Under the pieces are notes generated by a model. The model was not told the origin of the DNA. It searched no databases and was given only the letters and a program-made list of their open reading frames with translations. From the NCBI RefSeq assembly GCF_001984035.1, contig NZ_CP019449.1:2976001-3040000 (forward strand): a stretch of DNA of 64,000 bases. The letters run 5' to 3'. This document shows, in pieces, positions 1-64,000 of the stretch. The position numbers and the translations under genes were made by a program. Every line of letters starts with the position of its first letter. Position 1 is the first letter of the stretch. Origin of the DNA: Sphingopyxis sp. QXT-31. GTDB lineage: Bacteria > Pseudomonadota > Alphaproteobacteria > Sphingomonadales > Sphingomonadaceae.

Positions 1-309
1 TCCGATCATCATCCTCGTCGCGAGCACCGCGCTCGCCCAGGTCATCGATACCAGCGCGAGCATCTGCCAATAGCCGGTGTCGCCGATGCGCTTCCGCGCC
101 CAGCCCGCGGCAAGCCAGACGAGCAGCAGCGCGGGGGTGAGCACCAGCAACGAGAAGCGCAGCAGGCCGTCGGCGATCTGGTTGCGGATGCCACCGCTCT
201 GGAACAAGGCATAGCCCTCGACACCCCACCAGAAGGCGGCAGTCAGCACGACCATGCCCGCGAGGGCCCAATATTGCCAGAAGCGCGAGGGAGGCCATGG
301 CGGAGCCAC
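1..309 (-). CDS. Partial membrane protein, 5' part only
   Basis: An open frame runs off the left edge; 103 codons are visible from a GTG at 309. I see three hydrophobic stretches, at about residues 12-33, 49-69 and 81-97, the first starting WQYWALAGMVVLTAAFWWG. This suggests a small polytopic inner-membrane protein. The GTG lies 4 nt after the sspB stop codon, so the two genes are probably cotranscribed and the gene translationally coupled. An in-frame ATG at codon 19 would remove part of the first membrane segment and is less likely. I do not recognise the family, and the C-terminal part is outside the window. Confidence 0.6.
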   Translation of the reverse strand, partial: MAPPWPPSRFWQYWALAGMVVLTAAFWWGVEGYALFQSGGIRNQIADGLLRFSLLVLTPALLLVWLAAGWARKRIGDTGYWQMLALVSMTWASAVLATRMMIG

Positions 310-313
310 GGCG

Positions 314-793
314 CTATCTTTTCTTGCCGAAGTCCACGGTCACGACGTTCGAGCCGTCGTCGCTGACGATGTCGGGGCGGTCGTTGTCGGCCTCGTCGTG
401 CGGTTCGGGGGCGTCGCCGTCGTCGCTGACCTGGAATTGCAGCCCGAAATCGACCGAGGGGTCGACGAAGGCGGTGATCGACGCATAGGGTATCGTCAGG
501 ATCGACGGGGTCTGGTTGAACGACAGGCCGACGCTGAACATATTCTCCTCGACCTTCAGGTCCCAGAAGCGATTCTGCAGCACGATCGTCATTTCGTCGG
601 GGAATTTGGCGATCAGATGCGCGGGGATATCGACCCCCGGCGCCTGCGTCTTGAAGGTGATGTAGAAATGATGCTCGCCGGGCAAGCTGTCATAGCCCTC
701 GACCTGGCGCAGCACGCGACCGACCACGGCGCGCAGCGCGTCCTGCACGATTTCGTCATAGGGAATCAGGCTGTCGCGGACATCGTCACTCAT
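314..793 (-). CDS. sspB: SspB-family ClpXP adaptor (alphaproteobacterial type)
   Basis: 159 residues, the usual length of the alphaproteobacterial SspB family. SspB proteins bind ssrA-tagged or other substrates and deliver them to the ClpXP protease in the cytoplasm. The folded domain covers about residues 5-110 (IPYDEIVQDALRAVVGRV, HFYITFKT, FPDEMTIVLQNRFWDLKV). An acidic disordered linker follows, then the basic-ended tail VVTVDFGKKR, which resembles the short ClpX-binding peptide found at the end of SspB proteins. I chose the ATG at 793 because the 10 codons upstream in the open frame are not family-like. The gene is divergent from hisB, with about 87 bp between the starts. Confidence 0.9.
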   Translation of the reverse strand: MSDDVRDSLIPYDEIVQDALRAVVGRVLRQVEGYDSLPGEHHFYITFKTQAPGVDIPAHLIAKFPDEMTIVLQNRFWDLKVEENMFSVGLSFNQTPSILTIPYASITAFVDPSVDFGLQFQVSDDGDAPEPHDEADNDRPDIVSDDGSNVVTVDFGKKR

Positions 794-880
794 GGGCGAG
801 GGGGATGAACGGACGGCGCGCACCGGTCAAGGGGGGAGAGTCGCCTTGCAACGCGAAAAATAGCCTCTATGGCGTGCGCC

Positions 881-1468
881 ATGCGAACCGCCACCGTCCA
901 GCGCACGACCAAGGAAACGGATATCGCGATCACCGTCAATCTCGACGGGACGGGCGATTATTCGGTGTCCACCGGCATCGGTTTCCTCGACCATATGGTC
1001 GAGCAATTGTCGCGCCACTCGCTGATCGACATCTCGATGCAGGTGAAGGGCGACCTCCACATCGACCAGCACCACACGGTCGAGGATAGCGCGCTCGCAC
1101 TCGGAGAGGCGGTGGCGAAGGCGCTCGGCGACAAGCGCGGCATCGCGCGCTACGGCGAGGCGCACGCGCCGATGGACGAGACGCTGACGCGCTGCGTGCT
1201 CGACATTTCGGGGCGCCCGCATTGCGTCTATAAATCCAGCTTCTCGCAGCCGCGCCTCGGCGAGATGGACACCGAGATGTTCCCGCACTGGTTCCACAGC
1301 TTTTCGCAGACCGCGGGCATCACGCTGCACATCGAGATGCTCTACGGCGAGAACAACCATCATATCGCCGAGAGCATGTATAAGGCATTGGCAAGGGCGC
1401 TGCGCCAGGCGGTCGCGATCGACCCGCGCAAGGGCGACGCGATTCCCAGCACGAAGGGTGTGCTCTAG
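881..1468 (+). CDS. hisB: Imidazoleglycerol-phosphate dehydratase
   Basis: Sixth step of histidine synthesis: dehydrates imidazole glycerol phosphate to imidazole acetol phosphate (EC 4.2.1.19) in the cytoplasm. The metal-binding repeats are intact: [34 protein letters not shown] and, in the second half, [12 protein letters not shown] and [20 protein letters not shown]. It is monofunctional, without the phosphatase domain of enterobacterial HisB. From the ATG at 881 ([12 protein letters not shown]) the protein has 195 residues, the normal length; an in-frame ATG at 869 would add four residues. Neither start has a clear Shine-Dalgarno. It is first in a run hisB-hisH-hisA-hisF, with hisH 9 nt downstream. 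Confidence 0.95.
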
Positions 1469-1477
1469 GAGCCGTCC

Positions 1478-2086
1478 ATGAGCGTCATTGCCCTGATCGA
1501 CTATGGCGCGGGCAATCTTCGCTCGGTGCATAATGCGCTCGTCGCGGCGGGCGCGCAGGACGTCGCCGTCACCGCCGATCCCGATATCGTCGCCAAGGCC
1601 GACCGCATCGTGCTGCCCGGTGTCGGCGCCTTCGCAGCCTGCATGAACGGGTTGTCGGCAATCGACGGGCTGGTCGAAGCGATGGAGCGGCGCGTGCGCG
1701 GCGAGGGCGCGCCCTTCCTCGGCATCTGCGTCGGCATGCAATTGCTCGCCGATGCGGGCGAGGAGCATGGAACGCGCCAAGGGCTCGGCTGGATCGGCGG
1801 CAAGGTGCGCGCCTTCGACCCGGCGCCGGGCATCCGCATCCCGCACATGGGCTGGAATGACGTCATCCCCGCGGCCGCGCATCCGGTGATCGCCGCAGGC
1901 GAGGCCTATTATCTGCACGGCTATCATTTCGCCGATGCCGTCGATGTCGCCGCCACCAGTAGCCATGGCGCGCCCTTCGTCGCCGCGGTCGCGAAGGACA
2001 ATATCGTCGGCGTCCAGTACCATCCCGAAAAAAGCCAGGCCTATGGCCTCGCAACGCTCGAAAGGTTCCTCAAGTGGCGGCCCTGA
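1478..2086 (+). CDS. hisH: Imidazole glycerol phosphate synthase, glutaminase subunit
   Basis: Class I glutamine amidotransferase of 202 residues. It hydrolyses glutamine and channels ammonia to HisF, making IGP and AICAR. The catalytic triad is visible: Cys84 in [10 protein letters not shown], and His182 and Glu184 in YHPEKSQ. The N-terminal [14 protein letters not shown] and the oxyanion-strand PGVGAF are canonical. Its last 13 nt overlap the start of hisA, so translation of the two is likely coupled. Its partner HisF is two genes downstream in the same run. Confidence 0.95.
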
Positions 2087-2808
2087 CCATCTTCCCCGCG
2101 ATCGACCTCAAGGGCGGGCAGGTGGTGCGGCTCGCCGAGGGCGATATGGCGCGCGCGACTGTGTATGGCGACGACCCTGCGGCGCAGGCGCGTCTCTTCG
2201 CTGCGGCGGGTTCGGACCATCTCCACGTCGTCGATCTCGACGGCGCTTTCGCGGGGGCGAGCGTCAACGGCGCCGCGGTCGAGAGCATCGTCGCGGCCTT
2301 CCCCGGCAAGGTGCAGGTCGGCGGCGGCATCCGGAATCGCGAAGGCGTCGACCGCTGGCTCGCGCTCGGGGTCGAGCGCGTGATCATCGGTACCGCGGCG
2401 CTCAAGGATCCCGAATTCGTGAAGTCCGCCGCGCGCGACCTGCCCGGCCGCATCGTCGTCGGGGTCGACGCGCGTGACGGCATGGTCGCGACCGAGGGCT
2501 GGGCCGACGTCTCCGACGTGCGGGTCGAGGATCTCGCGCGCCGCTTCGAGGATGCCGGCGTCGCCGCTTTGCTCTTCACCGACGTCGGCCGCGACGGGCT
2601 GCTCAAGGGCTGCAATGTCGAGGCGACGGTGGCGCTCGCCAAAGCCGTGACCATTCCGGTGATCGCCAGCGGCGGGGTCGCCGACATCGGCGACATCCAC
2701 GCGCTCCGCCCCCATGTCGCCGACGGCATCGAAGGCGTGATCACCGGCCGCGCGCTCTACGACGGGCGGCTCGATCTCGCCGAAGCGATTGCGGTGGGAC
2801 GCGGATGA
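2074..2808 (+). CDS. hisA: ProFAR isomerase (phosphoribosylformimino-AICAR-P isomerase)
   Basis: A (beta-alpha)8 barrel of 244 residues catalysing the Amadori rearrangement of ProFAR to PRFAR (EC 5.3.1.16). The acid/base aspartates are Asp11 ([14 protein letters not shown]) and Asp132 (VVGVDARDG). The phosphate-binding glycine loops QVGGGIR and [12 protein letters not shown] are present. Start is GTG at 2074, lying inside the end of hisH. About 115 bp separate it from hisF; that gap holds a palindromic repeat, so the otherwise continuous his run has an extra hairpin in the message at this point. Confidence 0.95.
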
Positions 2809-2830
2809 GAAACACTCCCACTTCCGTTAG

Positions 2831-2898
2831 TGTCGAGCGTAGTCGAGACACGTCCTGGCTGGGCGCCTTGCTTCGGCGTGTCTCGACTTCGCTCGACA
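2831..2898. repeat. Palindromic dispersed repeat, copy 1 of family A
   Basis: Two 22-nt arms at 2831-2852 and 2877-2898 form an inverted repeat with one mismatch and a 24-nt loop. The core of the right arm is TCTCGACTTCGCTCGACA. The same arms recur at 6999-7063. It sits between hisA and hisF on the his transcript, with no T-run, so it would make a stable mRNA hairpin rather than a canonical terminator. Sequences of this kind (TCGAGCGAAGTCGAGA) are, to my knowledge, frequent in sphingomonad intergenic DNA. Confidence 0.8.
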
Positions 2899-2923
2899 CA
2901 AACGGGGTCGAGAGGCTGGGTTC

Positions 2924-3688
2924 GTGACCGTCCGCGTCCGCGTCATCCCCTGCCTCGACGTCGCCGAAGGGCGCGTCGTCAAAGGCGTCAATTTCGTTGA
3001 CCTGCGCGACGCCGGCGACCCGGTCGAGGCCGCGCGCGCCTATGACGCCGCGGGCGCCGACGAGCTCTGCTTCCTCGACATCAGCGCGACGCACCAAGGC
3101 CGCGGCACCCTGCTCGACATGGTGAGCCGCACCGCCGCGGTCTGCTTCATGCCGCTCACCGTCGGCGGCGGGGTGCGCAGCGCCGAGGATGCCCGCGCGC
3201 TGCTGCTCGCGGGTGCCGACAAGGTCGCGGTGAACAGCGCCGCGGTGACGCGGCCCGAACTCGTCGCCGACATCGCCGACCGCTTCGGCAGCCAGTGCGC
3301 CGTCGGCAGCATCGACGCGCGGCGGGTTGCGGACGGCCGCTGGGAAATCTTCACCCATGGCGGGCGCAAGCCGACCGGGGTCGATGCGCTGGGGCATGCC
3401 GTCCGCTTGGCCGAGCTTGGCGCGGGCGAACTGCTCGTGACCAGCATGGACCGCGACGGCACCAAGGACGGCTACGACCTCGCGCTCACCCGCGCGATTG
3501 CCGATGCCGTCAGCGTCCCGGTGATCGCCTCGGGCGGCGTCGGCCATCTCGACCACCTCGTCGCCGGCGTGATCGAGGGCGGCGCGAGCGCGGTGCTCGC
3601 CGCGAGCATCTTCCACTTCGGCGAAGCAACGATCGCCGACGCCCACGCACGCCTCGCCGCCGCGGGATTGCCGGTGCGCGCGCATTAA
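2924..3688 (+). CDS. hisF: Imidazole glycerol phosphate synthase, cyclase subunit
   Basis: A 254-residue (beta-alpha)8 barrel that uses ammonia from HisH to convert PRFAR into IGP and AICAR (EC 4.3.2.10). Catalytic Asp12 is in [14 protein letters not shown] and the second aspartate, Asp131, is in GSIDARR. Glycine-rich phosphate loops are at [12 protein letters not shown] and [13 protein letters not shown]. Start is GTG at 2924, immediately after the repeat-containing gap. In many alphaproteobacteria hisE follows directly; here hisE is displaced to 9848. Confidence 0.95.
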
Positions 3689-3737
3689 TCGACCCGCGGG
3701 GGTGGCGCCGCGGGAATCGGCCTGCAATAGAAGGCCG

Positions 3738-4832
3738 ATGACCTCGAAACTCCGCCTCGCCGACCGCACCAACGACATCTTCCCGATCCTCGGCTTCGTC
3801 GCCGCGCTGGCGAGCTTCGCGATGCCGCTCAATTCCTGGCTGGTCGCGATCATCCTGATGGGCGCGGTCGTCGCGGCGGTGCATCATGCCGAGGTCATCG
3901 CGCACCGCGTCGGCGAGCCCTTCGGCACGCTGATCCTCGCGCTCGCGGTGACGGTGATCGAGGTCGGGCTGATCCTGACACTGATGCAGGCCGAGCCCGA
4001 AAAGGCGCAGACGCTGGCGCGCGACACGGTGTTCGCGGCGGTGATGGTGATCGTGAATCTGATTCTCGGCCTTTGCCTGCTCAGCGGTGCGATCCGCCAT
4101 CACGAACAGCGCTTCCAGCGCACCGGCATGGGTGCCGCGCTGGCGACTCTCACCGTGCTCACCGTGGTGACGCTGGTGCTCCCCAATTTTACCTCCAGCG
4201 CGCCGGGCTCCTTTTATTCGCCGGTCCAACTGGGTTTCGTCGCGGCGGTATCGCTGATCCTCTATGCGACCTTCGCGCTGGTGCAGACGGTGCGTCACCG
4301 CGATTATTTCCTGCCCGAAGCGGACCTCGATGCCGATGGCGACGGCGAGCCCGACAACCACGCCGCCCCGCCGACCGTTCAACGCACGGCAATCTCCGGC
4401 GCGCTGCTGCTGGCCAGCCTGTTCGCGGTCGTCCTGCTCGCCAAGAACCTGTCGCCGGTGATGGGCGCGCTGCTATCGGACTGGGGCGCGCCGCCCGCGG
4501 TGCTCGGCGTGCTGATCGCCGCGCTGATCCTCGCGCCCGAGGGGTTGGCGGCGGTGCGCGCGGCGAAGGCGGACCGCCTCCAGACCAGCCTCAACCTCGC
4601 TTTGGGTTCGGCGCTCGCGACGATCGGCCTCACCATTCCGGCGGTCGCGATCCTGTCGATCGTCACCGACCTGCCGATCAGCCTCGGCCTCGACGCCAAA
4701 TCGACCGTGCTGCTGTTCCTGTCGCTGATCGTGGCGTCGCAGACGCTGGCGAACGGACGGACGACGGTGCTCCAGGGGGTGATCCACCTGATGCTGTTCG
4801 CGATCTATCTGTTCACGACGTTTGTGCCATGA
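3738..4832 (+). CDS. chaA: ChaA-type calcium/proton antiporter
   Basis: 364-residue inner-membrane protein with about 11 hydrophobic segments. Two internally similar halves carry the acidic cation-binding motifs of the Ca2+/cation antiporter superfamily: VTVIEVGLIL (about residue 75) in the first half and LILAPEGLAAVRAAKADRLQTSLNLALGSALATIG in two pieces in the second half. A short acidic hydrophilic loop (DLDADGDGEPD) separates the halves and may sense or bind cations. ChaA exports Ca2+ (and Na+/K+ at alkaline pH in Escherichia coli) for protons. I chose the ATG at 3738 because the 12 codons upstream are not family-like. The substrate is inferred from family. Confidence 0.85.
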   Translation: MTSKLRLADRTNDIFPILGFVAALASFAMPLNSWLVAIILMGAVVAAVHHAEVIAHRVGEPFGTLILALAVTVIEVGLILTLMQAEPEKAQTLARDTVFAAVMVIVNLILGLCLLSGAIRHHEQRFQRTGMGAALATLTVLTVVTLVLPNFTSSAPGSFYSPVQLGFVAAVSLILYATFALVQTVRHRDYFLPEADLDADGDGEPDNHAAPPTVQRTAISGALLLASLFAVVLLAKNLSPVMGALLSDWGAPPAVLGVLIAALILAPEGLAAVRAAKADRLQTSLNLALGSALATIGLTIPAVAILSIVTDLPISLGLDAKSTVLLFLSLIVASQTLANGRTTVLQGVIHLMLFAIYLFTTFVP

Positions 4833-4867
4833 ACGGTGGTTGAGGATCCCAAGTTGGGCCGAAAATA

Positions 4868-5032
4868 TTTCACGCAAAGACGCAAAGGCACAAAGAAGAA
4901 GGGCGTCGATAGCGCCCGCCGCGCGATCTCGCGCCGGAGGCGCAATCAAAGGAATACAAGGTTGAACGGCGCTTCGCGCCAATCAACTTCATCCTTCCGA
5001 CCTTCTTCGTGCCTTTGCGCCTTTGCGTGAAA
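4868..5032. repeat. Long inverted repeat element, family B
   Basis: Arms at 4868-4902 and 5001-5032 are imperfect reverse complements built from the repeated unit CACGCAAAGACGCAAAGGCA. They enclose about 98 bp. It fills most of the 245-bp gap between the convergent chaA and ketosynthase genes. No transposase, terminal target duplication or convincing coding frame is visible; short open frames across it are artefacts of the repeat. It looks like a non-coding dispersed element and may act as a bidirectional transcript end. Confidence 0.75.
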
Positions 5033-5077
5033 CAAAATAGCGCGCCCTCGCCTCATAACACGACGCCCTTATGGCGC

Positions 5078-6214
5078 TCAGGTCTTGCGAACGAACACCG
5101 TCCCCGCGCTATAGCCCGCACCGAACGAACAGATCAGCCCCGTATCCCCCGCCGCCATATCCTCGTGGTTGAGGTGGAAGGCGATGATCGAGCCCGCGCT
5201 CGACGTATTGCCATAGGTGTCGAGCACCGTCGGGCTCTCGTCCTCGCTCGCCTCATGGCCGAGCACGCGCTGCGCGATCAGGCGGTTCATGTTGGTGTTC
5301 GCCTGGTGCAGCCACAGCCGCCGCATGTCGGCGCCTTCCAGCCCCAGTAGCTCCATCTGCTCGACGATCAGGTTCGCGACCCACGGCACGACTTCCTTGA
5401 ACACCTTGCGGCCTTCCTGGACGAACAATTTGTCGCTCTTCGGTCCGTCCTGGTCGATCCCGCCATGGCCGCGGTTGAGGAAACCGAAATTGTTGCGGAT
5501 GTTGTTCGAGAATTGCGTCTTGAGCTTCGTGCCGAGGATGTCCCAATGCCCCGCCGGCGCGATATCCTTGTCCTCGACCAGGATCGCCGTCGCGACGTCG
5601 CCGAAGATGAAATGGCTGTCGCGGTCGCGCCAGTTCAAATGCCCCGAACAGATCTCGGGGTTCACCACCAGCACGCTCTTCGCATGCCCCGCGCGGATAT
5701 AGTCGGCGGCGGTCTGGATGCCGAAGGTCGCCGACGAGCAGGCGACGTTCATGTCGAACCCGAAGCCGTCGATCCCCAGCGCGTCCTGGATCTCGACCGC
5801 CATCGCGGGATAGGGCCGCTGCATGTTCGACGCCGCGCACAGCACCGCATCGACGTCGGCGGCATCGCGCCCGGCGCGCGCCAGCGCATCCTTCGCCGCG
5901 GCGACGCCGATCTCGGCGAGCAGGGAAATCTCCTCATTGGGCCGCGCCTCGATGCGCGGCGCCATATGCGCGGGATCGAGGATGCCCGACTTGTCGACGA
6001 CGAAGCGCGAGCCGATGCCGCTCGCCTTTTCGATGAATTCGACGCTCGACTCGGTCAGCTCGGCGACGTCGCCATTTGCGATAGCCTGCGCATTTTCTCT
6101 ATTGTGCAGCGCAACATACTGGTTAAAACTGGCGACAAGTTCTTCGTTGGAGATGGCTTCGGCGGGGGTGAAAAGGCCGGTGGACGAAATGACCGGCTGC
6201 GGTGCGTGCGACAT
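5078..6214 (-). CDS. Beta-ketoacyl-ACP synthase III-like protein
   Basis: 378-residue thiolase-fold ketosynthase of the FabH type. The Cys-His-Asn triad is complete: Cys159 (VACSSATFG), His303 (LHQANTNMN) and Asn336 (YGNTSSAG). The C-terminal half carries the dimer motifs (FGDVATAILV, CSFGAGYSAGT). It is longer than housekeeping FabH (about 320 residues), mainly because of an N-terminal insert around residues 25-80, and resembles the alternative KASIII group seen in Pseudomonas. It would condense an acyl-CoA with malonyl-ACP, or make a related ketoacyl or ester product. It stands alone, with no fab or acyl-carrier gene nearby, so a special substrate is likelier than bulk fatty-acid initiation. 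Confidence 0.85.
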   Translation of the reverse strand: MSHAPQPVISSTGLFTPAEAISNEELVASFNQYVALHNRENAQAIANGDVAELTESSVEFIEKASGIGSRFVVDKSGILDPAHMAPRIEARPNEEISLLAEIGVAAAKDALARAGRDAADVDAVLCAASNMQRPYPAMAVEIQDALGIDGFGFDMNVACSSATFGIQTAADYIRAGHAKSVLVVNPEICSGHLNWRDRDSHFIFGDVATAILVEDKDIAPAGHWDILGTKLKTQFSNNIRNNFGFLNRGHGGIDQDGPKSDKLFVQEGRKVFKEVVPWVANLIVEQMELLGLEGADMRRLWLHQANTNMNRLIAQRVLGHEASEDESPTVLDTYGNTSSAGSIIAFHLNHEDMAAGDTGLICSFGAGYSAGTVFVRKT

Positions 6215-6247
6215 GGGTGTCCCTGCGTGTTTTGTTCTGCTGCACGT

Positions 6248-6276
6248 AGATTAGGCCCCCGCGCGGCGCGGCGCAA
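6248..6276 (-). promoter_or_regulatory. Sigma70-like promoter of the ketosynthase gene
   Basis: On the minus strand TTGCGC (6276-6271) and TAATCT (6253-6248) are separated by 17 nt. Transcription would start near 6241, giving a leader of about 27 nt. The same TTGCGC -35 form recurs in front of the gene at 59102. Confidence 0.5.
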
Positions 6277-6313
6277 CGCCCCAGCGATTGCTGAACATTC
6301 TCCGACACCATGG

Positions 6314-6332
6314 TTAACCCGCCACTAACCAT
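6314..6332 (+). promoter_or_regulatory. Candidate CtrA box
   Basis: TTAACCCGCCACTAACCAT matches the CtrA consensus TTAA-N7-TTAACCAT with a single mismatch (C for the first T of the second half). It lies about 70 nt upstream of the start of the unknown gene at 6403. CtrA is the cell-cycle and motility response regulator of alphaproteobacteria. Confidence 0.4.
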
Positions 6333-6402
6333 TTTGGTGGCAGACTGTCAGATGCAGGCCTCCGGGGGGATGGCTCCCCGGGCGCCGTGCGGGAGCATGA
6401 CC

Positions 6403-6954
6403 ATGGCGACGCGTTCGGGACCGGCAGCGGGCGATCTGTCGATTGCGGAAATCAAGGAATTTGCGGCTTTCCCTGCGGCGACGCAGCGCTACATCCGCCG
6501 CTCGCTCGACATCGGGCTCGAGCGCGACGACGCGATCGCGCGCTGGTCGCGCGACATGGTCGAGGAGACCGCGATCCGCGTCCAGGCGCGCGTGTATCAG
6601 CGGATCACCGAGATTCGCGCGCATATCCCCGACGACAGCGGGCTCGACGCGCTCGAACATTTCATGGCGCCGCTCGTCGCGGTGTCGGCCTTCGACCTCG
6701 GACAGGACCGCCTGCCGGGCTTCGCGTCGTACCGTTTCTTGTACGAGCGGCTGCTCGGCGCGCACGCGCGGCCGTGGCTGCCGGGCGCCTTCTGCGCGGC
6801 GGCGTCCTTGCCGCACCTCCACCCCGACAAGCGCAAGATATTGCTCCAGTCGATCAGCGAAGCCGCCGCGACCGCGCCGGGCTGGTCGGCGCGCGAGCCG
6901 AGCTTCTACCCCGAGTGGGTCGAAAAGATCGACGAGACCAAGCCGGCGAATTGA
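6403..6954 (+). CDS. Conserved-type hypothetical protein, mostly helical
   Basis: 183-residue soluble protein with no signal peptide or membrane segment. I do not recognise a family. It is predicted largely helical (IAEIKEFAAFPAATQRYIRR, ERDDAIARWSRDMVEETAIR). I chose the ATG at 6403 because GGGAG at 6391-6395 is 7 nt upstream; the ATG at 6397 would leave only 1 nt, and the longer frame from 6310 runs through regulatory-looking DNA. A CtrA-like site lies upstream. Composition matches the neighbours, so it seems native. Family A repeat copy 2 follows it. Confidence 0.65.
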   Translation: MATRSGPAAGDLSIAEIKEFAAFPAATQRYIRRSLDIGLERDDAIARWSRDMVEETAIRVQARVYQRITEIRAHIPDDSGLDALEHFMAPLVAVSAFDLGQDRLPGFASYRFLYERLLGAHARPWLPGAFCAAASLPHLHPDKRKILLQSISEAAATAPGWSAREPSFYPEWVEKIDETKPAN

Positions 6955-6998
6955 ACGGGGCGTCCGCCGGGAAGCAAAGACCTTCCCCTATGTCCGTT

Positions 6999-7063
6999 TG
7001 TCGAGCGAAGTCGAGACACGTGAAGACGTGCGCAAACTCGGCGTGTCTCGACTTCGCTCGACA
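6999..7063. repeat. Palindromic dispersed repeat, copy 2 of family A
   Basis: Arms at 6999-7020 and 7042-7063 are perfect 22-nt reverse complements with a 21-nt loop. The arm core TGTCGAGCGAAGTCGAGA is shared with the copy at 2831-2898, while the loops differ. It lies between two converging genes (ends at 6954 and 7200). Confidence 0.8.
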
Positions 7064-7113
7064 CAAGCGGGATTTTATAGGGCGGCTTTTCGGCAATCGC
7101 CTTCCAACCCACG

Positions 7114-7152
7114 AAAAAGCCCTCCCGCCGGGGTCGCATCGGCGGGAGGGCT
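7114..7152 (-). terminator. Rho-independent terminator for the 63-residue exported protein gene
   Basis: AGCCCTCCCGCCG (7119-7131) pairs with CGGCGGGAGGGCT (7140-7152), and on the minus strand the hairpin is followed by five Ts (7118-7114). It lies 48 nt after the stop codon of the gene ending at 7200. Confidence 0.8.
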
Positions 7153-7199
7153 GTCCCAGGCGGCCGGAGGGCCGGCCCGGGGACCTCGATTTCGGAGGC

Positions 7200-7391
7200 T
7201 CAGCAGCGGCAGCGGCTGGCCGCCTCGCGCACCTTCTGCACCGCGGGCAGCAGCAGGCCGATCAGGACCTGTAATGGCCCGGCGCTGATCGTCATGCCGC
7301 TCGACGGCTGCGCCGACTGCGCCATGGCGGGGGTGGCCGAGAGCGCCACGGTCAGCGCGAGCACGGGAGCGAGGATCATCTTCTTGGTCAT
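7200..7391 (-). CDS. 63-residue exported protein with a planctomycete pilin-like helix
   Basis: A Sec signal peptide (basic start, hydrophobic core LAPVLALTVALSA, then ATPAMAQ with cleavage after AMA or at AQ) is followed by only about 37 residues. The mature part ends in VLIGLLLPAVQKVREAASR and then CRC. That block closely matches the N-terminal helix of planctomycete DUF1559 type IV pilin-like proteins (typically AILIGLLLPAVQKVREAA followed by a Cys), but the prepilin leader is replaced by an ordinary signal peptide and the rest is missing. GGAAG lies 8 nt before the ATG at 7391, and a good terminator follows, so it is a real monocistronic gene. The function is unknown. Confidence 0.75.
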   Translation of the reverse strand: MTKKMILAPVLALTVALSATPAMAQSAQPSSGMTISAGPLQVLIGLLLPAVQKVREAASRCRC

Positions 7392-7524
7392 CTTGGGTCT
7401 TCCTTCTGTTCGGTTCAAAGTCTGTGTTCGGTTTTGAAACTGGCTCGGGGCGTTCCCGATGAGCTGCTTATGGCGACGCGCGCGCTGGCCGACCGTGAGC
7501 GAAATCACTGGCCCCGAAAAATTT

Positions 7525-7538
7525 TCACAGGCCTGTGA
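7525..7538. promoter_or_regulatory. 14-bp perfect palindrome
   Basis: TCACAGGCCTGTGA is a perfect palindrome in the divergent-free gap upstream of the small exported protein gene (start at 7391) and downstream of the yaiI-like gene (end at 7595). It could be an operator for a dimeric regulator; no regulator can be named from the sequence. Confidence 0.3.
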
Positions 7539-7594
7539 CAGAAAAGGGAAAGAAAATTCGCCTTAGCGAATCGCGGTCGATCGTGCGCCGTGAA

Positions 7595-8056
7595 TCACCC
7601 GCGCTTGAGCCGCACCAGCGCCGCGTCGAGCGCTTGCAGGAAGGCCGACCGGTCGGCTTTTGAGAAGGGCGGCGGCCCGCCCATACCGTCGCCCATGCCC
7701 GCGCGCAGGTCGGCCATGATCGCGCGCGTCGCGATCGCAGGGCCGATCGACGCGGGTGTGAAGGGCTTGCCCGTCGGCGCGAGCACCGTTGCCCCCGCCT
7801 TCAGCGCGCGATCGGCGAGCAGGATGTCGGCGGTCACCACGATGCACCGCGCATGCGCCGCCTCGGCGATCCAGTCGTCGGCGGCGTCGAAGCCGTCGGA
7901 CACCACCACGCGCTCGATCAGTGGGTGGTCGGGCACGCGCAGCCGGCTGTTGCTGACGATCTTCACCGGCACCTCGTGCCGCCACGCGACCTTGTAGATT
8001 TCGTCCTTCACCGGGCAGGCGTCGGCGTCGACGAGGATGACGGGCGGGGCCGTCAC
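7595..8056 (-). CDS. YaiI/YqxD family protein (UPF0178, DUF188)
   Basis: 153 residues matching UPF0178 along its length: [19 protein letters not shown] at the start, then [44 protein letters not shown], and the family's [19 protein letters not shown] near the C-terminus. The fold is PIN-like with conserved aspartates, so a nuclease-type activity is possible but unproven. I chose the GTG at 8056 because GGGGGA stands 6 nt upstream and it gives the usual N-terminus [18 protein letters not shown] at 8077 would add seven residues. It follows the small basic protein gene closely and is probably cotranscribed with it. Confidence 0.85.
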
Positions 8057-8084
8057 ACCGCGTCCCCCGGCCGACACCGCCGCC

Positions 8085-8216
8085 TTATTTCTTCATATTG
8101 TCGAGCCCCGCGACCACGCCGGTCTTGGTCGACGGATTGCTGGCGTTGGGCTTTTTGGGCTTTTCGGCCTTGGGTTTGCGGACTTCGCGGTTCGTTTTCT
8201 TCTGCCCTTTGGCCAT
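8085..8216 (-). CDS. 43-residue lysine-rich small protein
   Basis: Short open frame from ATG at 8216 to TAA at 8085. It reads [20 protein letters not shown], continues with KK and [21 protein letters not shown]. It is strongly basic in its first half. Codon use fits the neighbours, AAGG stands 8 nt before the start, and the frame ends close before the yaiI-like gene, which supports translation. Similar Lys-rich small proteins of unknown function are, to my knowledge, annotated in other sphingomonads. Binding to nucleic acid is a guess from charge alone. Confidence 0.65.
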
Positions 8217-8309
8217 GATCAATACCTTGGAGGCGGCGGACGCCGTTGCCCGTCGCCGGCGACCCTAGGCGCAACGGCGCCGCGCGTCGCCTGTTTCCGG
8301 CGCGCCCGC

Positions 8310-9068
8310 TCATGCCGACACTCCATCCCAGAGCAGTTTCGCGCCGAGTAGCACCATCAGGACATAGACGATCACATAGAAGCGCGCGGGGTTCATGCGT
8401 TTGAGCCAGCGCACCGTCAGCAAGGTACTGACGATCGCGAGCGGCATCAGCAGCAGCGCCGCGACCACCACCTCGTGCGGAAAGGCGCCGAGCGCCAGAT
8501 AGGCGGGCACCTTCATCCAGTTTATAGCCGCGAACAGGATCGAGCTCGTCCCGATGAAGACGAGATGCGGCAGGCGGCGCGGGGTCACCCACATCTGGAA
8601 CGGCGGCCCGCCGGCGTGCGCGATCTGGCTGGTGAGGCCGGTCGCGATCCCGAACAGGCTGCCGACCCAGCCCGGCGAGGTCGACGGTGCGACGACACGC
8701 CCGCCGCGCTCGACCCACAGGCGATAGAGGCCGAAGAGCATGGTGATCCCGCCGAGTGCCGCCATCAGCTGCGCCTCATTGACTTGCTCCGCGAAATAAT
8801 AGCCGGCGAAGATGCCGACCGCCGCGCCGGGCAGCATCCAGCCGATGATCCACCCGTCCCACGTCTGGCGGAACGACCAGACGCTGACGACGTCCTGCAC
8901 GATCAGGATCGGCAGCAGCAGCGCCGCCGCGGTCGCGGGCGGCAGCACCAGCGCGGCAAGCGGGGTCGCGAGCGCGCCGACCCCGGCGAGTCCGCCCTTC
9001 GCCATGCCGAGCAGCACCACCGCGACGATCAATATCGCCAGCGTCACCGGATCGGCCAAGATGCTCAT
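8310..9068 (-). CDS. TauE/SafE family sulfite exporter-like permease
   Basis: 252-residue inner-membrane protein with about eight hydrophobic segments, of the TauE/SafE (DUF81) family. Recognisable pieces are VVLLGMAKGGLAGVGALATP near the N-terminus and IATGLTSQIAHAGGPPFQMW in the second repeat. The family moves organosulfur or sulfite-type anions; the substrate here is unknown. The ATG at 9068 overlaps the ung stop codon (ATGA), which fixes the start and implies coupled translation. It is downstream in a two-gene unit with ung, a link that looks positional rather than functional. Confidence 0.85.
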   Translation of the reverse strand: MSILADPVTLAILIVAVVLLGMAKGGLAGVGALATPLAALVLPPATAAALLLPILIVQDVVSVWSFRQTWDGWIIGWMLPGAAVGIFAGYYFAEQVNEAQLMAALGGITMLFGLYRLWVERGGRVVAPSTSPGWVGSLFGIATGLTSQIAHAGGPPFQMWVTPRRLPHLVFIGTSSILFAAINWMKVPAYLALGAFPHEVVVAALLLMPLAIVSTLLTVRWLKRMNPARFYVIVYVLMVLLGAKLLWDGVSA

Positions 9069-9769
9069 GCGTCGGGCATCTCGGGCAATTGCCAGTCGAT
9101 CGTCCCGCGCCCGTTGGCCGACAGGAAGGCGTTGGCTTGGCTGAACGGCTTCGATCCGAAAAAGCCGTTGTGCGCCGACAAGGGCGAGGGATGCGGCGCG
9201 CGCAGGATCAGGTGCGGGCTCCCCGCCCCCAGCCCCGGCACGTCGGCGGCCTTGCGCTGCGCGTGGCTGCCCCACAGGATGAAGACCTTGGGCGCCGGAT
9301 CGGCGGCGACCGCCGCGACCGCGGCGTCGGTGAAACGCTCCCAGCCGCGCTTCTGGTGCGACGCCGCCATGCCCGCCTCGACCGTCAGCACATTGTTGAG
9401 CAGCAGCACGCCCTGATCGGCCCAATGTTTCAAATAGCCGTGTCGCGCCGGGGGGATGCCCAGGTCGTCGCGCATTTCCTTGTAGATATTGACCAGGCTC
9501 GGCGGCGTCCGCACCCCGGGCTGCACCGAGAAGCAGAGCCCATGCGCCTGATCGGCGCCATGATAGGGGTCCTGCCCCAGGATCACGACGCGGACCTCGC
9601 TTGGCGGGGTCGCGTCGAGCGCCGCGAACCAGTCGCGCGGCTTGGGATAGATGGTCTTGCCCTTCGCGCGCTCGCCGGCGAGGAACGCCTTCAACTGTAC
9701 CATATAAGGCAAATCGAACTCGCCGCCGATGCGCGCGAGCCAGTCGGGATGAAGCTTGACCTCGGCCAT
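9065..9769 (-). CDS. ung: Uracil-DNA glycosylase, family 1
   Basis: 234 residues, normal for Ung. It removes uracil from DNA to start base-excision repair. The water-activating loop GQDPYHGADQAHGLCFSV has the catalytic Asp67, and the minor-groove loop HPSPLSAHNGFFG carries His193. The uracil-pocket LLLNNVLTVEAG is intact. The last codons overlap the start of the TauE-like permease gene by 4 nt. Confidence 0.95.
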   Translation of the reverse strand: MAEVKLHPDWLARIGGEFDLPYMVQLKAFLAGERAKGKTIYPKPRDWFAALDATPPSEVRVVILGQDPYHGADQAHGLCFSVQPGVRTPPSLVNIYKEMRDDLGIPPARHGYLKHWADQGVLLLNNVLTVEAGMAASHQKRGWERFTDAAVAAVAADPAPKVFILWGSHAQRKAADVPGLGAGSPHLILRAPHPSPLSAHNGFFGSKPFSQANAFLSANGRGTIDWQLPEMPDA

Positions 9770-9847
9770 GCCGAGCCTTTGACCGGAGCTGGCGCGCCTT
9801 GTCCAGCGGCTATTGGCCCGCTAGGCACGGCGCGCACATAGGGGATC

Positions 9848-10180
9848 ATGGCAATGGCAATCGGCGAAGCACTGGACCAGCTCGAAGCGGTGGTGAAGGC
9901 GCGCCTTGAAGCTGGCGACGCCGAAGCCTCCTACGTCGCGAGCCTCGCCGCCAGGGGCCGCGGCAAGATCGCGCAGAAGCTCGGCGAGGAAGCCGTCGAG
10001 ACCGTCATCGCCGCGATCAGCGAGGACGACAAGGCGCTGGTCGGCGAAGCGAGCGACCTGATCTTCCACCTGTCGATCCTGCTCGCCGAGCGTGGCCTTG
10101 CATGGACCGACATCGCCGCCGAACTGACCCGCCGCCACGGCACCTCGGGGCACGCCGAAAAGGCCGCGCGCCCGTCCTGA
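9848..10180 (+). CDS. hisE: Phosphoribosyl-ATP pyrophosphatase
   Basis: 110-residue MazG-fold enzyme that hydrolyses phosphoribosyl-ATP to phosphoribosyl-AMP (second step of histidine synthesis, EC 3.6.1.31). The Mg-binding acidic helix motif KLGEEAVETVIAA and the helix EASDLIFHLSILL are clear. Start is ATG at 9848; a second ATG two codons later is possible. It is followed after 21 nt by the HIT gene, a common pairing in alphaproteobacteria. Its usual place behind hisF is occupied here by an unrelated segment of about 6 kb. Confidence 0.93.
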   Translation: MAMAIGEALDQLEAVVKARLEAGDAEASYVASLAARGRGKIAQKLGEEAVETVIAAISEDDKALVGEASDLIFHLSILLAERGLAWTDIAAELTRRHGTSGHAEKAARPS

Positions 10181-10201
10181 CATCCCGCAATAGGAGCGAC
10201 C

Positions 10202-10579
10202 ATGCCGATCGACGCCACCCTCCCCTATGACGACAGCAACATCTTTGCGCGCATCCTGCGCGGCGAGCTGCCGTGCAAGAAGGTCCATGAGGACGCGTTC
10301 AGCCTCGCCTTTCACGACATCAATCCGCAGGCGCCGCTGCACATATTGGTGATCCCCAAGGGCCCCTATGTCAGCTGGGACGATTTTTCCGAACGCGGCA
10401 GCGACGCCGAGATCGCGGGTTTCGTCCGCGCGGTGGGGCAGGTCGCGCGCGACCTCGGCCTCGTCGCGCCCGGCTACCGCCTGCTGGCGAACGTCGGGCT
10501 CGACAGCCACCAGGAAGTGCCGCACCTCCACGTGCATCTCTTCGCGGGGCAAAAGCTGGGGCCGATGCTGGCGCGCTGA
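10202..10579 (+). CDS. hinT: HIT-family nucleotide hydrolase (HinT type)
   Basis: 125 residues with the histidine triad motif VPHLHVHLF (His108, His110, His112) and the Hint-type N-terminus (NIFARILRGELPCKKVHE, LAFHDINPQAPLHILVIPK). Such proteins hydrolyse AMP-lysine or aminoacyl-adenylate phosphoramidates. An earlier conserved His is within NVGLDSHQEVPH. It lies 21 nt after hisE and probably shares its message. Confidence 0.9.
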   Translation: MPIDATLPYDDSNIFARILRGELPCKKVHEDAFSLAFHDINPQAPLHILVIPKGPYVSWDDFSERGSDAEIAGFVRAVGQVARDLGLVAPGYRLLANVGLDSHQEVPHLHVHLFAGQKLGPMLAR

Positions 10580-10580
10580 A

Positions 10581-10717
10581 AATCCTCCCCGGAACGGGGA
10601 GGGGGAACATGCGAAGCATGGCGGAGGGGGGCCGGTCCTCACGCAACGCTGGCGGGCCACGATAGCCCCCTCCGTCAGCAGCTTCGCGGCTGCCACCTCC
10701 CCGTTCCGGGGAGGAAT
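10581..10717. repeat. Palindromic repeat element, copy 1 of family C
   Basis: The ends AATCCTCCCCGGAACGGGGA (10581-10600) and CCTCCCCGTTCCGGGGAGGA (10697-10716) are near-perfect reverse complements, and each contains a smaller hairpin. The interior carries further self-complementary pieces (ATGCGAAGCAT, CAGCAGCTTCGCGGCTG). It fills nearly half of the 292-bp gap between hinT and the macroglobulin gene, the largest gene-free stretch in the window. A diverged copy of the same layout lies at 31969-32107. Confidence 0.75.
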
Positions 10718-10751
10718 GACATCGGCCGAATCACCGCGAATTCGATTTGTC

Positions 10752-10767
10752 AGTGATCCAGATCACA
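10752..10767. promoter_or_regulatory. CRP/FNR-like site upstream of the macroglobulin gene
   Basis: AGTGATCCAGATCACA matches the CRP consensus TGTGA-N6-TCACA at nine of ten positions. It lies 105 bp upstream of the macroglobulin start. Whether a CRP-family regulator of this organism uses it is unknown. Confidence 0.35.
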
Positions 10768-10871
10768 GCGCCGTCACGCATTGCGATTAACCGTGCGCGC
10801 CATGCGGCAGCGGGTGGACAGCGCCCCCTGTTTCCAGCAGGATAGCGCATAGGCCACGGGGAGACACGGCA

Positions 10872-13800
10872 ATGGCGGGATGGCGGGCTTGGGGCAGGAC
10901 CCTCGCGGCGAAAGCGAAGCTGGCGCTGATCGTCCCGCTCGCGGGCCTGCTCGCCGCCACCAGCGCCGACACCATCCCGCAGGTCATCCTCGCCACCCCC
11001 GGCAGCGCGGGCAATGGCGACGGCACGATCGCGCGCTTCACCTTGCGCTTCTCCGACGACATCGTGCCGCTCGGCGACCCGCGCGCCAAGGCGCCCGCCA
11101 AGCACGACTGCCCCGTCCCCGGCACCGGCCGCTGGGTCGACACGCGCACCTGGGTGCTTGAATTCGACAAGGCGCTGCCCGGCGGGGTTACCTGCAACGT
11201 CGAGCTGGTCCCGAACCTGCGCACCGCCGCGGGGACCTGGGTCGGCGGCAACAGCCGCTTCGAGATCGATTCGGGCGGCCCCTCGGCGCGCGCGGTGCTC
11301 GTCGGCGGCACTTATGACGGGATCGAGGAGGACCAGATCTTCCTCGTCGCCACCAATGTCGCCGCCGACCGCGCCTCGGTCGGCCGCTACGCCTATTGCG
11401 CGGTCGATGGCATTGGCGAGAAGATCCCCGTCGACGTGCTGAAGCCCGAGATCGCGAGCGAGATCCTCGACGGCCTCGGCCAGACCAATTGGGACCGGCA
11501 GGAATTCGCCTATAACGGCAACCTTCCGCTCCGCCTCCCCGTCGCGGGCGCCGACCGCAACCAGGTGCTCGAGCGCATCGTCCCGGTCAAATGCCGCCGC
11601 CCGCTGCCCCCCGGGCGCGAGATGGCGCTCGTCTGGGACGCGCGCATCCAGCAGGCCGGCGCGCCGTCGCGCACCGCCGGCCGCGACCAGCGCTTCGATT
11701 ATGACGTCCGCCCCGCCTTCACCGCGAAGATGTCGTGCAGCCGCGTCAACCCGCAGGCGGGCTGCAACCCGCTGAAGGACATCACGCTGAGCTTCGCCTC
11801 GCCCGTCGCGCGCGACGTCGCGCTCGCCGCGACGCTGAACACCGCCGACGGCAAGAAGATCGCCGCGAAGCTCGACGACGACGACAAGAACGACGCGCAT
11901 GTCACCTATGTGCGCTTCACCGGCCCGCTGCCGCAGAATATCGACGCGACGCTGATCCTACCCGCCGACGTCGCCGACCAGAGCGGCCGCAAGCTGCAGA
12001 ACCAGTCGAACTTCCCGCTGAAATTCCACATCGACCGCGCGCCGCCGCTGGTCAAATTCGCCGCCAGCTTCGGCATCCTCGAGGCGGGCGAGGGGGGCAT
12101 ATTGCCCGTCACCGTGCGCGGGGTCGAAGCCTCGCTCGCGCAGTCGAACCTCAAGATGCCCGCGACGGCGCTGCGCGTCGGCGACGACGATGCCGCGATC
12201 GCGCGCTGGCTGAAGCGCGTCGACGACGCCGACGACACCGACTATCGCGAGGAGCGCGACGCGACCGGCAAGGAAGTCACGGTCAACTACACCGGCACCA
12301 AGTCGGTGTTCGACGGCGCCCCCGCGGGCGGCGAACGCCGCGAGATGCAGCTCAGCCCCGCCGCGGGCGGCAAGGAGTTCGAGGTCGTCGGCATTCCCTT
12401 GACCGAAAAGGGCTTCCACGTCGTCGAGATCGCGAGCCCCGAGCTCGGCGCCGCCTTGCTCGGCCGCAAGGCGACGCGCTATGTCACCACCGCCGCGCTC
12501 GTCACCAATATGGCGGTGCATTTCAAATGGGGTCGCGAAAGCTCGCTCGCCTGGGTGACCGCGCTCGACACCGGCCTGCCCGTCCCCGGCGCCGAGGTCC
12601 GCGTCACCGACGCCTGCACCGGGCGCCAGCTCGCGCGCGGCACCGCCGACAAGCAGGGCCGCCTCGCCTTCCCGAGCGGCCTGCCGCAACCCGAAACCTA
12701 TGCGAGCTGCGAGGAGGAGCCCAACCCCGCGGTCAGCGAGGGCCATGCTTTGATGGTCAGCGCCCGCAGCGGCGACGATTTCAGCTTCACCCTCACCGAC
12801 TGGGGCAACGGCATCCGCCCCTATGACTTCGACCTGCCTTACGGCTGGTCCGAACGCGAGGACATCCTCCACACCGTCTTCGACCGCGCGCTGGTGAAGG
12901 CCGGCGAGACGGTCAATATGAAGCATATCCTGCGCCGCCCCGTCGGCACGGGCTTTGCGACGCCCAAGCCGATGGCGGGCAAGCTCCGCCTCGTCCACCG
13001 CGGCTCGGACACCGAATTCTCGATGCCCTTCAGCATCGACGCCTCGGGCAGCGGCGAGAGCGTGTGGAACGTCCCCGCCTCGGCGCCGATGGGCGACTAC
13101 GACCTCGTTTTCGTCACCAAGGACAAGGACGGCGAGGACAAGACGATCTGGTCGTCGCAGTCGGTCAAGGTCGACGAATATCGCCTGCCGACGATGAAGG
13201 CGACCGTCACCGGGCCCAAGACGCCCCCAGTGCGCCCGACGCAGGTGCCGCTGTCGCTCTTCGTCGGTTACCTGTCGGGCGGCCCCGCGCCCAATATCCC
13301 GGTCGAGATGCGCACCAGCTTCTCGCCGAGCTGGTCGCCCCCCGAGGATTATCGCGACTGGGATTTCGACGGCGCGGCGATCAAGGAAGGCGTCGTCCAG
13401 CTCGACGACAGCGGCGAGGAGCCCGCCGCCGAGATGCCGCTCGCGCGTTCGGTGCCGCTGCGCCTCGACGCCAATGGCAGCGCGACGACGACGGTGTCGG
13501 TGGACCAGCCGATCACCGAGCCGACCCAGATGGCGGTCGAGATGGATTATGAGGACGCCAATGGCGAGACGCTGACGTCGAGCCGCCGCATCACCCTCTT
13601 CCCCTCAGCGGTACGGTTGGGCCTCAAGACCGACGGCTGGCTGATGCGCGACAACGATCTGCGCCTCAATTTCGTCGCCCTCGACCTCGACGGCCGGCCG
13701 CTGTCGGGCCAGCGCGTCCAGGTCGCGCTCTACAGCCGCGAGATCATCACTGCACGGCGGCGCCTGATCGGCGGCTTCTACGCTTATGACAACCAGGTGC

Positions 13801-16706
13801 GCACCACGCGCCTCGCCGCAACGTGCAGCGCCTCGACCGACAAGCTCGGCCGCGCGCGCTGCGCGATGGCGCCGGGCGTCTCGGGCGAAGTCACCGTCGT
13901 CGCCACGACCGTCGACGCCGACGGCAACGAGGCGCGCGCCGTCCGCTCGGTCTGGCTCGCGGGCGACGACGACTGGTGGTTCGGCGGCGACAATGGCGAC
14001 CGCATGGACGTGATCGCCGAAAAGCCGCGCTACGCCGCGGGCGACACCGCCAGCTTCCAGGTCCGCATGCCCTTCCGCGAAGCCACGGCACTCGTCACCG
14101 TCGAGCGCGAAGGCGTGCTTTCGAGCTTCGTCGTGCCGCTGAAGGGCACCAACCCCGTCGTAAAGGTCAAGCTGCCCGCGACCTATGCGCCCGACGTCTA
14201 TGTTTCGGTGATGGCGGTGCGCGGGCGCGTCACGGGCAACGAAAGCTGGTTCCGCAAGCTGAAACGCGCGGCGGGTTTCAAGATCGAGAACAGCGAGGGC
14301 GCCCCGGCGACCGCGCTCGTCGACCTCGCCAAGCCGAGCTACCGCATGGGCATCGCGCGCATCAAGGTCGGCTGGGAAGGGCATCAGCTCGGCGTGAAAG
14401 TGACCTCGGACAAGGCCAAATATGCCGTCCGCGAAACCGCGAAGGCGAGCATCGAGGTCAAGGGACCGAACGGCAAGGCGCCCGCGAACGCCGACGTCGC
14501 CTTCGTCGCGGTCGACGAAGCGCTGTTGCAACTCGCGCCGAACGAAAGCTGGAAGCTGATCGACGCGATGATGGGCGAACGCACGCTCGACGTGCTCACC
14601 TCGACCGCGCAAATGCAGGTCGTCGGTAAAAGACATTACGGCCGCAAGGCGCTCGAACCCGGCGGTGGCGGTGGCGGCGACCTCTCGGGCCTGACGCGCG
14701 AGGATTTCCGTCCCGTGCTGCTGTGGAAGGGCCGCGTGCCGCTCGACGCCAAGGGGCGCGCCACGGTCGACGTGCCGCTCAGCGACAATCTCTCGGCCTT
14801 CCGCCTCGTCGCGATCGCGACCGACGGATCGCAATATTTCGGCACCGGCGAGACGAGCGTCCGCACCGTGCAGGATCTCGGCGTCTTCGCCGGGCTCCCC
14901 GACCTGGTCCGCACCGGCGACACCTTCGACGCGCGCTTCACCCTGCGCAACGGCACCGACAAGGCGATGACCGTCACCGCCAATGCGACTCTGTCGCCTG
15001 CGGTCGCGACCGCGCCGCCGCTCACCGTCACGATCCCCGCGGGGGGCGCGGTGCCGGTCAGCTGGTCGGTCGTCGCTCCGGAGAATGCCGGGCCGATCGA
15101 ATGGACCGTCGACGCCGCGTCGAAGGACGGCAAGGCGCGCGACCGGCTGGTCTTCCAGCAGATCGTCGAACCCGCGGTGCCGATCGAGACCTGGGCCGCG
15201 TCTTTGTTCCGCGTCGGCCCCGACACCAGCCTGCCCATCGGCGTTCCCGAGGGCGCGCTTCCCGGCGGCTATGTCGATATCGCGCTCGCGGGCACGCTCG
15301 CGCCGCCGCTGTCGGGCGTGCGCGACTATATGGGCGTCTATCCCTACAACTGCTTCGAACAGTCGACCTCGCGCGCGGTCGCGCTGAACGATGTCGGCCG
15401 CTGGCAGGCGCTGGCGGGGGCGATACCGACCTATCTCGATAAGGACGGGCTGCTCCGCTACTGGCCGAACGAGCGGCTCGAGGGCTCGGCCGAGCTCACC
15501 GCCTATGTCCTTGCGATCACCGCGGCAAACGGCTTCGCCATCCCCGACGATTCGAAGGCCAAGATGGTAAGCGCGCTGCAAGCGGTGGTCGAGGGACGCC
15601 TCACCCGCAAGGGCTATGGTCCCTATGACATCCGCCCGGTCCGCGTCGCCGCGCTCGCCGCGCTCGCGCGGAACAATGCGTCGAGCGCGAAGCTGGTCGC
15701 GGCGATCGACATGGTCCCCGCCGACATGGCTACGGGCACGCTCGCCGACTGGCTCGTCGCGATCGAGCGCACCCCGAACGTTCGCAACGCCCCGGCGCTG
15801 CGTGCGGCAGCCGAGGCCGAGCTCAGGAAGCGCCTCGTCTACGAAGGCACGCGCGTCGACCTCGTCGACGATGCGAAAGCGCCGTGGTGGATGATGGTCA
15901 GCGGCGACGAGATGGCGATCAAGACGCTCGACGCGGTGCTCGGCCGCAAGGGCTGGGAGAATGATGCGGGCAAGCTGATGGTCGGCGTCGCGCAGCGCCA
16001 GCGCAAGGGCCATTGGGACACCACCCCGGCCAATGCGTGGGGCGCGGTGACCGTGCGCCGCTTCGCCGAGCTCTATCCAGCCGCCGCGATCACCGGGATC
16101 AGCCGCATCGAGCTGATGGGCGCGAGCGCGAGCCAAAGCTGGCCGCTCGTCGAGCCGGTGACGCCGCTCCGCGTGCCGCTCGTCACGGGCAAGATGAGCC
16201 TCCGCCACGAGGGCAGTGGCTCGCCCTGGGCCGTCGTCAGCGTCAGGGCGCCGGTGCCGCTCAAGGAGCCGCTCAACGCCGGCTATCGCATCAAGCGCTC
16301 GGTCAGCGTGATCAAGGCGGCGACGCCCGGCACGTTGACGCGCGGCGACGTGATTAAGGTGCGGATCGCGGTGGTCGCCGCGGCCGGCCGCACCTGGGTC
16401 GTCGTCAACGACCCCGTGCCCCCCGGCGCGACGATCGTCGGCAACCTCGGCGGCCAATCGCAGATGCTCGGCGAACAGGCGGGCGGCGAGGGCGCGTGGC
16501 CGAGCTATGTGGAACGTGGGAAAGACAGCTGGCGCGGCTATTTCGGCTGGATGCCCGCGGGCACCCACGCGGTCGAATATGTCGTGCGCTTGAACGGCTC
16601 GGGCAAGTTCAACCTGCCCCCGACGCGCGTCGAGGCGATGTACTCGCCCGCAATCCGCGGCCAGTGGCCCAATGGGTCGCTGACCGTGGTGAGCAACGCG
16701 GAGTAA
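10872..16706 (+). CDS. Bacterial alpha-2-macroglobulin, large periplasmic protease trap
   Basis: 1944 residues, in the size range of the large bacterial macroglobulins. The N-terminus has a basic stretch and a hydrophobic segment (LALIVPLAGLLAATSA), so it is exported and perhaps membrane-anchored; there is no lipobox. The body is a chain of MG beta-sandwich domains followed by a bait region, a thioester domain and a C-terminal receptor-like domain. The thioester motif is CFEQ at residues 1494-1497 (PYNCFEQSTSRA); the usual form is CLEQ, and the essential Cys and Gln are kept. The trap covalently captures invading proteases. GGGGAG precedes the ATG at 10872. pbpC follows, the standard pairing for cell-envelope defence and repair. 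Confidence 0.92.
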   Translation: MAGWRAWGRTLAAKAKLALIVPLAGLLAATSADTIPQVILATPGSAGNGDGTIARFTLRFSDDIVPLGDPRAKAPAKHDCPVPGTGRWVDTRTWVLEFDKALPGGVTCNVELVPNLRTAAGTWVGGNSRFEIDSGGPSARAVLVGGTYDGIEEDQIFLVATNVAADRASVGRYAYCAVDGIGEKIPVDVLKPEIASEILDGLGQTNWDRQEFAYNGNLPLRLPVAGADRNQVLERIVPVKCRRPLPPGREMALVWDARIQQAGAPSRTAGRDQRFDYDVRPAFTAKMSCSRVNPQAGCNPLKDITLSFASPVARDVALAATLNTADGKKIAAKLDDDDKNDAHVTYVRFTGPLPQNIDATLILPADVADQSGRKLQNQSNFPLKFHIDRAPPLVKFAASFGILEAGEGGILPVTVRGVEASLAQSNLKMPATALRVGDDDAAIARWLKRVDDADDTDYREERDATGKEVTVNYTGTKSVFDGAPAGGERREMQLSPAAGGKEFEVVGIPLTEKGFHVVEIASPELGAALLGRKATRYVTTAALVTNMAVHFKWGRESSLAWVTALDTGLPVPGAEVRVTDACTGRQLARGTADKQGRLAFPSGLPQPETYASCEEEPNPAVSEGHALMVSARSGDDFSFTLTDWGNGIRPYDFDLPYGWSEREDILHTVFDRALVKAGETVNMKHILRRPVGTGFATPKPMAGKLRLVHRGSDTEFSMPFSIDASGSGESVWNVPASAPMGDYDLVFVTKDKDGEDKTIWSSQSVKVDEYRLPTMKATVTGPKTPPVRPTQVPLSLFVGYLSGGPAPNIPVEMRTSFSPSWSPPEDYRDWDFDGAAIKEGVVQLDDSGEEPAAEMPLARSVPLRLDANGSATTTVSVDQPITEPTQMAVEMDYEDANGETLTSSRRITLFPSAVRLGLKTDGWLMRDNDLRLNFVALDLDGRPLSGQRVQVALYSREIITARRRLIGGFYAYDNQVRTTRLAATCSASTDKLGRARCAMAPGVSGEVTVVATTVDADGNEARAVRSVWLAGDDDWWFGGDNGDRMDVIAEKPRYAAGDTASFQVRMPFREATALVTVEREGVLSSFVVPLKGTNPVVKVKLPATYAPDVYVSVMAVRGRVTGNESWFRKLKRAAGFKIENSEGAPATALVDLAKPSYRMGIARIKVGWEGHQLGVKVTSDKAKYAVRETAKASIEVKGPNGKAPANADVAFVAVDEALLQLAPNESWKLIDAMMGERTLDVLTSTAQMQVVGKRHYGRKALEPGGGGGGDLSGLTREDFRPVLLWKGRVPLDAKGRATVDVPLSDNLSAFRLVAIATDGSQYFGTGETSVRTVQDLGVFAGLPDLVRTGDTFDARFTLRNGTDKAMTVTANATLSPAVATAPPLTVTIPAGGAVPVSWSVVAPENAGPIEWTVDAASKDGKARDRLVFQQIVEPAVPIETWAASLFRVGPDTSLPIGVPEGALPGGYVDIALAGTLAPPLSGVRDYMGVYPYNCFEQSTSRAVALNDVGRWQALAGAIPTYLDKDGLLRYWPNERLEGSAELTAYVLAITAANGFAIPDDSKAKMVSALQAVVEGRLTRKGYGPYDIRPVRVAALAALARNNASSAKLVAAIDMVPADMATGTLADWLVAIERTPNVRNAPALRAAAEAELRKRLVYEGTRVDLVDDAKAPWWMMVSGDEMAIKTLDAVLGRKGWENDAGKLMVGVAQRQRKGHWDTTPANAWGAVTVRRFAELYPAAAITGISRIELMGASASQSWPLVEPVTPLRVPLVTGKMSLRHEGSGSPWAVVSVRAPVPLKEPLNAGYRIKRSVSVIKAATPGTLTRGDVIKVRIAVVAAAGRTWVVVNDPVPPGATIVGNLGGQSQMLGEQAGGEGAWPSYVERGKDSWRGYFGWMPAGTHAVEYVVRLNGSGKFNLPPTRVEAMYSPAIRGQWPNGSLTVVSNAE

Positions 16707-16770
16707 TGGTGCAAAGACGTACCTTTCCATCTCCGTCATGTGGTTGAAGCAATGCCCCTCAATCTGGATC

Positions 16771-16846
16771 GTCATCCCGGCGAAGGCCGGGATCTCGCCC
16801 TCGCCTTCTCATGCACCGGCGAGATCCCGGCCTTCGCCGGGATGAC
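16771..16846. repeat. Perfect 27-nt inverted repeat between the macroglobulin gene and pbpC
   Basis: Arms at 16771-16797 and 16820-16846 are perfect reverse complements with a 22-nt loop. Each arm begins or ends with GTCATCCCGGCGAAGGCCGG or its complement and is itself partly palindromic (CCCGGC-GAAG-GCCGGG). Elements like this are widespread in proteobacterial intergenic DNA. Here the right arm ends 5 nt before the GTG start of pbpC, so the hairpin would cover the ribosome-binding region of pbpC. Confidence 0.85.
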
Positions 16847-16851
16847 GAACA

Positions 16852-19005
16852 GTGAATAACCGGCTACCGGCGCGCCGCCGCTGGTTTGACGCCCTCGCCT
16901 GGGCGGTGCTCGCGCTGCTCATCCTCACCACCGTCGCGCACCTGCTGACCAAGCCCCCCGCGATGCCATCCTACGACGAGGTCCGCAAAAGTTGGCAGCC
17001 CAGCGAAGCCTGGCTCTACGACCGCGATGGCCGCCTGCTCGACAGCGAGCGCGTCGATTTCGAACGCCGCCGCATGGCGTGGGTGCCGCTGGCCGACATC
17101 GCCAAACCGGTGCGCGACACTGTCGTCGCCAGCGAGGACAAGCGCTATTGGTCGCACGGCGGAGTCGACTGGCTCGCCATCGCGAGTGCGGCCAAAACCC
17201 GCCTGAATTTGGGGAGGACCGGCGGCCGCTCGCGCGGTGCCTCGACGCTGCCGATGCAGCTCGCGGGCTTCCTGTCGCCCGAACTCGCGCTTCCCGGCCA
17301 GCGCGGCTGGCTCGCCAAGATCCGCCAGATGCGCGCGGGGCAGGCGCTCGCGGCGGACTGGACCCGCGAACAGATGCTCGAGGCCTATTTCAACCTCGTG
17401 CCGCTGCGCGGCGAGACGCAGGGCATCGGCGCCGGCGCGCGCGCGCTGTTCGGCAAGAAGCCCGCCGACATGGACCGCACCGACGCCGCGCTCTTCGCCG
17501 GCCTGCTCCCCAACCCCGCCGCGGGCGCCGACACCCTCGGCCAGCGCGCCTGCCGCGCCGCGCAAGCGAAGGACTGCACGCCGCTCCGTCTCGCCGCCGC
17601 CACACTCGTCTCGGGCGAGCGTATCGCGCAGCTCGACCCCGCGCTCGCGCCGCACCTCGCGGTCCGTCTGCTCGACAAGCCCGGCAAGCGCGTCACCACC
17701 ACGATCGACCGCCGCATCCAGGAAGCGGCGATCGTCGCGCTCAAGCGCCAGCTGTCGGGGCTCGGCGCCGATCGCGTGCGCGACGGCGCGGTGGTCGTGC
17801 TCGACAATGCGACCGGCGACGTGCTCGCTTATGTCGGCGGCGTCGGGCTCAAATCGACCGCGGCGCAGGTCGACGGCGCCAATGCACGGCGCCAGGCGGG
17901 CTCGACCTTGAAGCCGCATCTCTATGCGCAGGTGATCGAGCATCGCTGGCTCACCGCCGCCTCGATCCTCGACGACAGCCCGGTCCAGCTCGACACCGCC
18001 TCGGGGCTCTACGTCCCCAAGAATTACGACCATAGTTTCAAGGGGCCCGTCAGCGTCCGCCACGCGCTCGCTTCGTCGCTCAACGTCCCCGCGGTGCGCG
18101 CACTCGTCATCGACGACGTCCAGCAGTTCCGCGACCGCCTGTGGGCCTTGGGTTATCACGGCCTCGTCGAGGACGGCGAATATTATGGCTTCAGCCTCGC
18201 CCTCGGCTCGGCAGAGGTGTCGCTGGTAGAACAAGCCAACGCCTTCAGAACACTGGCAAATTCCGGAAACTGGTCGCCCGTGAACTATGACGCTACGCGG
18301 CACCTGCGCCAACATCCGCCGCAGCCGATCGTCGCCCCCGCCGCCGCCTTCATCGTCGGCGACATCCTCGCCGACGCCGCCGCGCGCACCGACGCCTTCG
18401 GCGCCGACAGTGCGCTGCGCCTGCCTTTCTGGGCGGCAGCGAAAACCGGCACGTCGAAGGGCATGCGCGACAATTGGTGCATCGGCTGGTCCGACCGCTT
18501 CACCGTCGCGGTGTGGGTCGGTAACCTCGAGGGCGATTCGATGCGCGCGGTGTCGGGCACCTCGGGGGCCGCGCCAGTGTGGCGCGACGTGATGCTCGCG
18601 CTTCATACAGGCAGCCCCGGCAGGGCGCCCGCCATGCCCGCCGATGTCGAGGCGCGCCAGATCGCGCTCCCCGGCACGCGCGAACCGCCGCGCCGCGAAT
18701 ATTTCATCCGCGGCACGGGCCAGGCCGAAATGGCCGCCGCCCCCGCCGCGTCGCGCCGCCCGCGGATCACCAGCCCGGTCAGCGGCAGCGTCTATGCGCT
18801 CGATCCTGACATTCCGCTTGATCGCCAGCGCCTCGCGGTCGCGGTCAGCGGCGAGGTCACCGGCTACCGGCTGATCCTCGACAAGCGCCCGCTCGGCGAC
18901 GCCGACGCAGGCCAGCAGATATTGCCGCGCCCGGGCAGCCACATGCTCGCGCTCGTCGACCCCGGCGGGCGGATGGTCGACCGCGTGCGCTTCACGGTGC
19001 GATAA
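16852..19005 (+). CDS. pbpC: Penicillin-binding protein 1C
   Basis: 717-residue bifunctional murein synthase, anchored by a single N-terminal membrane segment (AWAVLALLILTTVAHLL). The GT51 transglycosylase domain has the catalytic-Glu motif ASEDKRYWSHGGVDW and the STLPMQLAGFL motif. The transpeptidase domain has STLK (in AGSTLKPHLYAQ), SLN (ASSLNVPAV) and KTG (AAKTGTSKG). A PbpC-specific beta domain ends the protein (from about residue 640). Start is GTG at 16852, just after the palindromic repeat; no normal Shine-Dalgarno is free upstream. PbpC works with the macroglobulin encoded before it, repairing the wall where the envelope has been breached. Confidence 0.92.
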   Translation: MNNRLPARRRWFDALAWAVLALLILTTVAHLLTKPPAMPSYDEVRKSWQPSEAWLYDRDGRLLDSERVDFERRRMAWVPLADIAKPVRDTVVASEDKRYWSHGGVDWLAIASAAKTRLNLGRTGGRSRGASTLPMQLAGFLSPELALPGQRGWLAKIRQMRAGQALAADWTREQMLEAYFNLVPLRGETQGIGAGARALFGKKPADMDRTDAALFAGLLPNPAAGADTLGQRACRAAQAKDCTPLRLAAATLVSGERIAQLDPALAPHLAVRLLDKPGKRVTTTIDRRIQEAAIVALKRQLSGLGADRVRDGAVVVLDNATGDVLAYVGGVGLKSTAAQVDGANARRQAGSTLKPHLYAQVIEHRWLTAASILDDSPVQLDTASGLYVPKNYDHSFKGPVSVRHALASSLNVPAVRALVIDDVQQFRDRLWALGYHGLVEDGEYYGFSLALGSAEVSLVEQANAFRTLANSGNWSPVNYDATRHLRQHPPQPIVAPAAAFIVGDILADAAARTDAFGADSALRLPFWAAAKTGTSKGMRDNWCIGWSDRFTVAVWVGNLEGDSMRAVSGTSGAAPVWRDVMLALHTGSPGRAPAMPADVEARQIALPGTREPPRREYFIRGTGQAEMAAAPAASRRPRITSPVSGSVYALDPDIPLDRQRLAVAVSGEVTGYRLILDKRPLGDADAGQQILPRPGSHMLALVDPGGRMVDRVRFTVR

Positions 19006-19032
19006 ACCGCCCGTCACACGCCTGAAATTAAG

Positions 19033-19060
19033 TTGCGCTGACGAAAGGAGCGTTTACTCT
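19033..19060 (+). promoter_or_regulatory. Weak sigma70-like promoter before the permease gene
   Basis: TTGCGC (19033-19038) and TACTCT (19055-19060) are separated by 16 nt, ahead of the permease start at 19107. The -35 form is the same as before the genes at 6214 and 59102. Confidence 0.3.
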
Positions 19061-19106
19061 ATCCCGCCATGAGAGGCCCACACCGGGCCCCAAAGGGGAA
19101 ATTTGG

Positions 19107-20669
19107 ATGATATTTGGTCGCGTCAAACCGCTCGACGCCATCTTGGCCACCGCCGAGAAAAAGTCGCTGCACCGAACCCTCGGTGCTTTCCAGCTCACCC
19201 TGTTCGGCATCGGCTGCGTCATCGGCACCGGCATTTTCGTGCTGACCGCCGCCGGCGCGCAAAAAGCCGGACCGGGCCTGATGCTCGCCTTTGCCATCGC
19301 GGGGCTGATCTGCATCGTCGCGGCGCTCTGCTATGCCGAGATCGCGGCGATGATCCCGGTCGCGGGCTCCGCCTATACCTACACCTATGCAACGATGGGC
19401 GAGGTACTCGCCTGGACGGTCGGCTGGGCGCTTGTCCTCGAATATGCGGTCGCGGCGTCTGCAGTGTCGGTCGGGTGGTCCGGCTATCTCAACGGCCTGT
19501 TGTTGGAGTTTTTCGGCTTTCAATTCCCCGCGGCCTTGGCGGGAGCGCCGTTGGCACTCGGCGGTATTGAAGGGGGCATCATCAACCTGCCTGCGGTCTT
19601 CATCGCATTGCTCATCACCTGGCTGCTGATGATCGGCACCACCGAAAGCGCGCGCGTCAATGCCGTGCTGGTCGCTATCAAGGTTACGGCGTTGACCGCG
19701 TTCATCGCCCTGACTTTACCGAGCGAGGCCTTCTCGACCGACAAGTTCAACCCCTTCCTCCCCGCCGGGGTCTTTGGCGGCTTCGGTTCGGGCCTTGGCG
19801 CGGTCGGCGCGGCGGCTACAATCTTCTTTGCTTATGTCGGGTTCGACGCGGTTTCCACTGCGGCGGAAGAAACCAAGAACCCCCAGCGCAACGTCCCGAT
19901 CGGCCTGATCGGCTCGCTGCTTTTCTGCACCGTCTTCTATATCCTTGTCGCGGCGGGCGCGGTCGGCACGGTCGGCGGCCAGCCGATCATGGGACCCAAC
20001 GGCATCCCCTTCCCGGCGGGTTCGGAAGAGCTGGCGCGCCAGTGTGCCACCTTCGCCGCCGACCAGCTGCCGCTGGTCTGCTCGAACGAAGCGCTTGCGC
20101 ATGTGCTGCGCCAAATCGGCTGGTCGGGCGTCGGCAACATGCTTGGCATCGCTGCCTTCGTAGCGCTGCCGTCGGTCATCCTGATCCTGCTCTTCGGGCA
20201 GACCCGCGTCGCCTTCGTGATGAGCCGCGACGGCCTGCTCCCCGAATCGTGGAGCAAGGTGCATCCCAAGTGGAAAACCCCCCATGTCATCACCGCGATC
20301 ACGGGCATCGTCGTCGCTTTCGCGGCGGCGTTCCTGCCGGTCGGCAAGCTCGCCGACATCGCCAACGCCGGTACGCTCTATGCGTTCATGATGGTCGCCA
20401 TCGCGGTGATGATCCTGCGCAAGACCGCCGCCAACACGCCGCGCGCCTTCAAGACGCCGGCGCTGTGGCTGATCGGCCCGCTGACCATCGCGGGCACGAT
20501 CTTCCTCTTCCTCAACCTGCCTTTCGAGGCGATGATCGTCCTCCCCATCTGGGGCGCGATCGGCCTCGTCTTCTATTTCCTCTACAGCCGCAGCCGCAGC
20601 CACCTCGGCCGCGGCATCGTCGAGGTGCACGAGGACGACCTCGAGCCCCACGCGCCGATCCACGACTGA
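19107..20669 (+). CDS. APC-family amino acid permease (CAT type)
   Basis: 520-residue inner-membrane transporter with about 12-14 membrane segments. The first segment has the APC substrate-site signature GIGCVIGTGIFVLTAAGA, and the consensus loop FFAYVGFDAVSTAAEETKNP (about residues 235-254) is typical of the cationic amino acid transporter group (YfnA-like). It probably imports amino acids by proton symport; the exact substrate cannot be read. GGGGAAA stands before the ATG. A bidirectional terminator follows and separates it from the converging exporter gene. Confidence 0.88.
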   Translation: MIFGRVKPLDAILATAEKKSLHRTLGAFQLTLFGIGCVIGTGIFVLTAAGAQKAGPGLMLAFAIAGLICIVAALCYAEIAAMIPVAGSAYTYTYATMGEVLAWTVGWALVLEYAVAASAVSVGWSGYLNGLLLEFFGFQFPAALAGAPLALGGIEGGIINLPAVFIALLITWLLMIGTTESARVNAVLVAIKVTALTAFIALTLPSEAFSTDKFNPFLPAGVFGGFGSGLGAVGAAATIFFAYVGFDAVSTAAEETKNPQRNVPIGLIGSLLFCTVFYILVAAGAVGTVGGQPIMGPNGIPFPAGSEELARQCATFAADQLPLVCSNEALAHVLRQIGWSGVGNMLGIAAFVALPSVILILLFGQTRVAFVMSRDGLLPESWSKVHPKWKTPHVITAITGIVVAFAAAFLPVGKLADIANAGTLYAFMMVAIAVMILRKTAANTPRAFKTPALWLIGPLTIAGTIFLFLNLPFEAMIVLPIWGAIGLVFYFLYSRSRSHLGRGIVEVHEDDLEPHAPIHD

Positions 20670-20689
20670 GCCGGATCGACACCCAATGC

Positions 20690-20732
20690 AAAGGGGCCGC
20701 CGCAGCGAAGGCTGCGGCGGCCCCTTTCTTTT
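20690..20732. terminator. Bidirectional rho-independent terminator
   Basis: AAAGGGGCCGCCGCAGC pairs with GCTGCGGCGGCCCCTTT around a GAAG tetraloop and is followed by CTTTT on the plus strand. It lies between the ends of the converging genes at 20669 and 20738. The A-run at its left side gives a T-run on the minus strand, so it can serve both genes. Confidence 0.85.
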
Positions 20733-20737
20733 GCGCG

Positions 20738-21997
20738 TCAGAAAGGGCTTTTCGGCGCGGTGCCCGGGCGGGTGAACAACCGGCCGCGCTCGGCCCACAG
20801 GACCAGCGCCAGTCCGGCGGTCGCACAGCCGAGAAAGGCATAAGCGAGCGGCAGCGTCGAGCCGTCGTACTGCTGGCCGATGAACGCACCCACGCATGCC
20901 GCGAGCAGGGTCTTGGCAAAGCTCTGATAGGAGGAGGCGATGCCGGCCATATGCCCGAAATCCTCCATCGCGATCGACCCGAAATTGCTGCCAATGAAGC
21001 CGATCAGCCCGACATTGACCATCATCAGCACGGTGAACATCGCCAGCGTCTCGGCGCCGCTGAGCGCCGCGACGATCTGCGCGATCGAGGTCGCAATGAA
21101 GGCGAAGACCGCGGTCTGCGACACGCGCCGTGCGCCGAAGCGCTCGACGATCGCGGCGTTGGAGAAATTGGCGATCGCGATGCCCACCGCGACGCAGGCG
21201 AAGACGAGCGGGAACAGCGCCTGCGCACCGAACACCTCGGCGATGATCTGTTCGCTGCTGTTGAGATACCCGAACAGTGCGGCCTGCATCACCCCCGCGG
21301 CGAACATGTATCCCGCGGCGCGGCGGTGGCGCATCACTGCGCTCCACCCGGCGACCATCGTCCGCCAGTCGAGCCCGCGGACGTCGGCGGGATCGAGCGT
21401 TTCGGGCAGACGGCGCAGCCAGATCAGCATCACCACGCCCATCGCCGCGAGCACGAGGAAGATCGCGCGCCACCCGGCGAGCGCCGCGACCCCGGCGCCG
21501 ATCGACGGCGCGATGATCGGGACGATCATGAAGACGAGGAAGATCAAGGACAGCCGCTTCGCCATCGCATCGCCCGAAAACAGGTCGCGGATCACCGCGA
21601 CGACGACGACGCCGAGCGCGGCGCTGACGACCCCGTGGCCGAAGCGCAATGCGAGCAGCATCGGGAAACTGGTCGCGAGCCCGCAACCGATCGCGAAGAT
21701 CGTGTAGGCGATCAACGCGGGCACGAACACGCCCTTGCGCCCGAAGCGGTCGGCGAGCGGGCCATAGACCAGCGCGCCGAGCGCGGTGCCGAGGATGTAG
21801 ATCGAGATCACATATTGCCGGTCGTTCGCGACCGCGACGCCCAGCCCCTTGCCGATCGCGGGCAGCGCTGGGAGCATGGCGTCGATGGCGAGCGCGTTGA
21901 GCGCCATCAGCATCGCCATCATCGCGACCATCTCGCGCGGGCCGGGCAGGCGGCGCGTCGTTTCGGAAGGCGGCGGAGAGGCGGGGATATCGTGCAT
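20738..21997 (-). CDS. Bcr/CflA-type multidrug efflux MFS transporter
   Basis: 419-residue major facilitator with 12 predicted membrane segments. The loop 2-3 motif is GPLADRFGRKGVFVPALIAY and the DHA1 motif IDAMLPALPAIG is at the first segment, both typical of the Bcr/CflA drug exporters. These expel drugs such as bicyclomycin or chloramphenicol against a proton gradient; the substrate here is unknown. I chose ATG at 21997 (MHDIPASPPPSE); an in-frame ATG at 22036 would add 13 residues with no homology. Confidence 0.85.
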   Translation of the reverse strand: MHDIPASPPPSETTRRLPGPREMVAMMAMLMALNALAIDAMLPALPAIGKGLGVAVANDRQYVISIYILGTALGALVYGPLADRFGRKGVFVPALIAYTIFAIGCGLATSFPMLLALRFGHGVVSAALGVVVVAVIRDLFSGDAMAKRLSLIFLVFMIVPIIAPSIGAGVAALAGWRAIFLVLAAMGVVMLIWLRRLPETLDPADVRGLDWRTMVAGWSAVMRHRRAAGYMFAAGVMQAALFGYLNSSEQIIAEVFGAQALFPLVFACVAVGIAIANFSNAAIVERFGARRVSQTAVFAFIATSIAQIVAALSGAETLAMFTVLMMVNVGLIGFIGSNFGSIAMEDFGHMAGIASSYQSFAKTLLAACVGAFIGQQYDGSTLPLAYAFLGCATAGLALVLWAERGRLFTRPGTAPKSPF

Positions 21998-22057
21998 GGC
22001 AGCGGCGCTATGCTCCCCCGCCCCCCTTTTGGCCACCCCCGCAAAGCTATGCAGCGC

Positions 22058-22090
22058 AAAAGAAAAGGGCCGCCCCGCAGGACGGCCCTC
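22058..22090 (-). terminator. Rho-independent terminator
   Basis: On the minus strand, GGGCCGTCC then GGGCGGCCC form a stem over a short loop, followed by TTTTCTTTT. It lies 23 nt after the stop codon of the gene at 22113 and before the exporter gene, so the two genes are transcribed separately. Confidence 0.7.
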
Positions 22091-22112
22091 TCCCGTTTCG
22101 ATGTGTTGGCGA

Positions 22113-22415
22113 TCAGCCCTGGCGCGTGCCGGTCATCGCCATCGAGCCGAACGGACCCGCCTTGATCGTGCCGGTCAGCGCGTCGCCGTCGATCGTCGCT
22201 TCGCATTCGAGCGTCATCGGCATCGGCACCTTCATGTTCATGGTCCAGGTCAGCTTGTTGCCGTCGACCTTGCCGTTCTCGACGTCGAGCGACCCCATCG
22301 CGCCGGCATTCTGGCCGGTGAAGGTCGCGCCGTCGCTGGTGACCGTGAAAACCGACTTCTGGTCGCCCATCGGCGACTTGGTGACGCAATCATAGCTGCC
22401 ATCGACTTGAGACAT
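22113..22415 (-). CDS. Small beta-rich hypothetical protein
   Basis: 100 residues with no signal peptide. Alternating polar and hydrophobic residues (GDQKSVFTVTSDGATFTGQ, GSLDVENGKVDGNKLTWTMN, ECEATIDGDALTGTIKAGPF) indicate a small beta barrel or sandwich, similar in look to lipocalin-like or calycin-like small proteins. AAGGAGA stands well placed before the ATG, and a terminator follows. Proteins like this are, to my knowledge, common but uncharacterised in sphingomonads. It could bind a small ligand; nothing in the context says which. Confidence 0.7.
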   Translation of the reverse strand: MSQVDGSYDCVTKSPMGDQKSVFTVTSDGATFTGQNAGAMGSLDVENGKVDGNKLTWTMNMKVPMPMTLECEATIDGDALTGTIKAGPFGSMAMTGTRQG

Positions 22416-22441
22416 TGCGGCTCTCCTTACTGAAACTGATG

Positions 22442-25321
22442 TTAGTTATCGAGAGTCACCGTTTCCACCGGCAAACCCAATCCGTCAAGCTGCGGTTTCA
22501 CCACCGACGCATCGCCGACGACGACATAGACGAGCCCGTCGGTGCTGAGCGCCTTGCGCGCTGCGGCATCGACGTCCGCCGTGGTCATCGCCTCATAGGT
22601 CGCGGGCAGTTTTTCGTAATAATCGTCCGGCCGGTCGAACTTGACGATCGTCCGCAGCCCGCCGAGCACGTCGCCCGAGGTTTCGAAGCTGCCCGGCAGT
22701 TCGCGCACGCTGCCGTTGATCGTGCGCTGCAATTCCTCTGCCGTGACGCCCTTGTCGCCGAGGAAGGATTTGAGGTCGCTCTGCAGCTCCTTGATCGAAT
22801 CGCCGGTGCGGTCGGCCTGCACCGGGGCGGCGGCGATCCAGGCGATGCGGTCCTTGTCGCCCGAGATGCGGCTACGCACGCCATAGGACCAGCCCTTGGT
22901 CTCGCGCAGATTGGTGTTGAAGCGCGACAGGAAATTGCCGCCGAAGATGTCGTTCGCCGAACGCAGCACCTCGAGGCTGTCGCTACCCTTGGCTTCGAGC
23001 ACCTTGCCCGCGAGGATCACCGACTGCGGCGATTTGGGCCGGTCGAAGAGCAGGATGCGCGGCTGCGGCGCGGGGATCGCCACCTCGAAATGCTTGGCCG
23101 GCTTCGCCGTCGCCGGCGCCTTCCAATTGCCGAAGGCGGCGTCGAGCTGCTTGGTCACTTCCTTCAGCGTCGTGTCGCCGACGACGAAGATGCGCGCCAT
23201 GTCCGGCCGGATCCAGGTCGAATGGAAGTTCGCGAGCTGGTCGCGCGTCGCCGCGGTCACCGCCTTGGCGTCGCCGAGGCCCGAGGGCGGGATGCCATAG
23301 GGATGGTCGGCGCCGTAGAGCACCGGCATCAACACACGCGACGCGATCGCATTGGGGTTGTTGAGCTCGGCCTTCAGCCGGTTGAGCTGCTGTGCACGCA
23401 CGCGGTCGAGCTCCTTGGCGTCGAAGGCGGGATTACGGATATAGTCGGCAAGCAGCGTCAGCGACGGCGCCAGATTGGGCTTTAGCGCGAACAGGCTGAA
23501 CACCGTCTCGTCGGCGTTGGCCGACGCGTCGATCTGCGCGCCGAGCCGCTCCTTCGCCTCGGCGAAAGCGATCGAATCGAGACTGGTCGTGCCCTCGTCC
23601 ATCAGGCTGAGCATCAGCGACTGGGTGCCGAGCGCGCTGTGCGGATCGGCGGCGTAACCCGCATCGAAGCTGACCGCGACATTGACCGTCGGCACCGTCG
23701 CGCGGCGCGCGAAGACGACCTCGATCCCGTTCTTGAGCTTGGCGCGCTCGATCGCGGGGAATTCGAGCGCCTTGAGCCCGCTGACCGCGGGCAGCTGCGA
23801 GCGGTCGGCGATCGCGGTGCCGAAGCCCGTGTCGGGGCCGACATCGCCGAGCGCGGGGTTCCAGTAGCGATCGGGTTCGACCGCCGCCACGGCCTTGCCC
23901 TCGGTCACCGCGCCGCCGCGAGCCTCTCCGCCTTCGGTGCGTTCGCCGGGGGTGTAGGTCAGCGAGAAGGCCGGGCGCGACAGCCATTTATTGGCGACCG
24001 CCTTGACCTCTTCGGGGGTCGCTTTCGCCATCCGCTCAAGCTCGACCTTGTAATAGCCCGGGTCGTTCGAATAGAGCGCGCCTTCGGCGAGCGCGACGGC
24101 CTTGCCGCCGAAGCCGCCGACCGATTCGAGCCCAGCGATCACGCCGCCCAGATTGCTCGCCGCGGCGCGTTGCAATTCGTCCGCGGTCGGACCGGTCGTA
24201 AGGAACGCCGCGATTTCTTCGTCGAGCCGCCGACCGACGAGCGCCGGGTCGACCCCCGGCTTCACATCGGCCTGGACGAGCAGGATGCCAGCGTCCTCGA
24301 ACGGCTGGGCAAAGGCCGAGACGCTGACCGCGACGGGGTCCTTGCGCACCAGCGCATTGTCGAGCCGCGACGAGGACAGCCCGCCGAGCACACCCATCGC
24401 CATCTGCAGCGGCACCGCCTCGGCATCGTTGAGCCCCGGGATCGCCCACATCCGATAGAGGCGCGTCGTCGGGATCAGATCCTTGACCTCCTTCGCGAGC
24501 GGCGCGGGCAGCGTCGGCACGCTGGTCGCGGGCGCCATCACGGCCGGGCCCTTGGGGATGTCGCCGAACCACTGCTGCACCTTGGCCTTGGCGGTCGCGA
24601 CGTCGACGTCGCCCGCGAGCACCAGCACCGCATTGTTCGGGCCGTAATTGTCGGTGAACCATTTTTTCACGTCGTCGAGGCTCGCCGAATTGAGGTCGGC
24701 CATCGAACCGATGGTGCTGTGATGATAGGGGTGGCCCTTGGGGAAGAGATTTTCGAAAATCTCGTAGCGCAGCAGGCCATAGGGGTTGTTGTCGCCCTGG
24801 CGCTTCTCATTCTGGACCACACCGCGCTGGTTATCGAGCTTTTCCTGCGTCACCGCGCCGAGCAGATGCCCCATGCGGTCGCTTTCGAGGAACAGCGCCA
24901 TATCGAGCGCGCCGGTCGGCACGGTCTCGAAATAATTGGTGCGGTCGACGTTGGTCGTCCCATTCTCGTCGGTCGCGCCGACCTGTTGCAGCGGTTCGAA
25001 GAAATCGCCCGGCGCATTTTCCGAGCCGTTGAACATCAGATGTTCGAAGAGATGCGCAAAGCCCGTCTTGCCCTTGGGCTCGTGCTTCGACCCGACGCGG
25101 TACCACACCGACACCGCGACGACCGGCGCCTTGCGATCCTCGTGCACGATGACGCGCAGGCCGTTGTCGAGGGTGAAGGCCTGATACGGAATATCGACCG
25201 CTTTCACCAGGTCGGCGATCGGCGCGGGGTCGGCGGCCTTGGCCTTGGCGAGCGCGGGCCCCGCGGCGACGAGCGAGGTCGACAGGGCAAGGGCGACGGC
25301 GAAACGATGGAAACGGGGCAT
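22442..25321 (-). CDS. Exported M16-family zinc peptidase, fused two-unit form
   Basis: 959 residues with a Sec signal peptide (HRFAVALALSTSLVAAGPALA). Two M16 units are fused. The first has the inverted zinc motif HLFEH (His90, Glu93, His94) with a downstream glutamate in the region RYEIFENLFPKGHPYHHS. The second unit (from about residue 510) lacks the motif and is the inactive partner, as usual. Such periplasmic pitrilysin-like enzymes degrade peptides inside a closed chamber. AGAGGA stands 7 nt before the ATG at 25321, which fixes the start; the longer open frame upstream is not coding-like. It lies 95 bp after the acylase gene, on the same strand. Confidence 0.92.
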   Translation of the reverse strand: MPRFHRFAVALALSTSLVAAGPALAKAKAADPAPIADLVKAVDIPYQAFTLDNGLRVIVHEDRKAPVVAVSVWYRVGSKHEPKGKTGFAHLFEHLMFNGSENAPGDFFEPLQQVGATDENGTTNVDRTNYFETVPTGALDMALFLESDRMGHLLGAVTQEKLDNQRGVVQNEKRQGDNNPYGLLRYEIFENLFPKGHPYHHSTIGSMADLNSASLDDVKKWFTDNYGPNNAVLVLAGDVDVATAKAKVQQWFGDIPKGPAVMAPATSVPTLPAPLAKEVKDLIPTTRLYRMWAIPGLNDAEAVPLQMAMGVLGGLSSSRLDNALVRKDPVAVSVSAFAQPFEDAGILLVQADVKPGVDPALVGRRLDEEIAAFLTTGPTADELQRAAASNLGGVIAGLESVGGFGGKAVALAEGALYSNDPGYYKVELERMAKATPEEVKAVANKWLSRPAFSLTYTPGERTEGGEARGGAVTEGKAVAAVEPDRYWNPALGDVGPDTGFGTAIADRSQLPAVSGLKALEFPAIERAKLKNGIEVVFARRATVPTVNVAVSFDAGYAADPHSALGTQSLMLSLMDEGTTSLDSIAFAEAKERLGAQIDASANADETVFSLFALKPNLAPSLTLLADYIRNPAFDAKELDRVRAQQLNRLKAELNNPNAIASRVLMPVLYGADHPYGIPPSGLGDAKAVTAATRDQLANFHSTWIRPDMARIFVVGDTTLKEVTKQLDAAFGNWKAPATAKPAKHFEVAIPAPQPRILLFDRPKSPQSVILAGKVLEAKGSDSLEVLRSANDIFGGNFLSRFNTNLRETKGWSYGVRSRISGDKDRIAWIAAAPVQADRTGDSIKELQSDLKSFLGDKGVTAEELQRTINGSVRELPGSFETSGDVLGGLRTIVKFDRPDDYYEKLPATYEAMTTADVDAAARKALSTDGLVYVVVGDASVVKPQLDGLGLPVETVTLDN

Positions 25322-25416
25322 GGATATCCTCTTGGCTCGAGATCGGGCGCGATGGCCCGTGCGACCATATGCCGGACGGCACTGTGTCAATGGTTTAGGA
25401 CGGCAACGCGCCGCGT

Positions 25417-27576
25417 TCAAGGCCGATAGACGCGCGGCTTGCTAGCCCAGAGCGCGGCGGGATCGAAGAGCACGGGCTTGAGCTGGTGCTTCACGAAGAG
25501 CGGCGCCTGGTCGTTGTAATGCGGGCTCTCGGGCCGCGTGGTCGCCGACCCGAAGGGCTGGATCGATTCGGATTTGAGCGTGCCGTCGCGGCCCCAGGTG
25601 ACGAACATGATGAAGCTGTCGCCGTGGCGCACCTTCAGCCGCCCGTCGGGCTCGGCATCCCACAGGGTCGAGGCGCGGATCGTGTCGTTGCCGCCGTCGA
25701 GCGGCAGGTCGATGCGATGCTCACCCTCGCCATGACGCAGCCGCAGCACGGTGCCGAGCCTGGGATCGAGCGTGCCGAAATGCTTTTGCAGATGGTCGGC
25801 GGCTTCCTTGAGCACCGTGCGCGGGTCGGGCTGCTCGGCGAGGCGCTGGTAATGGACGCGGTTCGCGGGACGCAGAATCATCAGCACGAGCGCATCGCCC
25901 TGCCCCTTGCCGTCGAGGTTCCAGTCCCACGCGCGAACCAAGGCCTGCGCCTTGGCGAGTTCGGGATCGCCCGCCAGCTTGAGCGCGAGAATGCGGTCGA
26001 TCCATGCCTTGGCATAGCCGGTCTTCGCATAGGCGGTGTCATATTTGATCGCCTTCAGCCGCGCCTCGTCGATTTGCCCCGACGCCTCGAACAGATCGAT
26101 CAGCCGCGACGCGCGGTTGCTCATATCGTCCTCGATCCCAAGCAGCGGCGAGAAGGCGGCGGCGTCGAGCTCGTCCCCCGGCCCCGCGGCGACCCACGGC
26201 GTGTTGTTGGCGTTCATCACATAGCCCGAGCCCGGATTGACCAGCGCGGGCACGCGGTTGAAGGGCAAGGTCTTGGTCCACAGGTCGGCCGAGGTGTCGC
26301 CGGGCAGGATGCCGCGCCAGTTGTATCCCGCGGGCCGGTCGGGGAACATCGCATTATAGAAGAGGCCGATATTGCCTTCGCGGTCGGCGTAGATGAAATT
26401 GGTCGCGGGCACGCCCTGCCCGGCCATCGCGGCGCGCCACTCGGCGAAATTCTTCGCCTTGTTGAGGCGATAATATTGGGTGACCATATTGGCCTGGTCG
26501 ATGCCCGCGTAGCGGATCGCGAAGGCGCCCTTGTCGTTTTTGATCACCGGGCCGTGCACCGAGCGATAGACGGTGCGCGGGACAGGCAGAACGAAGGGGC
26601 CGAACCTCACCTTCAGCCACACGCGCTTCTTTTCGAGCGGGCGCCATTTCCCGTCGAAACGATAATTCTCGCCGCTGTCGTCGAGCACGAGTTTGTAGAT
26701 GTCGTTCAGGTCGGGCCGGTTCACCGTATTGGTCCAGCCGAGATATTTGTTATGCCCGAGGAAGGGGTAAGGCGAACCGGGGAAGTTGGCGCCCGCGAAA
26801 TCCCAGCCTTCCTCGCTGTGCACGACGAGTTCGTACCAGGCGACCCCGCCGGTCCATGGCTGATGCGAATTGGAGACGAGCCGCGTCGCGCCATCGGTCG
26901 AGCGGCCGGGCGCCACCGCCATCGCGTTCGAGCCATTCGCCGCGGGATCGCTGCCGAAGGGCGTGTCCTTGCGCGGCACCAGCTTGCCGGTGGCGTCGAG
27001 CTCGGGCCCGCCCTCGCGCCCCATGGGCTTGTCCTCGACCAGCGAGCCGAGCGTCGAATCGAGCCCGAAAAAAAAGGGCGAGCGCAGCACGAAGCCCGCG
27101 ACGACATCTTCGCCGGTCACCGGGAACAGCCCCGACAGGCGGATCTCGTCGGGATGCTTGTCGGCGTAGCGGTTGAGCCCGGCCGCATAGGCGGTGAACA
27201 GCGCCCGCACATCGGCGGGCAGCTTGGGCCAGTCGCGCGCGGTCGTCGCGCGAACATCAAGCAGCGCGGCGGCATAGTCGATCGCCGCGCCATCCTGCCC
27301 GAGCATCGCCCCCGCGCGCCCGCGCGTCATCGCGAGCACCTCCTGCAGCGTCGAAAAATCATCCTCGGCATGCGCATAGGCGACGCCATAAGCGACGTCG
27401 GCGTCGGTCTTGCCGAAGATATGCGGCACGCCGAACGTGTCGCGCGCGATCTTGACGTCGGTGGGCTTGAAGCTCGGCGCCGCGGGCGGTTCGGCGGTGA
27501 AGGGTTCCCACACCGCGAGCGACACGCCGGTCAGCAGCAGCAACAGCAGCAGTCCGATTCCCAATTTGCGCAACAT
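25417..27576 (-). CDS. Penicillin acylase family Ntn hydrolase (possible AHL acylase)
   Basis: 719-residue exported precursor of the penicillin amidase (S45) family. The N-terminus has a hydrophobic signal or anchor (LGIGLLLLLLLTGVSLAVW). The precursor should cleave itself before Ser216 in NGSNAMAV, making the alpha and beta chains with Ser216 as nucleophile. Downstream, VSNSHQPWTGGVAWYELVVH and the asparagine-containing WTNTVNRPDLNDIYKL are family blocks. Members hydrolyse beta-lactams, acyl-homoserine lactones, cyclic lipopeptides or other amides, so quorum quenching is possible but not shown. AGAGGA precedes the ATG at 27576. It is divergent from the exported aminopeptidase gene and upstream of the M16 peptidase gene. 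Confidence 0.88.
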   Translation of the reverse strand: MLRKLGIGLLLLLLLTGVSLAVWEPFTAEPPAAPSFKPTDVKIARDTFGVPHIFGKTDADVAYGVAYAHAEDDFSTLQEVLAMTRGRAGAMLGQDGAAIDYAAALLDVRATTARDWPKLPADVRALFTAYAAGLNRYADKHPDEIRLSGLFPVTGEDVVAGFVLRSPFFFGLDSTLGSLVEDKPMGREGGPELDATGKLVPRKDTPFGSDPAANGSNAMAVAPGRSTDGATRLVSNSHQPWTGGVAWYELVVHSEEGWDFAGANFPGSPYPFLGHNKYLGWTNTVNRPDLNDIYKLVLDDSGENYRFDGKWRPLEKKRVWLKVRFGPFVLPVPRTVYRSVHGPVIKNDKGAFAIRYAGIDQANMVTQYYRLNKAKNFAEWRAAMAGQGVPATNFIYADREGNIGLFYNAMFPDRPAGYNWRGILPGDTSADLWTKTLPFNRVPALVNPGSGYVMNANNTPWVAAGPGDELDAAAFSPLLGIEDDMSNRASRLIDLFEASGQIDEARLKAIKYDTAYAKTGYAKAWIDRILALKLAGDPELAKAQALVRAWDWNLDGKGQGDALVLMILRPANRVHYQRLAEQPDPRTVLKEAADHLQKHFGTLDPRLGTVLRLRHGEGEHRIDLPLDGGNDTIRASTLWDAEPDGRLKVRHGDSFIMFVTWGRDGTLKSESIQPFGSATTRPESPHYNDQAPLFVKHQLKPVLFDPAALWASKPRVYRP

Positions 27577-27736
27577 GCTGGTTCCTCTTGCGGTATCCGA
27601 CGAAGGCGACTGTCTGACGGGGCGCGGGTCCGATGGCAAGCCGCTGTCGTTCGTCGAGTGCCGATTGCAGGGCGGAGCGGCCGTGCTAGGTCAGGGCAGG
27701 ACCAAGATTGCCGGAATAACAGGGAGTTGATTTTCG

Positions 27737-29314
27737 ATGCATACCAAGAGCCTGCTGCTTGCCGCCTGCCTTTCCATCGCGCCGCTGATGGCGCCCGCCG
27801 CCCTGGCGCAGGGCATTGCCGGATCGGGCGTCGTCCCCGGCACCGTCGCCAACAGCGCCGAGCGCCCGATCGGCTTCGCCGCAAGCGCACCCGCAAACGG
27901 CGTGCTGGTCGTGCTGATGAGCGACGCGGCGCTGCCCGACCTGACGGCCGTGGGCGTCGGCACGGGCGAGCGCGCGGCGATCGAGGCCGCCATTGCCGGC
28001 GCGAAATTCGAGGGCAAGGCCAATGCAACGCTGTCGCTGCGCGGGATCGGAGCGCACAGCCGCATCCTGCTCGTCGGCACCGGCGCCGCGCCGACGATGC
28101 TCGCGCGCGCCGAGGCCGCTGGCAAGGCGGCGCAGGAGATCAAGGACGCGGCGCCGGTGACGCTGACCGGCGCCTTCACCGGCGCCGAAGCCGCCGAGGC
28201 GGGCTATGGCTTCGCGCTCGGCCAGTATCGCTTCGACCGCTACAAGACTGTCGACCGCAAGCCGCCCGCGGCCGACGCGGTGACGATCGTCGGCGGCGAC
28301 AGCGCTGCGGCGCAATCGAGCTTCGCGGCGCGCTGGCGCCCGCTCGCCGACGGCGTGCGCCTGTCGCGCGACCTCGCCAACGAACCCGCCAATGTCGTCT
28401 ATCCCGAAAGCTTCGTCGCCGAGGTGCGCCAGGCCTTTGCCGGGGTCGGCGGGGTGACGATCGAGGTGCTCGACGAGGCGGCGATGCGCAAGCTCGGCAT
28501 GGGCACGCTCGTCGGGGTCGGCCAGGGCAGCCCGCGCGGCTCGCGCCTGCTCGCGGTGCGCTATCGCGGCGCCGGCGCCAACGCCGCGCCGCTCGCCTTC
28601 GTCGGCAAGGGCATCACCTTCGATTCGGGTGGCATCTCGCTCAAGCCCGGCGCGGGCATGTGGGACATGAAGGGCGACATGTCGGGCGCCGCCTCGACCG
28701 TCGGCGCGGTGCTGTCGCTCGCCAAGTCGAAGGCGCCGGTGCATGTCGTCGCGGTTGCGGCGCTCGCCGAGAATATGCCCGACGGCAACGCCCAGCGCCC
28801 CGGCGACGTCGTGCGCACCATGTCGGGCAAGACGATCGAGATGCTCAACAGCGACGCCGAAGGCCGGCTCGTGCTCGCCGACGCCAATGAATATGTCGCC
28901 GACAAATATAAGCCGCGCGCGATCGTCAACATCGCGACGCTGACCGGCGCGATCGTCGGCGCGCTCGACAGCCAATATGCCGGACTCTTCGCGCGCGACG
29001 AGACGCTCGCGGCGCAATTGCTCGCGGCGGGCACGGTCAGCGGCGAGGAGCTGTGGCGCATGCCGCTCCACAAAAATTACGCGAAGAAGATCGAATCGGA
29101 CATCGCCGACGTGCGCAACATCGCGCCCAGCGCGGGTCCCGGCGCGAGCATCGGGGCGCATTTCATCGGTTATTTCGTCGCCGAAACCACGCCTTGGGCG
29201 CATCTCGACATCGCGGGGATGAACCAGGCCGACAGCGCCTTGCCGCTGGTGCCCAAAGGCATGAGCGGCTTCGGTGTCCGCCTGCTCGATCAGCTGGCGC
29301 GCGGGGCGAACTAA
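27737..29314 (+). CDS. Exported M17 leucyl aminopeptidase
   Basis: 525 residues. The M17 C-terminal catalytic domain is complete: the lysine motif [18 protein letters not shown], the metal-binding [12 protein letters not shown], and NSDAEGRL at residues 371-378 (usual form NTDAEGRL, here Thr to Ser). The N-terminal domain is present. Unlike cytoplasmic PepA it starts with a clear Sec signal peptide ([20 protein letters not shown]), so it should act in the periplasm or outside. It would trim N-terminal residues from imported or degraded peptides. The gene is divergent from the penicillin-acylase-type gene, with the M16 peptidase beyond, forming a small secreted amidase and peptidase neighbourhood. 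A weak promoter-like pair (TTGCAG, TAGGTC) lies near 27665-27692. Confidence 0.9.
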
Positions 29315-29329
29315 GCTTTCGGAACGCCC

Positions 29330-29357
29330 CTTGTGTTGCCAAAAAGCAACACTATCT
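29330..29357 (+). promoter_or_regulatory. RpoH-like heat-shock promoter of clpB
   Basis: CTTG (29330-29333) and CTATCT (29352-29357) are separated by 18 nt, resembling the alphaproteobacterial sigma32 consensus CTTG-N17-18-CTATAT. The spacer holds a small palindrome, GTTGC-CAAAAA-GCAAC. Transcription would start near 29364, about 20 nt before the clpB start. Confidence 0.5.
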
Positions 29358-29384
29358 CTGTCGGCGAGAAAGGGGCTTTTCGCC

Positions 29385-31964
<2,580 letters not shown>

Positions 31965-31968
31965 TAGG

Positions 31969-32107
31969 AAATCCTCCCTGTGGCGAAGCCATGGGGAGGT
32001 GGCAGTCCCGCAGGGACTGACGGATGGGCCATGACGCGATGTCGCAGGCCCCTCCACCACCCTTCGGGCGGTCCCCCTCCCCAACGTTTCGCGGCCGGGA
32101 GGATTTT
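31969..32107. repeat. Palindromic repeat element, copy 2 of family C
   Basis: The ends AAATCCTCC (31969-31977) and GGAGGATTTTT (32098-32107 region) are reverse complements, with nested inverted repeats inside (AGTCCCGCAGGGACT, ACCCTTCGGGCGGT). Size and layout match 10581-10717, though the sequence has diverged. It lies between the converging clpB and TonB receptor genes; the T-run at the right end means it could terminate clpB transcription. Confidence 0.7.
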
Positions 32108-32111
32108 TGGC

Positions 32112-35100
32112 TTAAAGCCCCAGGCTCGCCAAATTCACCTTCACCCCGGCATAGACATAGCGCCCGCGGAAGCTCGACGGATAGTTGAGCTCGCCGACGT
32201 CGGGGTCGCGCCCGAAGAGGTTGTTCACGCCGGCATAGAACTGGAAGCGCTCGTCGTCGGTCTTGAAGCCGAGCTGGACGTCATGCTCCCATTTCTCGCG
32301 ATAGAAGATATACTTCGGATCGACGAGATCAGGGTTCGCCTCGATCTGCTCGGTGGTGAAGCGCCGCGTCTTGCTGAAATAATTGACGCCATAGTTCAGC
32401 GACCAATTGTCCTTCACCCAGGTGATGTCGAGCGTGCCGTTCCACTTCGGCGCGAACGCCTCGGTGCGGTCGTCGTCGACCTCGGCCCCCGGGGTCGAGA
32501 TGAACGTCAGCTTGTCGAGATAACCGCCCGCCAGCCGCACGTTGAACTGGCCCAGGCTGTCGCTCGGTCGGAAGGCGTAGTTGACCGTGAAGTCGGCGCC
32601 CGAGGTCGCGAATTCCGAGACGTTGAGCGGCCGCAACAGATAGTCCGAGACGAAGCCCGTCGTTGGATCGCGGGTGATCAGGTCGCAGAACTGGTTGTCG
32701 AGCGTCGGCTGGTCGACGCAGGCGTCGGCCAGATCCTGCGCCGTCGCCGTCGTGATCGCATTGGCGATCTTGATGTCGTACCAGTCGAAGGTCGCGACAA
32801 GCCCCGGAATGAAGCTCGGCCGCAGCACCACACCCGCGGTCCAGGTCTTGGCCGTTTCCTCATCGAGGAAGGGCGTGCCGATCGTGCGGCCCGGCAGCGA
32901 CGCGGTCGCCTGCGGGTCGTTCGCCGGATTGAAGGTCGCCGGATCGACGCCGAGCGCGGTCAGCGTCGCGTTGCAGTTCGCCACGCGGAACGACGTGCCT
33001 TCGGCGAGATTGCTGGGATCGCACGGATCGTCGATGAACGAGAAGGCGCCGTTCTGCGGGGCGAACAGTTCGGTCAGGTTCGGTGCGCGCACCGCTTCCG
33101 AATAGGTACCGCGGAAGCGGATATCGCGGACCGGACCCCAGGTACCATCGACCTTCCACGTCGTCGTGGTCCCGATCGTCGAATAGTCCGAGAAACGGAT
33201 CGCGGCGCCGAATTGCAATATGTCGGCGAAGGGCATGTCGCGCAGCACCGGAATGTTGATTTCGGCGAAAGCTTCCTTGACGTCGAAGCTGCCGCGTTCG
33301 GGGAATTGTGCCGCAAGGTCGGCGAGCGCATCCTGGACGAGGAAGGGGTCGGGGACGAAGTTCGACTTTTCCTTCCGGTATTCGGCGCCGAGCGCGAAAC
33401 CGATCGGCCCGCCGGGCAGTTCGAACACCGCGCCGGTGTCGCCCGAGATCGAGGCGCTGACGACATGCTGCTGGACCTTGATCCGGTTTTCGAGATCGAC
33501 GTTGATCCAGTCGAGCGCCGCGGCGCTCGGCGAACCTTCGCCGAAGATGTTGAGCGGCACGCAGCCGCTGTTCGCACCGGGGGTGAAGGTGATCGGCGTG
33601 GTGTCGGCCCCGATGATGATCCCATTGGGGTCGTTGCCGGGCGCGGTCGGATCGAGCGACGAGCGGCAGACGATATTGCCATTAGGCGTGCCCGTCAGGA
33701 ACTGGCCCTGGTCGACGGCGTCGATCGCGGCGAAATAGCGGTCGCGCAAGCGGTAATTGGTGCTCAGGAAGCGCGTCTTGGTCTGGCCATAGACATAGCT
33801 GACCTCATATTTGAGATTGTCGGTCAGTTCGCCGTCGACGCCGATCACCCCGCGATAGGTGTCGCGTTCGGCATATTCACCGCGCACGCCGAGGTCGAAA
33901 TTGTCGCGGCTGACGAGAACGCCGTCGGGAAGGAAGCCGACATCGCCGAAGATTCCGAGCGACAACGCATCGGGCACGATGGCGCCCCGGATCGCGGCGG
34001 GAATGAAGGGGTTGTCGGCCTGGATCGTGGTGAAGAAGTCGAACGACGGCTGCGCGAAGGAGAAATTCCTCGTCTTCACATATTTGGCTTCGACGAAGAA
34101 ACGGAGCGCGTCGCTGAACTCGTAGCTGCCGAGCAGATTGACATTATGCTTCTCGGTCTTGGGCTGGAGGTCGCCCTGATAGCCCGCGATCGGGGTGCTG
34201 CTGCCCCCCTGCACGACGCCGCCCGATCCCGGAATCGGCGTGCCGAGGTCGTAGATCGTCCCCTCGCCGGTGAAATCGGGCGAGAAGTCGATGTCGACGT
34301 CGACCGCGCCGCCGGGCGAGCTGTCGGCGTAGCGGATGTCGTTGTAGAGGATGCGGTCGACGATGCTCGGATCGTCGGGAAAGTCGGCGAGGTTGCGGCG
34401 GAAGCTGAACAGATCGAGGTTGCGCCCGGATTTGCGCGCGCTGGCGGGCACACGCGAATCGCGGTTATATTCGTACGACACCGCGATATTGCCGCGGTCG
34501 TCCGAGAAATTGGTCCCCGCGGTCAGCGAGCCGTAGATGTTGTTCGCGTCGCCGCGCGACGAGATGCCCGTCTGAAAGCGCGCGTCGATCCCTTCGAAAT
34601 CGCGCTTGAGCACGAAATTGACCACGCCCGACACGCCGTCGGCGCCATAGACCGCCGACACGCCGCCGGTGAGCACGTCGATGCGCTCGATCAGCGCATT
34701 GGGGATGGTGTTGATGTCGACCGACGCGGTGCCGGTGATGCCCGAGATATGGCGGCGGCCGTTGACCAGCACCAGCGTGCGTTCGGTGCCGAGGTTGCGC
34801 AGGTTGAGCAGGTTGATGCCCACCCCGCCGAACAGTGCGGTCGAACCGCCCGCATCGGCGGTGGTGCTCGACCCGAGCAGCGCGGGGTTCTGGACGAGCA
34901 GGTCGGTGAGGTTGGTGAGGCCCGACTGCTGGATCGTCTCGCTGTTGATCGAGGTCACGGGGTTGGGCGAATCGGCCTCGGGGCGCGCGATGCGCGATCC
35001 GGTGACGACGATGGCTTCGCCGTCGTCGGCGGTTTCGCCGGCTGCGGCCGCGCCAACGGGCGCCTCCTGCGCAACAGCGGGGGCGGCGGAGAGCGCCAGG

Positions 35101-35159
35101 GCGAGGGCGAGCGGCGCGGCGCCAAGGCGCAGGCTTCGCGAATCGACGAGTGTTTTCAC
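32112..35159 (-). CDS. TonB-dependent outer-membrane receptor 1
   Basis: 1015 residues. A signal peptide (LGAAPLALALALSAAPAVAQ) is followed by a short acidic segment and the plug domain opening EAIVVTGSRIARPEADSPNP, in which LVLVNGRRHISGI and YGADGVSGVVNFVLKRDFEG are plug blocks. The rest is a 22-strand barrel rich in aromatic girdles. The N-terminus resembles the second receptor at 41106-44144 (VVTGSRIARP). Such receptors import large scarce ligands with TonB energy. The C-terminal strand ends VNLASLGL, not in the usual terminal aromatic residue; a later aromatic may be lost. Ligand unknown; the flanking modification genes suggest a modified peptide or glycan. Confidence 0.9.
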   Translation of the reverse strand: MKTLVDSRSLRLGAAPLALALALSAAPAVAQEAPVGAAAAGETADDGEAIVVTGSRIARPEADSPNPVTSINSETIQQSGLTNLTDLLVQNPALLGSSTTADAGGSTALFGGVGINLLNLRNLGTERTLVLVNGRRHISGITGTASVDINTIPNALIERIDVLTGGVSAVYGADGVSGVVNFVLKRDFEGIDARFQTGISSRGDANNIYGSLTAGTNFSDDRGNIAVSYEYNRDSRVPASARKSGRNLDLFSFRRNLADFPDDPSIVDRILYNDIRYADSSPGGAVDVDIDFSPDFTGEGTIYDLGTPIPGSGGVVQGGSSTPIAGYQGDLQPKTEKHNVNLLGSYEFSDALRFFVEAKYVKTRNFSFAQPSFDFFTTIQADNPFIPAAIRGAIVPDALSLGIFGDVGFLPDGVLVSRDNFDLGVRGEYAERDTYRGVIGVDGELTDNLKYEVSYVYGQTKTRFLSTNYRLRDRYFAAIDAVDQGQFLTGTPNGNIVCRSSLDPTAPGNDPNGIIIGADTTPITFTPGANSGCVPLNIFGEGSPSAAALDWINVDLENRIKVQQHVVSASISGDTGAVFELPGGPIGFALGAEYRKEKSNFVPDPFLVQDALADLAAQFPERGSFDVKEAFAEINIPVLRDMPFADILQFGAAIRFSDYSTIGTTTTWKVDGTWGPVRDIRFRGTYSEAVRAPNLTELFAPQNGAFSFIDDPCDPSNLAEGTSFRVANCNATLTALGVDPATFNPANDPQATASLPGRTIGTPFLDEETAKTWTAGVVLRPSFIPGLVATFDWYDIKIANAITTATAQDLADACVDQPTLDNQFCDLITRDPTTGFVSDYLLRPLNVSEFATSGADFTVNYAFRPSDSLGQFNVRLAGGYLDKLTFISTPGAEVDDDRTEAFAPKWNGTLDITWVKDNWSLNYGVNYFSKTRRFTTEQIEANPDLVDPKYIFYREKWEHDVQLGFKTDDERFQFYAGVNNLFGRDPDVGELNYPSSFRGRYVYAGVKVNLASLGL

Positions 35160-35316
35160 GACAGAATTCCCTTTTTTAATGATGGGTCTGTCGCAAGGGG
35201 CAGCGGGCCAATGCGGCGCACGCCGGTTCCCCGACTACAGCCCACCCCATGTGCGCAGTCGGAGAATAGCGTTAATTATCCGTTATTTCGGCAATTCCCC
35301 GGTGCGTGAAGAATGA

Positions 35317-35406
35317 TGTCGGGCGGCGATCGAAAAACAAGCCAAGACCGGCGAAGCGCCCTTGGGCTTCGACGAACGCCCGGTCGACACCATCGAAGGA
35401 GACTAG
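35317..35406 (+). pseudogene. Possible C-terminal gene remnant
   Basis: After an in-frame TGA at 35314 there are about 29 open codons with coding-like composition ending at TAG (35404). The reading AAIEKQAKTGEAPLGFDERP then VDTIEGD looks like the hydrophilic tail of a protein, but there is no start codon or upstream body. It could be the leftover of a deleted gene between the TonB receptor and hydroxylase genes. I do not recognise the parent family, and chance is a real alternative. Confidence 0.25.
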
Positions 35407-36005
35407 GCGGGCTGCCCGGTCAGCGCCGCGAGCCAGTCCGGTGCCGGCTGGTCGGCGTCATAATATTCGAAGATCAGGTGGATGCGCGGCGTATCGCCGC
35501 CGTTGGTCACCGCATGAACCCCCATATTATTGACCTCGGCCGCCTCGCCCTCGGCGATATGATAGGTCTGGCCGTCGATGCGGAAGAGCACCCGGTCGTT
35601 GGTCTCGATGGGGACATGGATCTTGTGCGGCCATTTCGCCGCGGGATTGGCGTCGCGGTGCGGCTGGATCACCCCGCCGGCCGGCATGCGCGCCAGCATC
35701 ACGCGGGGGAATATGCCGTTCTGATAGCCATAGTCCGCGGTCGCCGCCGCCATCACCGGCGCGAGCAGCGCCTCCCACTCGTCCCACAGCGGCCGCGCAT
35801 AGTCGGTGCGCCAGTCGCGCATGTTCGCAACGAAGCGAAAGACGATATGCGCGGTGGCGTCGAGCGCCTCGAACCGGTTCGGCTTGTCGGCATTCTCGGC
35901 CTGCCACAATGTTTCCGGAATCGCCGCCACCGCCTGCTTGAGCGCGGCGATGTCGACGCTGCCGAGGCGCCGGATGCTCGTCGTCTTGCGGGGATTGGGG
36001 TACAT
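35403..36005 (-). CDS. Aspartyl/asparaginyl beta-hydroxylase-type oxygenase 1
   Basis: 200-residue soluble Fe(II)/2-oxoglutarate oxygenase of the Asp_Arg_Hydrox family. The metal ligands are His116 and Asp118 (QPHRDANPAAKW) and His164 (NNMGVHAVTN). Arg174 (in TPRIHLIFEY) should bind the 2-oxoglutarate carboxylate. The double-stranded beta-helix core is complete (RVMLARMPAGGVIQPHRD, HKIHVPIETNDRVLFRIDG). The likely substrate is an Asp, Asn or similar side chain in a peptide, but small-molecule hydroxylation is possible. It is the last gene of a four-gene unit running 37870 to 35403 on the minus strand. It shares the fold but little sequence with the second hydroxylase in the unit. Confidence 0.82.
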   Translation of the reverse strand: MYPNPRKTTSIRRLGSVDIAALKQAVAAIPETLWQAENADKPNRFEALDATAHIVFRFVANMRDWRTDYARPLWDEWEALLAPVMAAATADYGYQNGIFPRVMLARMPAGGVIQPHRDANPAAKWPHKIHVPIETNDRVLFRIDGQTYHIAEGEAAEVNNMGVHAVTNGGDTPRIHLIFEYYDADQPAPDWLAALTGQPA

Positions 36006-36021
36006 GGCTCAGCCTCTCCGG

Positions 36022-36645
36022 TCAGTAATCATAGCCGAAAAGCGCCAGATCGCGGGCATAGATTTTCGCGACGCCGTCGATCAGCTCCTGGTCGTAATAG
36101 TCGCGATAGTCGCCGCGCCGCGACCGGTTGGCATGGTCGAGCGCGGTCGTCGGAACGCCGATGCGCGCCGCGATCGCGTCGTACGACGCCTGCATCTCCT
36201 CGACCTTGCCGAGCATGTCGGCCTGCAGGCTGCCGCCCTGATCGGTGACGAACAGGTGCTGCGGGCGAAAGATGATGTGGTTCATCGGTGGCGCGGTGAA
36301 CAGGAAATGCCGCATCACGCGCTTCGGATCGCGATCGAAACTGCCCTCGCGGCTGGTGGCGAAGGCGCAGTAGGAGACGAAGCGATCGAACGGATTGCGC
36401 ACGAAGGCGAATTTGAAATAGCTCTGGAACGCCTCTTCGCCGAGGAAGGGCCGGACCTCGGCGAAGCTGATATGGCCGTGCCCCATGCGCGCAATCTCGG
36501 GGATCGGGAAGCTCTTCTCGACGAACAGCCGCGCCTGCTCCATGTCCTCCTCGCCCATATGCCCGCGCAGCGCATGCCGCACCGAATGCGTCCCCGTCTT
36601 GGGAATCGCGACGAAGATGAAGCGGTGCTTGTGCGAAACGATCAT
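36022..36645 (-). CDS. Small PAPS-type sulfotransferase
   Basis: 207 residues of the Sulfotransfer_2 type. The 5'-phosphosulfate loop PKTGTHS is at residues 15-21 (FVAIPKTGTHSVRHAL), and the 3'-phosphate motif is RNPFDRFVSYC (83-93). The Arg-Asn-Pro-Phe-x-Arg pattern is typical of carbohydrate or peptide sulfotransferases in this family. It would transfer sulfate from PAPS to a hydroxyl or amine group. No PAPS-making genes are in the window. The start ATG at 36645 lies 8 nt after the upstream hydroxylase stop codon; the longer open frame upstream is the wrong-frame image of that gene. Third gene of the four-gene unit. Confidence 0.82.
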   Translation of the reverse strand: MIVSHKHRFIFVAIPKTGTHSVRHALRGHMGEEDMEQARLFVEKSFPIPEIARMGHGHISFAEVRPFLGEEAFQSYFKFAFVRNPFDRFVSYCAFATSREGSFDRDPKRVMRHFLFTAPPMNHIIFRPQHLFVTDQGGSLQADMLGKVEEMQASYDAIAARIGVPTTALDHANRSRRGDYRDYYDQELIDGVAKIYARDLALFGYDY

Positions 36646-36653
36646 CGGGCGGG

Positions 36654-37610
36654 TCAGGCCGCGGCGGCGGCGGGAGCGGCGTTCGGTGCGGCGACCATGA
36701 AGACGAGCTCGGCGAGCGCGCGCTCGAGCGGTACCTCGTTGCCGATGAGCAGGATGCGCTGCGCCCCGATCCGCTGCAGGTCGCGCTGGACCGCCTCGAT
36801 GAGCGCGCGATAGGCGGCGAGCCCCCTGGTGTCGGTGCCATGTTGCGCCCAGAGCGCGCCCCAGGCGTTGGCGAACTGCTCGAGCCGCTCGGTCGCCGCA
36901 TCGAGCGCGGGCGACGGCGGGCATTGCCGGAGCAGGAAATCGACATGGCAGCGGATCTCCCACACCGACATGATCGCGGGCAGGTTGACCTGCTCATAAG
37001 CGAGCGGCGTGGCATAGCCGACCGAGCCCGGCGCCACCGTCTCGATCGGCTGCGCGTCGCGGCCATGGCGCTTCGCCTCGGCGATCATCGCCCATAATTT
37101 CTCGCCGCCGACGGTGTCGAGCACCAGATGGACGCGCTTCTGGTCGCCGGCATTCTTCACATTATGGAGGCAGAAGCTGTCGAACAGCCAGCATTCGCCC
37201 GGCGCCATATGCACCGTCTCGCTGTCGCAGCTGAAGGCGACCCCCGGATTGGTCACGACGGGAATATGGATGCGGATGTGCGTCCGCCAATAATAACCGA
37301 CGTCGACATGCTCGGGCACCACCGCGCCCGGCGCGAGCCCCATCAACCGGCTGCGTCCCCATACCGCGCCGAGATCGGCGAGGATTTCCTTGATATAGGG
37401 GCAGCGATCGAGCGCATCGGTCGGCGCCATCGGCCCCGCGAAGCCGTTCGACACCTGCCCCGCCGGGGTGATCAGCGGCACCGCATCGTTGCCGGGCAGC
37501 CGCCCCGGATGCGGCAGCCACGCCGATTGGGGCAGCGCCGCCACCTCTTTTGCCAGCGTTTCCGCACAATATTGCCGCGGCAATTTGACCAGCGGCGTCC
37601 CGAGCTTCAT
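36654..37610 (-). CDS. Aspartyl/asparaginyl beta-hydroxylase-type oxygenase 2
   Basis: 318 residues. The N-terminal 165 form the oxygenase: His101 and Asp103 (VVPEHVDVGYYWRTH), His149 (FCLHNVKNA) and Arg159 (KRVHLVLD) are the predicted Fe and 2-oxoglutarate ligands. It has a longer helical C-terminal half than the first hydroxylase (about residues 200-318), ending in an Ala-rich tail, that I do not recognise. The ATG at 37610 overlaps the stop of the upstream small exported protein gene by 4 nt (ATGA), which fixes the start and shows coupled translation. Second gene of the four-gene unit. Confidence 0.82.
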   Translation of the reverse strand: MKLGTPLVKLPRQYCAETLAKEVAALPQSAWLPHPGRLPGNDAVPLITPAGQVSNGFAGPMAPTDALDRCPYIKEILADLGAVWGRSRLMGLAPGAVVPEHVDVGYYWRTHIRIHIPVVTNPGVAFSCDSETVHMAPGECWLFDSFCLHNVKNAGDQKRVHLVLDTVGGEKLWAMIAEAKRHGRDAQPIETVAPGSVGYATPLAYEQVNLPAIMSVWEIRCHVDFLLRQCPPSPALDAATERLEQFANAWGALWAQHGTDTRGLAAYRALIEAVQRDLQRIGAQRILLIGNEVPLERALAELVFMVAAPNAAPAAAAA

Positions 37611-37870
37611 TCGCCGGGCCGCGTCGGCTGGTAATTCTGCTGCGGCCGGTTGACCTGCTCGGCCAGTCCGCGCCTTTGCTCCTCGGCCATCGCCTCCCAC
37701 TGGCCCCCGGTCTTGCAGATCTTGGTGTAGAAGCGCGTCCCCGTCTTCTGCGTGCGCTTGCACACCATCCGGTCCTTGGGATCGACGTTCGCGCCGTCCT
37801 CGGCAAAGGCGGGCACGGCGGGAAGCAGCGAGGCGGTGGCGAGCAGCGCCAGCATTTGAATTCCGCGCAT
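37607..37870 (-). CDS. Small exported two-cysteine protein 1
   Basis: 87 residues with a Sec signal peptide (IQMLALLATASLLPAVPAFA, cleavage likely before EDG). The mature part has the core VDPKDRMVCKRTQKTGTRFY, then TKICKTGGQWEAMAE, with Cys37 and Cys52 separated by 14 residues and likely disulfide-bonded in the periplasm. The tail is AEQVNRPQQNYQPTRPGE. A paralogue is at 38720-38980 with the same core and spacing. It is first in the four-gene unit and overlaps the hydroxylase gene by 4 nt, so it may be the substrate or a partner of the modification enzymes. That role is inference; no family function is known to me. Confidence 0.75.
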   Translation of the reverse strand: MRGIQMLALLATASLLPAVPAFAEDGANVDPKDRMVCKRTQKTGTRFYTKICKTGGQWEAMAEEQRRGLAEQVNRPQQNYQPTRPGE

Positions 37871-37983
37871 GACAGCATGTCTCCAAAACAATATCGATTG
37901 GCGCGGAACATATTCCCCCGGTAGCCGGCCTGTCAAATCGATGTGTGCCGGAAAGCCGCGGGAAACGAAGGAAATGATCGACC

Positions 37984-38700
37984 ATGGCCCTGGACTTTCG
38001 GCTGTCCGACGATCTCGACTGGGACGTGCTGCGCCGGCAGTTCGCGGTGCGCGGCCGCGTCGAGATCGCCGGCCTGCTCGCCGAGGGCCAAGCCGAGGCG
38101 CTACGCGCGCATCTCGGCGCACGGACCGACTGGAAACTGGTGATGAATGCCGGCGACAAGGTCTATGAGATGACGCGCGATGCCCTGGCCGCGCTCACGC
38201 CCGATCAGCGCCGAGCGCTCGAACGCCATATCGTCGATGCCGGCCGCGAAGGCTTTCAATATCGCTACGAGTCGATCCGCGCGCCCGACGGCGGCGACGC
38301 GGCCAGCGCCGACCCGGTGGCGCGCTTCGTCGCCTTCCTCTCCGCCCCCGCAGTGATCGAGCGGCTGAACCATGTCCTCGGCGGCGGCAGCGCCACCTTC
38401 GCCGACGGCCAGGCGACCAGCTATGACGAGGGGCATTTCCTGACCGCGCACGACGACGATGTCGCGGGCAAGCGGCGGCAGGCGGCCTATGTCTATTCGC
38501 TGATGCCGCGCTGGCGGCCCGAATGGGGCGGATTGCTGCTGTTCCACGGCGACGACGGCGGCATCGACGAGGGCTTTGCGCCGCAGATGAACGCGCTGCG
38601 GCTCTTCGCGGTGCCGCAGCTGCACAGCGTGAGCTATGTCACGCCCTTCGCGCGCGAACCGCGGCTGTCGATCACCGGCTGGCTGCGCGCGCGCGGCTGA
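37984..38700 (+). CDS. Prolyl 4-hydroxylase-type 2OG-Fe(II) oxygenase
   Basis: 238 residues. The C-terminal half is a P4Hc-like double-stranded beta helix: His156 and Asp158 (GHFLTAHDDD), His214 (PQLHSVSYV) and Arg227 (EPRLSITGW) are the Fe and 2-oxoglutarate ligands. The block YSLMPRWRPEWGGLLLFHGD is family-typical. The N-terminal half (1-95) is helical. It could hydroxylate proline or another residue in a peptide; the substrate cannot be read. It is divergent from the four-gene unit, sharing a 113-bp intergenic region, and converges with the second small exported protein gene. Confidence 0.82.
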   Translation: MALDFRLSDDLDWDVLRRQFAVRGRVEIAGLLAEGQAEALRAHLGARTDWKLVMNAGDKVYEMTRDALAALTPDQRRALERHIVDAGREGFQYRYESIRAPDGGDAASADPVARFVAFLSAPAVIERLNHVLGGGSATFADGQATSYDEGHFLTAHDDDVAGKRRQAAYVYSLMPRWRPEWGGLLLFHGDDGGIDEGFAPQMNALRLFAVPQLHSVSYVTPFAREPRLSITGWLRARG

Positions 38701-38719
38701 CCGCCGCGGCGGCCGCCGA

Positions 38720-38980
38720 TCAGTTGCGGCGGATTTCGATCTGCGGCCGGTCGATCGCTTCGCGCAGGTCGCGCCGATGCTGTTCGGCGAGCGCATCCCA
38801 CTGCGCCGCGGTCTTGCAAATCTTCTTGAAGAAGCGGGTGCCGGTCGCCTGCTGACGCTTGCACACCAACTTGTCCTTCGGGTCGACCGCGACTGCCTCT
38901 TCGTCGTTTGGCGATGCGAGCGCGGGAACCGACAGCAGCGGCGCCGACACCATCACGGCGAGCAGGTGGATGGCACGCAT
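38720..38980 (-). CDS. Small exported two-cysteine protein 2
   Basis: 86 residues with a signal peptide (IHLLAVMVSAPLLSVPALA). The mature core VDPKDKLVCKRQQATGTRFF then KKICKTAAQWDALAEQ parallels the protein at 37607-37870, with Cys40 and Cys55 again 14 residues apart. The tail REAIDRPQIEIRRN shares the DRPQ or NRPQ element with the paralogue and then differs. It lies downstream of the TPR-sulfotransferase gene on the same strand (67-nt gap). As for its paralogue, a link to the modifying enzymes is inferred only from position and duplication. Confidence 0.75.
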   Translation of the reverse strand: MRAIHLLAVMVSAPLLSVPALASPNDEEAVAVDPKDKLVCKRQQATGTRFFKKICKTAAQWDALAEQHRRDLREAIDRPQIEIRRN

Positions 38981-39047
38981 GAACAACCTCCCTTTGAACA
39001 TCGCAAAGCTATTCGCTTGGCGTCCCGGCGTCAATTCGGTCCGGCGG

Positions 39048-41036
39048 TCAGTCGAGACGATAGCCATAGCGCTCGACCCACGGCGCGAGGATCGGCAGCA
39101 CTTCGCGCATCTGCGCCTCGTAGCGCTTCCAGCGCCCGCTCGCCGACGAATAGATGGGCTCGAGCACCTGCGCATAGCTCGGCGTGCGGATATAGCCGCG
39201 CGCCGCGGCGGTCTTCTGGTGGTCGAGCGCATCCTCTTCCCAATCGAGACCGAGGAAGTCGAACAGCGGCCGCGTCGCCGCGCCCGCGTCGGCGACCATC
39301 GCCTCGTAACGCAGCATATGCATATCGATCGGGAAGACCGCCCGGCACGTCTCCCAATAATGGAAGATGCGGTCGTAGGTGCGGCTGGCGTTGGCGAGGT
39401 CGAGGAAGCTCGCCATCGCCTCGGTCGGCTTGAAATTCTGGATATAGCAGCTGAGCACGACGTCGCACGGATGACGCATCGCGAGGATGATCTTCGCGTC
39501 GGGAAACAGCCGGTGGATCAGCGGAATGCGGATCATCGACAGCGGATTCTTGTCGATCACCAGCTTGCCGGGCGGCGGGGGCGACAATTTGTCGAGTTCG
39601 GCGAAATAGCGGCGGCGCAGATCGGCAACCGCGGCGGCGTCGAGCGCGCGGATCGCGTCGAGATCGCCGAGCGACTTCGACAGGCCCTCGATGATCGGCA
39701 GCTCCTCGAGCACATGCGCGCCGCTGTTGCCCATCAGGATCGTGTCGAGCAGCGTCGTCCCCGAGCGCGGAAAACCGACGAGGAAGGCCGGTGCGGGGCG
39801 TTCGGCGGGCAGCGGCGGCGCGGCCCAGTCGGCGAACCACGCCGGCGTCGTCTGCTCGTCGAGGCGCGCGATCGCGCGCTGGTACGCGCTGCGGTCGACC
39901 CCGACGCCCATCGGGCTGCGCGCCTGCGCCTGGTTCATATCCTCGTAGAAATACATCGCATCGTCGGTGCGGCCGAGGCGATCGGCAAGCTGCCCCGCGA
40001 ATTGCGCCTTGATCGACGGATTGATCGCGGGCGATTGCAGGTCGCGCACGAGGTCGAGCGCCGCGGCGCGGTCGCCGTCGCGGCTGAGCAGCAGCGCGCG
40101 CAGATAATCGATCTCGTCGCCCGCGAGTCCCGCCGCCTCGGCCGCGGCGATCAGCGCGCGCAGTTCGTCGACGCGGTTGGCCTTTTCGAACAGGATGCCG
40201 AGGTTGAGGTAGCCGGGGACGAAGCGCGGATCGGCGTTGACCGCGAAGCGCAGCGCGCGTTCGGCCTGGGCATTATTCTCGAGATCGAGGAAGGCGACCG
40301 CGATCGCGAGGAAGATCTTGGGATCGGAGGGGGCGAGCCGCGCCGCGTCGCCGAGCGCGCGGAGACCTGCTTCGACATGGTTGATGCTCGTCAGCGTCCG
40401 CCCCAGCTCGAGCAGCGGCGCCGGATCCTTGGGTGCGAGCAGCGCCGCCTTTTCGAGCAGCAGGCACGCCTCCTCATAGCGGTCCATCGAGATCAGCACG
40501 CGGCCCATATTGGTGTGGAGGAGCGACGATTGCGCGTCGATCTGCCGCGCCTGCTGCAGCGCCTGCAGCGCGCCCTCGAGATCGCCCATCTCGTGCCGCG
40601 CATTGCCCAGATTGTTCCAGGCATCGAAGTCCTTCGGATTTTCGGAGACGAGCTTTTCATAGGCCCAGACCGCTTCGGTGGTGCGGCCTTGCGCCTTCAT
40701 GATCTGAGCCTGCATCGACTGCAAGTCGGCCGATCCGGCAAGGTCGCCCTCGGCGCAGACACGCGCCGCCTCGTCGAACTCGCCAAGGTCGGACAGCGCA
40801 CGCGCCAGGTTGATCCGGTTGTCGCTCGTGTCGCCGCCATGTGCGATCGCGCGGCGCAGATAGTCGGCGCCCTGCCGCGGCGCGCCGGTCTGGCAGCTCA
40901 CGACGCCGAGCAGCTGGAGGACGGTGGGATTGGTCGGCTGGGCGGCCAGCGCGGCTTCGCCCTGCGCCTTTGCCGCGGCGAAATCGCCCTTGGCATAGGC
41001 GGCATAAGCGGCGCGCAATCTGTCGGTAACGGTCAT
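39048..41036 (-). CDS. TPR-repeat sulfotransferase
   Basis: 662 residues. The N-terminal 400 or so are helical TPR-like repeats (for example DLQSMQAQIMKAQGRTTEAV and NLGNARHEMGDLEGALQALQ), a protein-binding scaffold. The C-terminal third is a sulfotransferase domain: the PAPS 5'-loop FPRSGTTLLDTIL (from residue 422) and the 3'-motif RHPCDVVLSCYIQ. This architecture is common in sphingomonads and caulobacters, often beside TonB receptors, and its substrate is unknown; the TPR part suggests a protein or peptide target. Start ATG at 41036 with AGGGAGC upstream. The receptor terminator ends only 13 nt before the start, so the gene has almost no room for its own promoter. Confidence 0.87.
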   Translation of the reverse strand: MTVTDRLRAAYAAYAKGDFAAAKAQGEAALAAQPTNPTVLQLLGVVSCQTGAPRQGADYLRRAIAHGGDTSDNRINLARALSDLGEFDEAARVCAEGDLAGSADLQSMQAQIMKAQGRTTEAVWAYEKLVSENPKDFDAWNNLGNARHEMGDLEGALQALQQARQIDAQSSLLHTNMGRVLISMDRYEEACLLLEKAALLAPKDPAPLLELGRTLTSINHVEAGLRALGDAARLAPSDPKIFLAIAVAFLDLENNAQAERALRFAVNADPRFVPGYLNLGILFEKANRVDELRALIAAAEAAGLAGDEIDYLRALLLSRDGDRAAALDLVRDLQSPAINPSIKAQFAGQLADRLGRTDDAMYFYEDMNQAQARSPMGVGVDRSAYQRAIARLDEQTTPAWFADWAAPPLPAERPAPAFLVGFPRSGTTLLDTILMGNSGAHVLEELPIIEGLSKSLGDLDAIRALDAAAVADLRRRYFAELDKLSPPPPGKLVIDKNPLSMIRIPLIHRLFPDAKIILAMRHPCDVVLSCYIQNFKPTEAMASFLDLANASRTYDRIFHYWETCRAVFPIDMHMLRYEAMVADAGAATRPLFDFLGLDWEEDALDHQKTAAARGYIRTPSYAQVLEPIYSSASGRWKRYEAQMREVLPILAPWVERYGYRLD

Positions 41037-41049
41037 CGCCGCTCCCTAT

Positions 41050-41082
41050 AAAAAAAGAGGGCGGGACACCAGTCCCGCCCTC
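41050..41082 (-). terminator. Strong rho-independent terminator after TonB receptor 2
   Basis: An 11-bp perfect stem (GAGGGCGGGAC at 41057-41067 pairing with GTCCCGCCCTC at 41072-41082) has a 4-nt loop and is followed on the minus strand by seven Ts (41056-41050). It lies 23 nt after the receptor stop codon and 13 nt before the TPR-sulfotransferase start. Confidence 0.9.
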
Positions 41083-41105
41083 TCCTTTGGTTCGTTTGCC
41101 GAAGC

Positions 41106-44100
41106 TTAGAACTTCAGGCGGACCGACGCATAAGCGCGGCGGCCGATGACGTCGTACAGCGACGGATCGGTACCCGACTGCACGTTCGGCGAGTAGGTTT
41201 CCGGCTTGCGGTCGAACGCGTTGTTCAGGCCGATGCGGAAGGTGAAGGCGTCGATTTCGGCCTGCATCGCAAAGTCGAAATAGAAGACGCTACCCGGGCC
41301 GGTGAACTCTTCGCCGATAAACTGACGCGAGGCCCGGTTTTCCATCGCATCGATGAAGCGGATGCGGCTGTCGAAGCTCAGTTCACGCGTGACGTTGAAC
41401 TTGGTGTTGAGCGTCGCCTTCCAGCGCGGGAAGCTCGTGCCGAGACCCGCACCGAAGTAGGAGGCCGTACCCGCATAATCGGTCTTCAGACCGCCGAGGC
41501 CGACGTTCTTGAAGTCGATGAGGTAGTTGACGAGCAGGTTGAAGCTCAGCGCGCTGTCTTCGTTCACGAACTCGGTCGGCAGGCGATAACCCAGCTGGAC
41601 GTCGACGCCCGAGGTCTTGACCGACCCGGCGTTGACGAACTGGAAATAGCCGTTCGCATCACCGCCCAGCGAAGCCGGGAGGTAGATACCCGTCATCGCA
41701 TCGCCCGACCGCCCGATTGCATCGCAATAGGGGCTCGCGCCGCTGAGGTTCGGGTTGATGTCATTGTAGCCATAGCAGGACGCGATGATCTCGTTGACGT
41801 CGGGGTTGAGGATCGTGTCCTTGATCTTGATGTTGTAATAATCGATCGAGCCCGTGAAACCGGCGGCCTGGAACACCGCACCGACGGTGAAGGTGTCCGA
41901 TTTTTCCGGCTTCAGGTTGGGGTTGCCCGTCGTCGTGATGAACGCCTGCGCGCCCGGCGAGGGAACGAAGCTGTTCACAGTACCCGCGCCAACGCCGGTC
42001 GCGACGCAAAGGTCGCGGGCCGCGGTGCCGCCCTGCTGGCGGAAGTTCGAGTTGATCGAGCAGGGGTCGAAGATCTGCGGGAAGCTGCCGCCGCCCGAGA
42101 ACAGCTCGCCGAAGTTCGGCGCACGGACCGAGTGCTGATAGCTCGCACGCAGACGGACTTCGTCGATCGGGCTCCAGGTGATGGTGCTACCATAGGTCCA
42201 GTCGTTCGACGGCGCACCGTTCACGCCATTCTGGATATCGTTGAAGTCGCTCTTCGAGTGACGAGCGGTCAGCGACAGTTCCAGCGTGTCCATGATCGGG
42301 GCACGAAGTTCGCCGAAGAAGTCGAGGAACTTGTTGGTGCCGAGATCGGGCGTCGCGGTGTTGAAGCCGGCGATCGGACCGAACAGCGAGCCCGGATCGA
42401 AGCTGTACTTGAACTTGCGCTGCTCGACACCGAGCACGACGCCGAGCGGGCCGCCCGGCAGGTCGGTGAGTTCGCCCGAGACATAGGCCTGAGCGACCTT
42501 CTGCGTGAAGACCGTCTTGGTCACGCCCGTTTCGTCGACATAATCGACGCAGTCGGCCGAGAAGGGCTGGATGCCGAACGGGTTGAAGCCGCCGTCGCAG
42601 ATGCTGACGCCGCCGTCGGGTGCTTCGAGCAGTTCCTGGACGCGCTGGACGTTGACGTTGCCCGTGGCGCGCTGGTCGATCGTGGTTTCGCCCCAGCTGT
42701 AATAGGCTTCGTAGCGCCAGCCGGGTGCGAATTCGCCGCGCAGACCGGCGAGGCCCTGGATCACACGGTTGTCGAGCTGCTGCTCGCGCAGGCCGGTGCC
42801 GAGGAAGCGGTAACCGATGCGGACGCCTTCGGCCGCACCGACACCCGCGACGTTCGGATCGTCACCGACGCGCGTGTTGAGCAGCGAACGCAGGTCGTTC
42901 GAGATGAACGGGTTGGTGACCGGCACGATGAAGCCGGTGACGCGGCCGCCGACCGAAACGAGCGGCGAGCGCGCGTTGAGGCCCGAAGCGGCGGTGTTCG
43001 CCGGGTTGACGATGCCGGTGCTGACCGGGGTCGGCGCCAGCGCCGTTGCCGAACTGTAGTCGGTGTAACCACCCTGGACGAACACGTCGAACGCCGGATT
43101 GATCTCGTAATTCGCCGTCAGGAACGCCGATTTGCGCTCGAGCGGGAGAACGAGGATGTTCACGATGTCGAAGTTGTAGCTGTAGAAGTCCGGGAAGAAG
43201 TTGAGGTTCGGGTTCGCCGGCGAATCGAGATCGTAGCGGAAGTTCGCCACGTCGAGCGGACTGTTGAACGCACCTCGGCCGAACAGCGAGCCATCCGAGT
43301 TGAAACCGAGCTGGCTGACCGTCGGGGTCTGTCCGGGCGTGACGCCATAACCGGCGAACAGGGTGTTCACCGCGGCCTGGCTGATCGGGTTAGTACCGCT
43401 GTTGACGAAGGTGCCGGTCGGGAACGAACCCGTGGTCGAGGTCGCCTGCGACGCGAAGTCGCGCTGCGCCTTGATCAGGCCCTGGCGCTTCGAATATTCG
43501 GCCGAGAAGGCGATGTTGCCGCGGCCGTCGGCAAAGTTGCCGCCGATGATGCCGCTAATCTGATATTCGCGCGCGTCGGTCTCGGGGATCGAGTTCGAAT
43601 AGGTGGCGCGAAGGTCGATGCCTTCGAAATTGTCCTTGAGGATCAGGTTGACGACGCCCGCGATCGCGTCGGCGCCGTAAGCCGCGCCGGCGCCGCCGGT
43701 CACGATTTCGATGCGCTCGATCAGGCCCTGCGGAATGGTGTTCAAGTCGACCGTCTGGTTCGACGCCGACACCATCGGGCGACGGCCGTTGATCAGGACG
43801 AGGTTGCGGTTGGCGCCGAGGCCGCGAAGGTCGATGTTCGACTGGCCGCCGTTACCGGGGTTGTTCGACGTGGTCGTGCCGGCCGGGTTGACCTGCGGCA
43901 GCGTGTTCAGGAAGGTGTCGAGCGTGACGTCGGCGTTCTCGACCGTCGCGTCGCCGCTGACGACAGCAACCGGGCTGTTCGAATCGAGATTCGGACGCGC
44001 GATACGCGAACCGGTGACGACGATCGTGGCTTCGCCTTCGTCGTCGGCGGCATCCTGCGCATAGGCAGGCGCCGAAGCCAGGGCCACGCTCAGCACCAGC

Positions 44101-44144
44101 GGCGCGGCGCCCAGTTTCAGCTTGGAATATTGGGTTTTCTTCAC
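41106..44144 (-). CDS. TonB-dependent outer-membrane receptor 2
   Basis: 1012 residues. Signal peptide LKLGAAPLVLSVALASAPAYAQ, acidic linker, then the plug opening TIVVTGSRIARPNLDSNSPV, with NLVLINGRRPMVSASNQTVD and YGADAIAGVVNLILKDNFEG. The barrel runs to a canonical C-terminal strand ending ASVRLKF, with the terminal Phe needed for outer-membrane assembly. Start is GTG at 44144 with AAGGGAC upstream; the open frame continuing to 44222 is not signal-like. It is related to receptor 1 (32112-35159). A 260-bp gap upstream, with no recognisable gene, must hold its promoter. Ligand unknown. Confidence 0.92.
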   Translation of the reverse strand: MKKTQYSKLKLGAAPLVLSVALASAPAYAQDAADDEGEATIVVTGSRIARPNLDSNSPVAVVSGDATVENADVTLDTFLNTLPQVNPAGTTTSNNPGNGGQSNIDLRGLGANRNLVLINGRRPMVSASNQTVDLNTIPQGLIERIEIVTGGAGAAYGADAIAGVVNLILKDNFEGIDLRATYSNSIPETDAREYQISGIIGGNFADGRGNIAFSAEYSKRQGLIKAQRDFASQATSTTGSFPTGTFVNSGTNPISQAAVNTLFAGYGVTPGQTPTVSQLGFNSDGSLFGRGAFNSPLDVANFRYDLDSPANPNLNFFPDFYSYNFDIVNILVLPLERKSAFLTANYEINPAFDVFVQGGYTDYSSATALAPTPVSTGIVNPANTAASGLNARSPLVSVGGRVTGFIVPVTNPFISNDLRSLLNTRVGDDPNVAGVGAAEGVRIGYRFLGTGLREQQLDNRVIQGLAGLRGEFAPGWRYEAYYSWGETTIDQRATGNVNVQRVQELLEAPDGGVSICDGGFNPFGIQPFSADCVDYVDETGVTKTVFTQKVAQAYVSGELTDLPGGPLGVVLGVEQRKFKYSFDPGSLFGPIAGFNTATPDLGTNKFLDFFGELRAPIMDTLELSLTARHSKSDFNDIQNGVNGAPSNDWTYGSTITWSPIDEVRLRASYQHSVRAPNFGELFSGGGSFPQIFDPCSINSNFRQQGGTAARDLCVATGVGAGTVNSFVPSPGAQAFITTTGNPNLKPEKSDTFTVGAVFQAAGFTGSIDYYNIKIKDTILNPDVNEIIASCYGYNDINPNLSGASPYCDAIGRSGDAMTGIYLPASLGGDANGYFQFVNAGSVKTSGVDVQLGYRLPTEFVNEDSALSFNLLVNYLIDFKNVGLGGLKTDYAGTASYFGAGLGTSFPRWKATLNTKFNVTRELSFDSRIRFIDAMENRASRQFIGEEFTGPGSVFYFDFAMQAEIDAFTFRIGLNNAFDRKPETYSPNVQSGTDPSLYDVIGRRAYASVRLKF

Positions 44145-44404
44145 AGTGCAGTCCCTTGCTACTGATGGATAAAGATACCCGGGCCCCCGTTTGGACAGGC
44201 GAAAAGCCAGCGTCGCAGACACCCCGATAGCGTGCGGGATGACCCTTCATTCATGTAGAGTAAAGGAAATTTCCCGGGCTTCGCGCGGTTTCGCGACGCA
44301 TTGTGACGTATTTGCAACAAGTCCGGGAAACGGCGACACACAATGATGGGCCGCGGCATATTTCGCGACATAAAGTTTCGCCGGTTACGAATTCGAGCCG
44401 GCGT

Positions 44405-45337
44405 TCAGCCGCCCATCGGGCCCGCCAGCTTGGCCGGATCGATCCGCGCGTCGCCCCATTTCATGCCCCAATGCATGTGCGGCCCCGTGGCCCGGCCCGT
44501 GCGGCCGACCGTACCCAGCACCTGCCCTTGGACGACGCGGTCGCCGACCTTCACGTCGAGCCGCTGGCAGTGGAGGAAGGCGCTGTTCAGCCCCATGCCG
44601 TGATCGACGATCAGCAGATTGCCCTCGAGCGTGAAGGGCGACGCAGCCGCGAGCACGACCACGCCGTCGGCCGGCGCGACGAAGGGCGTGCCCGCGGGCA
44701 CCGCGATATCGGCGCCGCTGTGGTAGCTTCCGGGCTTGCCCTGATAGACGCGCTGCGACCCGAAATAGCCCGAGCGGCGCCCGGTCACCGGCCAGATAAA
44801 GCGCTGGCGCCAGCCCTCCGATGCCTGGTCGACGGCCCGCGCGGCGGCGATCTGTGCGAGCTCGGCGGGGCGGCGTCGTTCGAAATCGGCGTCGCTCGCC
44901 GCACTACCCCGATAGGGCGCGTTGATATGCTCGAGGCGCCAGGCACCGGGCGCGACGGCCAGCGCCCGCTCGATCCGGCGCCCGTCGACGAGCGTCGCGA
45001 CCAGCTGCGCCGACGGCCCGGCATCGCGGTCGAAGGCGATCAGGAAGGCGCCGTCGGGGGCGAGCGCGACGGGCTTGCCGTCGAGCGCCAGCAACCGGGT
45101 GCCGGTCGGCGCCTGCCCGAGCATCGCGGCGCCCTGTTCGGCGAGGCCGCGCAGCGCGAAGTCGCGCGCGACGGGGGCGGGCGGCGCAGGCGGCGGAGGG
45201 GCCGGCCGTTCGACGACCACGGGAGGCGGCGGCGGAGCCACGGTGGCCGCGCCGTTCCCGGGCGGGATGCAGCTGGTCGGAATCGTCAGCAGCGCCAGCG
45301 CGATCGCGCCGCGCGGCCAATCCGTCGCGAAACTCAT
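44405..45337 (-). CDS. M23 murein peptidase, likely lipoprotein
   Basis: 310 residues. N-terminal membrane segment IALALLTIPTSC with a near-lipobox cysteine, then a Pro-rich linker (about residues 35-55). The C-terminal half is an M23 lysostaphin-type metallopeptidase: the zinc motif HSGADIAVP (His-x3-Asp) and HMHWGM (His-x-His), plus ANDG-like glycine loops (VAPADGVVVLAAASPFTLEG). It would cut peptidoglycan cross-links or act as a degenerate activator. The ATG at 45337 overlaps the DUF2093 stop codon by 4 nt. Cotranscription with DUF2093 and possibly xseA is likely. The lipobox is atypical, so a plain signal anchor is the alternative. Confidence 0.85.
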   Translation of the reverse strand: MSFATDWPRGAIALALLTIPTSCIPPGNGAATVAPPPPPVVVERPAPPPPAPPAPVARDFALRGLAEQGAAMLGQAPTGTRLLALDGKPVALAPDGAFLIAFDRDAGPSAQLVATLVDGRRIERALAVAPGAWRLEHINAPYRGSAASDADFERRRPAELAQIAAARAVDQASEGWRQRFIWPVTGRRSGYFGSQRVYQGKPGSYHSGADIAVPAGTPFVAPADGVVVLAAASPFTLEGNLLIVDHGMGLNSAFLHCQRLDVKVGDRVVQGQVLGTVGRTGRATGPHMHWGMKWGDARIDPAKLAGPMGG

Positions 45338-45540
45338 GCGCGGTGGTCGAGCGCGGCCTTCACCGAAATCGCGGCGCTCGCATAGGGCTCCTGCCGCGCG
45401 ACCGACCAGTAGCGTAGCTCGTCGAGCCCGATCGGCGCGCCGCTGACCGCGCACAAAACATGGTCGCCGGGCGACAGGATACGAAAGCCGTTGGGGCCGT
45501 AGTGGAGGCGGGCGAGGCGGTTGCGGCTGGCGATCAGCAT
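45334..45540 (-). CDS. DUF2093 family protein
   Basis: 68 residues matching DUF2093 from end to end: ASRNRLARLHYGPNGFRILS, PGDHVLCAVSGAPIGLDELR and YWSVARQEPYASA. The family is small, cytoplasmic and of unknown function, and in alphaproteobacteria it is often next to xseA, as here (87 nt). The last codons overlap the M23 peptidase start. Confidence 0.88.
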   Translation of the reverse strand: MLIASRNRLARLHYGPNGFRILSPGDHVLCAVSGAPIGLDELRYWSVARQEPYASAAISVKAALDHRA

Positions 45541-45627
45541 GAGTCTGGTTCCGGTGCGGGAGAGGCGGTCGCCCCGATCATAGCAGCATCGCGCCTCATC
45601 GCCACCCCCGCGGTCAGCCCCGCCCGA

Positions 45628-47052
45628 TCAGAAGAGCTCGCCCTGCCCCCGGCCCGGCGCAGCGGGCGGCTTCTTCGCCGCCGGTTTCGCGGCAGCGGTA
45701 GGCGGCGGCGCACCCTCGCCCGCCACGGCGGCGACCTCGCCGTCGGCGAAGGCCAGCCGCAAATGCCCCGCGGCGACGGCCCTCGCGGCGGTCGGGACGA
45801 TCGCCCCCTCGGCGTCGCGCACCATCGCATAACCGCGCGACAGCAAGGCGCGCGGATCGAGCGACGTCAGCAGCCGCCCCAGTCCTTCGAGCAGAGCGCG
45901 GTCGCGGTCCCAGCGCCGCACGAGCAGCGCCGGGCGCAGCGCTCCCGCGCGCGTCGCGAGCCGCTCCGACACCACGGTCAGCCGCTGCCGCTGCGCGCGA
46001 CCCAGCCGGTCGGCCGCATCGTCGAGCCTTTGCCGCTGCGGCGCATAAAGCGCCTCGCGCTTGGGCAAATGCCGCGCCAGCGCCGTGAGCCGCTCGCCCG
46101 CCAGCGCCTGCCGGCGGTTCGCCGCGCCGATCATCCGCCCGCCCCAGCCGGCGAGGATTTCCTGCAGCTCGGCGCGCACCGGCACCGCGATCTCGGCCGC
46201 CGCCGTCGGGGTCGGCGCGCGGCGGTCGGCGGCATAGTCGGCGAGCGTCGTATCGGTCTCGTGCCCGACCGCGCTGATCGTCGGGATGCGGCAGTCGGCG
46301 ATCGCGCGCACGACGACCTCCTCGTTGAAAGCCCACAGATCCTCGATCGACCCGCCGCCGCGCGCGACGATGACGAGGTCGGGGCGCGGCACCGCTCCCC
46401 CTGGTTCGATCGCATCGAAACCGCGCACCGCATTCGCCACCTGCGCCGCGGCGCCGTCGCCTTGCACCAGCACCGGCCAGACGATGACGCGCGTCGGGCA
46501 GCGGTCGGCGAGGCGGTGGAGGATGTCGCGGATCACCGCACCCGTCGGCGAGGTCACGACGCCGATCACGCGCGGCAGATAGGGCAAGGCCTGCTTGCGC
46601 CCCTGGTCGAACAGCCCCTCCGCGCCGAGCCGCGCCTTCAATTTCTCGAAGAGCAGCATCAGCGCGCCCTCGCCCGCGACCTCCAGGCTTTCGACGACGA
46701 GCTGATATTTCGAGCGCCCCGGATAGGTGGTGAGCTTGCCGGTTGCGATCACCTCGATCCCGTCCTCGGGGCGGAAGGCGAGGCGCGCCGCCTGCCCCTT
46801 CCACATCACCATGTCGATCAGTGCATTATCGTCCTTGAGCGCGGCATAGAAATGCCCCGACGCCGCGCGCTTCGTCCCCGACAGCTCGCCGCGCACGCGC
46901 ACGCGCGCAAAGCCGTCCTCGACCGTGCGCTTGATCGCCGCCGACAATTGGCTGACGGACAGTTCGGGTGCATTGTCCCCCGGCGCCGCCTCGGCTAACA
47001 GCCGCGCCGCGGGGTCGGTTTCGGACACCGGATCGGGAAAAGGAACGGTCAT
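45628..47052 (-). CDS. xseA: Exodeoxyribonuclease VII large subunit
   Basis: 474 residues. With XseB it degrades single-stranded DNA from both ends. Residues 30-115 form the OB-fold DNA-binding domain ([20 protein letters not shown]). The catalytic domain holds [20 protein letters not shown] and [16 protein letters not shown], followed by [20 protein letters not shown] and the coiled-coil arm. The C-terminal tail is Ala/Pro/Lys-rich and disordered. Start ATG at 47052 is inside the same CATG as the divergent purD start, so the two start codons overlap. xseB is not visible in the window. Confidence 0.93.
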
Positions 47053-48328
47053 GAATATCCTGCTGGTCGGCTCGGGCGGCCGCGAACATGCGCTGAGCTG
47101 GCAACTGGCGCAATCGGCGAGTTGCGGCAAGCTCTATGCCGCACCAGGCAGCCCAGGGATCGAAGCCTTTGCCGAATGCGTCGCGATTTCGGTCGACGAC
47201 ATCGACGGCCTTGTCGCCTTCTGCACCGCGCACAGCATCGATTTCGTTGTCGTCGGCCCCGAGGCGCCGCTCGTCGCGGGGCTCGCCGACCGGCTGCGCG
47301 CGCTCGGCATCGCGACCTTCGGCCCCGGCGCCGCGGCGGCGCGGCTCGAGGGCAGCAAGGGCTTCACCAAGGACCTGTGCGCCCGCGCGTCCATCCCCAC
47401 CGCCGCCTACGCCCGCTGCACCAGCGCCGAAAAAGCGCATGCCGTGCTTGAAGGCTTCGACATCCCCGTCGTGATCAAGGCCGACGGCCTCGCCGCGGGC
47501 AAGGGCGTCATCATCGCCGAAACCGCCGAAGCGGCCGCCGCCGCGATCGACGACATGTTCGACGGCGCCTTCGGCGGCGCGGGCGCCGAGGTGGTGATCG
47601 AGGAATATATGACCGGCGAGGAGGCGAGCTTCTTCGCGCTCTCCGACGGCAAGAACGTGATGGCCTTCGGCAGCGCGCAGGACCACAAGCGCGTCGGCGA
47701 CGGCGATACCGGCCCCAACACCGGCGGCATGGGCGCCTACAGCCCCGCCCCCGTGCTCACCCCCGAGCTCGAAGCGGCAGTGATGGACCGCATCATCCGC
47801 CCGACCGTGGCGACGCTCGCCGCCGAGGGCACGCCTTACGTTGGCGTCCTCTTCGCGGGACTGATGCTCACCGATCAAGGCCCCAAGCTGATCGAATATA
47901 ACGCCCGCTTCGGCGACCCCGAATGCCAGGTGCTGATGATGCGCTATGCCGGCGACCTCGCCGCATTGCTCCACGCCGCCGCGACGGGCGGGCTCGCCGA
48001 GGCGGCCCCGCCGGCCTTTACCAGCGACTATGCGCTGACCGTGGTGATGGCCGCCAACGGCTATCCCGCGACCCCCAAAAAGGGCGGCGCGATCCGCGGC
48101 ATCGCCGACGCCGAAAGAGGCGGCGTGCGCGTTTTCCACGCGGGCACCGCGCGCGACGGCGACACGATCGTCGCCGCGGGGGGCCGCGTGCTCAATGTCA
48201 CCGCGACCGGGCGCAGCGTCACCGAGGCGCAGGCGCGCGCCTATGCCGCGGTCGACCGGCTCGATTTCGCGACCGGCTTCTGCCGCCGCGATATCGGCTG
48301 GCGCGAGGTCGCGCGCGAGGCGGAATGA
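47051..48328 (+). CDS. purD: Phosphoribosylamine-glycine ligase
   Basis: 425-residue ATP-grasp enzyme of purine synthesis (EC 6.3.4.13) that joins glycine to phosphoribosylamine. The N-terminus [17 protein letters not shown] is canonical and fixes the start at 47051. ATP-grasp blocks [11 protein letters not shown] and [17 protein letters not shown], and the motif [20 protein letters not shown] (two glycine loops), are intact. AAGGA stands about 6 nt upstream, inside the xseA coding sequence; the purD promoter must also lie in xseA. A 60-nt gap separates it from the next gene. Confidence 0.95.
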
Positions 48329-48388
48329 GCGAAGCTGGACGGCGCGGACGCGCGCGCATAGGCTGACCGGAACACGAGGGAGACTATC

Positions 48389-49120
48389 ATGGCGTGGCTT
48401 CAGGAAAATTATGTCATCGCGGTCGTCGGGCTCGTCGTCGCGATCGTGCTGCTGTGGTTCCTCTTCGGCCGCAAGAAGGCCGAGGATGTCGCGCCGCCGG
48501 TGGCACCGCCCGCCGAACCCAAGAAGCCGCTCGAAGCCGTGAAGCCCGAGATCGTCGCGGCCGAACCCGCGCGCTTCAAGCCCAAGGAACCGGCACCAGC
48601 GCCCGCTGCCCCGGTAGCTCCAGCGCCGACCCCGCTAGCTGAAGCACCGCCTCCGGCCGCAGCGCCCGTCGAGCCCGAACCGCAGCCGGCCCCGCCCGAA
48701 ACGCCGCCCGCCCCGGCCGCACCCGTCGCCGAGGCCGAACCGGCACCCGCAGAAGCCGCGCCCGTCGAACCGGTCGAGGCCATCCCGTCGGCAGCCCTGG
48801 CACCGACGCCCGAACCCGAGCCTGCTGCCGCGCCGGAACCGGCTCCAGCTCCGGCTCCAGCCGCCGCCAAGGCCGACAATCTGCAACTGATCAAGGGGCT
48901 CGGCCCCAAGCTCGCGGGCCTGCTGAACGGGCTCGGCGTCACCGGCTTCCAGCAGATCGCCGACTGGACCGACGCCGATATTGCCGCGATCGACCCCCAA
49001 CTCGGCGCCTTCCAGGGGCGCATTGCACGCGACAATTTCGTCGATCAGGCGACCTATCTGGCGCGCGGCGACAAGGCCGGGTTCGAATCGAAATATGGCG
49101 CGCTGGGGGGCGAGCTGTAA
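48389..49120 (+). CDS. Membrane-anchored protein with a C-terminal helix-hairpin-helix domain
   Basis: 243 residues in three parts. A membrane segment (ENYVIAVVGLVVAIVLLWFLFG, residues 6-27) is followed by a basic patch. A long Pro/Ala/Glu linker spans about 35-160. A compact domain at 163-243 contains LQLIKGLGPKLAGLLNGLGV and TGFQQIADWTDADIAAID, the pattern of a non-specific helix-hairpin-helix (as in DUF4332 or the NADH-quinone subunit-E-like tails). The linker would hold the domain well into the cytoplasm. DNA binding at the membrane is possible but unproved. GAGGGAG stands before the ATG. Confidence 0.75.
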   Translation: MAWLQENYVIAVVGLVVAIVLLWFLFGRKKAEDVAPPVAPPAEPKKPLEAVKPEIVAAEPARFKPKEPAPAPAAPVAPAPTPLAEAPPPAAAPVEPEPQPAPPETPPAPAAPVAEAEPAPAEAAPVEPVEAIPSAALAPTPEPEPAAAPEPAPAPAPAAAKADNLQLIKGLGPKLAGLLNGLGVTGFQQIADWTDADIAAIDPQLGAFQGRIARDNFVDQATYLARGDKAGFESKYGALGGEL

Positions 49121-49124
49121 CGAC

Positions 49125-49148
49125 AGGTTTCGACCGATTGCAGACATT
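49125..49148 (+). repeat. Fragment of a dispersed sphingomonad repeat (reads RFRPIADI)
   Basis: AGGTTTCGACCGATTGCAGA (49125-49144) and the next four bases read RFRPIADI in one frame. From memory, this string recurs as an accidental tail on many predicted proteins in sphingomonads, so I take it for a dispersed non-coding repeat. It immediately precedes the AT-rich lipoprotein gene. Confidence 0.4.
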
Positions 49149-49171
49149 GGAAATCGACCTAAATTGAGCAA

Positions 49172-49603
49172 ATGAGATTTCTGACGGTTTTCGCATTCCT
49201 TCTTCTGGCTTCCTGCGGCGGTGAGACGCACAGCAGCCTCTGCGATTTGGATCAAAATTTTCAAGGCTCCGAGGGCGACGATGTCACGTTTGATGCGATG
49301 CTGGTCAGAGGTAGTCAGCATGTACCCGCGATGGTGGTAGATAAAAAATGCTGGAAAGGAATTGCTGTGAACCCGAGCAACTCCTCACAGGAATTCCAAC
49401 GAGCCTTCGATGCTCCCGGCACATTCAACAAATCTGCAAAAATATCCGGTCGGATCGTTACTCATCAAGATAGAACTTGGCTGGTAATCTTAGAGACGGA
49501 CCGAATAGAAATTGGACCCGCAATGACGGCGAGCGAGGAAAGCCGGTTCGTTCAGAAAATGATTCGTGAACGAAACGAATATGTTGCCTCGCGTCATCCA
49601 TAA
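49172..49603 (+). CDS. Low-GC small lipoprotein
   Basis: 143 residues. The signal FLTVFAFLLLASC ends in a perfect lipobox (LASC), so the mature protein is a lipid-anchored envelope protein. The mature part begins GGETHSSLCDLDQNF and includes DDVTFDAMLVRGSQ and ISGRIVTHQDRTWLVILETD, a beta-rich pattern. I do not recognise a family. Base composition is visibly AT-richer than the flanks, and codon use differs, which suggests recent transfer. It is bracketed by repeat-like DNA (RFRPIADI piece upstream). No clear Shine-Dalgarno. Confidence 0.7.
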   Translation: MRFLTVFAFLLLASCGGETHSSLCDLDQNFQGSEGDDVTFDAMLVRGSQHVPAMVVDKKCWKGIAVNPSNSSQEFQRAFDAPGTFNKSAKISGRIVTHQDRTWLVILETDRIEIGPAMTASEESRFVQKMIRERNEYVASRHP

Positions 49604-49701
49604 GGCAATATCAACGTCCGCTAACCACCCCAAATCCGCCCCCTCCACCGCCCCCGAAATAATCCTTTCCTAAATTATCCCGCTATGTTCCAAACTGGCA
49701 G

Positions 49702-50130
49702 ATGGAACGTCCCGACTCGCCCGTCCCGCTGCTCGCCGGCACCTGCCTCACCTTCACCCCCGTGGCCGCACAGCGCCGCCGCGCCGACGGCTGGACGCCC
49801 GAAATCCAGTTATGCTTCATCCGCGCCCTCGAGGCGATGGGCTCGGTCGGGCGCGCGGCGAAGGCGGTCGGCATGGGGGGCCGCTCGGCCTATCGCCTGC
49901 GCGACCGCCCCGGCGCCGAATGCTTTGCGGTTGCGTGGGACCGCGCCCTCTCGATGGGCCGGATGCGCCAGTTCGATTATGCGATGGGCCGCGCGCTCAA
50001 CGGGGTCACCACCGTGCGCGTGCTGCGCGGCGGCGCGGTCGATGTCAGCGGCGGCCCCGACATGGACATCGTCCGCGCCGCGCTGCGCGAGGACGCAGCG
50101 CCGCTTAAAGCCACAAAGGACACAATTTGA
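49702..50130 (+). CDS. Hypothetical protein with a helix-turn-helix-like region
   Basis: 142 residues. Residues 30-85 (EIQLCFIRALEAMGSVGRAA then VGMGGRSAYRLRDRPGAE) read like a helix-turn-helix similar to that of phage terminase small subunits or sphingomonad regulators. No signal or membrane segment. The last eight codons (LKATKDTI and the stop) lie inside the palindromic element at 50106-50160, so the C-terminus is supplied by a repeat. A frame beginning at 49685 overlaps but does not look coding. DNA binding is plausible; the function is unknown. Confidence 0.6.
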   Translation: MERPDSPVPLLAGTCLTFTPVAAQRRRADGWTPEIQLCFIRALEAMGSVGRAAKAVGMGGRSAYRLRDRPGAECFAVAWDRALSMGRMRQFDYAMGRALNGVTTVRVLRGGAVDVSGGPDMDIVRAALREDAAPLKATKDTI

Positions 50131-50160
50131 ATAAGCGCATGCGGGGCTTTTGTGGCTTTA
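50106..50160. repeat. Palindromic element overlapping the end of a gene
   Basis: TAAAGCCACAAA (50106-50117) and TTTTGTGGCTTTA (50148-50160) are inverted repeats of 12 bp with a 30-nt loop. The left arm encodes the end of the gene at 49702-50130. It lies between converging genes. Confidence 0.7.
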
Positions 50161-50175
50161 GGCCGCCGACCGGCC

Positions 50176-51498
50176 CTATTCGGCCTCGTCGCCCTTCGGC
50201 TTGACGATCTCGCTGACCAGCAATTTGTCGATCTTGCGCCCGTCCATGTCGACGATCTCGAAGCGCCAGCCACGATCCTTGAACACCTCGCCCTCCTTGG
50301 GCAGATGCTTCAGGATCGCCAGCGCATGGCCCGCGGCGGTCGCATAGTCGCGGTCCTCGCCGAGCTCGATGCCCAGCCGCTCGGCCATCTGGTCGGCGGG
50401 CATCGATCCCGCGATCAGCAGGCTGCCGTCCTCGCGCTCGACGACAAAAGGCTCGCTGCCGATATCCTGGTCCGACGCGAATTCGCCGGCGATCGCCGAG
50501 AGCAGGTCGGCGGGGGTCACCATGCCTTCGAAATGGCCATATTCGTCGTGGACGAGCAGCACTGGCACCTCGGCGACACGCAGGCTTTCGAGCGCATCCA
50601 TCGCGTCGATCTGGTCGTGGATCACCACGGCGCGGCGGGTGAGCTGTTCGAGGTCGAGCGTCTCGCCGCGGAACAGCGCCGCCGCGATGTCGCGCGCCTG
50701 CACCACGCCGACGATGTCGTCGACCGAACCGCGCGCGACGGGCAGGCGGCTGTGCGGGCTTTCGAGCAGCCGCGCGCGCACCGCGTCGTCGTCCGACGCG
50801 ATGTCGATCCAGTCGACCTCGGTCCGCGGAGTCATCACCTCGCGCACCGGGCGGTCGGCGAGGCGCACGACGCCCGAGATGATCGCGCGTTCGCTTTCCT
50901 CGATCACCCCCGATTTGGACGCTTCGGCGACGATCAGGTGAAGCTCCTCGGCGGTGACCCGATCCTCCGATTCGCGGCTGAGGCCGAGGATGCGAAAGAC
51001 GAGGCCCGAGCTGGCGTCGAGCAGCCAGACCAGCGGCGCGCCGATCTTCGACAGCCACAGCATCGGTACCGCCATGACGATCGCGATACGCTCGGGGGCG
51101 CGCAGCGCAAATTGCTTCGGCACCAGCTCGCCCGCGATCAGCGAAAAATAGGTGGTGATGACGATCACGACCGCAAAACCCGTCGTCAGCGCCGTTTCAT
51201 CGTCGAGACCGAACCAGGATTGCAGGCGGTCTCCGACCGGCCCGCCGAGGCTGGCACCCGAATAGGCGCCTGCCAAAATGCCGATCAGCGTGATACCGAC
51301 CTGCACGGTCGAGAGGAAGCGACCCGGATCGGCGGCCAGTTGCCGTGCGACCGCGGCGCCGCGGCTCCCCCGCTTTTCCGCGGCTTGCAACCGCGGCTGG
51401 CGGGCGGAGACGATCGCCAGTTCGGACATCGCGAACACGCCGTTGAGGAGGATCAGCACGGCGATGATCGCCACGTCACCCCAGGGAAAAGGGGTCAT
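50176..51498 (-). CDS. CNNM/CorC-type membrane protein with CBS pair
   Basis: 440 residues. DUF21 membrane domain with four segments (IIAVLILLNGVFAMSELAIV, VQVGITLIGILAGAY, FAVVIVITTYFSLIAGELVP, IVMAVPMLWLSKIGAPLVWL), then a tandem CBS domain (from about residue 215: REVMTPRTEVDWIDIA and VPVLLVHDEYGHFEGMVTPA), then a C-terminal CorC_HlyC domain with GRWRF-like IGSEPFVVEREDGSLLIAGS and GDRAYATAAGHAL-type blocks. Members are magnesium or cobalt efflux or transport proteins of the hemolysin-C family. The exact ion is not evident. Overlapping-strand neighbours are shared only by the palindrome at its 3' side. Confidence 0.88.
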   Translation of the reverse strand: MTPFPWGDVAIIAVLILLNGVFAMSELAIVSARQPRLQAAEKRGSRGAAVARQLAADPGRFLSTVQVGITLIGILAGAYSGASLGGPVGDRLQSWFGLDDETALTTGFAVVIVITTYFSLIAGELVPKQFALRAPERIAIVMAVPMLWLSKIGAPLVWLLDASSGLVFRILGLSRESEDRVTAEELHLIVAEASKSGVIEESERAIISGVVRLADRPVREVMTPRTEVDWIDIASDDDAVRARLLESPHSRLPVARGSVDDIVGVVQARDIAAALFRGETLDLEQLTRRAVVIHDQIDAMDALESLRVAEVPVLLVHDEYGHFEGMVTPADLLSAIAGEFASDQDIGSEPFVVEREDGSLLIAGSMPADQMAERLGIELGEDRDYATAAGHALAILKHLPKEGEVFKDRGWRFEIVDMDGRKIDKLLVSEIVKPKGDEAE

Positions 51499-51627
51499 CT
51501 GTTTCGCGTCCGGCGCCTGCGCGCCCGCCCCCTGTCAGCTTCGGTCATGGCCCCGCTATAGGCGAAAGCGGCCCCGCTGCACAATGGGCGCGCTGGTGCC
51601 GGCTAAGGCCAGGTTCAGGCGACGAAT

Positions 51628-51652
51628 GGAACCAGAGGCGCGGCCGGATGTT
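51628..51652 (+). promoter_or_regulatory. EcfG-like stress promoter upstream of the OmpA lipoprotein
   Basis: GGAAC (51628-51632) and TGTT (51649-51652) are separated by 16 nt, close to the alphaproteobacterial general-stress consensus GGAAC-N16-17-CGTT. It lies about 60 nt upstream of the start at 51712. Confidence 0.35.
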
Positions 51653-51711
51653 ATCGGCAGAGCGACAGCAACGCCCGCAATCAGCGGGCCGCGCAAAAAG
51701 GGAGCGCATCA

Positions 51712-52401
51712 ATGAATATCAAGACCATCAAACTCGCCGCGCTGGCGGGCATCGCCGCTGTGGGCTTGTCGGCCTGCGTCACCGATCCGGTGACCGGCGA
51801 GAAGAAGATTTCGAACGCTGCCATCGGCGGTGTCGGCGGTGCGCTCGGCGGCTATCTGCTCGGCGACCTGATCGGCGGCAAGAACAGCCGCACCGAGGAA
51901 ATCGTCGGCGCGGGCATCGGCGCGGTCGCCGGCGCGGGCGTCGGCTACTATATGGACCAGCAGGAAAAGAAATTGCGCGAGCGCACCGCGGGCACCGGCA
52001 TCGACGTCGAGCGCCAAGGCGACCAGCTGGTGCTCAACATGCCCGGCGACGTGACCTTCGATTACAACAGCGCGCTGGTGAAATCGCAGTTCCGCAGCGC
52101 GCTCGACAATGTCGCCGCGACTCTCGCCGAATATCCGTCGACCTATATCGACGTCTATGGCCACACCGATTCGACCGGCAGCGACAGCTATAACCAGGGA
52201 TTGTCCGAGCGCCGCGCGTCGTCGGTCGCCGACTATCTGGCGGGCCGCGGCATCCAGCGCGCGCGCGTCGCGACGATGGGCTTCGGCGAATCGCAGCTCA
52301 AATGCTCGCCCGAGCGCGGCGAGGCCGATTATCAGTGCAACCGCCGCGTCGAAATCCGCATCGCGCCGGTGACGCAGAACGACGTCAACAACGCACGCTG
52401 A
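51712..52401 (+). CDS. OmpA-family lipoprotein with glycine-zipper domain
   Basis: 229 residues. Signal peptide with lipobox (GLSAC), a glycine-zipper segment (AAIGGVGGALGGYLLGDLIGGK, then AGIGAVAGAGVGYYM), and an OmpA peptidoglycan-binding domain (about 110-215: VTFDYNSALVKSQFRSALDN, YGHTDSTGSDSYNQGLSERR, with the NRRVEIRI motif). It is anchored to the outer membrane and binds peptidoglycan, giving envelope stability. GGGAG stands before the ATG. A strong terminator follows. A stress-type promoter may drive it. Confidence 0.92.
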   Translation: MNIKTIKLAALAGIAAVGLSACVTDPVTGEKKISNAAIGGVGGALGGYLLGDLIGGKNSRTEEIVGAGIGAVAGAGVGYYMDQQEKKLRERTAGTGIDVERQGDQLVLNMPGDVTFDYNSALVKSQFRSALDNVAATLAEYPSTYIDVYGHTDSTGSDSYNQGLSERRASSVADYLAGRGIQRARVATMGFGESQLKCSPERGEADYQCNRRVEIRIAPVTQNDVNNAR

Positions 52402-52423
52402 TCATAGTCCAGTGGATGGAAGG

Positions 52424-52456
52424 GAGGGCGTCGCCTGCGGGCGGCGCCCTCTTTTT
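52424..52456 (+). terminator. Rho-independent terminator after the OmpA lipoprotein
   Basis: GAGGGCGTCGCC and GGCGGCGCCCTC form a near-perfect stem with a TGCG loop, followed by TTTTT. It overlaps the 3' end of the converging marC gene. Confidence 0.9.
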
Positions 52457-53081
52457 ACGCCAGGTTGAAGCTGGCCTTGATGCCGTCGATCACGAACTGC
52501 GCGGCGAGCGCCGCAAGCAGTACGCCAAGCAGGCGCGTGATCACCGCCTCGCCCTTGTTGCCGATCAGCCGCATCAGCGGCCCCGCGGCGAGCAGCGCGG
52601 CGAGCGTCAGCAGCAGCACGAGCAGCAGCGCGCCGAAGATCACGAAGGCGCGGTCGAGCCCGTTGTTCTGCGACACCAGCAGCATAACCGAGGCAATCGA
52701 GCCCGGCCCCGCGAGCATCGGCATCGCCATCGGAAAGACCGAGACGTCCTCGACCTCAGGGGTCGCCTTGACCTTTTCGGCGCGCTGTTCGCGGCGCTCG
52801 GTGCGCTTTTCGAACACCATGTCGATCGCGATGATGAACAGCATCAGCCCGCCCGCGATGCGGAAGCTGTCGAGGTCGATGTGGAGGAAGCTCAGCAGCG
52901 CCTCGCCGAACATCGCGAAGAAAACGAGGATGCCGCCCGCGATGATCGTCGCGCGGATCGCCATCGAGCGCCGCTGCGCCGCGCTCGCCCCCGTCGTCAG
53001 GCTGGCATAGATCGGCGCGCAGCCCGGCGGATCGATCACCACGAAGAGCGTGACGAAGGCCGAGATGAAGAGATCGATCAC
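52455..53081 (-). CDS. MarC-family integral membrane protein
   Basis: 208 residues with about six membrane segments, of the MarC/UPF0056 family: FVTLFVVIDPPGCAPIYASL at the start, the acidic FRIAGGLMLFIIAIDMVFEK, and VFPMAMPMLAGPGSIASVML. The family's role is unclear despite its name; drug resistance is not established. Start is GTG at 53081: GTGA overlaps the upstream lipoprotein stop by 4 nt. Last gene of a minus-strand run from argB (argB, yggT, folD, lipoprotein, marC). Confidence 0.88.
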   Translation of the reverse strand: MIDLFISAFVTLFVVIDPPGCAPIYASLTTGASAAQRRSMAIRATIIAGGILVFFAMFGEALLSFLHIDLDSFRIAGGLMLFIIAIDMVFEKRTERREQRAEKVKATPEVEDVSVFPMAMPMLAGPGSIASVMLLVSQNNGLDRAFVIFGALLLVLLLTLAALLAAGPLMRLIGNKGEAVITRLLGVLLAALAAQFVIDGIKASFNLA

Positions 53082-53749
53082 GGCTGTTTGGGCGCCGCGA
53101 CCTGGTCGTCGATTACCGGCGCCATCGCGCCGCCGTCCCACAGGCGGATGGTGATCCGCCGCGATCCGTCAGGGCGGACGACCGAGGTCCAGCTCAGCGT
53201 CTGGTCGGGCGACAGGCCGACCGCGCGGTCCTCGCCCTCGGCGCCCGCGTCGAGCGCGACGCCGGGGCGCGTGCCGCACACCGCCTGCTTCGAATCGATG
53301 AAGTCGGGCGCCACGCGCGGCGTCGCCAGCTCGTCGCCATGATCGGCCGTCCAGAGCGTCTTGCCGCTCTTCGGATCGCGCAGCCACACGGTCGTGAAAT
53401 AGCCGTTCGCCGGCCCCTTCTGCCACGCACCGGTGGTGACGCCGACATTGCCGTCGCAGCTGACATAGACCGCGTGCGGCTGCCATTTGACCGCCTCGGC
53501 GGGATCCTTTTGCGTGCGCAGCCAGTCGCGCGCCTTCACCCGCTGCGGCACGAACATCACGGCATCGGGCGCCGACGTCTCGCGGAACGCCGTCCACTGC
53601 CCCCTTTCCTGCGCGAGGCGGGCGAAGCCGATCTCGGCGGCGACGAAGCCGCTGGGATTGGGACCGAGCGGGCGGTTGCGGATATCGTCGGGCTGGCCCG
53701 CGCAGCCGGCGAGCGCGAGGGCGAGCGAAGCGGAAAGCAGCAAGCGCAT
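53078..53749 (-). CDS. Lipoprotein with SnoaL/NTF2-like domain
   Basis: 223 residues. Signal peptide LLLSASLALALAGC with the lipobox LAGC. The mature part resembles DUF4440-type NTF2-like folds: FARLAQERGQWTAFRETSAP and AVYVSCDGNVGVTTGAWQKG, then a strand-rich end (GYFTTVWLRDPKSGKTLWTA). Such domains bind small molecules or lack activity. It overlaps folD by 1 nt (TGATG) and marC by 4 nt, so it is embedded in the operon. The precise function is unknown. Confidence 0.75.
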   Translation of the reverse strand: MRLLLSASLALALAGCAGQPDDIRNRPLGPNPSGFVAAEIGFARLAQERGQWTAFRETSAPDAVMFVPQRVKARDWLRTQKDPAEAVKWQPHAVYVSCDGNVGVTTGAWQKGPANGYFTTVWLRDPKSGKTLWTADHGDELATPRVAPDFIDSKQAVCGTRPGVALDAGAEGEDRAVGLSPDQTLSWTSVVRPDGSRRITIRLWDGGAMAPVIDDQVAAPKQP

Positions 53750-54645
53750 CAGAAACCCTCCGGATCGGTCAGCCCGGCGCGGCGATGCGCGGCGACGAGC
53801 GTGTTGCGTAGCAGGCAGGCGATGGTCATCGGGCCGACCCCGCCCGGAACCGGCGTGATCGCCGAAGCGAGCGGCAGCACCGACGCATAGTCGACGTCAC
53901 CGACCAGCCGCCCCTTGGCCTCGCCCTCGGCCGGCGCAAGGCGGTTGATGCCGACGTCGATCACGACCGCGCCCGGCTTGATCCAGTCCCCCTTGACCAT
54001 TTCGGCGCGGCCCACCGCTGCGACGACGATATCGGCGCGGCGGACGAGGTCCGCAAGATCCTTCGTCCGGCTGTGCGCCATGGTGACGGTCGCGTTCGCA
54101 CCGAGCAGCAGCGCCGCCATCGGCTTGCCGACGAGGATCGAGCGGCCGATCACCACCGCGTCCTTGCCCGACAGATCGCCGAGCCGGTCCTGGAGCAGCA
54201 GTAGGCAGCCATAGGGCGTGCACGGCACCATGCCGGGGATGCCGAGCGCGAGGCGGCCGGCGCTGACCGGGGTCAGCCCATCGACGTCCTTGCCGGGATC
54301 GATCGTCGCGACCGCCGCCTGTTCGTCGAGATGGGCGGGGAGCGGGAGCTGGAGGAGGATGCCGTCGACCGCTTCGTCGGCGTTGAGCTGCTCAAGCAGC
54401 GCCTCGACCTCGGCCCGCGTCGCGCTGGCGGGCAGGCGATGCTCGAAGCTTGCCATGCCGGCGGCGAGCGTCGCCTTGCCCTTCGAGCCGACATAGACCG
54501 CGCTCGCCGGATCGTCGCCGACGAGCACGACCGCGAGCCCGGGGACGCGCCCGGCTGCGGCTTTGAAGGCGGGCACCGCGTCGGCGATGCGCGCGCGCAG
54601 TCCCGCGGCGAAGGCCTTGCCGTCGATGACATGCGCGTCACTCAT
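53749..54645 (-). CDS. folD: Methylenetetrahydrofolate dehydrogenase/cyclohydrolase
   Basis: 298 residues. Interconverts methylene-, methenyl- and formyl-tetrahydrofolate with NADP. The catalytic Tyr51 and Lys55 are in [11 protein letters not shown]. The substrate loop [12 protein letters not shown] and the NADP-binding [15 protein letters not shown] are intact. Starts 4 nt after the yggT stop codon, and its stop overlaps the next start (TGATG), so it lies in a tight operon. Confidence 0.95.
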
Positions 54646-54649
54646 CGGA

Positions 54650-54958
54650 TCAGATCAGCCCCGCATTGGCACCGACCTCGACAAGGTAGCGCAGCACCGG
54701 CCCCTGCAGGATCGCGATCAGGATCAGCACGACGATCGGGGTCAGATCGATGCCGCCGAAATCGGGCATGATGCGCCGGATCGGGCGATAGAGCGGTTCG
54801 GTGATGCGTTCGAGCACCAGCCACAGCTGGCGCACGAATTCATTGTGGGTGTTGATCACGTTGAACGCGAGCAGCCACGACATCACCGCCTGGACGATGA
54901 TGATCCACCACAGGATGTTGAGGAGCATCGAGAGGATCTGCAGGATCATCAAATACAT
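54650..54958 (-). CDS. YggT family membrane protein
   Basis: 102 residues with two hydrophobic hairpins ([20 protein letters not shown] and [20 protein letters not shown]) and the family motif [20 protein letters not shown] with PIRR and DFG. YggT proteins are linked to osmotic or division functions, unclear in detail. It lies 35 nt after argB and 4 nt before folD on the same strand. Confidence 0.9.
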
Positions 54959-54993
54959 TGGGAACTCCGGCCGAAAGGTCGATAGGGGATAGC

Positions 54994-55902
54994 TTAGCGA
55001 TGAATGAGCGTGCCCGCACCCCGTGCGGTGAAAATTTCGAGCAGCATGGCGTGGGGGATGCGCCCGTCGAGGATGACCGCGGCCTCGACCCCGGCATCGA
55101 CCGCGGCGACGCAGGTCTCGACCTTGGGGATCATGCCGCCGGTGATCGTCTCGTCGGCCTTGAGCGCGTCGATCGCGGCGCGGTCGAGGTCGGTCAGGAG
55201 ATTCTTGTCCTTGTCGAGCACCCCGGCGACGTCGGTGAGCAGGAAGAAGCGCTTTGCCCCCAAAGCCCCGGCAATCGCCCCCGCCATCGTGTCGGCGTTG
55301 ATATTGTAGGTCGCGCCGTCGGCGCCGAGCGCGACCGGGGCGACGACGGGGATATAATTGTCGTTGGTGAGATTCTTGAGAATCGTCGGGTCGACCGCGA
55401 CGGGTTCGCCGACGAAGCCGAGGTCGACGTGGCGCTCGATCCCCGAATTGGGGTCGGGTTCGGTCCGGCCGATCTTTTCGGCGAGCACCAGATTGGCGTC
55501 CTTGCCCGAAATGCCCACCGCGCGGCCGCCGAGCGCCGCGATCCAGCTGACGATTTCCTTGTTGATCTTGCCCGCGAGGACCATCTCGGCGACCTCGGCG
55601 GTCGCGGCGTCGGTAACGCGAAGCCCCCCGACGAAGGTCGATTCGATCCCGAGCTGCTTCAGCATCGCGCCGATCTGCGGCCCGCCGCCATGGACGACCA
55701 CCGGGTTGATGCCGACGGCTTTGAGCAGCACGACATCCTCGGCGAAATCGCGCTGCGCCTCGGGATCGCCCATCGCATGGCCGCCATATTTGATCACGAA
55801 GGTCTGGCCGGCGTAGCGCTGCAGATAGGGCAGGGCCTCGACGAGCGTCTCCGCCTTCGCGAGCAGGTCGGGCATGTGAGGAGTGGCGGGAACATTGGTC
55901 AT
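54994..55902 (-). CDS. argB: Acetylglutamate kinase
   Basis: 302 residues; second step of arginine synthesis, phosphorylating N-acetylglutamate (EC 2.7.2.8). Amino acid kinase motifs: [48 protein letters not shown] and the ATP-site lysine region. I chose ATG at 55902; an in-frame ATG at 55944 would add 14 residues absent from typical ArgB. It is the first gene of a minus-strand operon with yggT, folD, the lipoprotein gene and marC. A palindrome and a promoter for the divergent small RNA lie just upstream. Confidence 0.95.
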
Positions 55903-55929
55903 GCGACGGGTCAATAGCTTCCTAAGTCG

Positions 55930-55944
55930 TTGAATACGATTCAA
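55930..55944. promoter_or_regulatory. Palindrome TTGAAT-ACG-ATTCAA between argB and the small RNA gene
   Basis: A perfect 6+6 inverted repeat with 3-nt spacer (55930-55944) sits between the divergent argB gene and the small RNA promoter (-35 at 55954). It could be an operator controlling either. The regulator is unknown. Confidence 0.35.
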
Positions 55945-55953
55945 AACTTTTTC

Positions 55954-55982
55954 TTGAAATTTCTGCTACTTAATGCTATATA
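55954..55982 (+). promoter_or_regulatory. Sigma70 promoter of the small RNA gene
   Basis: TTGAAA (55954-55959) and TATATA (55977-55982) are separated by exactly 17 nt, a close match to consensus and the best promoter in the window. The expected start is near 55989. Confidence 0.75.
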
Positions 55983-55988
55983 GAACTC

Positions 55989-56057
55989 GGTCTGAAACAG
56001 GGCTCAACCCTGAAGTAGGACTGACCCGGCGGGCGGCGAAAGCCGTCCGCCCTTTTC
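55989..56057 (+). ncRNA. Candidate small RNA of about 70 nt
   Basis: A near-consensus promoter is followed by a non-coding stretch ending in a strong intrinsic terminator. Within it, CAGGG (55998-56002) and CCCTG (56008-56012) make a hairpin with a CTCAA loop, and GGTC (55989-55992) can pair with GACC (56023-56026). The terminator stem is GGCGGGCGGC (56028-56037) with GCCGTCCGCC (56042-56051), a GAAA tetraloop and one G-U pair, then CTTTTC. There is no start codon with a sensible frame. It is independent of its neighbours: argB diverges and the DUF3800 gene is on the other strand. It may be a known alphaproteobacterial small RNA of the suhB/mmgR kind; I cannot decide that from memory. Confidence 0.75.
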
Positions 56058-56808
56058 ATAATTGTACAATTCCCAAATCGCTTGATCGACTTGCATGCCT
56101 ATTCAGGACGGGCTTTAATCTCTCGAAATATCGATGGCCGCCCTTTCGGCGCACGAACGAATTTGGGGCGAAACGCTGCAACAAAAAATAGGCACAAACG
56201 TCCGCTATTTGAACAGGCAAGGAATCCTTGGAATCCTTGCCGTGCGGATCTTCGATGATTTTTCGAATGGGCATATTTCGAGATGCGCCGCCATAGGAAC
56301 TGGGGATCGTATTATAAACGGACATCCGGCGAACTAGCCTGGTCAACTTGGAACCTGCCGTCGCGTCGGTTAAAACGAGACCATAGTCTTCGGAGAACTG
56401 CCCCGGAAAATTCGAGAAATGGAGAGTGTTTTCAAAGCGCTGAAACAAGACACCCCACGCTGTGTGGAACACGTCGTATCCGTCGGGTTTCCCTTGCTTG
56501 TCCACGATCACATTTGTGATCGAGAGATTCGGCAATTTTGCTATTTCATCGAGTGTATTCCGGAGGACGGCGAGCCGATCAATCTTACTTAAGCCGTCAA
56601 CGGGGCTACGCATAAACTCCGAAGCATGAAGCTCGGTTCTAACGCCCAACCCATACACGCTCTTCAAAGTACGCCTGAATGCAAGCAACCGCTCAAGAAA
56701 CTCCCGCCAATCGCGCTCGTGGATAACCAAGCCGGATAACGCAAAATATCGTGTAGGCGAGTTCGCAAGACCGGTATCGCCGCTCTCATCAACATACATA
56801 AGATACAT
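56056..56808 (-). CDS. DUF3800 protein, AT-rich
   Basis: 250 residues. The N-terminus MYLMYVDESGDTGL is the DUF3800 signature (acidic DESGD motif), and the C-terminal VQIADVCAYFLLQRFAPNS supplies the second acidic cluster; the fold is RNase H-like, so nuclease or recombinase activity is possible. Function is not established; such genes are scattered on mobile and defence-type loci. The gene is clearly AT-richer than the flanks, so probably acquired. Its stop codon is within the T-run of the small RNA terminator, and its start lies 4 nt after the transporter stop codon, using AGGGAT from that end as ribosome site. Confidence 0.8.
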   Translation of the reverse strand: MYLMYVDESGDTGLANSPTRYFALSGLVIHERDWREFLERLLAFRRTLKSVYGLGVRTELHASEFMRSPVDGLSKIDRLAVLRNTLDEIAKLPNLSITNVIVDKQGKPDGYDVFHTAWGVLFQRFENTLHFSNFPGQFSEDYGLVLTDATAGSKLTRLVRRMSVYNTIPSSYGGASRNMPIRKIIEDPHGKDSKDSLPVQIADVCAYFLLQRFAPNSFVRRKGGHRYFERLKPVLNRHASRSSDLGIVQL

Positions 56809-56812
56809 GCAT

Positions 56813-57484
56813 TTATCCCTGTCTGTCGAGGCTCCGGCCGAGCGCGACGAGCCCGGTGATCACGAAGGGGATGACGAGGATCGACAGCACGACCTTGGCC
56901 AGCATCTGCCCGCCCATCAGATTGGCGATCGGGAAGACGCCGTAGAAGGCGATGGTGACGAAGAGCAATGTATCGACGATCTGGCTGAGCGCGCTGGCGA
57001 TCGCGCCGCGGATCGCGAGCCAGGTCGAGCCCGTCCCGGCGCCTTCGCGCCCGCGCAGCTTCGAAAAGATCGTGACGTTGAGGAATTGCGAGGTGCCGTA
57101 AGCGACGATCCCCGCCGCCATGAGCCGCGGCCCCTGCCCCAGGATCAGGTCGAACGCCGCGAGCCGGTCGGGCTGCATCTCGGGCGAAGCGGGCAGCGCC
57201 AGCACCAGCGAGATCAGCAGGATCGAGAGGATCAGCGGCACGAAACCCCACAGCACGAGCCGGTTCGCGGTACCCTGCCCGTGCAGTTCCGATACCGTGC
57301 TCGACAAGGCAACGAGCAGCAGGAAAGGAAATATCCCCGCCTCGACCGCCAGCCAGCTGCCGAGCGCGACCTGCTTGTTGCCCAGCACCCCGGCGAGCAC
57401 GACCATGCCGCCATAGATGATCGTGAATAGGAAGAGCGAGGGCGAGAGCGTGCGCGGCAGCGCCGTCGATGAGGTGTCGGTCAT
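56813..57484 (-). CDS. VUT-family transporter (queuosine precursor type)
   Basis: 223 residues with six or seven membrane segments, of the DUF165/YhhQ VUT family: LFTIIYGGMVVLAGVLGNKQ, AVEAGIFPFLLLVALSSTVS, and SALSQIVDTLLFVTIAFYGV, which is typical of the family. Members import queuine or preQ1-type precursors for tRNA modification. Substrate assignment is by family. It precedes the DUF3800 gene with only 4 nt between, so the latter was probably inserted at its 3' end. Confidence 0.85.
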   Translation of the reverse strand: MTDTSSTALPRTLSPSLFLFTIIYGGMVVLAGVLGNKQVALGSWLAVEAGIFPFLLLVALSSTVSELHGQGTANRLVLWGFVPLILSILLISLVLALPASPEMQPDRLAAFDLILGQGPRLMAAGIVAYGTSQFLNVTIFSKLRGREGAGTGSTWLAIRGAIASALSQIVDTLLFVTIAFYGVFPIANLMGGQMLAKVVLSILVIPFVITGLVALGRSLDRQG

Positions 57485-57610
57485 GCCGCCCGATAGTCGG
57501 TTTTACGGATGCTGGAAAGTCCGAGAAGCGCGGCTCGCCGCGCGCCCCTTGCCCCGCCGCCAAAGCCCGCTAGACAGACGCAATATATTTGCGGGGGACG
57601 CACAGAAATT

Positions 57611-58999
57611 ATGGAAAGCCTGATCGGTCTGCTCGGCATCGTCGCATTGCTTGCGATCGCCGTGCTGTTTTCGTCGAACCGCCGCTGGATTCGCCCGCGC
57701 GTCGTCGTGCCCGCCTTCCTGCTGCAAGCGGGGTTCGCGATCCTGGTGCTCGGCACGCCGTGGGGCCGTGTCGTCATCGGGGCAATGTCGACCGGCGTCT
57801 CGAACCTTTTGAGCTATGCCGACGAGGGCACGAAATTCCTGTTCGGCGAAGTGCTGACCCAGCCACCCTATGGCAAGGCGGTGTTCGCGATCGGCGCGCT
57901 GCCGGTGATCGTCTTCTTCGCGTCGCTGATCTCGGTCCTCTATTATCTGGGCGTGATGCAGCAGATCATCAAATGGGTCGGCGGCGGCATCCAGAAGATC
58001 ACGGGCGTGACGAAGGTCGAGAGCCTGGGCGCCGCGGCGAACATCTTCGTGGGACAGAGCGAGAGCCCGCTGGTCATCCGGCCCTATCTGGCGGGGCTGA
58101 CCCCGTCGCAGCTGTTCACGATAATGACCGTCGGCATGGCGGGGGTCGCGGGCACGATCCTCGGCGCCTATGCGGGGATGATCGGCGAGCATCTGCTCCC
58201 CTATCTGCTCGCGGCGAGCTTCATGTCGGCGCCGGGCGGTATCCTGATGGCGAAGATCATGATGCCCGACGATCCCAAGGATATCGGGATCGAGCCGATC
58301 GTGATGCCCGAGGCGAGCCACGACGAGGAAAAGCCCGCGAACATCATCATGGCCGCGGCGCAGGGTGCACAGACCGGCGTCAAGCTGGCGGTCGCGGTGG
58401 GCGCGGTGGTGCTCGCCTTCGTCGCGCTGGTCGCGCTGGCGAATGGCCTGCTCGCCGGGATCGGCGGCTGGTTCGATGTCGAGGGGCTGTCGTTCCAGTC
58501 GATCATCGGCCAGATCTTCCGCCCCGTAATGTGGCTGATGGGGGTGCCCTGGGCCGAATCGGACGCGGTCGGCGCACTGTTCGGCAGCAAGATCGTGCTC
58601 AACGAATTCGTCGCCTTCATCGACCTCGGCAATATGCAGAAGGCGGGCGGATTGTCGCCGACGTCGATCGCCATCGGCACCTTTGCGCTCTGCGGTTTCG
58701 CCAATTTCAGCTCGATCGCGATCCAGATGGCAGTCACCGGCAGCCTCGCGCCGAACCAGCGGCCGATGATCGCCAAGCTGGGGTTGAAGGCGCTGCTCGC
58801 GGGAAGCCTGTCGAACCTGATGTCGGCGGCGCTCGCGGGGCTGATCCTGAGCGTGACGCCGCCGTTGACGACGCCGGAGGATAAGGCGCCGGTGGCGGTG
58901 CCCGCGGCTGCGCCCGCGAGCGCGCCCGCCACCGCTCCGCCCGCCACCGAGTCAGCGCCGGCTGCGCCTACGGACACGGCGGCGCCCAAGCAGCCCTGA
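57611..58999 (+). CDS. CNT-family nucleoside transporter (NupC type)
   Basis: 462 residues with about 10 membrane segments. CNT signature blocks: GQSESPLVIRPYLAGLTPSQ, SFMSAPGGILMAKIM, GSKIVLNEFVAFIDLG and ALCGFANFSSIAIQMAVTGS. Concentrates nucleosides with a proton or sodium gradient. The C-terminus has an Ala/Pro-rich tail of about 50 residues not found in NupC (PVAVPAAAPASAPATAPPAT). I chose the ATG at 57611. It is divergent from the VUT transporter gene. Confidence 0.9.
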   Translation: MESLIGLLGIVALLAIAVLFSSNRRWIRPRVVVPAFLLQAGFAILVLGTPWGRVVIGAMSTGVSNLLSYADEGTKFLFGEVLTQPPYGKAVFAIGALPVIVFFASLISVLYYLGVMQQIIKWVGGGIQKITGVTKVESLGAAANIFVGQSESPLVIRPYLAGLTPSQLFTIMTVGMAGVAGTILGAYAGMIGEHLLPYLLAASFMSAPGGILMAKIMMPDDPKDIGIEPIVMPEASHDEEKPANIIMAAAQGAQTGVKLAVAVGAVVLAFVALVALANGLLAGIGGWFDVEGLSFQSIIGQIFRPVMWLMGVPWAESDAVGALFGSKIVLNEFVAFIDLGNMQKAGGLSPTSIAIGTFALCGFANFSSIAIQMAVTGSLAPNQRPMIAKLGLKALLAGSLSNLMSAALAGLILSVTPPLTTPEDKAPVAVPAAAPASAPATAPPATESAPAAPTDTAAPKQP

Positions 59000-59026
59000 G
59001 CGGACGGCGGCCCATACCGATGATAT

Positions 59027-59055
59027 TTGCGCGCTTTCCCCGCATGCGGTAAACT
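59027..59055 (+). promoter_or_regulatory. Sigma70-like promoter of the crystallin-like protein gene
   Basis: TTGCGC (59027-59032) and TAAACT (59050-59055) are separated by 17 nt, about 47 nt before the start at 59102. Confidence 0.45.
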
Positions 59056-59101
59056 CGGCTCCAGCAACGAGTCTCCGGGTCACAGCAGCAGGGAGAGCGT
59101 T

Positions 59102-59722
59102 ATGAAAGCCGTCCATCGTCTGTCCATCGCCGGCGCCTTCGCGGCGTCGCTGACCGGGGGGCTGCTCGCCGTCTCGGCCGCGCAAACCCCCGAAGAGCGC
59201 ATGTACCGCCCACCCGAGGCCACCATCTATCGCGACGCGGGCTATCGCGGCCCCGCGGTGTTCGTCGGCGAGGCCAAGACCAATTTGGGGCTCGCCTGGC
59301 CGGTCAATTCGGTGCGCATCGCGAGCGGCCGCTGGGAGCTATGCGAAAGGACGCGCTATCGCGGGCAGTGCCGCACCGTCGAGCGCGACACGCCAATGCT
59401 GGGCAGCGTGCTGCGCGGGATGACCGTCCAGTCGATGCGCCCGGTCCGCGGCGGCGGGGGGGGCGGCGGATGGAACCCCAATCCCCCCGCGAACGATCAG
59501 AGCACGCGCGGCCAATTCGCCGAGTTCCACACCCAGCCCGGTACCAACGGCACTCGCGTGCTTGCCTGCACCAGCGGCTCGGCGACCGCGGCCTGCGCCG
59601 CGCGCAGCGCCGACACATGGTGCCGCTCGATCGGCTGGAACGGGTCGGCGCGCGAGCATATGGAGACGGTGAACCGCCGCGAATATCTGGCCGACGTGCT
59701 GTGCGTCCGCTCGGGTTATTGA
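59102..59722 (+). CDS. Exported beta/gamma-crystallin-like protein
   Basis: 206 residues with a signal peptide (LSIAGAFAASLTGGLLAVSA, cleavage after AQT or near). Residues 38-95 form a crystallin-type Greek-key unit: ATIYRDAGYRGPAVFVGEAK, then VRIASGRWELCERTRYRGQC and the closing CRTVERD. A glycine-rich patch and a second domain with four cysteines (CTSGSATAACAARSADTWC) follow. These domains often bind calcium. The role in the periplasm is unknown. GGGAGAG stands before the ATG. Confidence 0.78.
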   Translation: MKAVHRLSIAGAFAASLTGGLLAVSAAQTPEERMYRPPEATIYRDAGYRGPAVFVGEAKTNLGLAWPVNSVRIASGRWELCERTRYRGQCRTVERDTPMLGSVLRGMTVQSMRPVRGGGGGGGWNPNPPANDQSTRGQFAEFHTQPGTNGTRVLACTSGSATAACAARSADTWCRSIGWNGSAREHMETVNRREYLADVLCVRSGY

Positions 59723-59729
59723 GCGGCGG

Positions 59730-60872
59730 TCAGAGGCTCATTCCGGCGAAAGCGGCGCGAACCTCGCGGGCGAAGAGTTCTGGCTGCTCCCACGCGGCAA
59801 AATGGCCTCCTTTGTCGAGTTCGTTCCAGTAAACGATATTCTTGTAGCGACCCTCGGCCCAGCGGCGCGACAGGCGCATGATCTCGTTGGGGAAGAGGCT
59901 GCACCCGGTCGGCACATGGATCTCGCCGAAGCCGAACTGAGCGAAACTGTGCCAATAGAGCCGCGCCGACGAGGCCGCGCTGTTGGTGAGCCAGTAGAGG
60001 CTGACGGTGTCGAGCATCGCGTCGCGGCTGAGCGCCTTTTCGGGGTGACCCCCGATCGACTGGCCGCCGGGGTGGTGGCCGCAATCGGTCCAGCCGTGGC
60101 ATTTCTCGACGATCCAGCACATCTGCCCGACGGGCGAGTCGGCGAGCGCGTAACCGATCGTCTGCGGCCGCGTCGCCTGCTGCGTCGAATAGCCATTGTC
60201 CTTGGCGCGGTACCAGCCGAAGCGCGCGAGATAGGCCTTCTCGTCGTCGGTGAGGTCGGTCATCGTCGCGGGGTCGGGCTGGCCGACGATCATGTTGACG
60301 TGGATGCCCGCGCAGCGGTCGGCATGGTTGCCGCCGATCGCGCAGGTCACCGCGCTGCCCCAGTCGCCGCCCTGCGCGAAATAGCGGTCGTAGCCGAGCG
60401 CCGCCATCAGCGCGTCCCATCCAGCGGCGATATGCTCGACGCTCCATTTGGCCTCGGTCGGCTTGCCCGAAAAGCCGTAGCCGGGGAGCGAGGGGATCAC
60501 GAGATGATAGTCGGCCGACAGGGGCTCGATCACATCGAGGAATTCGAGCACCGACCCCGGCCAGCCGTGGGTCAGGATAAGCGGCCGCGCGGCGACATTA
60601 TCCGAGCGGATGTGGAGGAAATGGATGTCGAGGCCATCGACGGTCGCGAGAAAATTGGGATGCGCGTTGAGCCGCGCCTCGATCCGGCGCCAGTCGTAAT
60701 CGTCCTGCCAATAGGCCGCTAGTTCCTGCGCATAGGCGAGTGGCACGCCCTGGTCCCAGTCGTCGACCGTCTCCTTTTCGGGCCAGCGTGCGATCGCGAG
60801 GCGCGCCTTCAGATCGTCCAGCGCCGCCTGCGGCACCGCGACCTCGAACGGACGGATATTGTCGACCTGCAT
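59730..60872 (-). CDS. Epoxide hydrolase, microsomal (EPHX1-like) type
   Basis: 380-residue alpha/beta hydrolase with an N-terminal epoxide hydrolase extension (about 1-95: IRPFEVAVPQAALDDLKARL). Oxyanion motif HGWPGS (102-107), nucleophile Asp170 in QGGDWGSAV, and a catalytic-His block DKGGHFAAWEQPELF near the C-terminus. Trans-hydrates epoxides to diols; substrate not identified. GGGGGAGGGG stands before the ATG at 60872. The stop lies 7 nt from the end of the converging crystallin-like gene. Confidence 0.88.
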   Translation of the reverse strand: MQVDNIRPFEVAVPQAALDDLKARLAIARWPEKETVDDWDQGVPLAYAQELAAYWQDDYDWRRIEARLNAHPNFLATVDGLDIHFLHIRSDNVAARPLILTHGWPGSVLEFLDVIEPLSADYHLVIPSLPGYGFSGKPTEAKWSVEHIAAGWDALMAALGYDRYFAQGGDWGSAVTCAIGGNHADRCAGIHVNMIVGQPDPATMTDLTDDEKAYLARFGWYRAKDNGYSTQQATRPQTIGYALADSPVGQMCWIVEKCHGWTDCGHHPGGQSIGGHPEKALSRDAMLDTVSLYWLTNSAASSARLYWHSFAQFGFGEIHVPTGCSLFPNEIMRLSRRWAEGRYKNIVYWNELDKGGHFAAWEQPELFAREVRAAFAGMSL

Positions 60873-60892
60873 GAACCCCTCCCCCTTGTCGT

Positions 60893-61381
60893 CTACGGCC
60901 GCGCGGGCGCCTTGCAGCCGCGTTCGAGCCCGACGCCCTTCAGGAAGCCGCGACGCACCGTGCCAGCATAGACCGCGACCGCATAGCGCCGCCGCTCGGC
61001 ATTGGCACCGGTGACCTCGCCGATCAGTCCGCCGAAGGGGATGAACGAGCCCGCCACATTGCCCGCTACGCGCCCAACGGTTTTTTCGCGCTTCTTCGCC
61101 TCGCTCGCCTCGACGCGCTGGTTGATGTCGGGGCCGAGCACCGCATCGAGCTCGTTGATCTCCTGCTGGATCGCGGCGCATTTGCCGAGACCGGCGAGCG
61201 AATAGGGGGCTTCCTGGACCGCGGCCAGCTTAGGAGGAATTTCCTTGCCATCGAACGGCTCGGTCACCGAATTGGCGGTTTCCTTGATCGTCGACTGTTC
61301 GGGCGATCCCTGTTGCGCGTGGAGCGGCGTGGCCAGCGCGGCGGTGATGAACAGAAACGAAGCAGCGAAATTGCGTATCAT
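60893..61381 (-). CDS. Exported hypothetical protein with glycine-zipper segment
   Basis: 162 residues with a signal peptide (FAASFLFITAALATPLHAQ). The middle has a helical region (LGKCAAIQQEINELDAVLGP) and a Gly/Ala-rich zipper-like patch (VGRVAGNVAGSFIPFGGLIG) that may associate with membrane. Two cysteines (about 68 and 156) could pair. I do not recognise a family. It is separated from the epoxide hydrolase start by 20 nt on the same strand, so the two may be cotranscribed. Confidence 0.65.
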   Translation of the reverse strand: MIRNFAASFLFITAALATPLHAQQGSPEQSTIKETANSVTEPFDGKEIPPKLAAVQEAPYSLAGLGKCAAIQQEINELDAVLGPDINQRVEASEAKKREKTVGRVAGNVAGSFIPFGGLIGEVTGANAERRRYAVAVYAGTVRRGFLKGVGLERGCKAPARP

Positions 61382-61491
61382 GGTCAGCCTCCTGTTGCGG
61401 CGCCCATGGCGCCTTGCCGTGCTAACGCCCGCGGGCCATTTCGGCTCCCGTCAATCGATGGCGCGATGGCGGGAAGCATGGCACCGCAGGA

Positions 61492-62358
61492 TCACCGCGT
61501 CGGTACGGGCGTCTCGCCCGTCCAGTCGTAGAAGCCGCGCCCGGCCTTCCTGCCGACCCAGCCGGCCTCGACATATTTGACGAGCAACGGCGCGGGGCGG
61601 AATTTGGGATCGCCGGTGCCGCTGTGCAACACGCGGATGATTTCGAGGCAGGTGTCGAGGCCGATGAAGTCGGCGAGGGTGATCGGGCCCATCGGGTGGT
61701 TGAGCCCGAGACGGCAGCCGGCATCGATGTCCTGCATCGTCGCGACGCCCTCGCCCAAGGCAAAGATCGCCTCGTTGATCAGCGGCATCAGCACGCGGTT
61801 GACGATGAAGCCGGGGGCGTCGTTGGCGTGGACGATCTCCTTGCCGAGCCCGCGGCCATAGGCCTCGACCGTCGCCAAGGTGTCGTCGCTGGTCGCAAGG
61901 CCGCGGATCAGTTCGATGAGCCCCATCACCGGCACGGGGTTGAAGAAGTGGACGCCGATGAAGCGCGCCGGGTCGGGCGCGGCCTGCGCCAAGCGGGTGA
62001 TCGGGATCGAGCTGGTGTTGCTGGCGAGGATCGCGGTGCCTGAGAGATGCTGGCCGACACTGGCGAAGATCGCGCGCTTGATCTCCTCGCGCTCGGTCGC
62101 GGCCTCGATGACGAGGTCGGCGGGGGCGAAGGCGCTATGGTCGGCGACGGGGGCGATGCGGCAGAGCAGCGCGTCGGCGTCGCCCTGGCTCATCTTGTCC
62201 TTGGCGACGAGGCGGCCGAGCGCCTTGGCGATGCCCGCCTTGCCCGCTTCGGCGCGCGCAAGGTCGATGTCGGAGAGCAGGACATCATGGCCCGCGCCCG
62301 CCGAGACCTGCGCGATGCCCGCGCCCATTTGCCCTGCCCCGATGACGCCGACGATCAT
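61492..62358 (-). CDS. 3-hydroxybutyryl-CoA (3-hydroxyacyl-CoA) dehydrogenase
   Basis: 288 residues of the monofunctional 3HCDH family. The NAD-binding loop GAGQMGAGIAQ is at residues 7-17. Catalytic His137 (GVHFFNPVPVMG) with Glu149 (LIELIRG), and the ANDAPGFIVNRVLMPLINEA block identify the second domain. Oxidises (S)-3-hydroxyacyl-CoA to 3-ketoacyl-CoA with NAD; short-chain specificity suggested by the family. It stands alone here. It is close to egtD on the same strand, with a 68-nt gap. Confidence 0.9.
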   Translation of the reverse strand: MIVGVIGAGQMGAGIAQVSAGAGHDVLLSDIDLARAEAGKAGIAKALGRLVAKDKMSQGDADALLCRIAPVADHSAFAPADLVIEAATEREEIKRAIFASVGQHLSGTAILASNTSSIPITRLAQAAPDPARFIGVHFFNPVPVMGLIELIRGLATSDDTLATVEAYGRGLGKEIVHANDAPGFIVNRVLMPLINEAIFALGEGVATMQDIDAGCRLGLNHPMGPITLADFIGLDTCLEIIRVLHSGTGDPKFRPAPLLVKYVEAGWVGRKAGRGFYDWTGETPVPTR

Positions 62359-62426
62359 ATGCTGCCCTTTCGATATAGCCTGCCCGTGCCCCTACGGCTT
62401 CGGGCCAAAGCGTCAAGGGGCGAGGA

Positions 62427-63413
62427 TCAGGGGGCCGAGCGGAACTCGGTCGCCTGCGCGAGGATCAGCGCGAATTTGGGGTCGGCGTCGTCCCACGTCG
62501 CGAGCGGGGTCCAGCCGCCGGCGCGGAGCAGCAGATTCGCGTCGCGCGGGCCATATTTGTGGCTGTTCTCGCTGTGGATCGTCTCGCCCTTCGCCATATG
62601 ATAGGCGCGGCCATCGACGATGAAATCCATGTCGCAGGCGGCGACGAGATGCATTTCGATGCGCGCATGGACATCGTCCCACACGGCCTTGTGCTCGAAA
62701 TTCTCCACCGGGATATCGCCGCCGAGCTCGCGGTTGATCCGCGTGAGGAGGTTGAGGTTGAACGCCGCAGTGACCCCCGCCGGATCGTCATAGGCGAGCT
62801 CGAGGATGCCGGCGTCCTTGATCCGGTCGATGCCGATCAGCAGCAAAGAGCCATCGCCGAGCGTCTCGCGCCAATTGCGCAGCAGGTCGATCGCGGTGCG
62901 CGCGACCATATTGCCGATCGTCGAGCCGGGGAAGAAACCCAGCTTGGGCAAGAGGCAGATCTCGCGCGGCAGCGCGACACGCTGGGTGAAATCGGCCTCG
63001 ACCGGATAGATGGCGAGCTCGGGGAAGCGCGCCGCGAGTGCGAGCGCGCTGTCGCGGAGGAAATCGCCCGAGATATCGACGGGCACATAGGCGGCGGGCT
63101 GCATCGCCCCGAGCAGCAGCGGCGTCTTGGTCGAGCTGCCCGAGCCGAGTTCGACCACCGCGCGGCCGGGGCCGATCGCCGCGGCGATGGCGGCGGCGTG
63201 GCGTTTCAAGAGGTCGGTCTCGCTGCGCGTCGGATAATATTCGGGGAGCGCGGTGATGTCCTCGAACAGCGCCGAGCCGGTCGCGTCGTAGAACCAGCGC
63301 GCGGGAACCGCCTTTTGCGCCTGGCTGAGGCCCGCATGGACATCGGCGCGGAAGGCGATGTCCACGCCGGCGGCATCGGCATCGACCTGCCGAAGATGGC
63401 GAACAACGCCCAT
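62427..63413 (-). CDS. egtD: L-histidine N-alpha-methyltransferase
   Basis: 328 residues. Trimethylates histidine to hercynine with SAM, the first ergothioneine step. The SAM loop VVELGSGSSTKTPLLLGAM begins at about residue 86. PEYYPTRSETDLLKRHAA and DLLRNWRETLGDGSLLLIGI are family blocks, and the substrate part is VENFEHKAVWDDVHARIEMH. The C-terminal SENSHKYG is typical. Starts 1 nt after the egtB stop (TGATATG), so translation is coupled in the order egtB-egtD. Confidence 0.93.
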   Translation of the reverse strand: MGVVRHLRQVDADAAGVDIAFRADVHAGLSQAQKAVPARWFYDATGSALFEDITALPEYYPTRSETDLLKRHAAAIAAAIGPGRAVVELGSGSSTKTPLLLGAMQPAAYVPVDISGDFLRDSALALAARFPELAIYPVEADFTQRVALPREICLLPKLGFFPGSTIGNMVARTAIDLLRNWRETLGDGSLLLIGIDRIKDAGILELAYDDPAGVTAAFNLNLLTRINRELGGDIPVENFEHKAVWDDVHARIEMHLVAACDMDFIVDGRAYHMAKGETIHSENSHKYGPRDANLLLRAGGWTPLATWDDADPKFALILAQATEFRSAP

Positions 63414-63414
63414 A

Positions 63415-64000
63415 TCAAAGATCCTTTGCGAGGCGGACGCCGGTGAATTGCCAGCGCTGGTGGGGGTAGAAGAAATTGCGGTAGGAGGCGCGTATATGGC
63501 CGCGCGGGGTCGCGACGCTGCCGCCGCGCAGCACGAACTGGCCGCTCATGAACTTGCCATTATATTCGCCGACCGCGCCGGGCGCGGCGCGGAAGCCGGG
63601 ATAGGGGCGATAGGCGCTGCCGGTCCATTCCCACACGCTGCCGAACATCTGTTGCGGTTCGGTGTCGCCGGCGAGCGCGGCGGGCTGGACGGGACCCGCG
63701 GCGTCGAGCTGGGCGCCGCCGTGCGGGTCGAGCGCCGATGCTGCGGCCTCCCATTCGAACTCGGTCGGCAGGCGCGCGCCGGCCCAGCCGGCGAAGGCGT
63801 CGGCCTCAAAGAAGCTGATGTGCGTCACCGGGGCGGCGGGGTCGATCGCCTGCCAGCCCGCGAGGGTGAACTGCCGCCCCTCGTGCCAATAGGCGGGTGC
63901 GTGGACATCCTGCTCCTGCACCCAGGCCCAGCCGTCGGCGAGCCAGAGCGACGGCGTGTGATAGCCGCCGTCGGCGATGAACGCCTGCCACTCGCCGTTG
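63415..64000 (-). CDS. egtB: Ergothioneine synthase EgtB, C-terminal part
   Basis: Partial: about 195 C-terminal codons; the gene continues past the right edge. The sulfatase-modifying-factor-like domain shows MFGSVWEWTGSAYRPYPGFR, SGQFVLRGGSVATPRG and RASYRNFFYPHQRWQFTGVR, the EgtB type. EgtB is an iron enzyme that couples cysteine (or gamma-glutamylcysteine) to hercynine with oxygen to make the sulfoxide. Adjacent egtD confirms the pathway. The missing N-terminal DinB-like half would carry the His iron ligands. Confidence 0.9.
   Translation of the reverse strand, partial: NGEWQAFIADGGYHTPSLWLADGWAWVQEQDVHAPAYWHEGRQFTLAGWQAIDPAAPVTHISFFEADAFAGWAGARLPTEFEWEAAASALDPHGGAQLDAAGPVQPAALAGDTEPQQMFGSVWEWTGSAYRPYPGFRAAPGAVGEYNGKFMSGQFVLRGGSVATPRGHIRASYRNFFYPHQRWQFTGVRLAKDL

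Follow-up and report, generated by a model that had tools for sequence, protein, structure and literature searches.

A hydroxylase and sulfotransferase gene set conserved with a TonB-dependent receptor in sphingomonads, and its possible role in polypeptide modification

Gene content of the locus

Three oxygenases, two sulfotransferases and two small exported proteins are encoded among TonB-dependent receptors in the window (the whole 64,000-nucleotide stretch of Sphingopyxis sp. QXT-31 DNA analyzed here), which raises the questions of what these enzymes modify and whether the receptors belong with them. An earlier note, made from the DNA letters alone, had described a cluster lying between two receptors, and genes A to H and R were all found at the coordinates it gave:

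29385..31964, plus strand: clpB, left border of the slot and anchor of the slot survey (40 genomes)
32112..35159, minus strand: R, second TonB-dependent receptor, 1015 aa (PF07715 and PF00593), a neighbor outside the conserved set
35403..36005, minus strand: A, PF05118 hydroxylase, 200 aa (46.8 bits, cut-off 22.6)
36022..36645, minus strand: B, PAPS sulfotransferase (Sulfotransfer_2), 207 aa (PF03567, 59.6 bits)
36654..37610, minus strand: C, PF05118 hydroxylase with a helical C-terminal extension, 318 aa (67.1 bits, cut-off 22.6)
37607..37870, minus strand: D, small exported two-Cys protein, 87 aa, opening the D-C-B-A series
37984..38700, plus strand: E, 2OG-Fe(II) oxygenase, 238 aa, OGFOD1/Tpa1-like (PF13661/PF13640)
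38720..38980, minus strand: F, small exported two-Cys protein, 86 aa, paralog of D
39048..41036, minus strand: G, TPR-sulfotransferase, 662 aa (TPR and PF13469, 112 bits)
41106..44144, minus strand: H, TonB-dependent receptor, 1012 aa (PF07715 and PF00593), the receptor conserved with the set
44405..47052, minus strand: right border of the slot, which we take from the sequence to be an M23 peptidase, a DUF2093-type protein and xseA

The D-C-B-A series is tight (a 4-base overlap, ATGA, joins D to C; the C-B and B-A gaps are 8 and 16 nt), in agreement with the four-gene operon proposed earlier for 37870 to 35403. Pfam and NCBIfam searches with the nine proteins A to H and R revealed no transporter apart from the receptors, no peptidase and no scaffold-making enzyme.

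Conservation of the gene set

The gene set is real and exceeds a chance assembly. Genes H, G, E, C, A and B, together with small two-Cys proteins, were found in 12 of the 22 loci encoding a relative of C; these 12 loci come from several sphingomonad genera and show two arrangements. One half of what the earlier note named as refuting its proposal, that the genes are not conserved together outside this genome, was contradicted by these loci. Its link between a TonB receptor and the enzymes held as well, a receptor being their constant partner across loci. That partner is H, which is 72-96% identical in the nine loci where it could be read (only a part in L026 and two pieces in L027). The window-type set retained H through rearrangement: H is 75% identical to its counterpart in the rearranged locus L024, more than A, B, C, E or G.

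Flanking by two receptors, true of the window, did not extend to the relatives. R, related to H only distantly (315 of 904 aligned residues identical), is present in L016 and L018 and absent from L019, L020, L021, L022, L024, L026, L027 and L028. With R in 2 of the 10 loci where its place is readable, only H belongs to the set, and R was rejected as a member of the system.

The A-B-C-TPR-sulfotransferase quartet also occurs, without the small proteins, beside a different type of receptor in genome G146 and on an Asticcacaulis plasmid. The two quartet loci are unrelated in position, L055 being on a contig from Sphingomonadaceae and L275 on a plasmid from Caulobacterales; their receptors are 70% identical to each other and about 25% identical to H over some 155 residues. 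A directly follows B in the window, in the 12 loci, in L055 and in L275. A further 10 C loci include 5 in which C-type and sulfotransferase genes are neighbors, and the two domains are fused in one frame on the Asticcacaulis plasmid (L275).

The clpB-xseA receptor slot

Receptors commonly occupy the stretch from clpB to xseA, a slot in which relatives keep differing enzyme sets. A TonB receptor lies within 17.7 kb of clpB in 33 of the 40 other genomes surveyed (in L212 it is 12 kb away, past xseA). Linked enzyme families were found in 22 of the 40 slots, always with a receptor; 11 of the 33 receptor slots contained no recognized linked family, and seven slots had neither (p=0.0017). This value depends on the counting: it is 0.014 when family 28, a receptor family missed by the receptor profile and added by a later scan, is omitted, 0.0055 at 12 kb and 0.020 at 10 kb, and under the strictest counting (10 kb without family 28) significance is lost (p=0.16). 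Of the 40 stretches, 12 carried a relative of one or more of the M23 peptidase, the DUF2093-type protein and xseA, and such relatives also lay past H in several long A/B/C-type loci. The genes in the slot differ strongly among genera, and TPR-PF05118 and TPR-PF13759 proteins are among the slot relatives.

Oxygenases and sulfotransferases

A and C belong to PF05118 by domain score and by an invariant HxD...H...R pattern, in this family the facial triad and the 2OG-binding Arg. The invariant residues are H101, D103, H149 and R159 in C (alignment A1, 22 sequences) and H116, D118, H164 and R174 in A (alignment A2, nine sequences); E likewise retains H156, D158, H214 and R227 (alignment A4, nine sequences). 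The fold of C is closest to L-proline cis-4-hydroxylase, with human AspH also matched and a weak match to PiuC (E 3e-5). Because the solved structures closest to C and A are proline hydroxylases acting, by their names, on free proline, these two enzymes may have a small-molecule substrate. A-type enzymes need not act on Asp or Asn, since neither residue occurs after RTR in the L056 lasso precursor. E had no NCBIfam match at E<=0.01; its closest solved structure is OGFOD1/Tpa1 (E 4e-9), enzymes that hydroxylate a proline of a ribosomal protein.

The catalytic domain of G is closest to the human protein-tyrosine sulfotransferases (TPST1, E 3e-10, residues 8-250 of 253, with the PAPS-binding motif PRSGTTL aligned); tyrosine is a putative acceptor. 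The earlier claim that the enzymes hydroxylate and sulfate peptide or glycan targets gains from G and E, which are closest to protein-modifying enzymes among solved structures. In B, the KTGTHS and VRNPF stretches are kept in nine window-type sequences (alignment A3). Compared by sequence with solved structures, B matched no sulfotransferase at E<=1; its best match, an MBP-endoglin fusion (E 0.006), was taken as chance.

G-type genes are associated with receptors more widely. A TonB receptor was found near them in 32 of 40 regions, many of which represent the same slot and are not independent, compared with 1 of 20 control stretches, and both G-type genes of the window genome adjoin a receptor. 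The TPR-sulfotransferase profile matched 112 of the 147 genomes of the order, a few of them over the TPR part only. With a receptor profile built from sphingomonad sequences, which could miss distant receptors, a receptor lay within 1.5 kb of the TPR-sulfotransferase in 10 of 29 loci drawn from the order and in 0 of 29 drawn from the class; plasmid L275 (Caulobacterales) extends the linkage outside the order. A separate receptor clade (11 rows), located elsewhere, is likewise paired with TPR-sulfotransferases.

Small exported proteins

D and F are paralogs (45 of 91 alignment columns identical) with no Pfam or NCBIfam match at E<=0.01. Read by eye, their N-termini suggest signal peptides, with two Cys in the predicted mature part; in D, C37 and C52 are invariant across 50 sequences. 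The AlphaFold model of D contains a beta hairpin (35-41/48-54) and a helix (55-73), and a fold search with it returned no matches at E<=0.001. The F family comprises 194 proteins at E<=0.001, and all organism-named members among the best 120 of the 194 are sphingomonads.

Small proteins of this kind occur in the window and in all 12 A/B/C-type loci. They commonly share a tail with the motif [N/D]-x-Pro, which lies beyond the confidently predicted part of the D model and is present in 18 of 19 small proteins from the window and A/B/C-type loci. In other loci it was seen in 4 of 25 rows, which stand for 23 distinct proteins because L097 and L207 overlap.

Possible substrates

The reading that we favor, at slightly less than even chances, is a TonB-receptor-coupled system acting on a polypeptide of any kind, first by hydroxylation and then by sulfation. 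The kinship of G and E to TPST and OGFOD1, together with the TPR arms, points to protein substrates. The cytoplasmic 2OG oxygenases C, A and E would hydroxylate residues of the chain, and such hydroxyls, or tyrosines, would be sulfated by two PAPS sulfotransferases: B, which is paired with A, and G, whose TPR arm could hold the peptide. The modified chain would exit via Sec and act at the outer membrane with H. The gene set, its constant receptor partner, the recurring hydroxylase-sulfotransferase pairs and the active-site residues are conserved as described above; from there we infer a polypeptide substrate, its identity, the order of the reactions and an effect on uptake.

The first candidate acceptor would be the precursor of H itself, modified before export as HMW1C and heptosyltransferases do with adhesins. 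That exchangeable sets of cytoplasmic hydroxylases and sulfotransferases, housed in one slot, modify the receptor chain before export and thereby set what the receptor binds seems to us unlikely. No modification-site motif was recognized in the receptors (26 linked versus 13 unlinked). Seventeen columns are specific to the linked receptor clade, including D206, N324, N329, P334, C695 and C807 of H, and none of the 17 could be singled out as a target site. Acidic-Tyr sites number 2.5 per 1000 residues in linked and 1.5 in unlinked receptors (47 versus 21; p=0.27, not significant). Tyr content is 4.4% in linked and 3.4% in unlinked receptors (p=3e-4, uncorrected for kinship, the unlinked receptors coming mainly from one genome).

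The second candidate acceptors would be D and F as dedicated substrates, hydroxylated and perhaps sulfated at the tail before Sec export, then secreted or receptor-bound as peptides. This possibility, which takes its share of the polypeptide reading and which we judge unlikely, draws on the constant presence of small proteins in A/B/C-type loci, the four-base overlap of D with C, and the position and distribution of the [N/D]-x-Pro tail, for the sake of which it was retained as a rival. The common tail may, however, be plain ancestry, as L094 has it without A, B and C, and Tyr is absent from F. The quartet and a receptor occur in L055 and L275 with no small protein at E<=0.01, which disposes of small proteins as the obligatory substrate and lowers their standing as the sole one; in the slots, no small protein was recognized in 14 of the 22 with linked families, and 2 of the 10 that do have one lack a linked family. 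The main rival to a polypeptide substrate is that the enzymes make or alter a ligand (a small iron chelator, a peptide, or a sulfated or hydroxylated nutrient) that H imports. We consider it doubtful, although the PF05118 relatives closest to C and A in sequence or fold hydroxylate free proline, H is as well conserved as would suit a receptor with one fixed ligand, and the closest studied case, CciT/CciO, has three ligand-centered models, with similar proposals for the PiuA and Fiu oxygenases (PMC12004947 and PMC12004943). Against it stand the features that favor protein substrates and the lack of a scaffold-making gene among the nine proteins and the scanned slot families. With no such enzyme, no peptidase and no transporter besides the receptors among the nine proteins, the product proposed earlier, made here and imported through the receptors, becomes one model among several. 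Hitch-hiking, by which the slot would be an old hotspot gathering receptors and unrelated accessory genes without a functional tie to H, would account for the variation of slot content between genera and for the loss of significance under the strictest counting. It is nevertheless highly improbable, given that the quartet stays beside a 70%-conserved receptor at unrelated places, that the separate receptor clade is also paired with TPR-sulfotransferases, and that the window-type set kept H through rearrangement.

If polypeptide modification is confirmed for the receptor, the locus would represent a dedicated system for the post-translational modification of TonB receptors, and sulfated hydroxy-residues would be a new bacterial protein mark. 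The products would carry clear mass tags (+16, +80 and +96 Da), and identifying them would also help to explain what TPR-sulfotransferases do in bacteria. No published account of a TonB-receptor/sulfotransferase system was recognized, most subscription journals and bioRxiv lying outside the scope of the search, and no modification of a TonB receptor was met in the literature consulted.

Comparison with known systems

HMW1C and the autotransporter heptosyltransferases are cytoplasmic enzymes that modify adhesins encoded beside them before Sec export. The likeness to the window lies in an enzyme gene next to the gene of an outer-membrane or surface protein; those enzymes are glycosyltransferases acting on adhesins. 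C and A share the PF05118 domain with human AspH, and slot relatives, like AspH, combine this domain with TPR; AspH lacks the carboxylate of the triad, whereas A and C keep H-x-D...H. G has a TPST1/2-like catalytic domain in a bacterium, and E is a bacterial relative of OGFOD1/Tpa1.

Tyrosine sulfation of a peptide by RaxST of Xanthomonas, the Rax system that also includes RaxX, offers a parallel in a bacterial PAPS sulfotransferase reserved for an exported polypeptide. The window differs in its added hydroxylases, the TonB receptor as constant partner, the absence of a dedicated exporter gene among the nine proteins, and small proteins often devoid of Tyr: it is absent from F and from those of L024 and L026-L028, so the conserved Tyr of the Rax type is lacking there.

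Lasso peptide (RiPP) clusters share paralogs with the window through L039, a cluster of the same genome that encodes relatives of A (~45% identical) and B (~40%) along with a PqqD-like B1, a transglutaminase-like B2, an Asn-synthase-like cyclase and a candidate precursor of 46 residues. Among the nine proteins A to H and R, Pfam and NCBIfam detected no PqqD, B2, Asn-synthase-like cyclase or lasso-type precursor. In another lasso cluster, the linear precursor is the target of the iron/2OG hydroxylase CanE, and lasso clusters of Firmicutes are mentioned as having a putative sulfotransferase gene (both PMC8498205); a table in PMC10040529 gives parts of an L039-like lasso-type cluster.

CciT/CciO of Caulobacter, PiuA/PiuC of Pseudomonas and Fiu/YbiX of E. 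coli each consist of a TonB receptor beside a 2OG oxygenase, a conserved pair with an unsettled substrate. In CciT/CciO, the closest studied case, the oxygenase is required for the receptor to import iron, and three ligand-centered models are offered (PMC12004947 and PMC12004943). A receptor with a nearby 2OG oxygenase is conserved here too, in the A/B/C-type loci and in the slot survey. The window differs in having three oxygenases of two other families (A and C in PF05118, E closest to OGFOD1/Tpa1) in place of a PiuC/YbiX-family enzyme, two sulfotransferases, small exported proteins and no known link to iron. Oxygenases beside TonB receptors (CciO, PiuC and YbiX) are a standing puzzle, of which the window presents a more elaborate version, in which hydroxylases are paired with sulfotransferases.

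Gene content and conservation of the cluster

All nine genes listed in the earlier note were found in the window, in the order it gave: H (TonB receptor), G (TPR-sulfotransferase), F (small exported two-Cys protein), E (2OG oxygenase, on the opposite strand), D (a second small two-Cys protein), C (PF05118 hydroxylase), B (Sulfotransfer_2), A (PF05118 hydroxylase), and R (TonB receptor), with B placed between the two hydroxylases. The D and C genes share four bases, and the gaps are 8 nt for C-B, 16 nt for B-A, 69 nt for H-G, and 67 nt for G-F. Residues H101/D103/H149/R159 of C (22 aligned sequences), H116/D118/H164/R174 of A (9 sequences), and H156/D158/H214/R227 of E (9 sequences) are invariant, and we take them, from family knowledge, to bind iron and 2OG.

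Alignment of C yielded 22 loci in named genome records, 12 of which (L016-L024 and L026-L028) carry the set, so that the genes are conserved together outside this genome. The titles of these 12 records name Sphingopyxis, Sphingorhabdus, Sphingomonas, Rhizorhabdus, and one Sphingomonadaceae bacterium. E (partial in L017), B, A (truncated in L023, where the contig ends), and the small proteins are present in all 12 loci, and G in all 11 that the contig reaches. Four loci (L024 and L026-L028) have E-C-B-A as a run facing small protein-G-H, indicating that the set survived a rearrangement. The flanking of the cluster by two receptors, as described in the earlier note, held for H, which was kept in 9/9 readable loci (partial in L026, in two pieces in L027), but not for R, found only in L016 and L018 among the 10 loci where the place next to clpB was readable. 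Between the window and L024, H is 75% identical, compared with 70% for A, 68% for B, 56% for E, and 53% for both C and G (ClpB, 83%), making this receptor the best conserved part of the set.

The other 10 C loci contain C-type genes without an A, B, H, or G orthologue. Of 147 genomes from the order, 9 contained B at E<=1e-10, with some of the matches being weak; it was detected in none of six same-genus genomes. A sulfotransferase encoded by the Stenotrophomonas phage vB_SmaS-DLP_6 (KU682439.2 38223-38828) shares 33.5% identity with B along its entire length.

The slot between clpB and xseA

The window cluster and H occupy the chromosomal slot between clpB and xseA. In two of the same-genus genomes (G097 and G035; loci L118 and L206), the equivalent place holds a different set, comprising a TPR-sulfotransferase, a TPR-PF05118 protein, a 341-residue protein without a Pfam match, and a TonB receptor. 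Therefore, we examined up to 17.7 kb of sequence on the 3' side of clpB in 40 other genomes (less in three of them). With G180 and G157 left out, these scored best among 57 genomes with a clpB match, drawn so as to cover many genera. The receptor profile identified a TonB receptor in 32/40 slots, and in 33/40 with the inclusion of family 28, a receptor family missed by this profile, two scanned members of which show CarboxypepD_reg and outer-membrane-barrel domains (in L240, also Plug over the cut-off).

The families counted as linked were TPR-sulfotransferases, PF05118 proteins, E-type oxygenases, TPR-PF13759 proteins, and the 341-residue family. They occur in 22/40 slots, all 22 with a receptor in the stretch; 11 slots contain a receptor alone and 7 neither (Fisher p=0.0017). 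This result was unchanged without the 341-residue family; without family 28, a receptor was present in 21/22 linked slots (p=0.014). At 12 kb, the count was 21/22 (p=0.0055), or 19/22 without family 28 (p=0.040), and at 10 kb, 19/20 (p=0.020), or 17/20 (p=0.16). In L212, the receptor is located beyond xseA. The window-type set is patchy in distribution, and the slot is common.

The 341-residue family has 8 copies in 6/40 slots (L206, L210, L214, L220, L225, and L227), with a receptor in all six; its members, which have no Pfam match, include

L118 11208-12233, ~341-residue protein
L105 7607-8632, ~341-residue protein
L225 1019-2032, ~341-residue protein

and others. A small-protein family with an ACYD-like stretch recognized by eye (median 167 residues) is found at L209 9632-10039 and in 13 other slots; the one member scanned matched nothing in NCBIfam and no Pfam family above the cut-off. 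In L094 (11069-11809), a DUF6065 protein is encoded between the slot receptor and a small protein.

TPR-sulfotransferases and TonB receptors across the order

Throughout the order, TPR-sulfotransferases are associated with TonB receptors. The profile built on G matched 112/147 genomes (E<=1e-20), with a few matches covering the TPR part only. Among 40 regions from 37 genomes around G-type genes (the 20 best with room and 20 from further down the list), a receptor is located within 500 bases in 17, within 5 kb in 30, and anywhere in the stretch in 32, compared with 1/20 control stretches taken at round positions from 20 of these genomes (Fisher p=1.8e-8, to be read with the qualification that many of the 40 regions are the clpB slot and hence not independent). 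A second receptor clade (11 rows), which includes a 780-residue receptor of the window's own genome (L038), is paired with TPR-sulfotransferases elsewhere. In a tree of 68 receptors, sampled in favor of linked ones, the label "linked" requires 8 changes vs 18.4 when shuffled. The genome has 64 TonB receptor matches in all, and 20 regions with 24 of its other receptor genes contained no match to the G, A, B, C, E, or small-protein profiles.

By eye, other TonB receptors of this genome (in L199, L203, and L204) lie beside tryptophan-halogenase-like genes, and in L199 also beside SapC-like and cupin-like genes; such neighbors may represent another kind of modifying enzyme linked to receptors.

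Hydroxylase-sulfotransferase pairing and the enzyme quartet

The quartet of A, B, C, and a TPR-sulfotransferase also occurs with another receptor type. One such locus is in genome G146 (L055) and another on the Asticcacaulis sp. DW145 plasmid pASDW145_1 (L275). In both, a TonB receptor gene precedes those for B, A, a TPR-sulfotransferase, and a C-type hydroxylase. Identity to the window proteins is 61-62% for B, 64-66% for A, 27-29% for the catalytic domain of the TPR-sulfotransferase, and 43-49% for the aligned part of the C-type hydroxylase; Pfam matches confirm the receptors, the TPR-sulfotransferases, and the PF05118 domains encoded by the C-type genes. With each other, the receptors of the two loci share 70% identity across 905 residues; with H, they share only about 25% across some 155, indicating that the quartet is accompanied by a distinct receptor type. 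Neither locus yielded a small protein (E<=0.01) or E (E<=1e-5); the quartet thus travels without the small proteins. On the plasmid, a single open frame of 597 codons (ATG at the second) runs without a break through a C-type domain and a PF13469 sulfotransferase. The record, whose plasmid gene table is incomplete, annotates only the second, sulfotransferase part of this frame as a gene:

L275 8707-10500, minus strand, fused C-type hydroxylase/sulfotransferase frame (Asticcacaulis plasmid)

A sulfotransferase gene directly follows C in 5 of the 10 non-set C loci (L025, L029, L032, L036, and L037, by profile; the remaining five were judged by eye). Together with the constant B-A pair, the fused frame and these neighbors suggest that the hydroxylase and the sulfotransferase may act in succession on one substrate.

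In eight of the non-set C loci (L030-L037), the C-type gene follows an L7/L12-like gene, and an RpoB-like gene is found further on in five of these eight (L031, L032, L034, L036, and L037), both names assigned by eye.

Peptide-tailoring relatives and candidate substrates

Paralogues of both A and B are encoded in a lasso-peptide cluster of the same genome (L039):

G000:C1:3860000-3879500, 4503-17484, lasso-peptide cluster
L039 9525-9665, minus strand, precursor candidate, 46 residues

This cluster encodes a lasso B2 protein (86.4 bits against an NCBIfam cut-off of 33), a PqqD protein, and an Asn-synthase-like cyclase, along with many tailoring genes, for a PF05118 hydroxylase, four sulfotransferase-family proteins, an HprK-like kinase (below cut-offs), GT8, NTP_transf_5, and a JmjC_2 protein. 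With a like cluster and candidate precursor in L056, these paralogues link A/B-type enzymes to peptide tailoring there. The two candidate precursors have in common a Phe-Tyr close to the end and a Ser at the C-terminus; in the L056 candidate, the stretch that follows RTR contains no Asp and no Asn.

The solved structures nearest to the G catalytic domain are human protein-tyrosine sulfotransferases, and those nearest to E are OGFOD1/Tpa1. For C and A, the nearest is L-proline cis-4-hydroxylase. This enzyme also comes first for C in the fold comparison, ahead of proline 3-hydroxylase, a nucleoside-pathway hydroxylase, and AspH. The TPR arms on slot sulfotransferases and on PF05118 and PF13759 oxygenases argue for polypeptides as the probable substrates.

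The AlphaFold model of the small protein consists of a hairpin (35-41/48-54) and a helix (55-73). A manual register count places C37 and C52 on facing strands, and a fold search gave no match at E<=0.001. The tail motif [N/D]-x-Pro is present in 18/19 small proteins of the window and the 12 set loci and in 4/25 rows from other loci (of the 21 loci given, 19 had a match; L097 and L207 overlap, so that two proteins are counted twice and 23 are distinct), a contrast that ancestry alone could explain. Small proteins occur in 10/40 clpB slots, all 10 with a receptor and 8 with linked families (p=0.08).

We conclude that the window contains a genuine, conserved receptor-linked hydroxylation-sulfation island, with its substrate at the level of candidates; no description of such an island was found in the literature searched. 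The non-enzyme most constantly encoded beside the modifying enzymes is the TonB receptor, and for this reason the receptor precursor would rank first as the acceptor, with the small proteins as the second candidate. No target motif was recognized in the receptors compared, and the main rival reading would be a ligand-centered model of the kind put forward for CciT/CciO (PMC12004947, PMC12004943).
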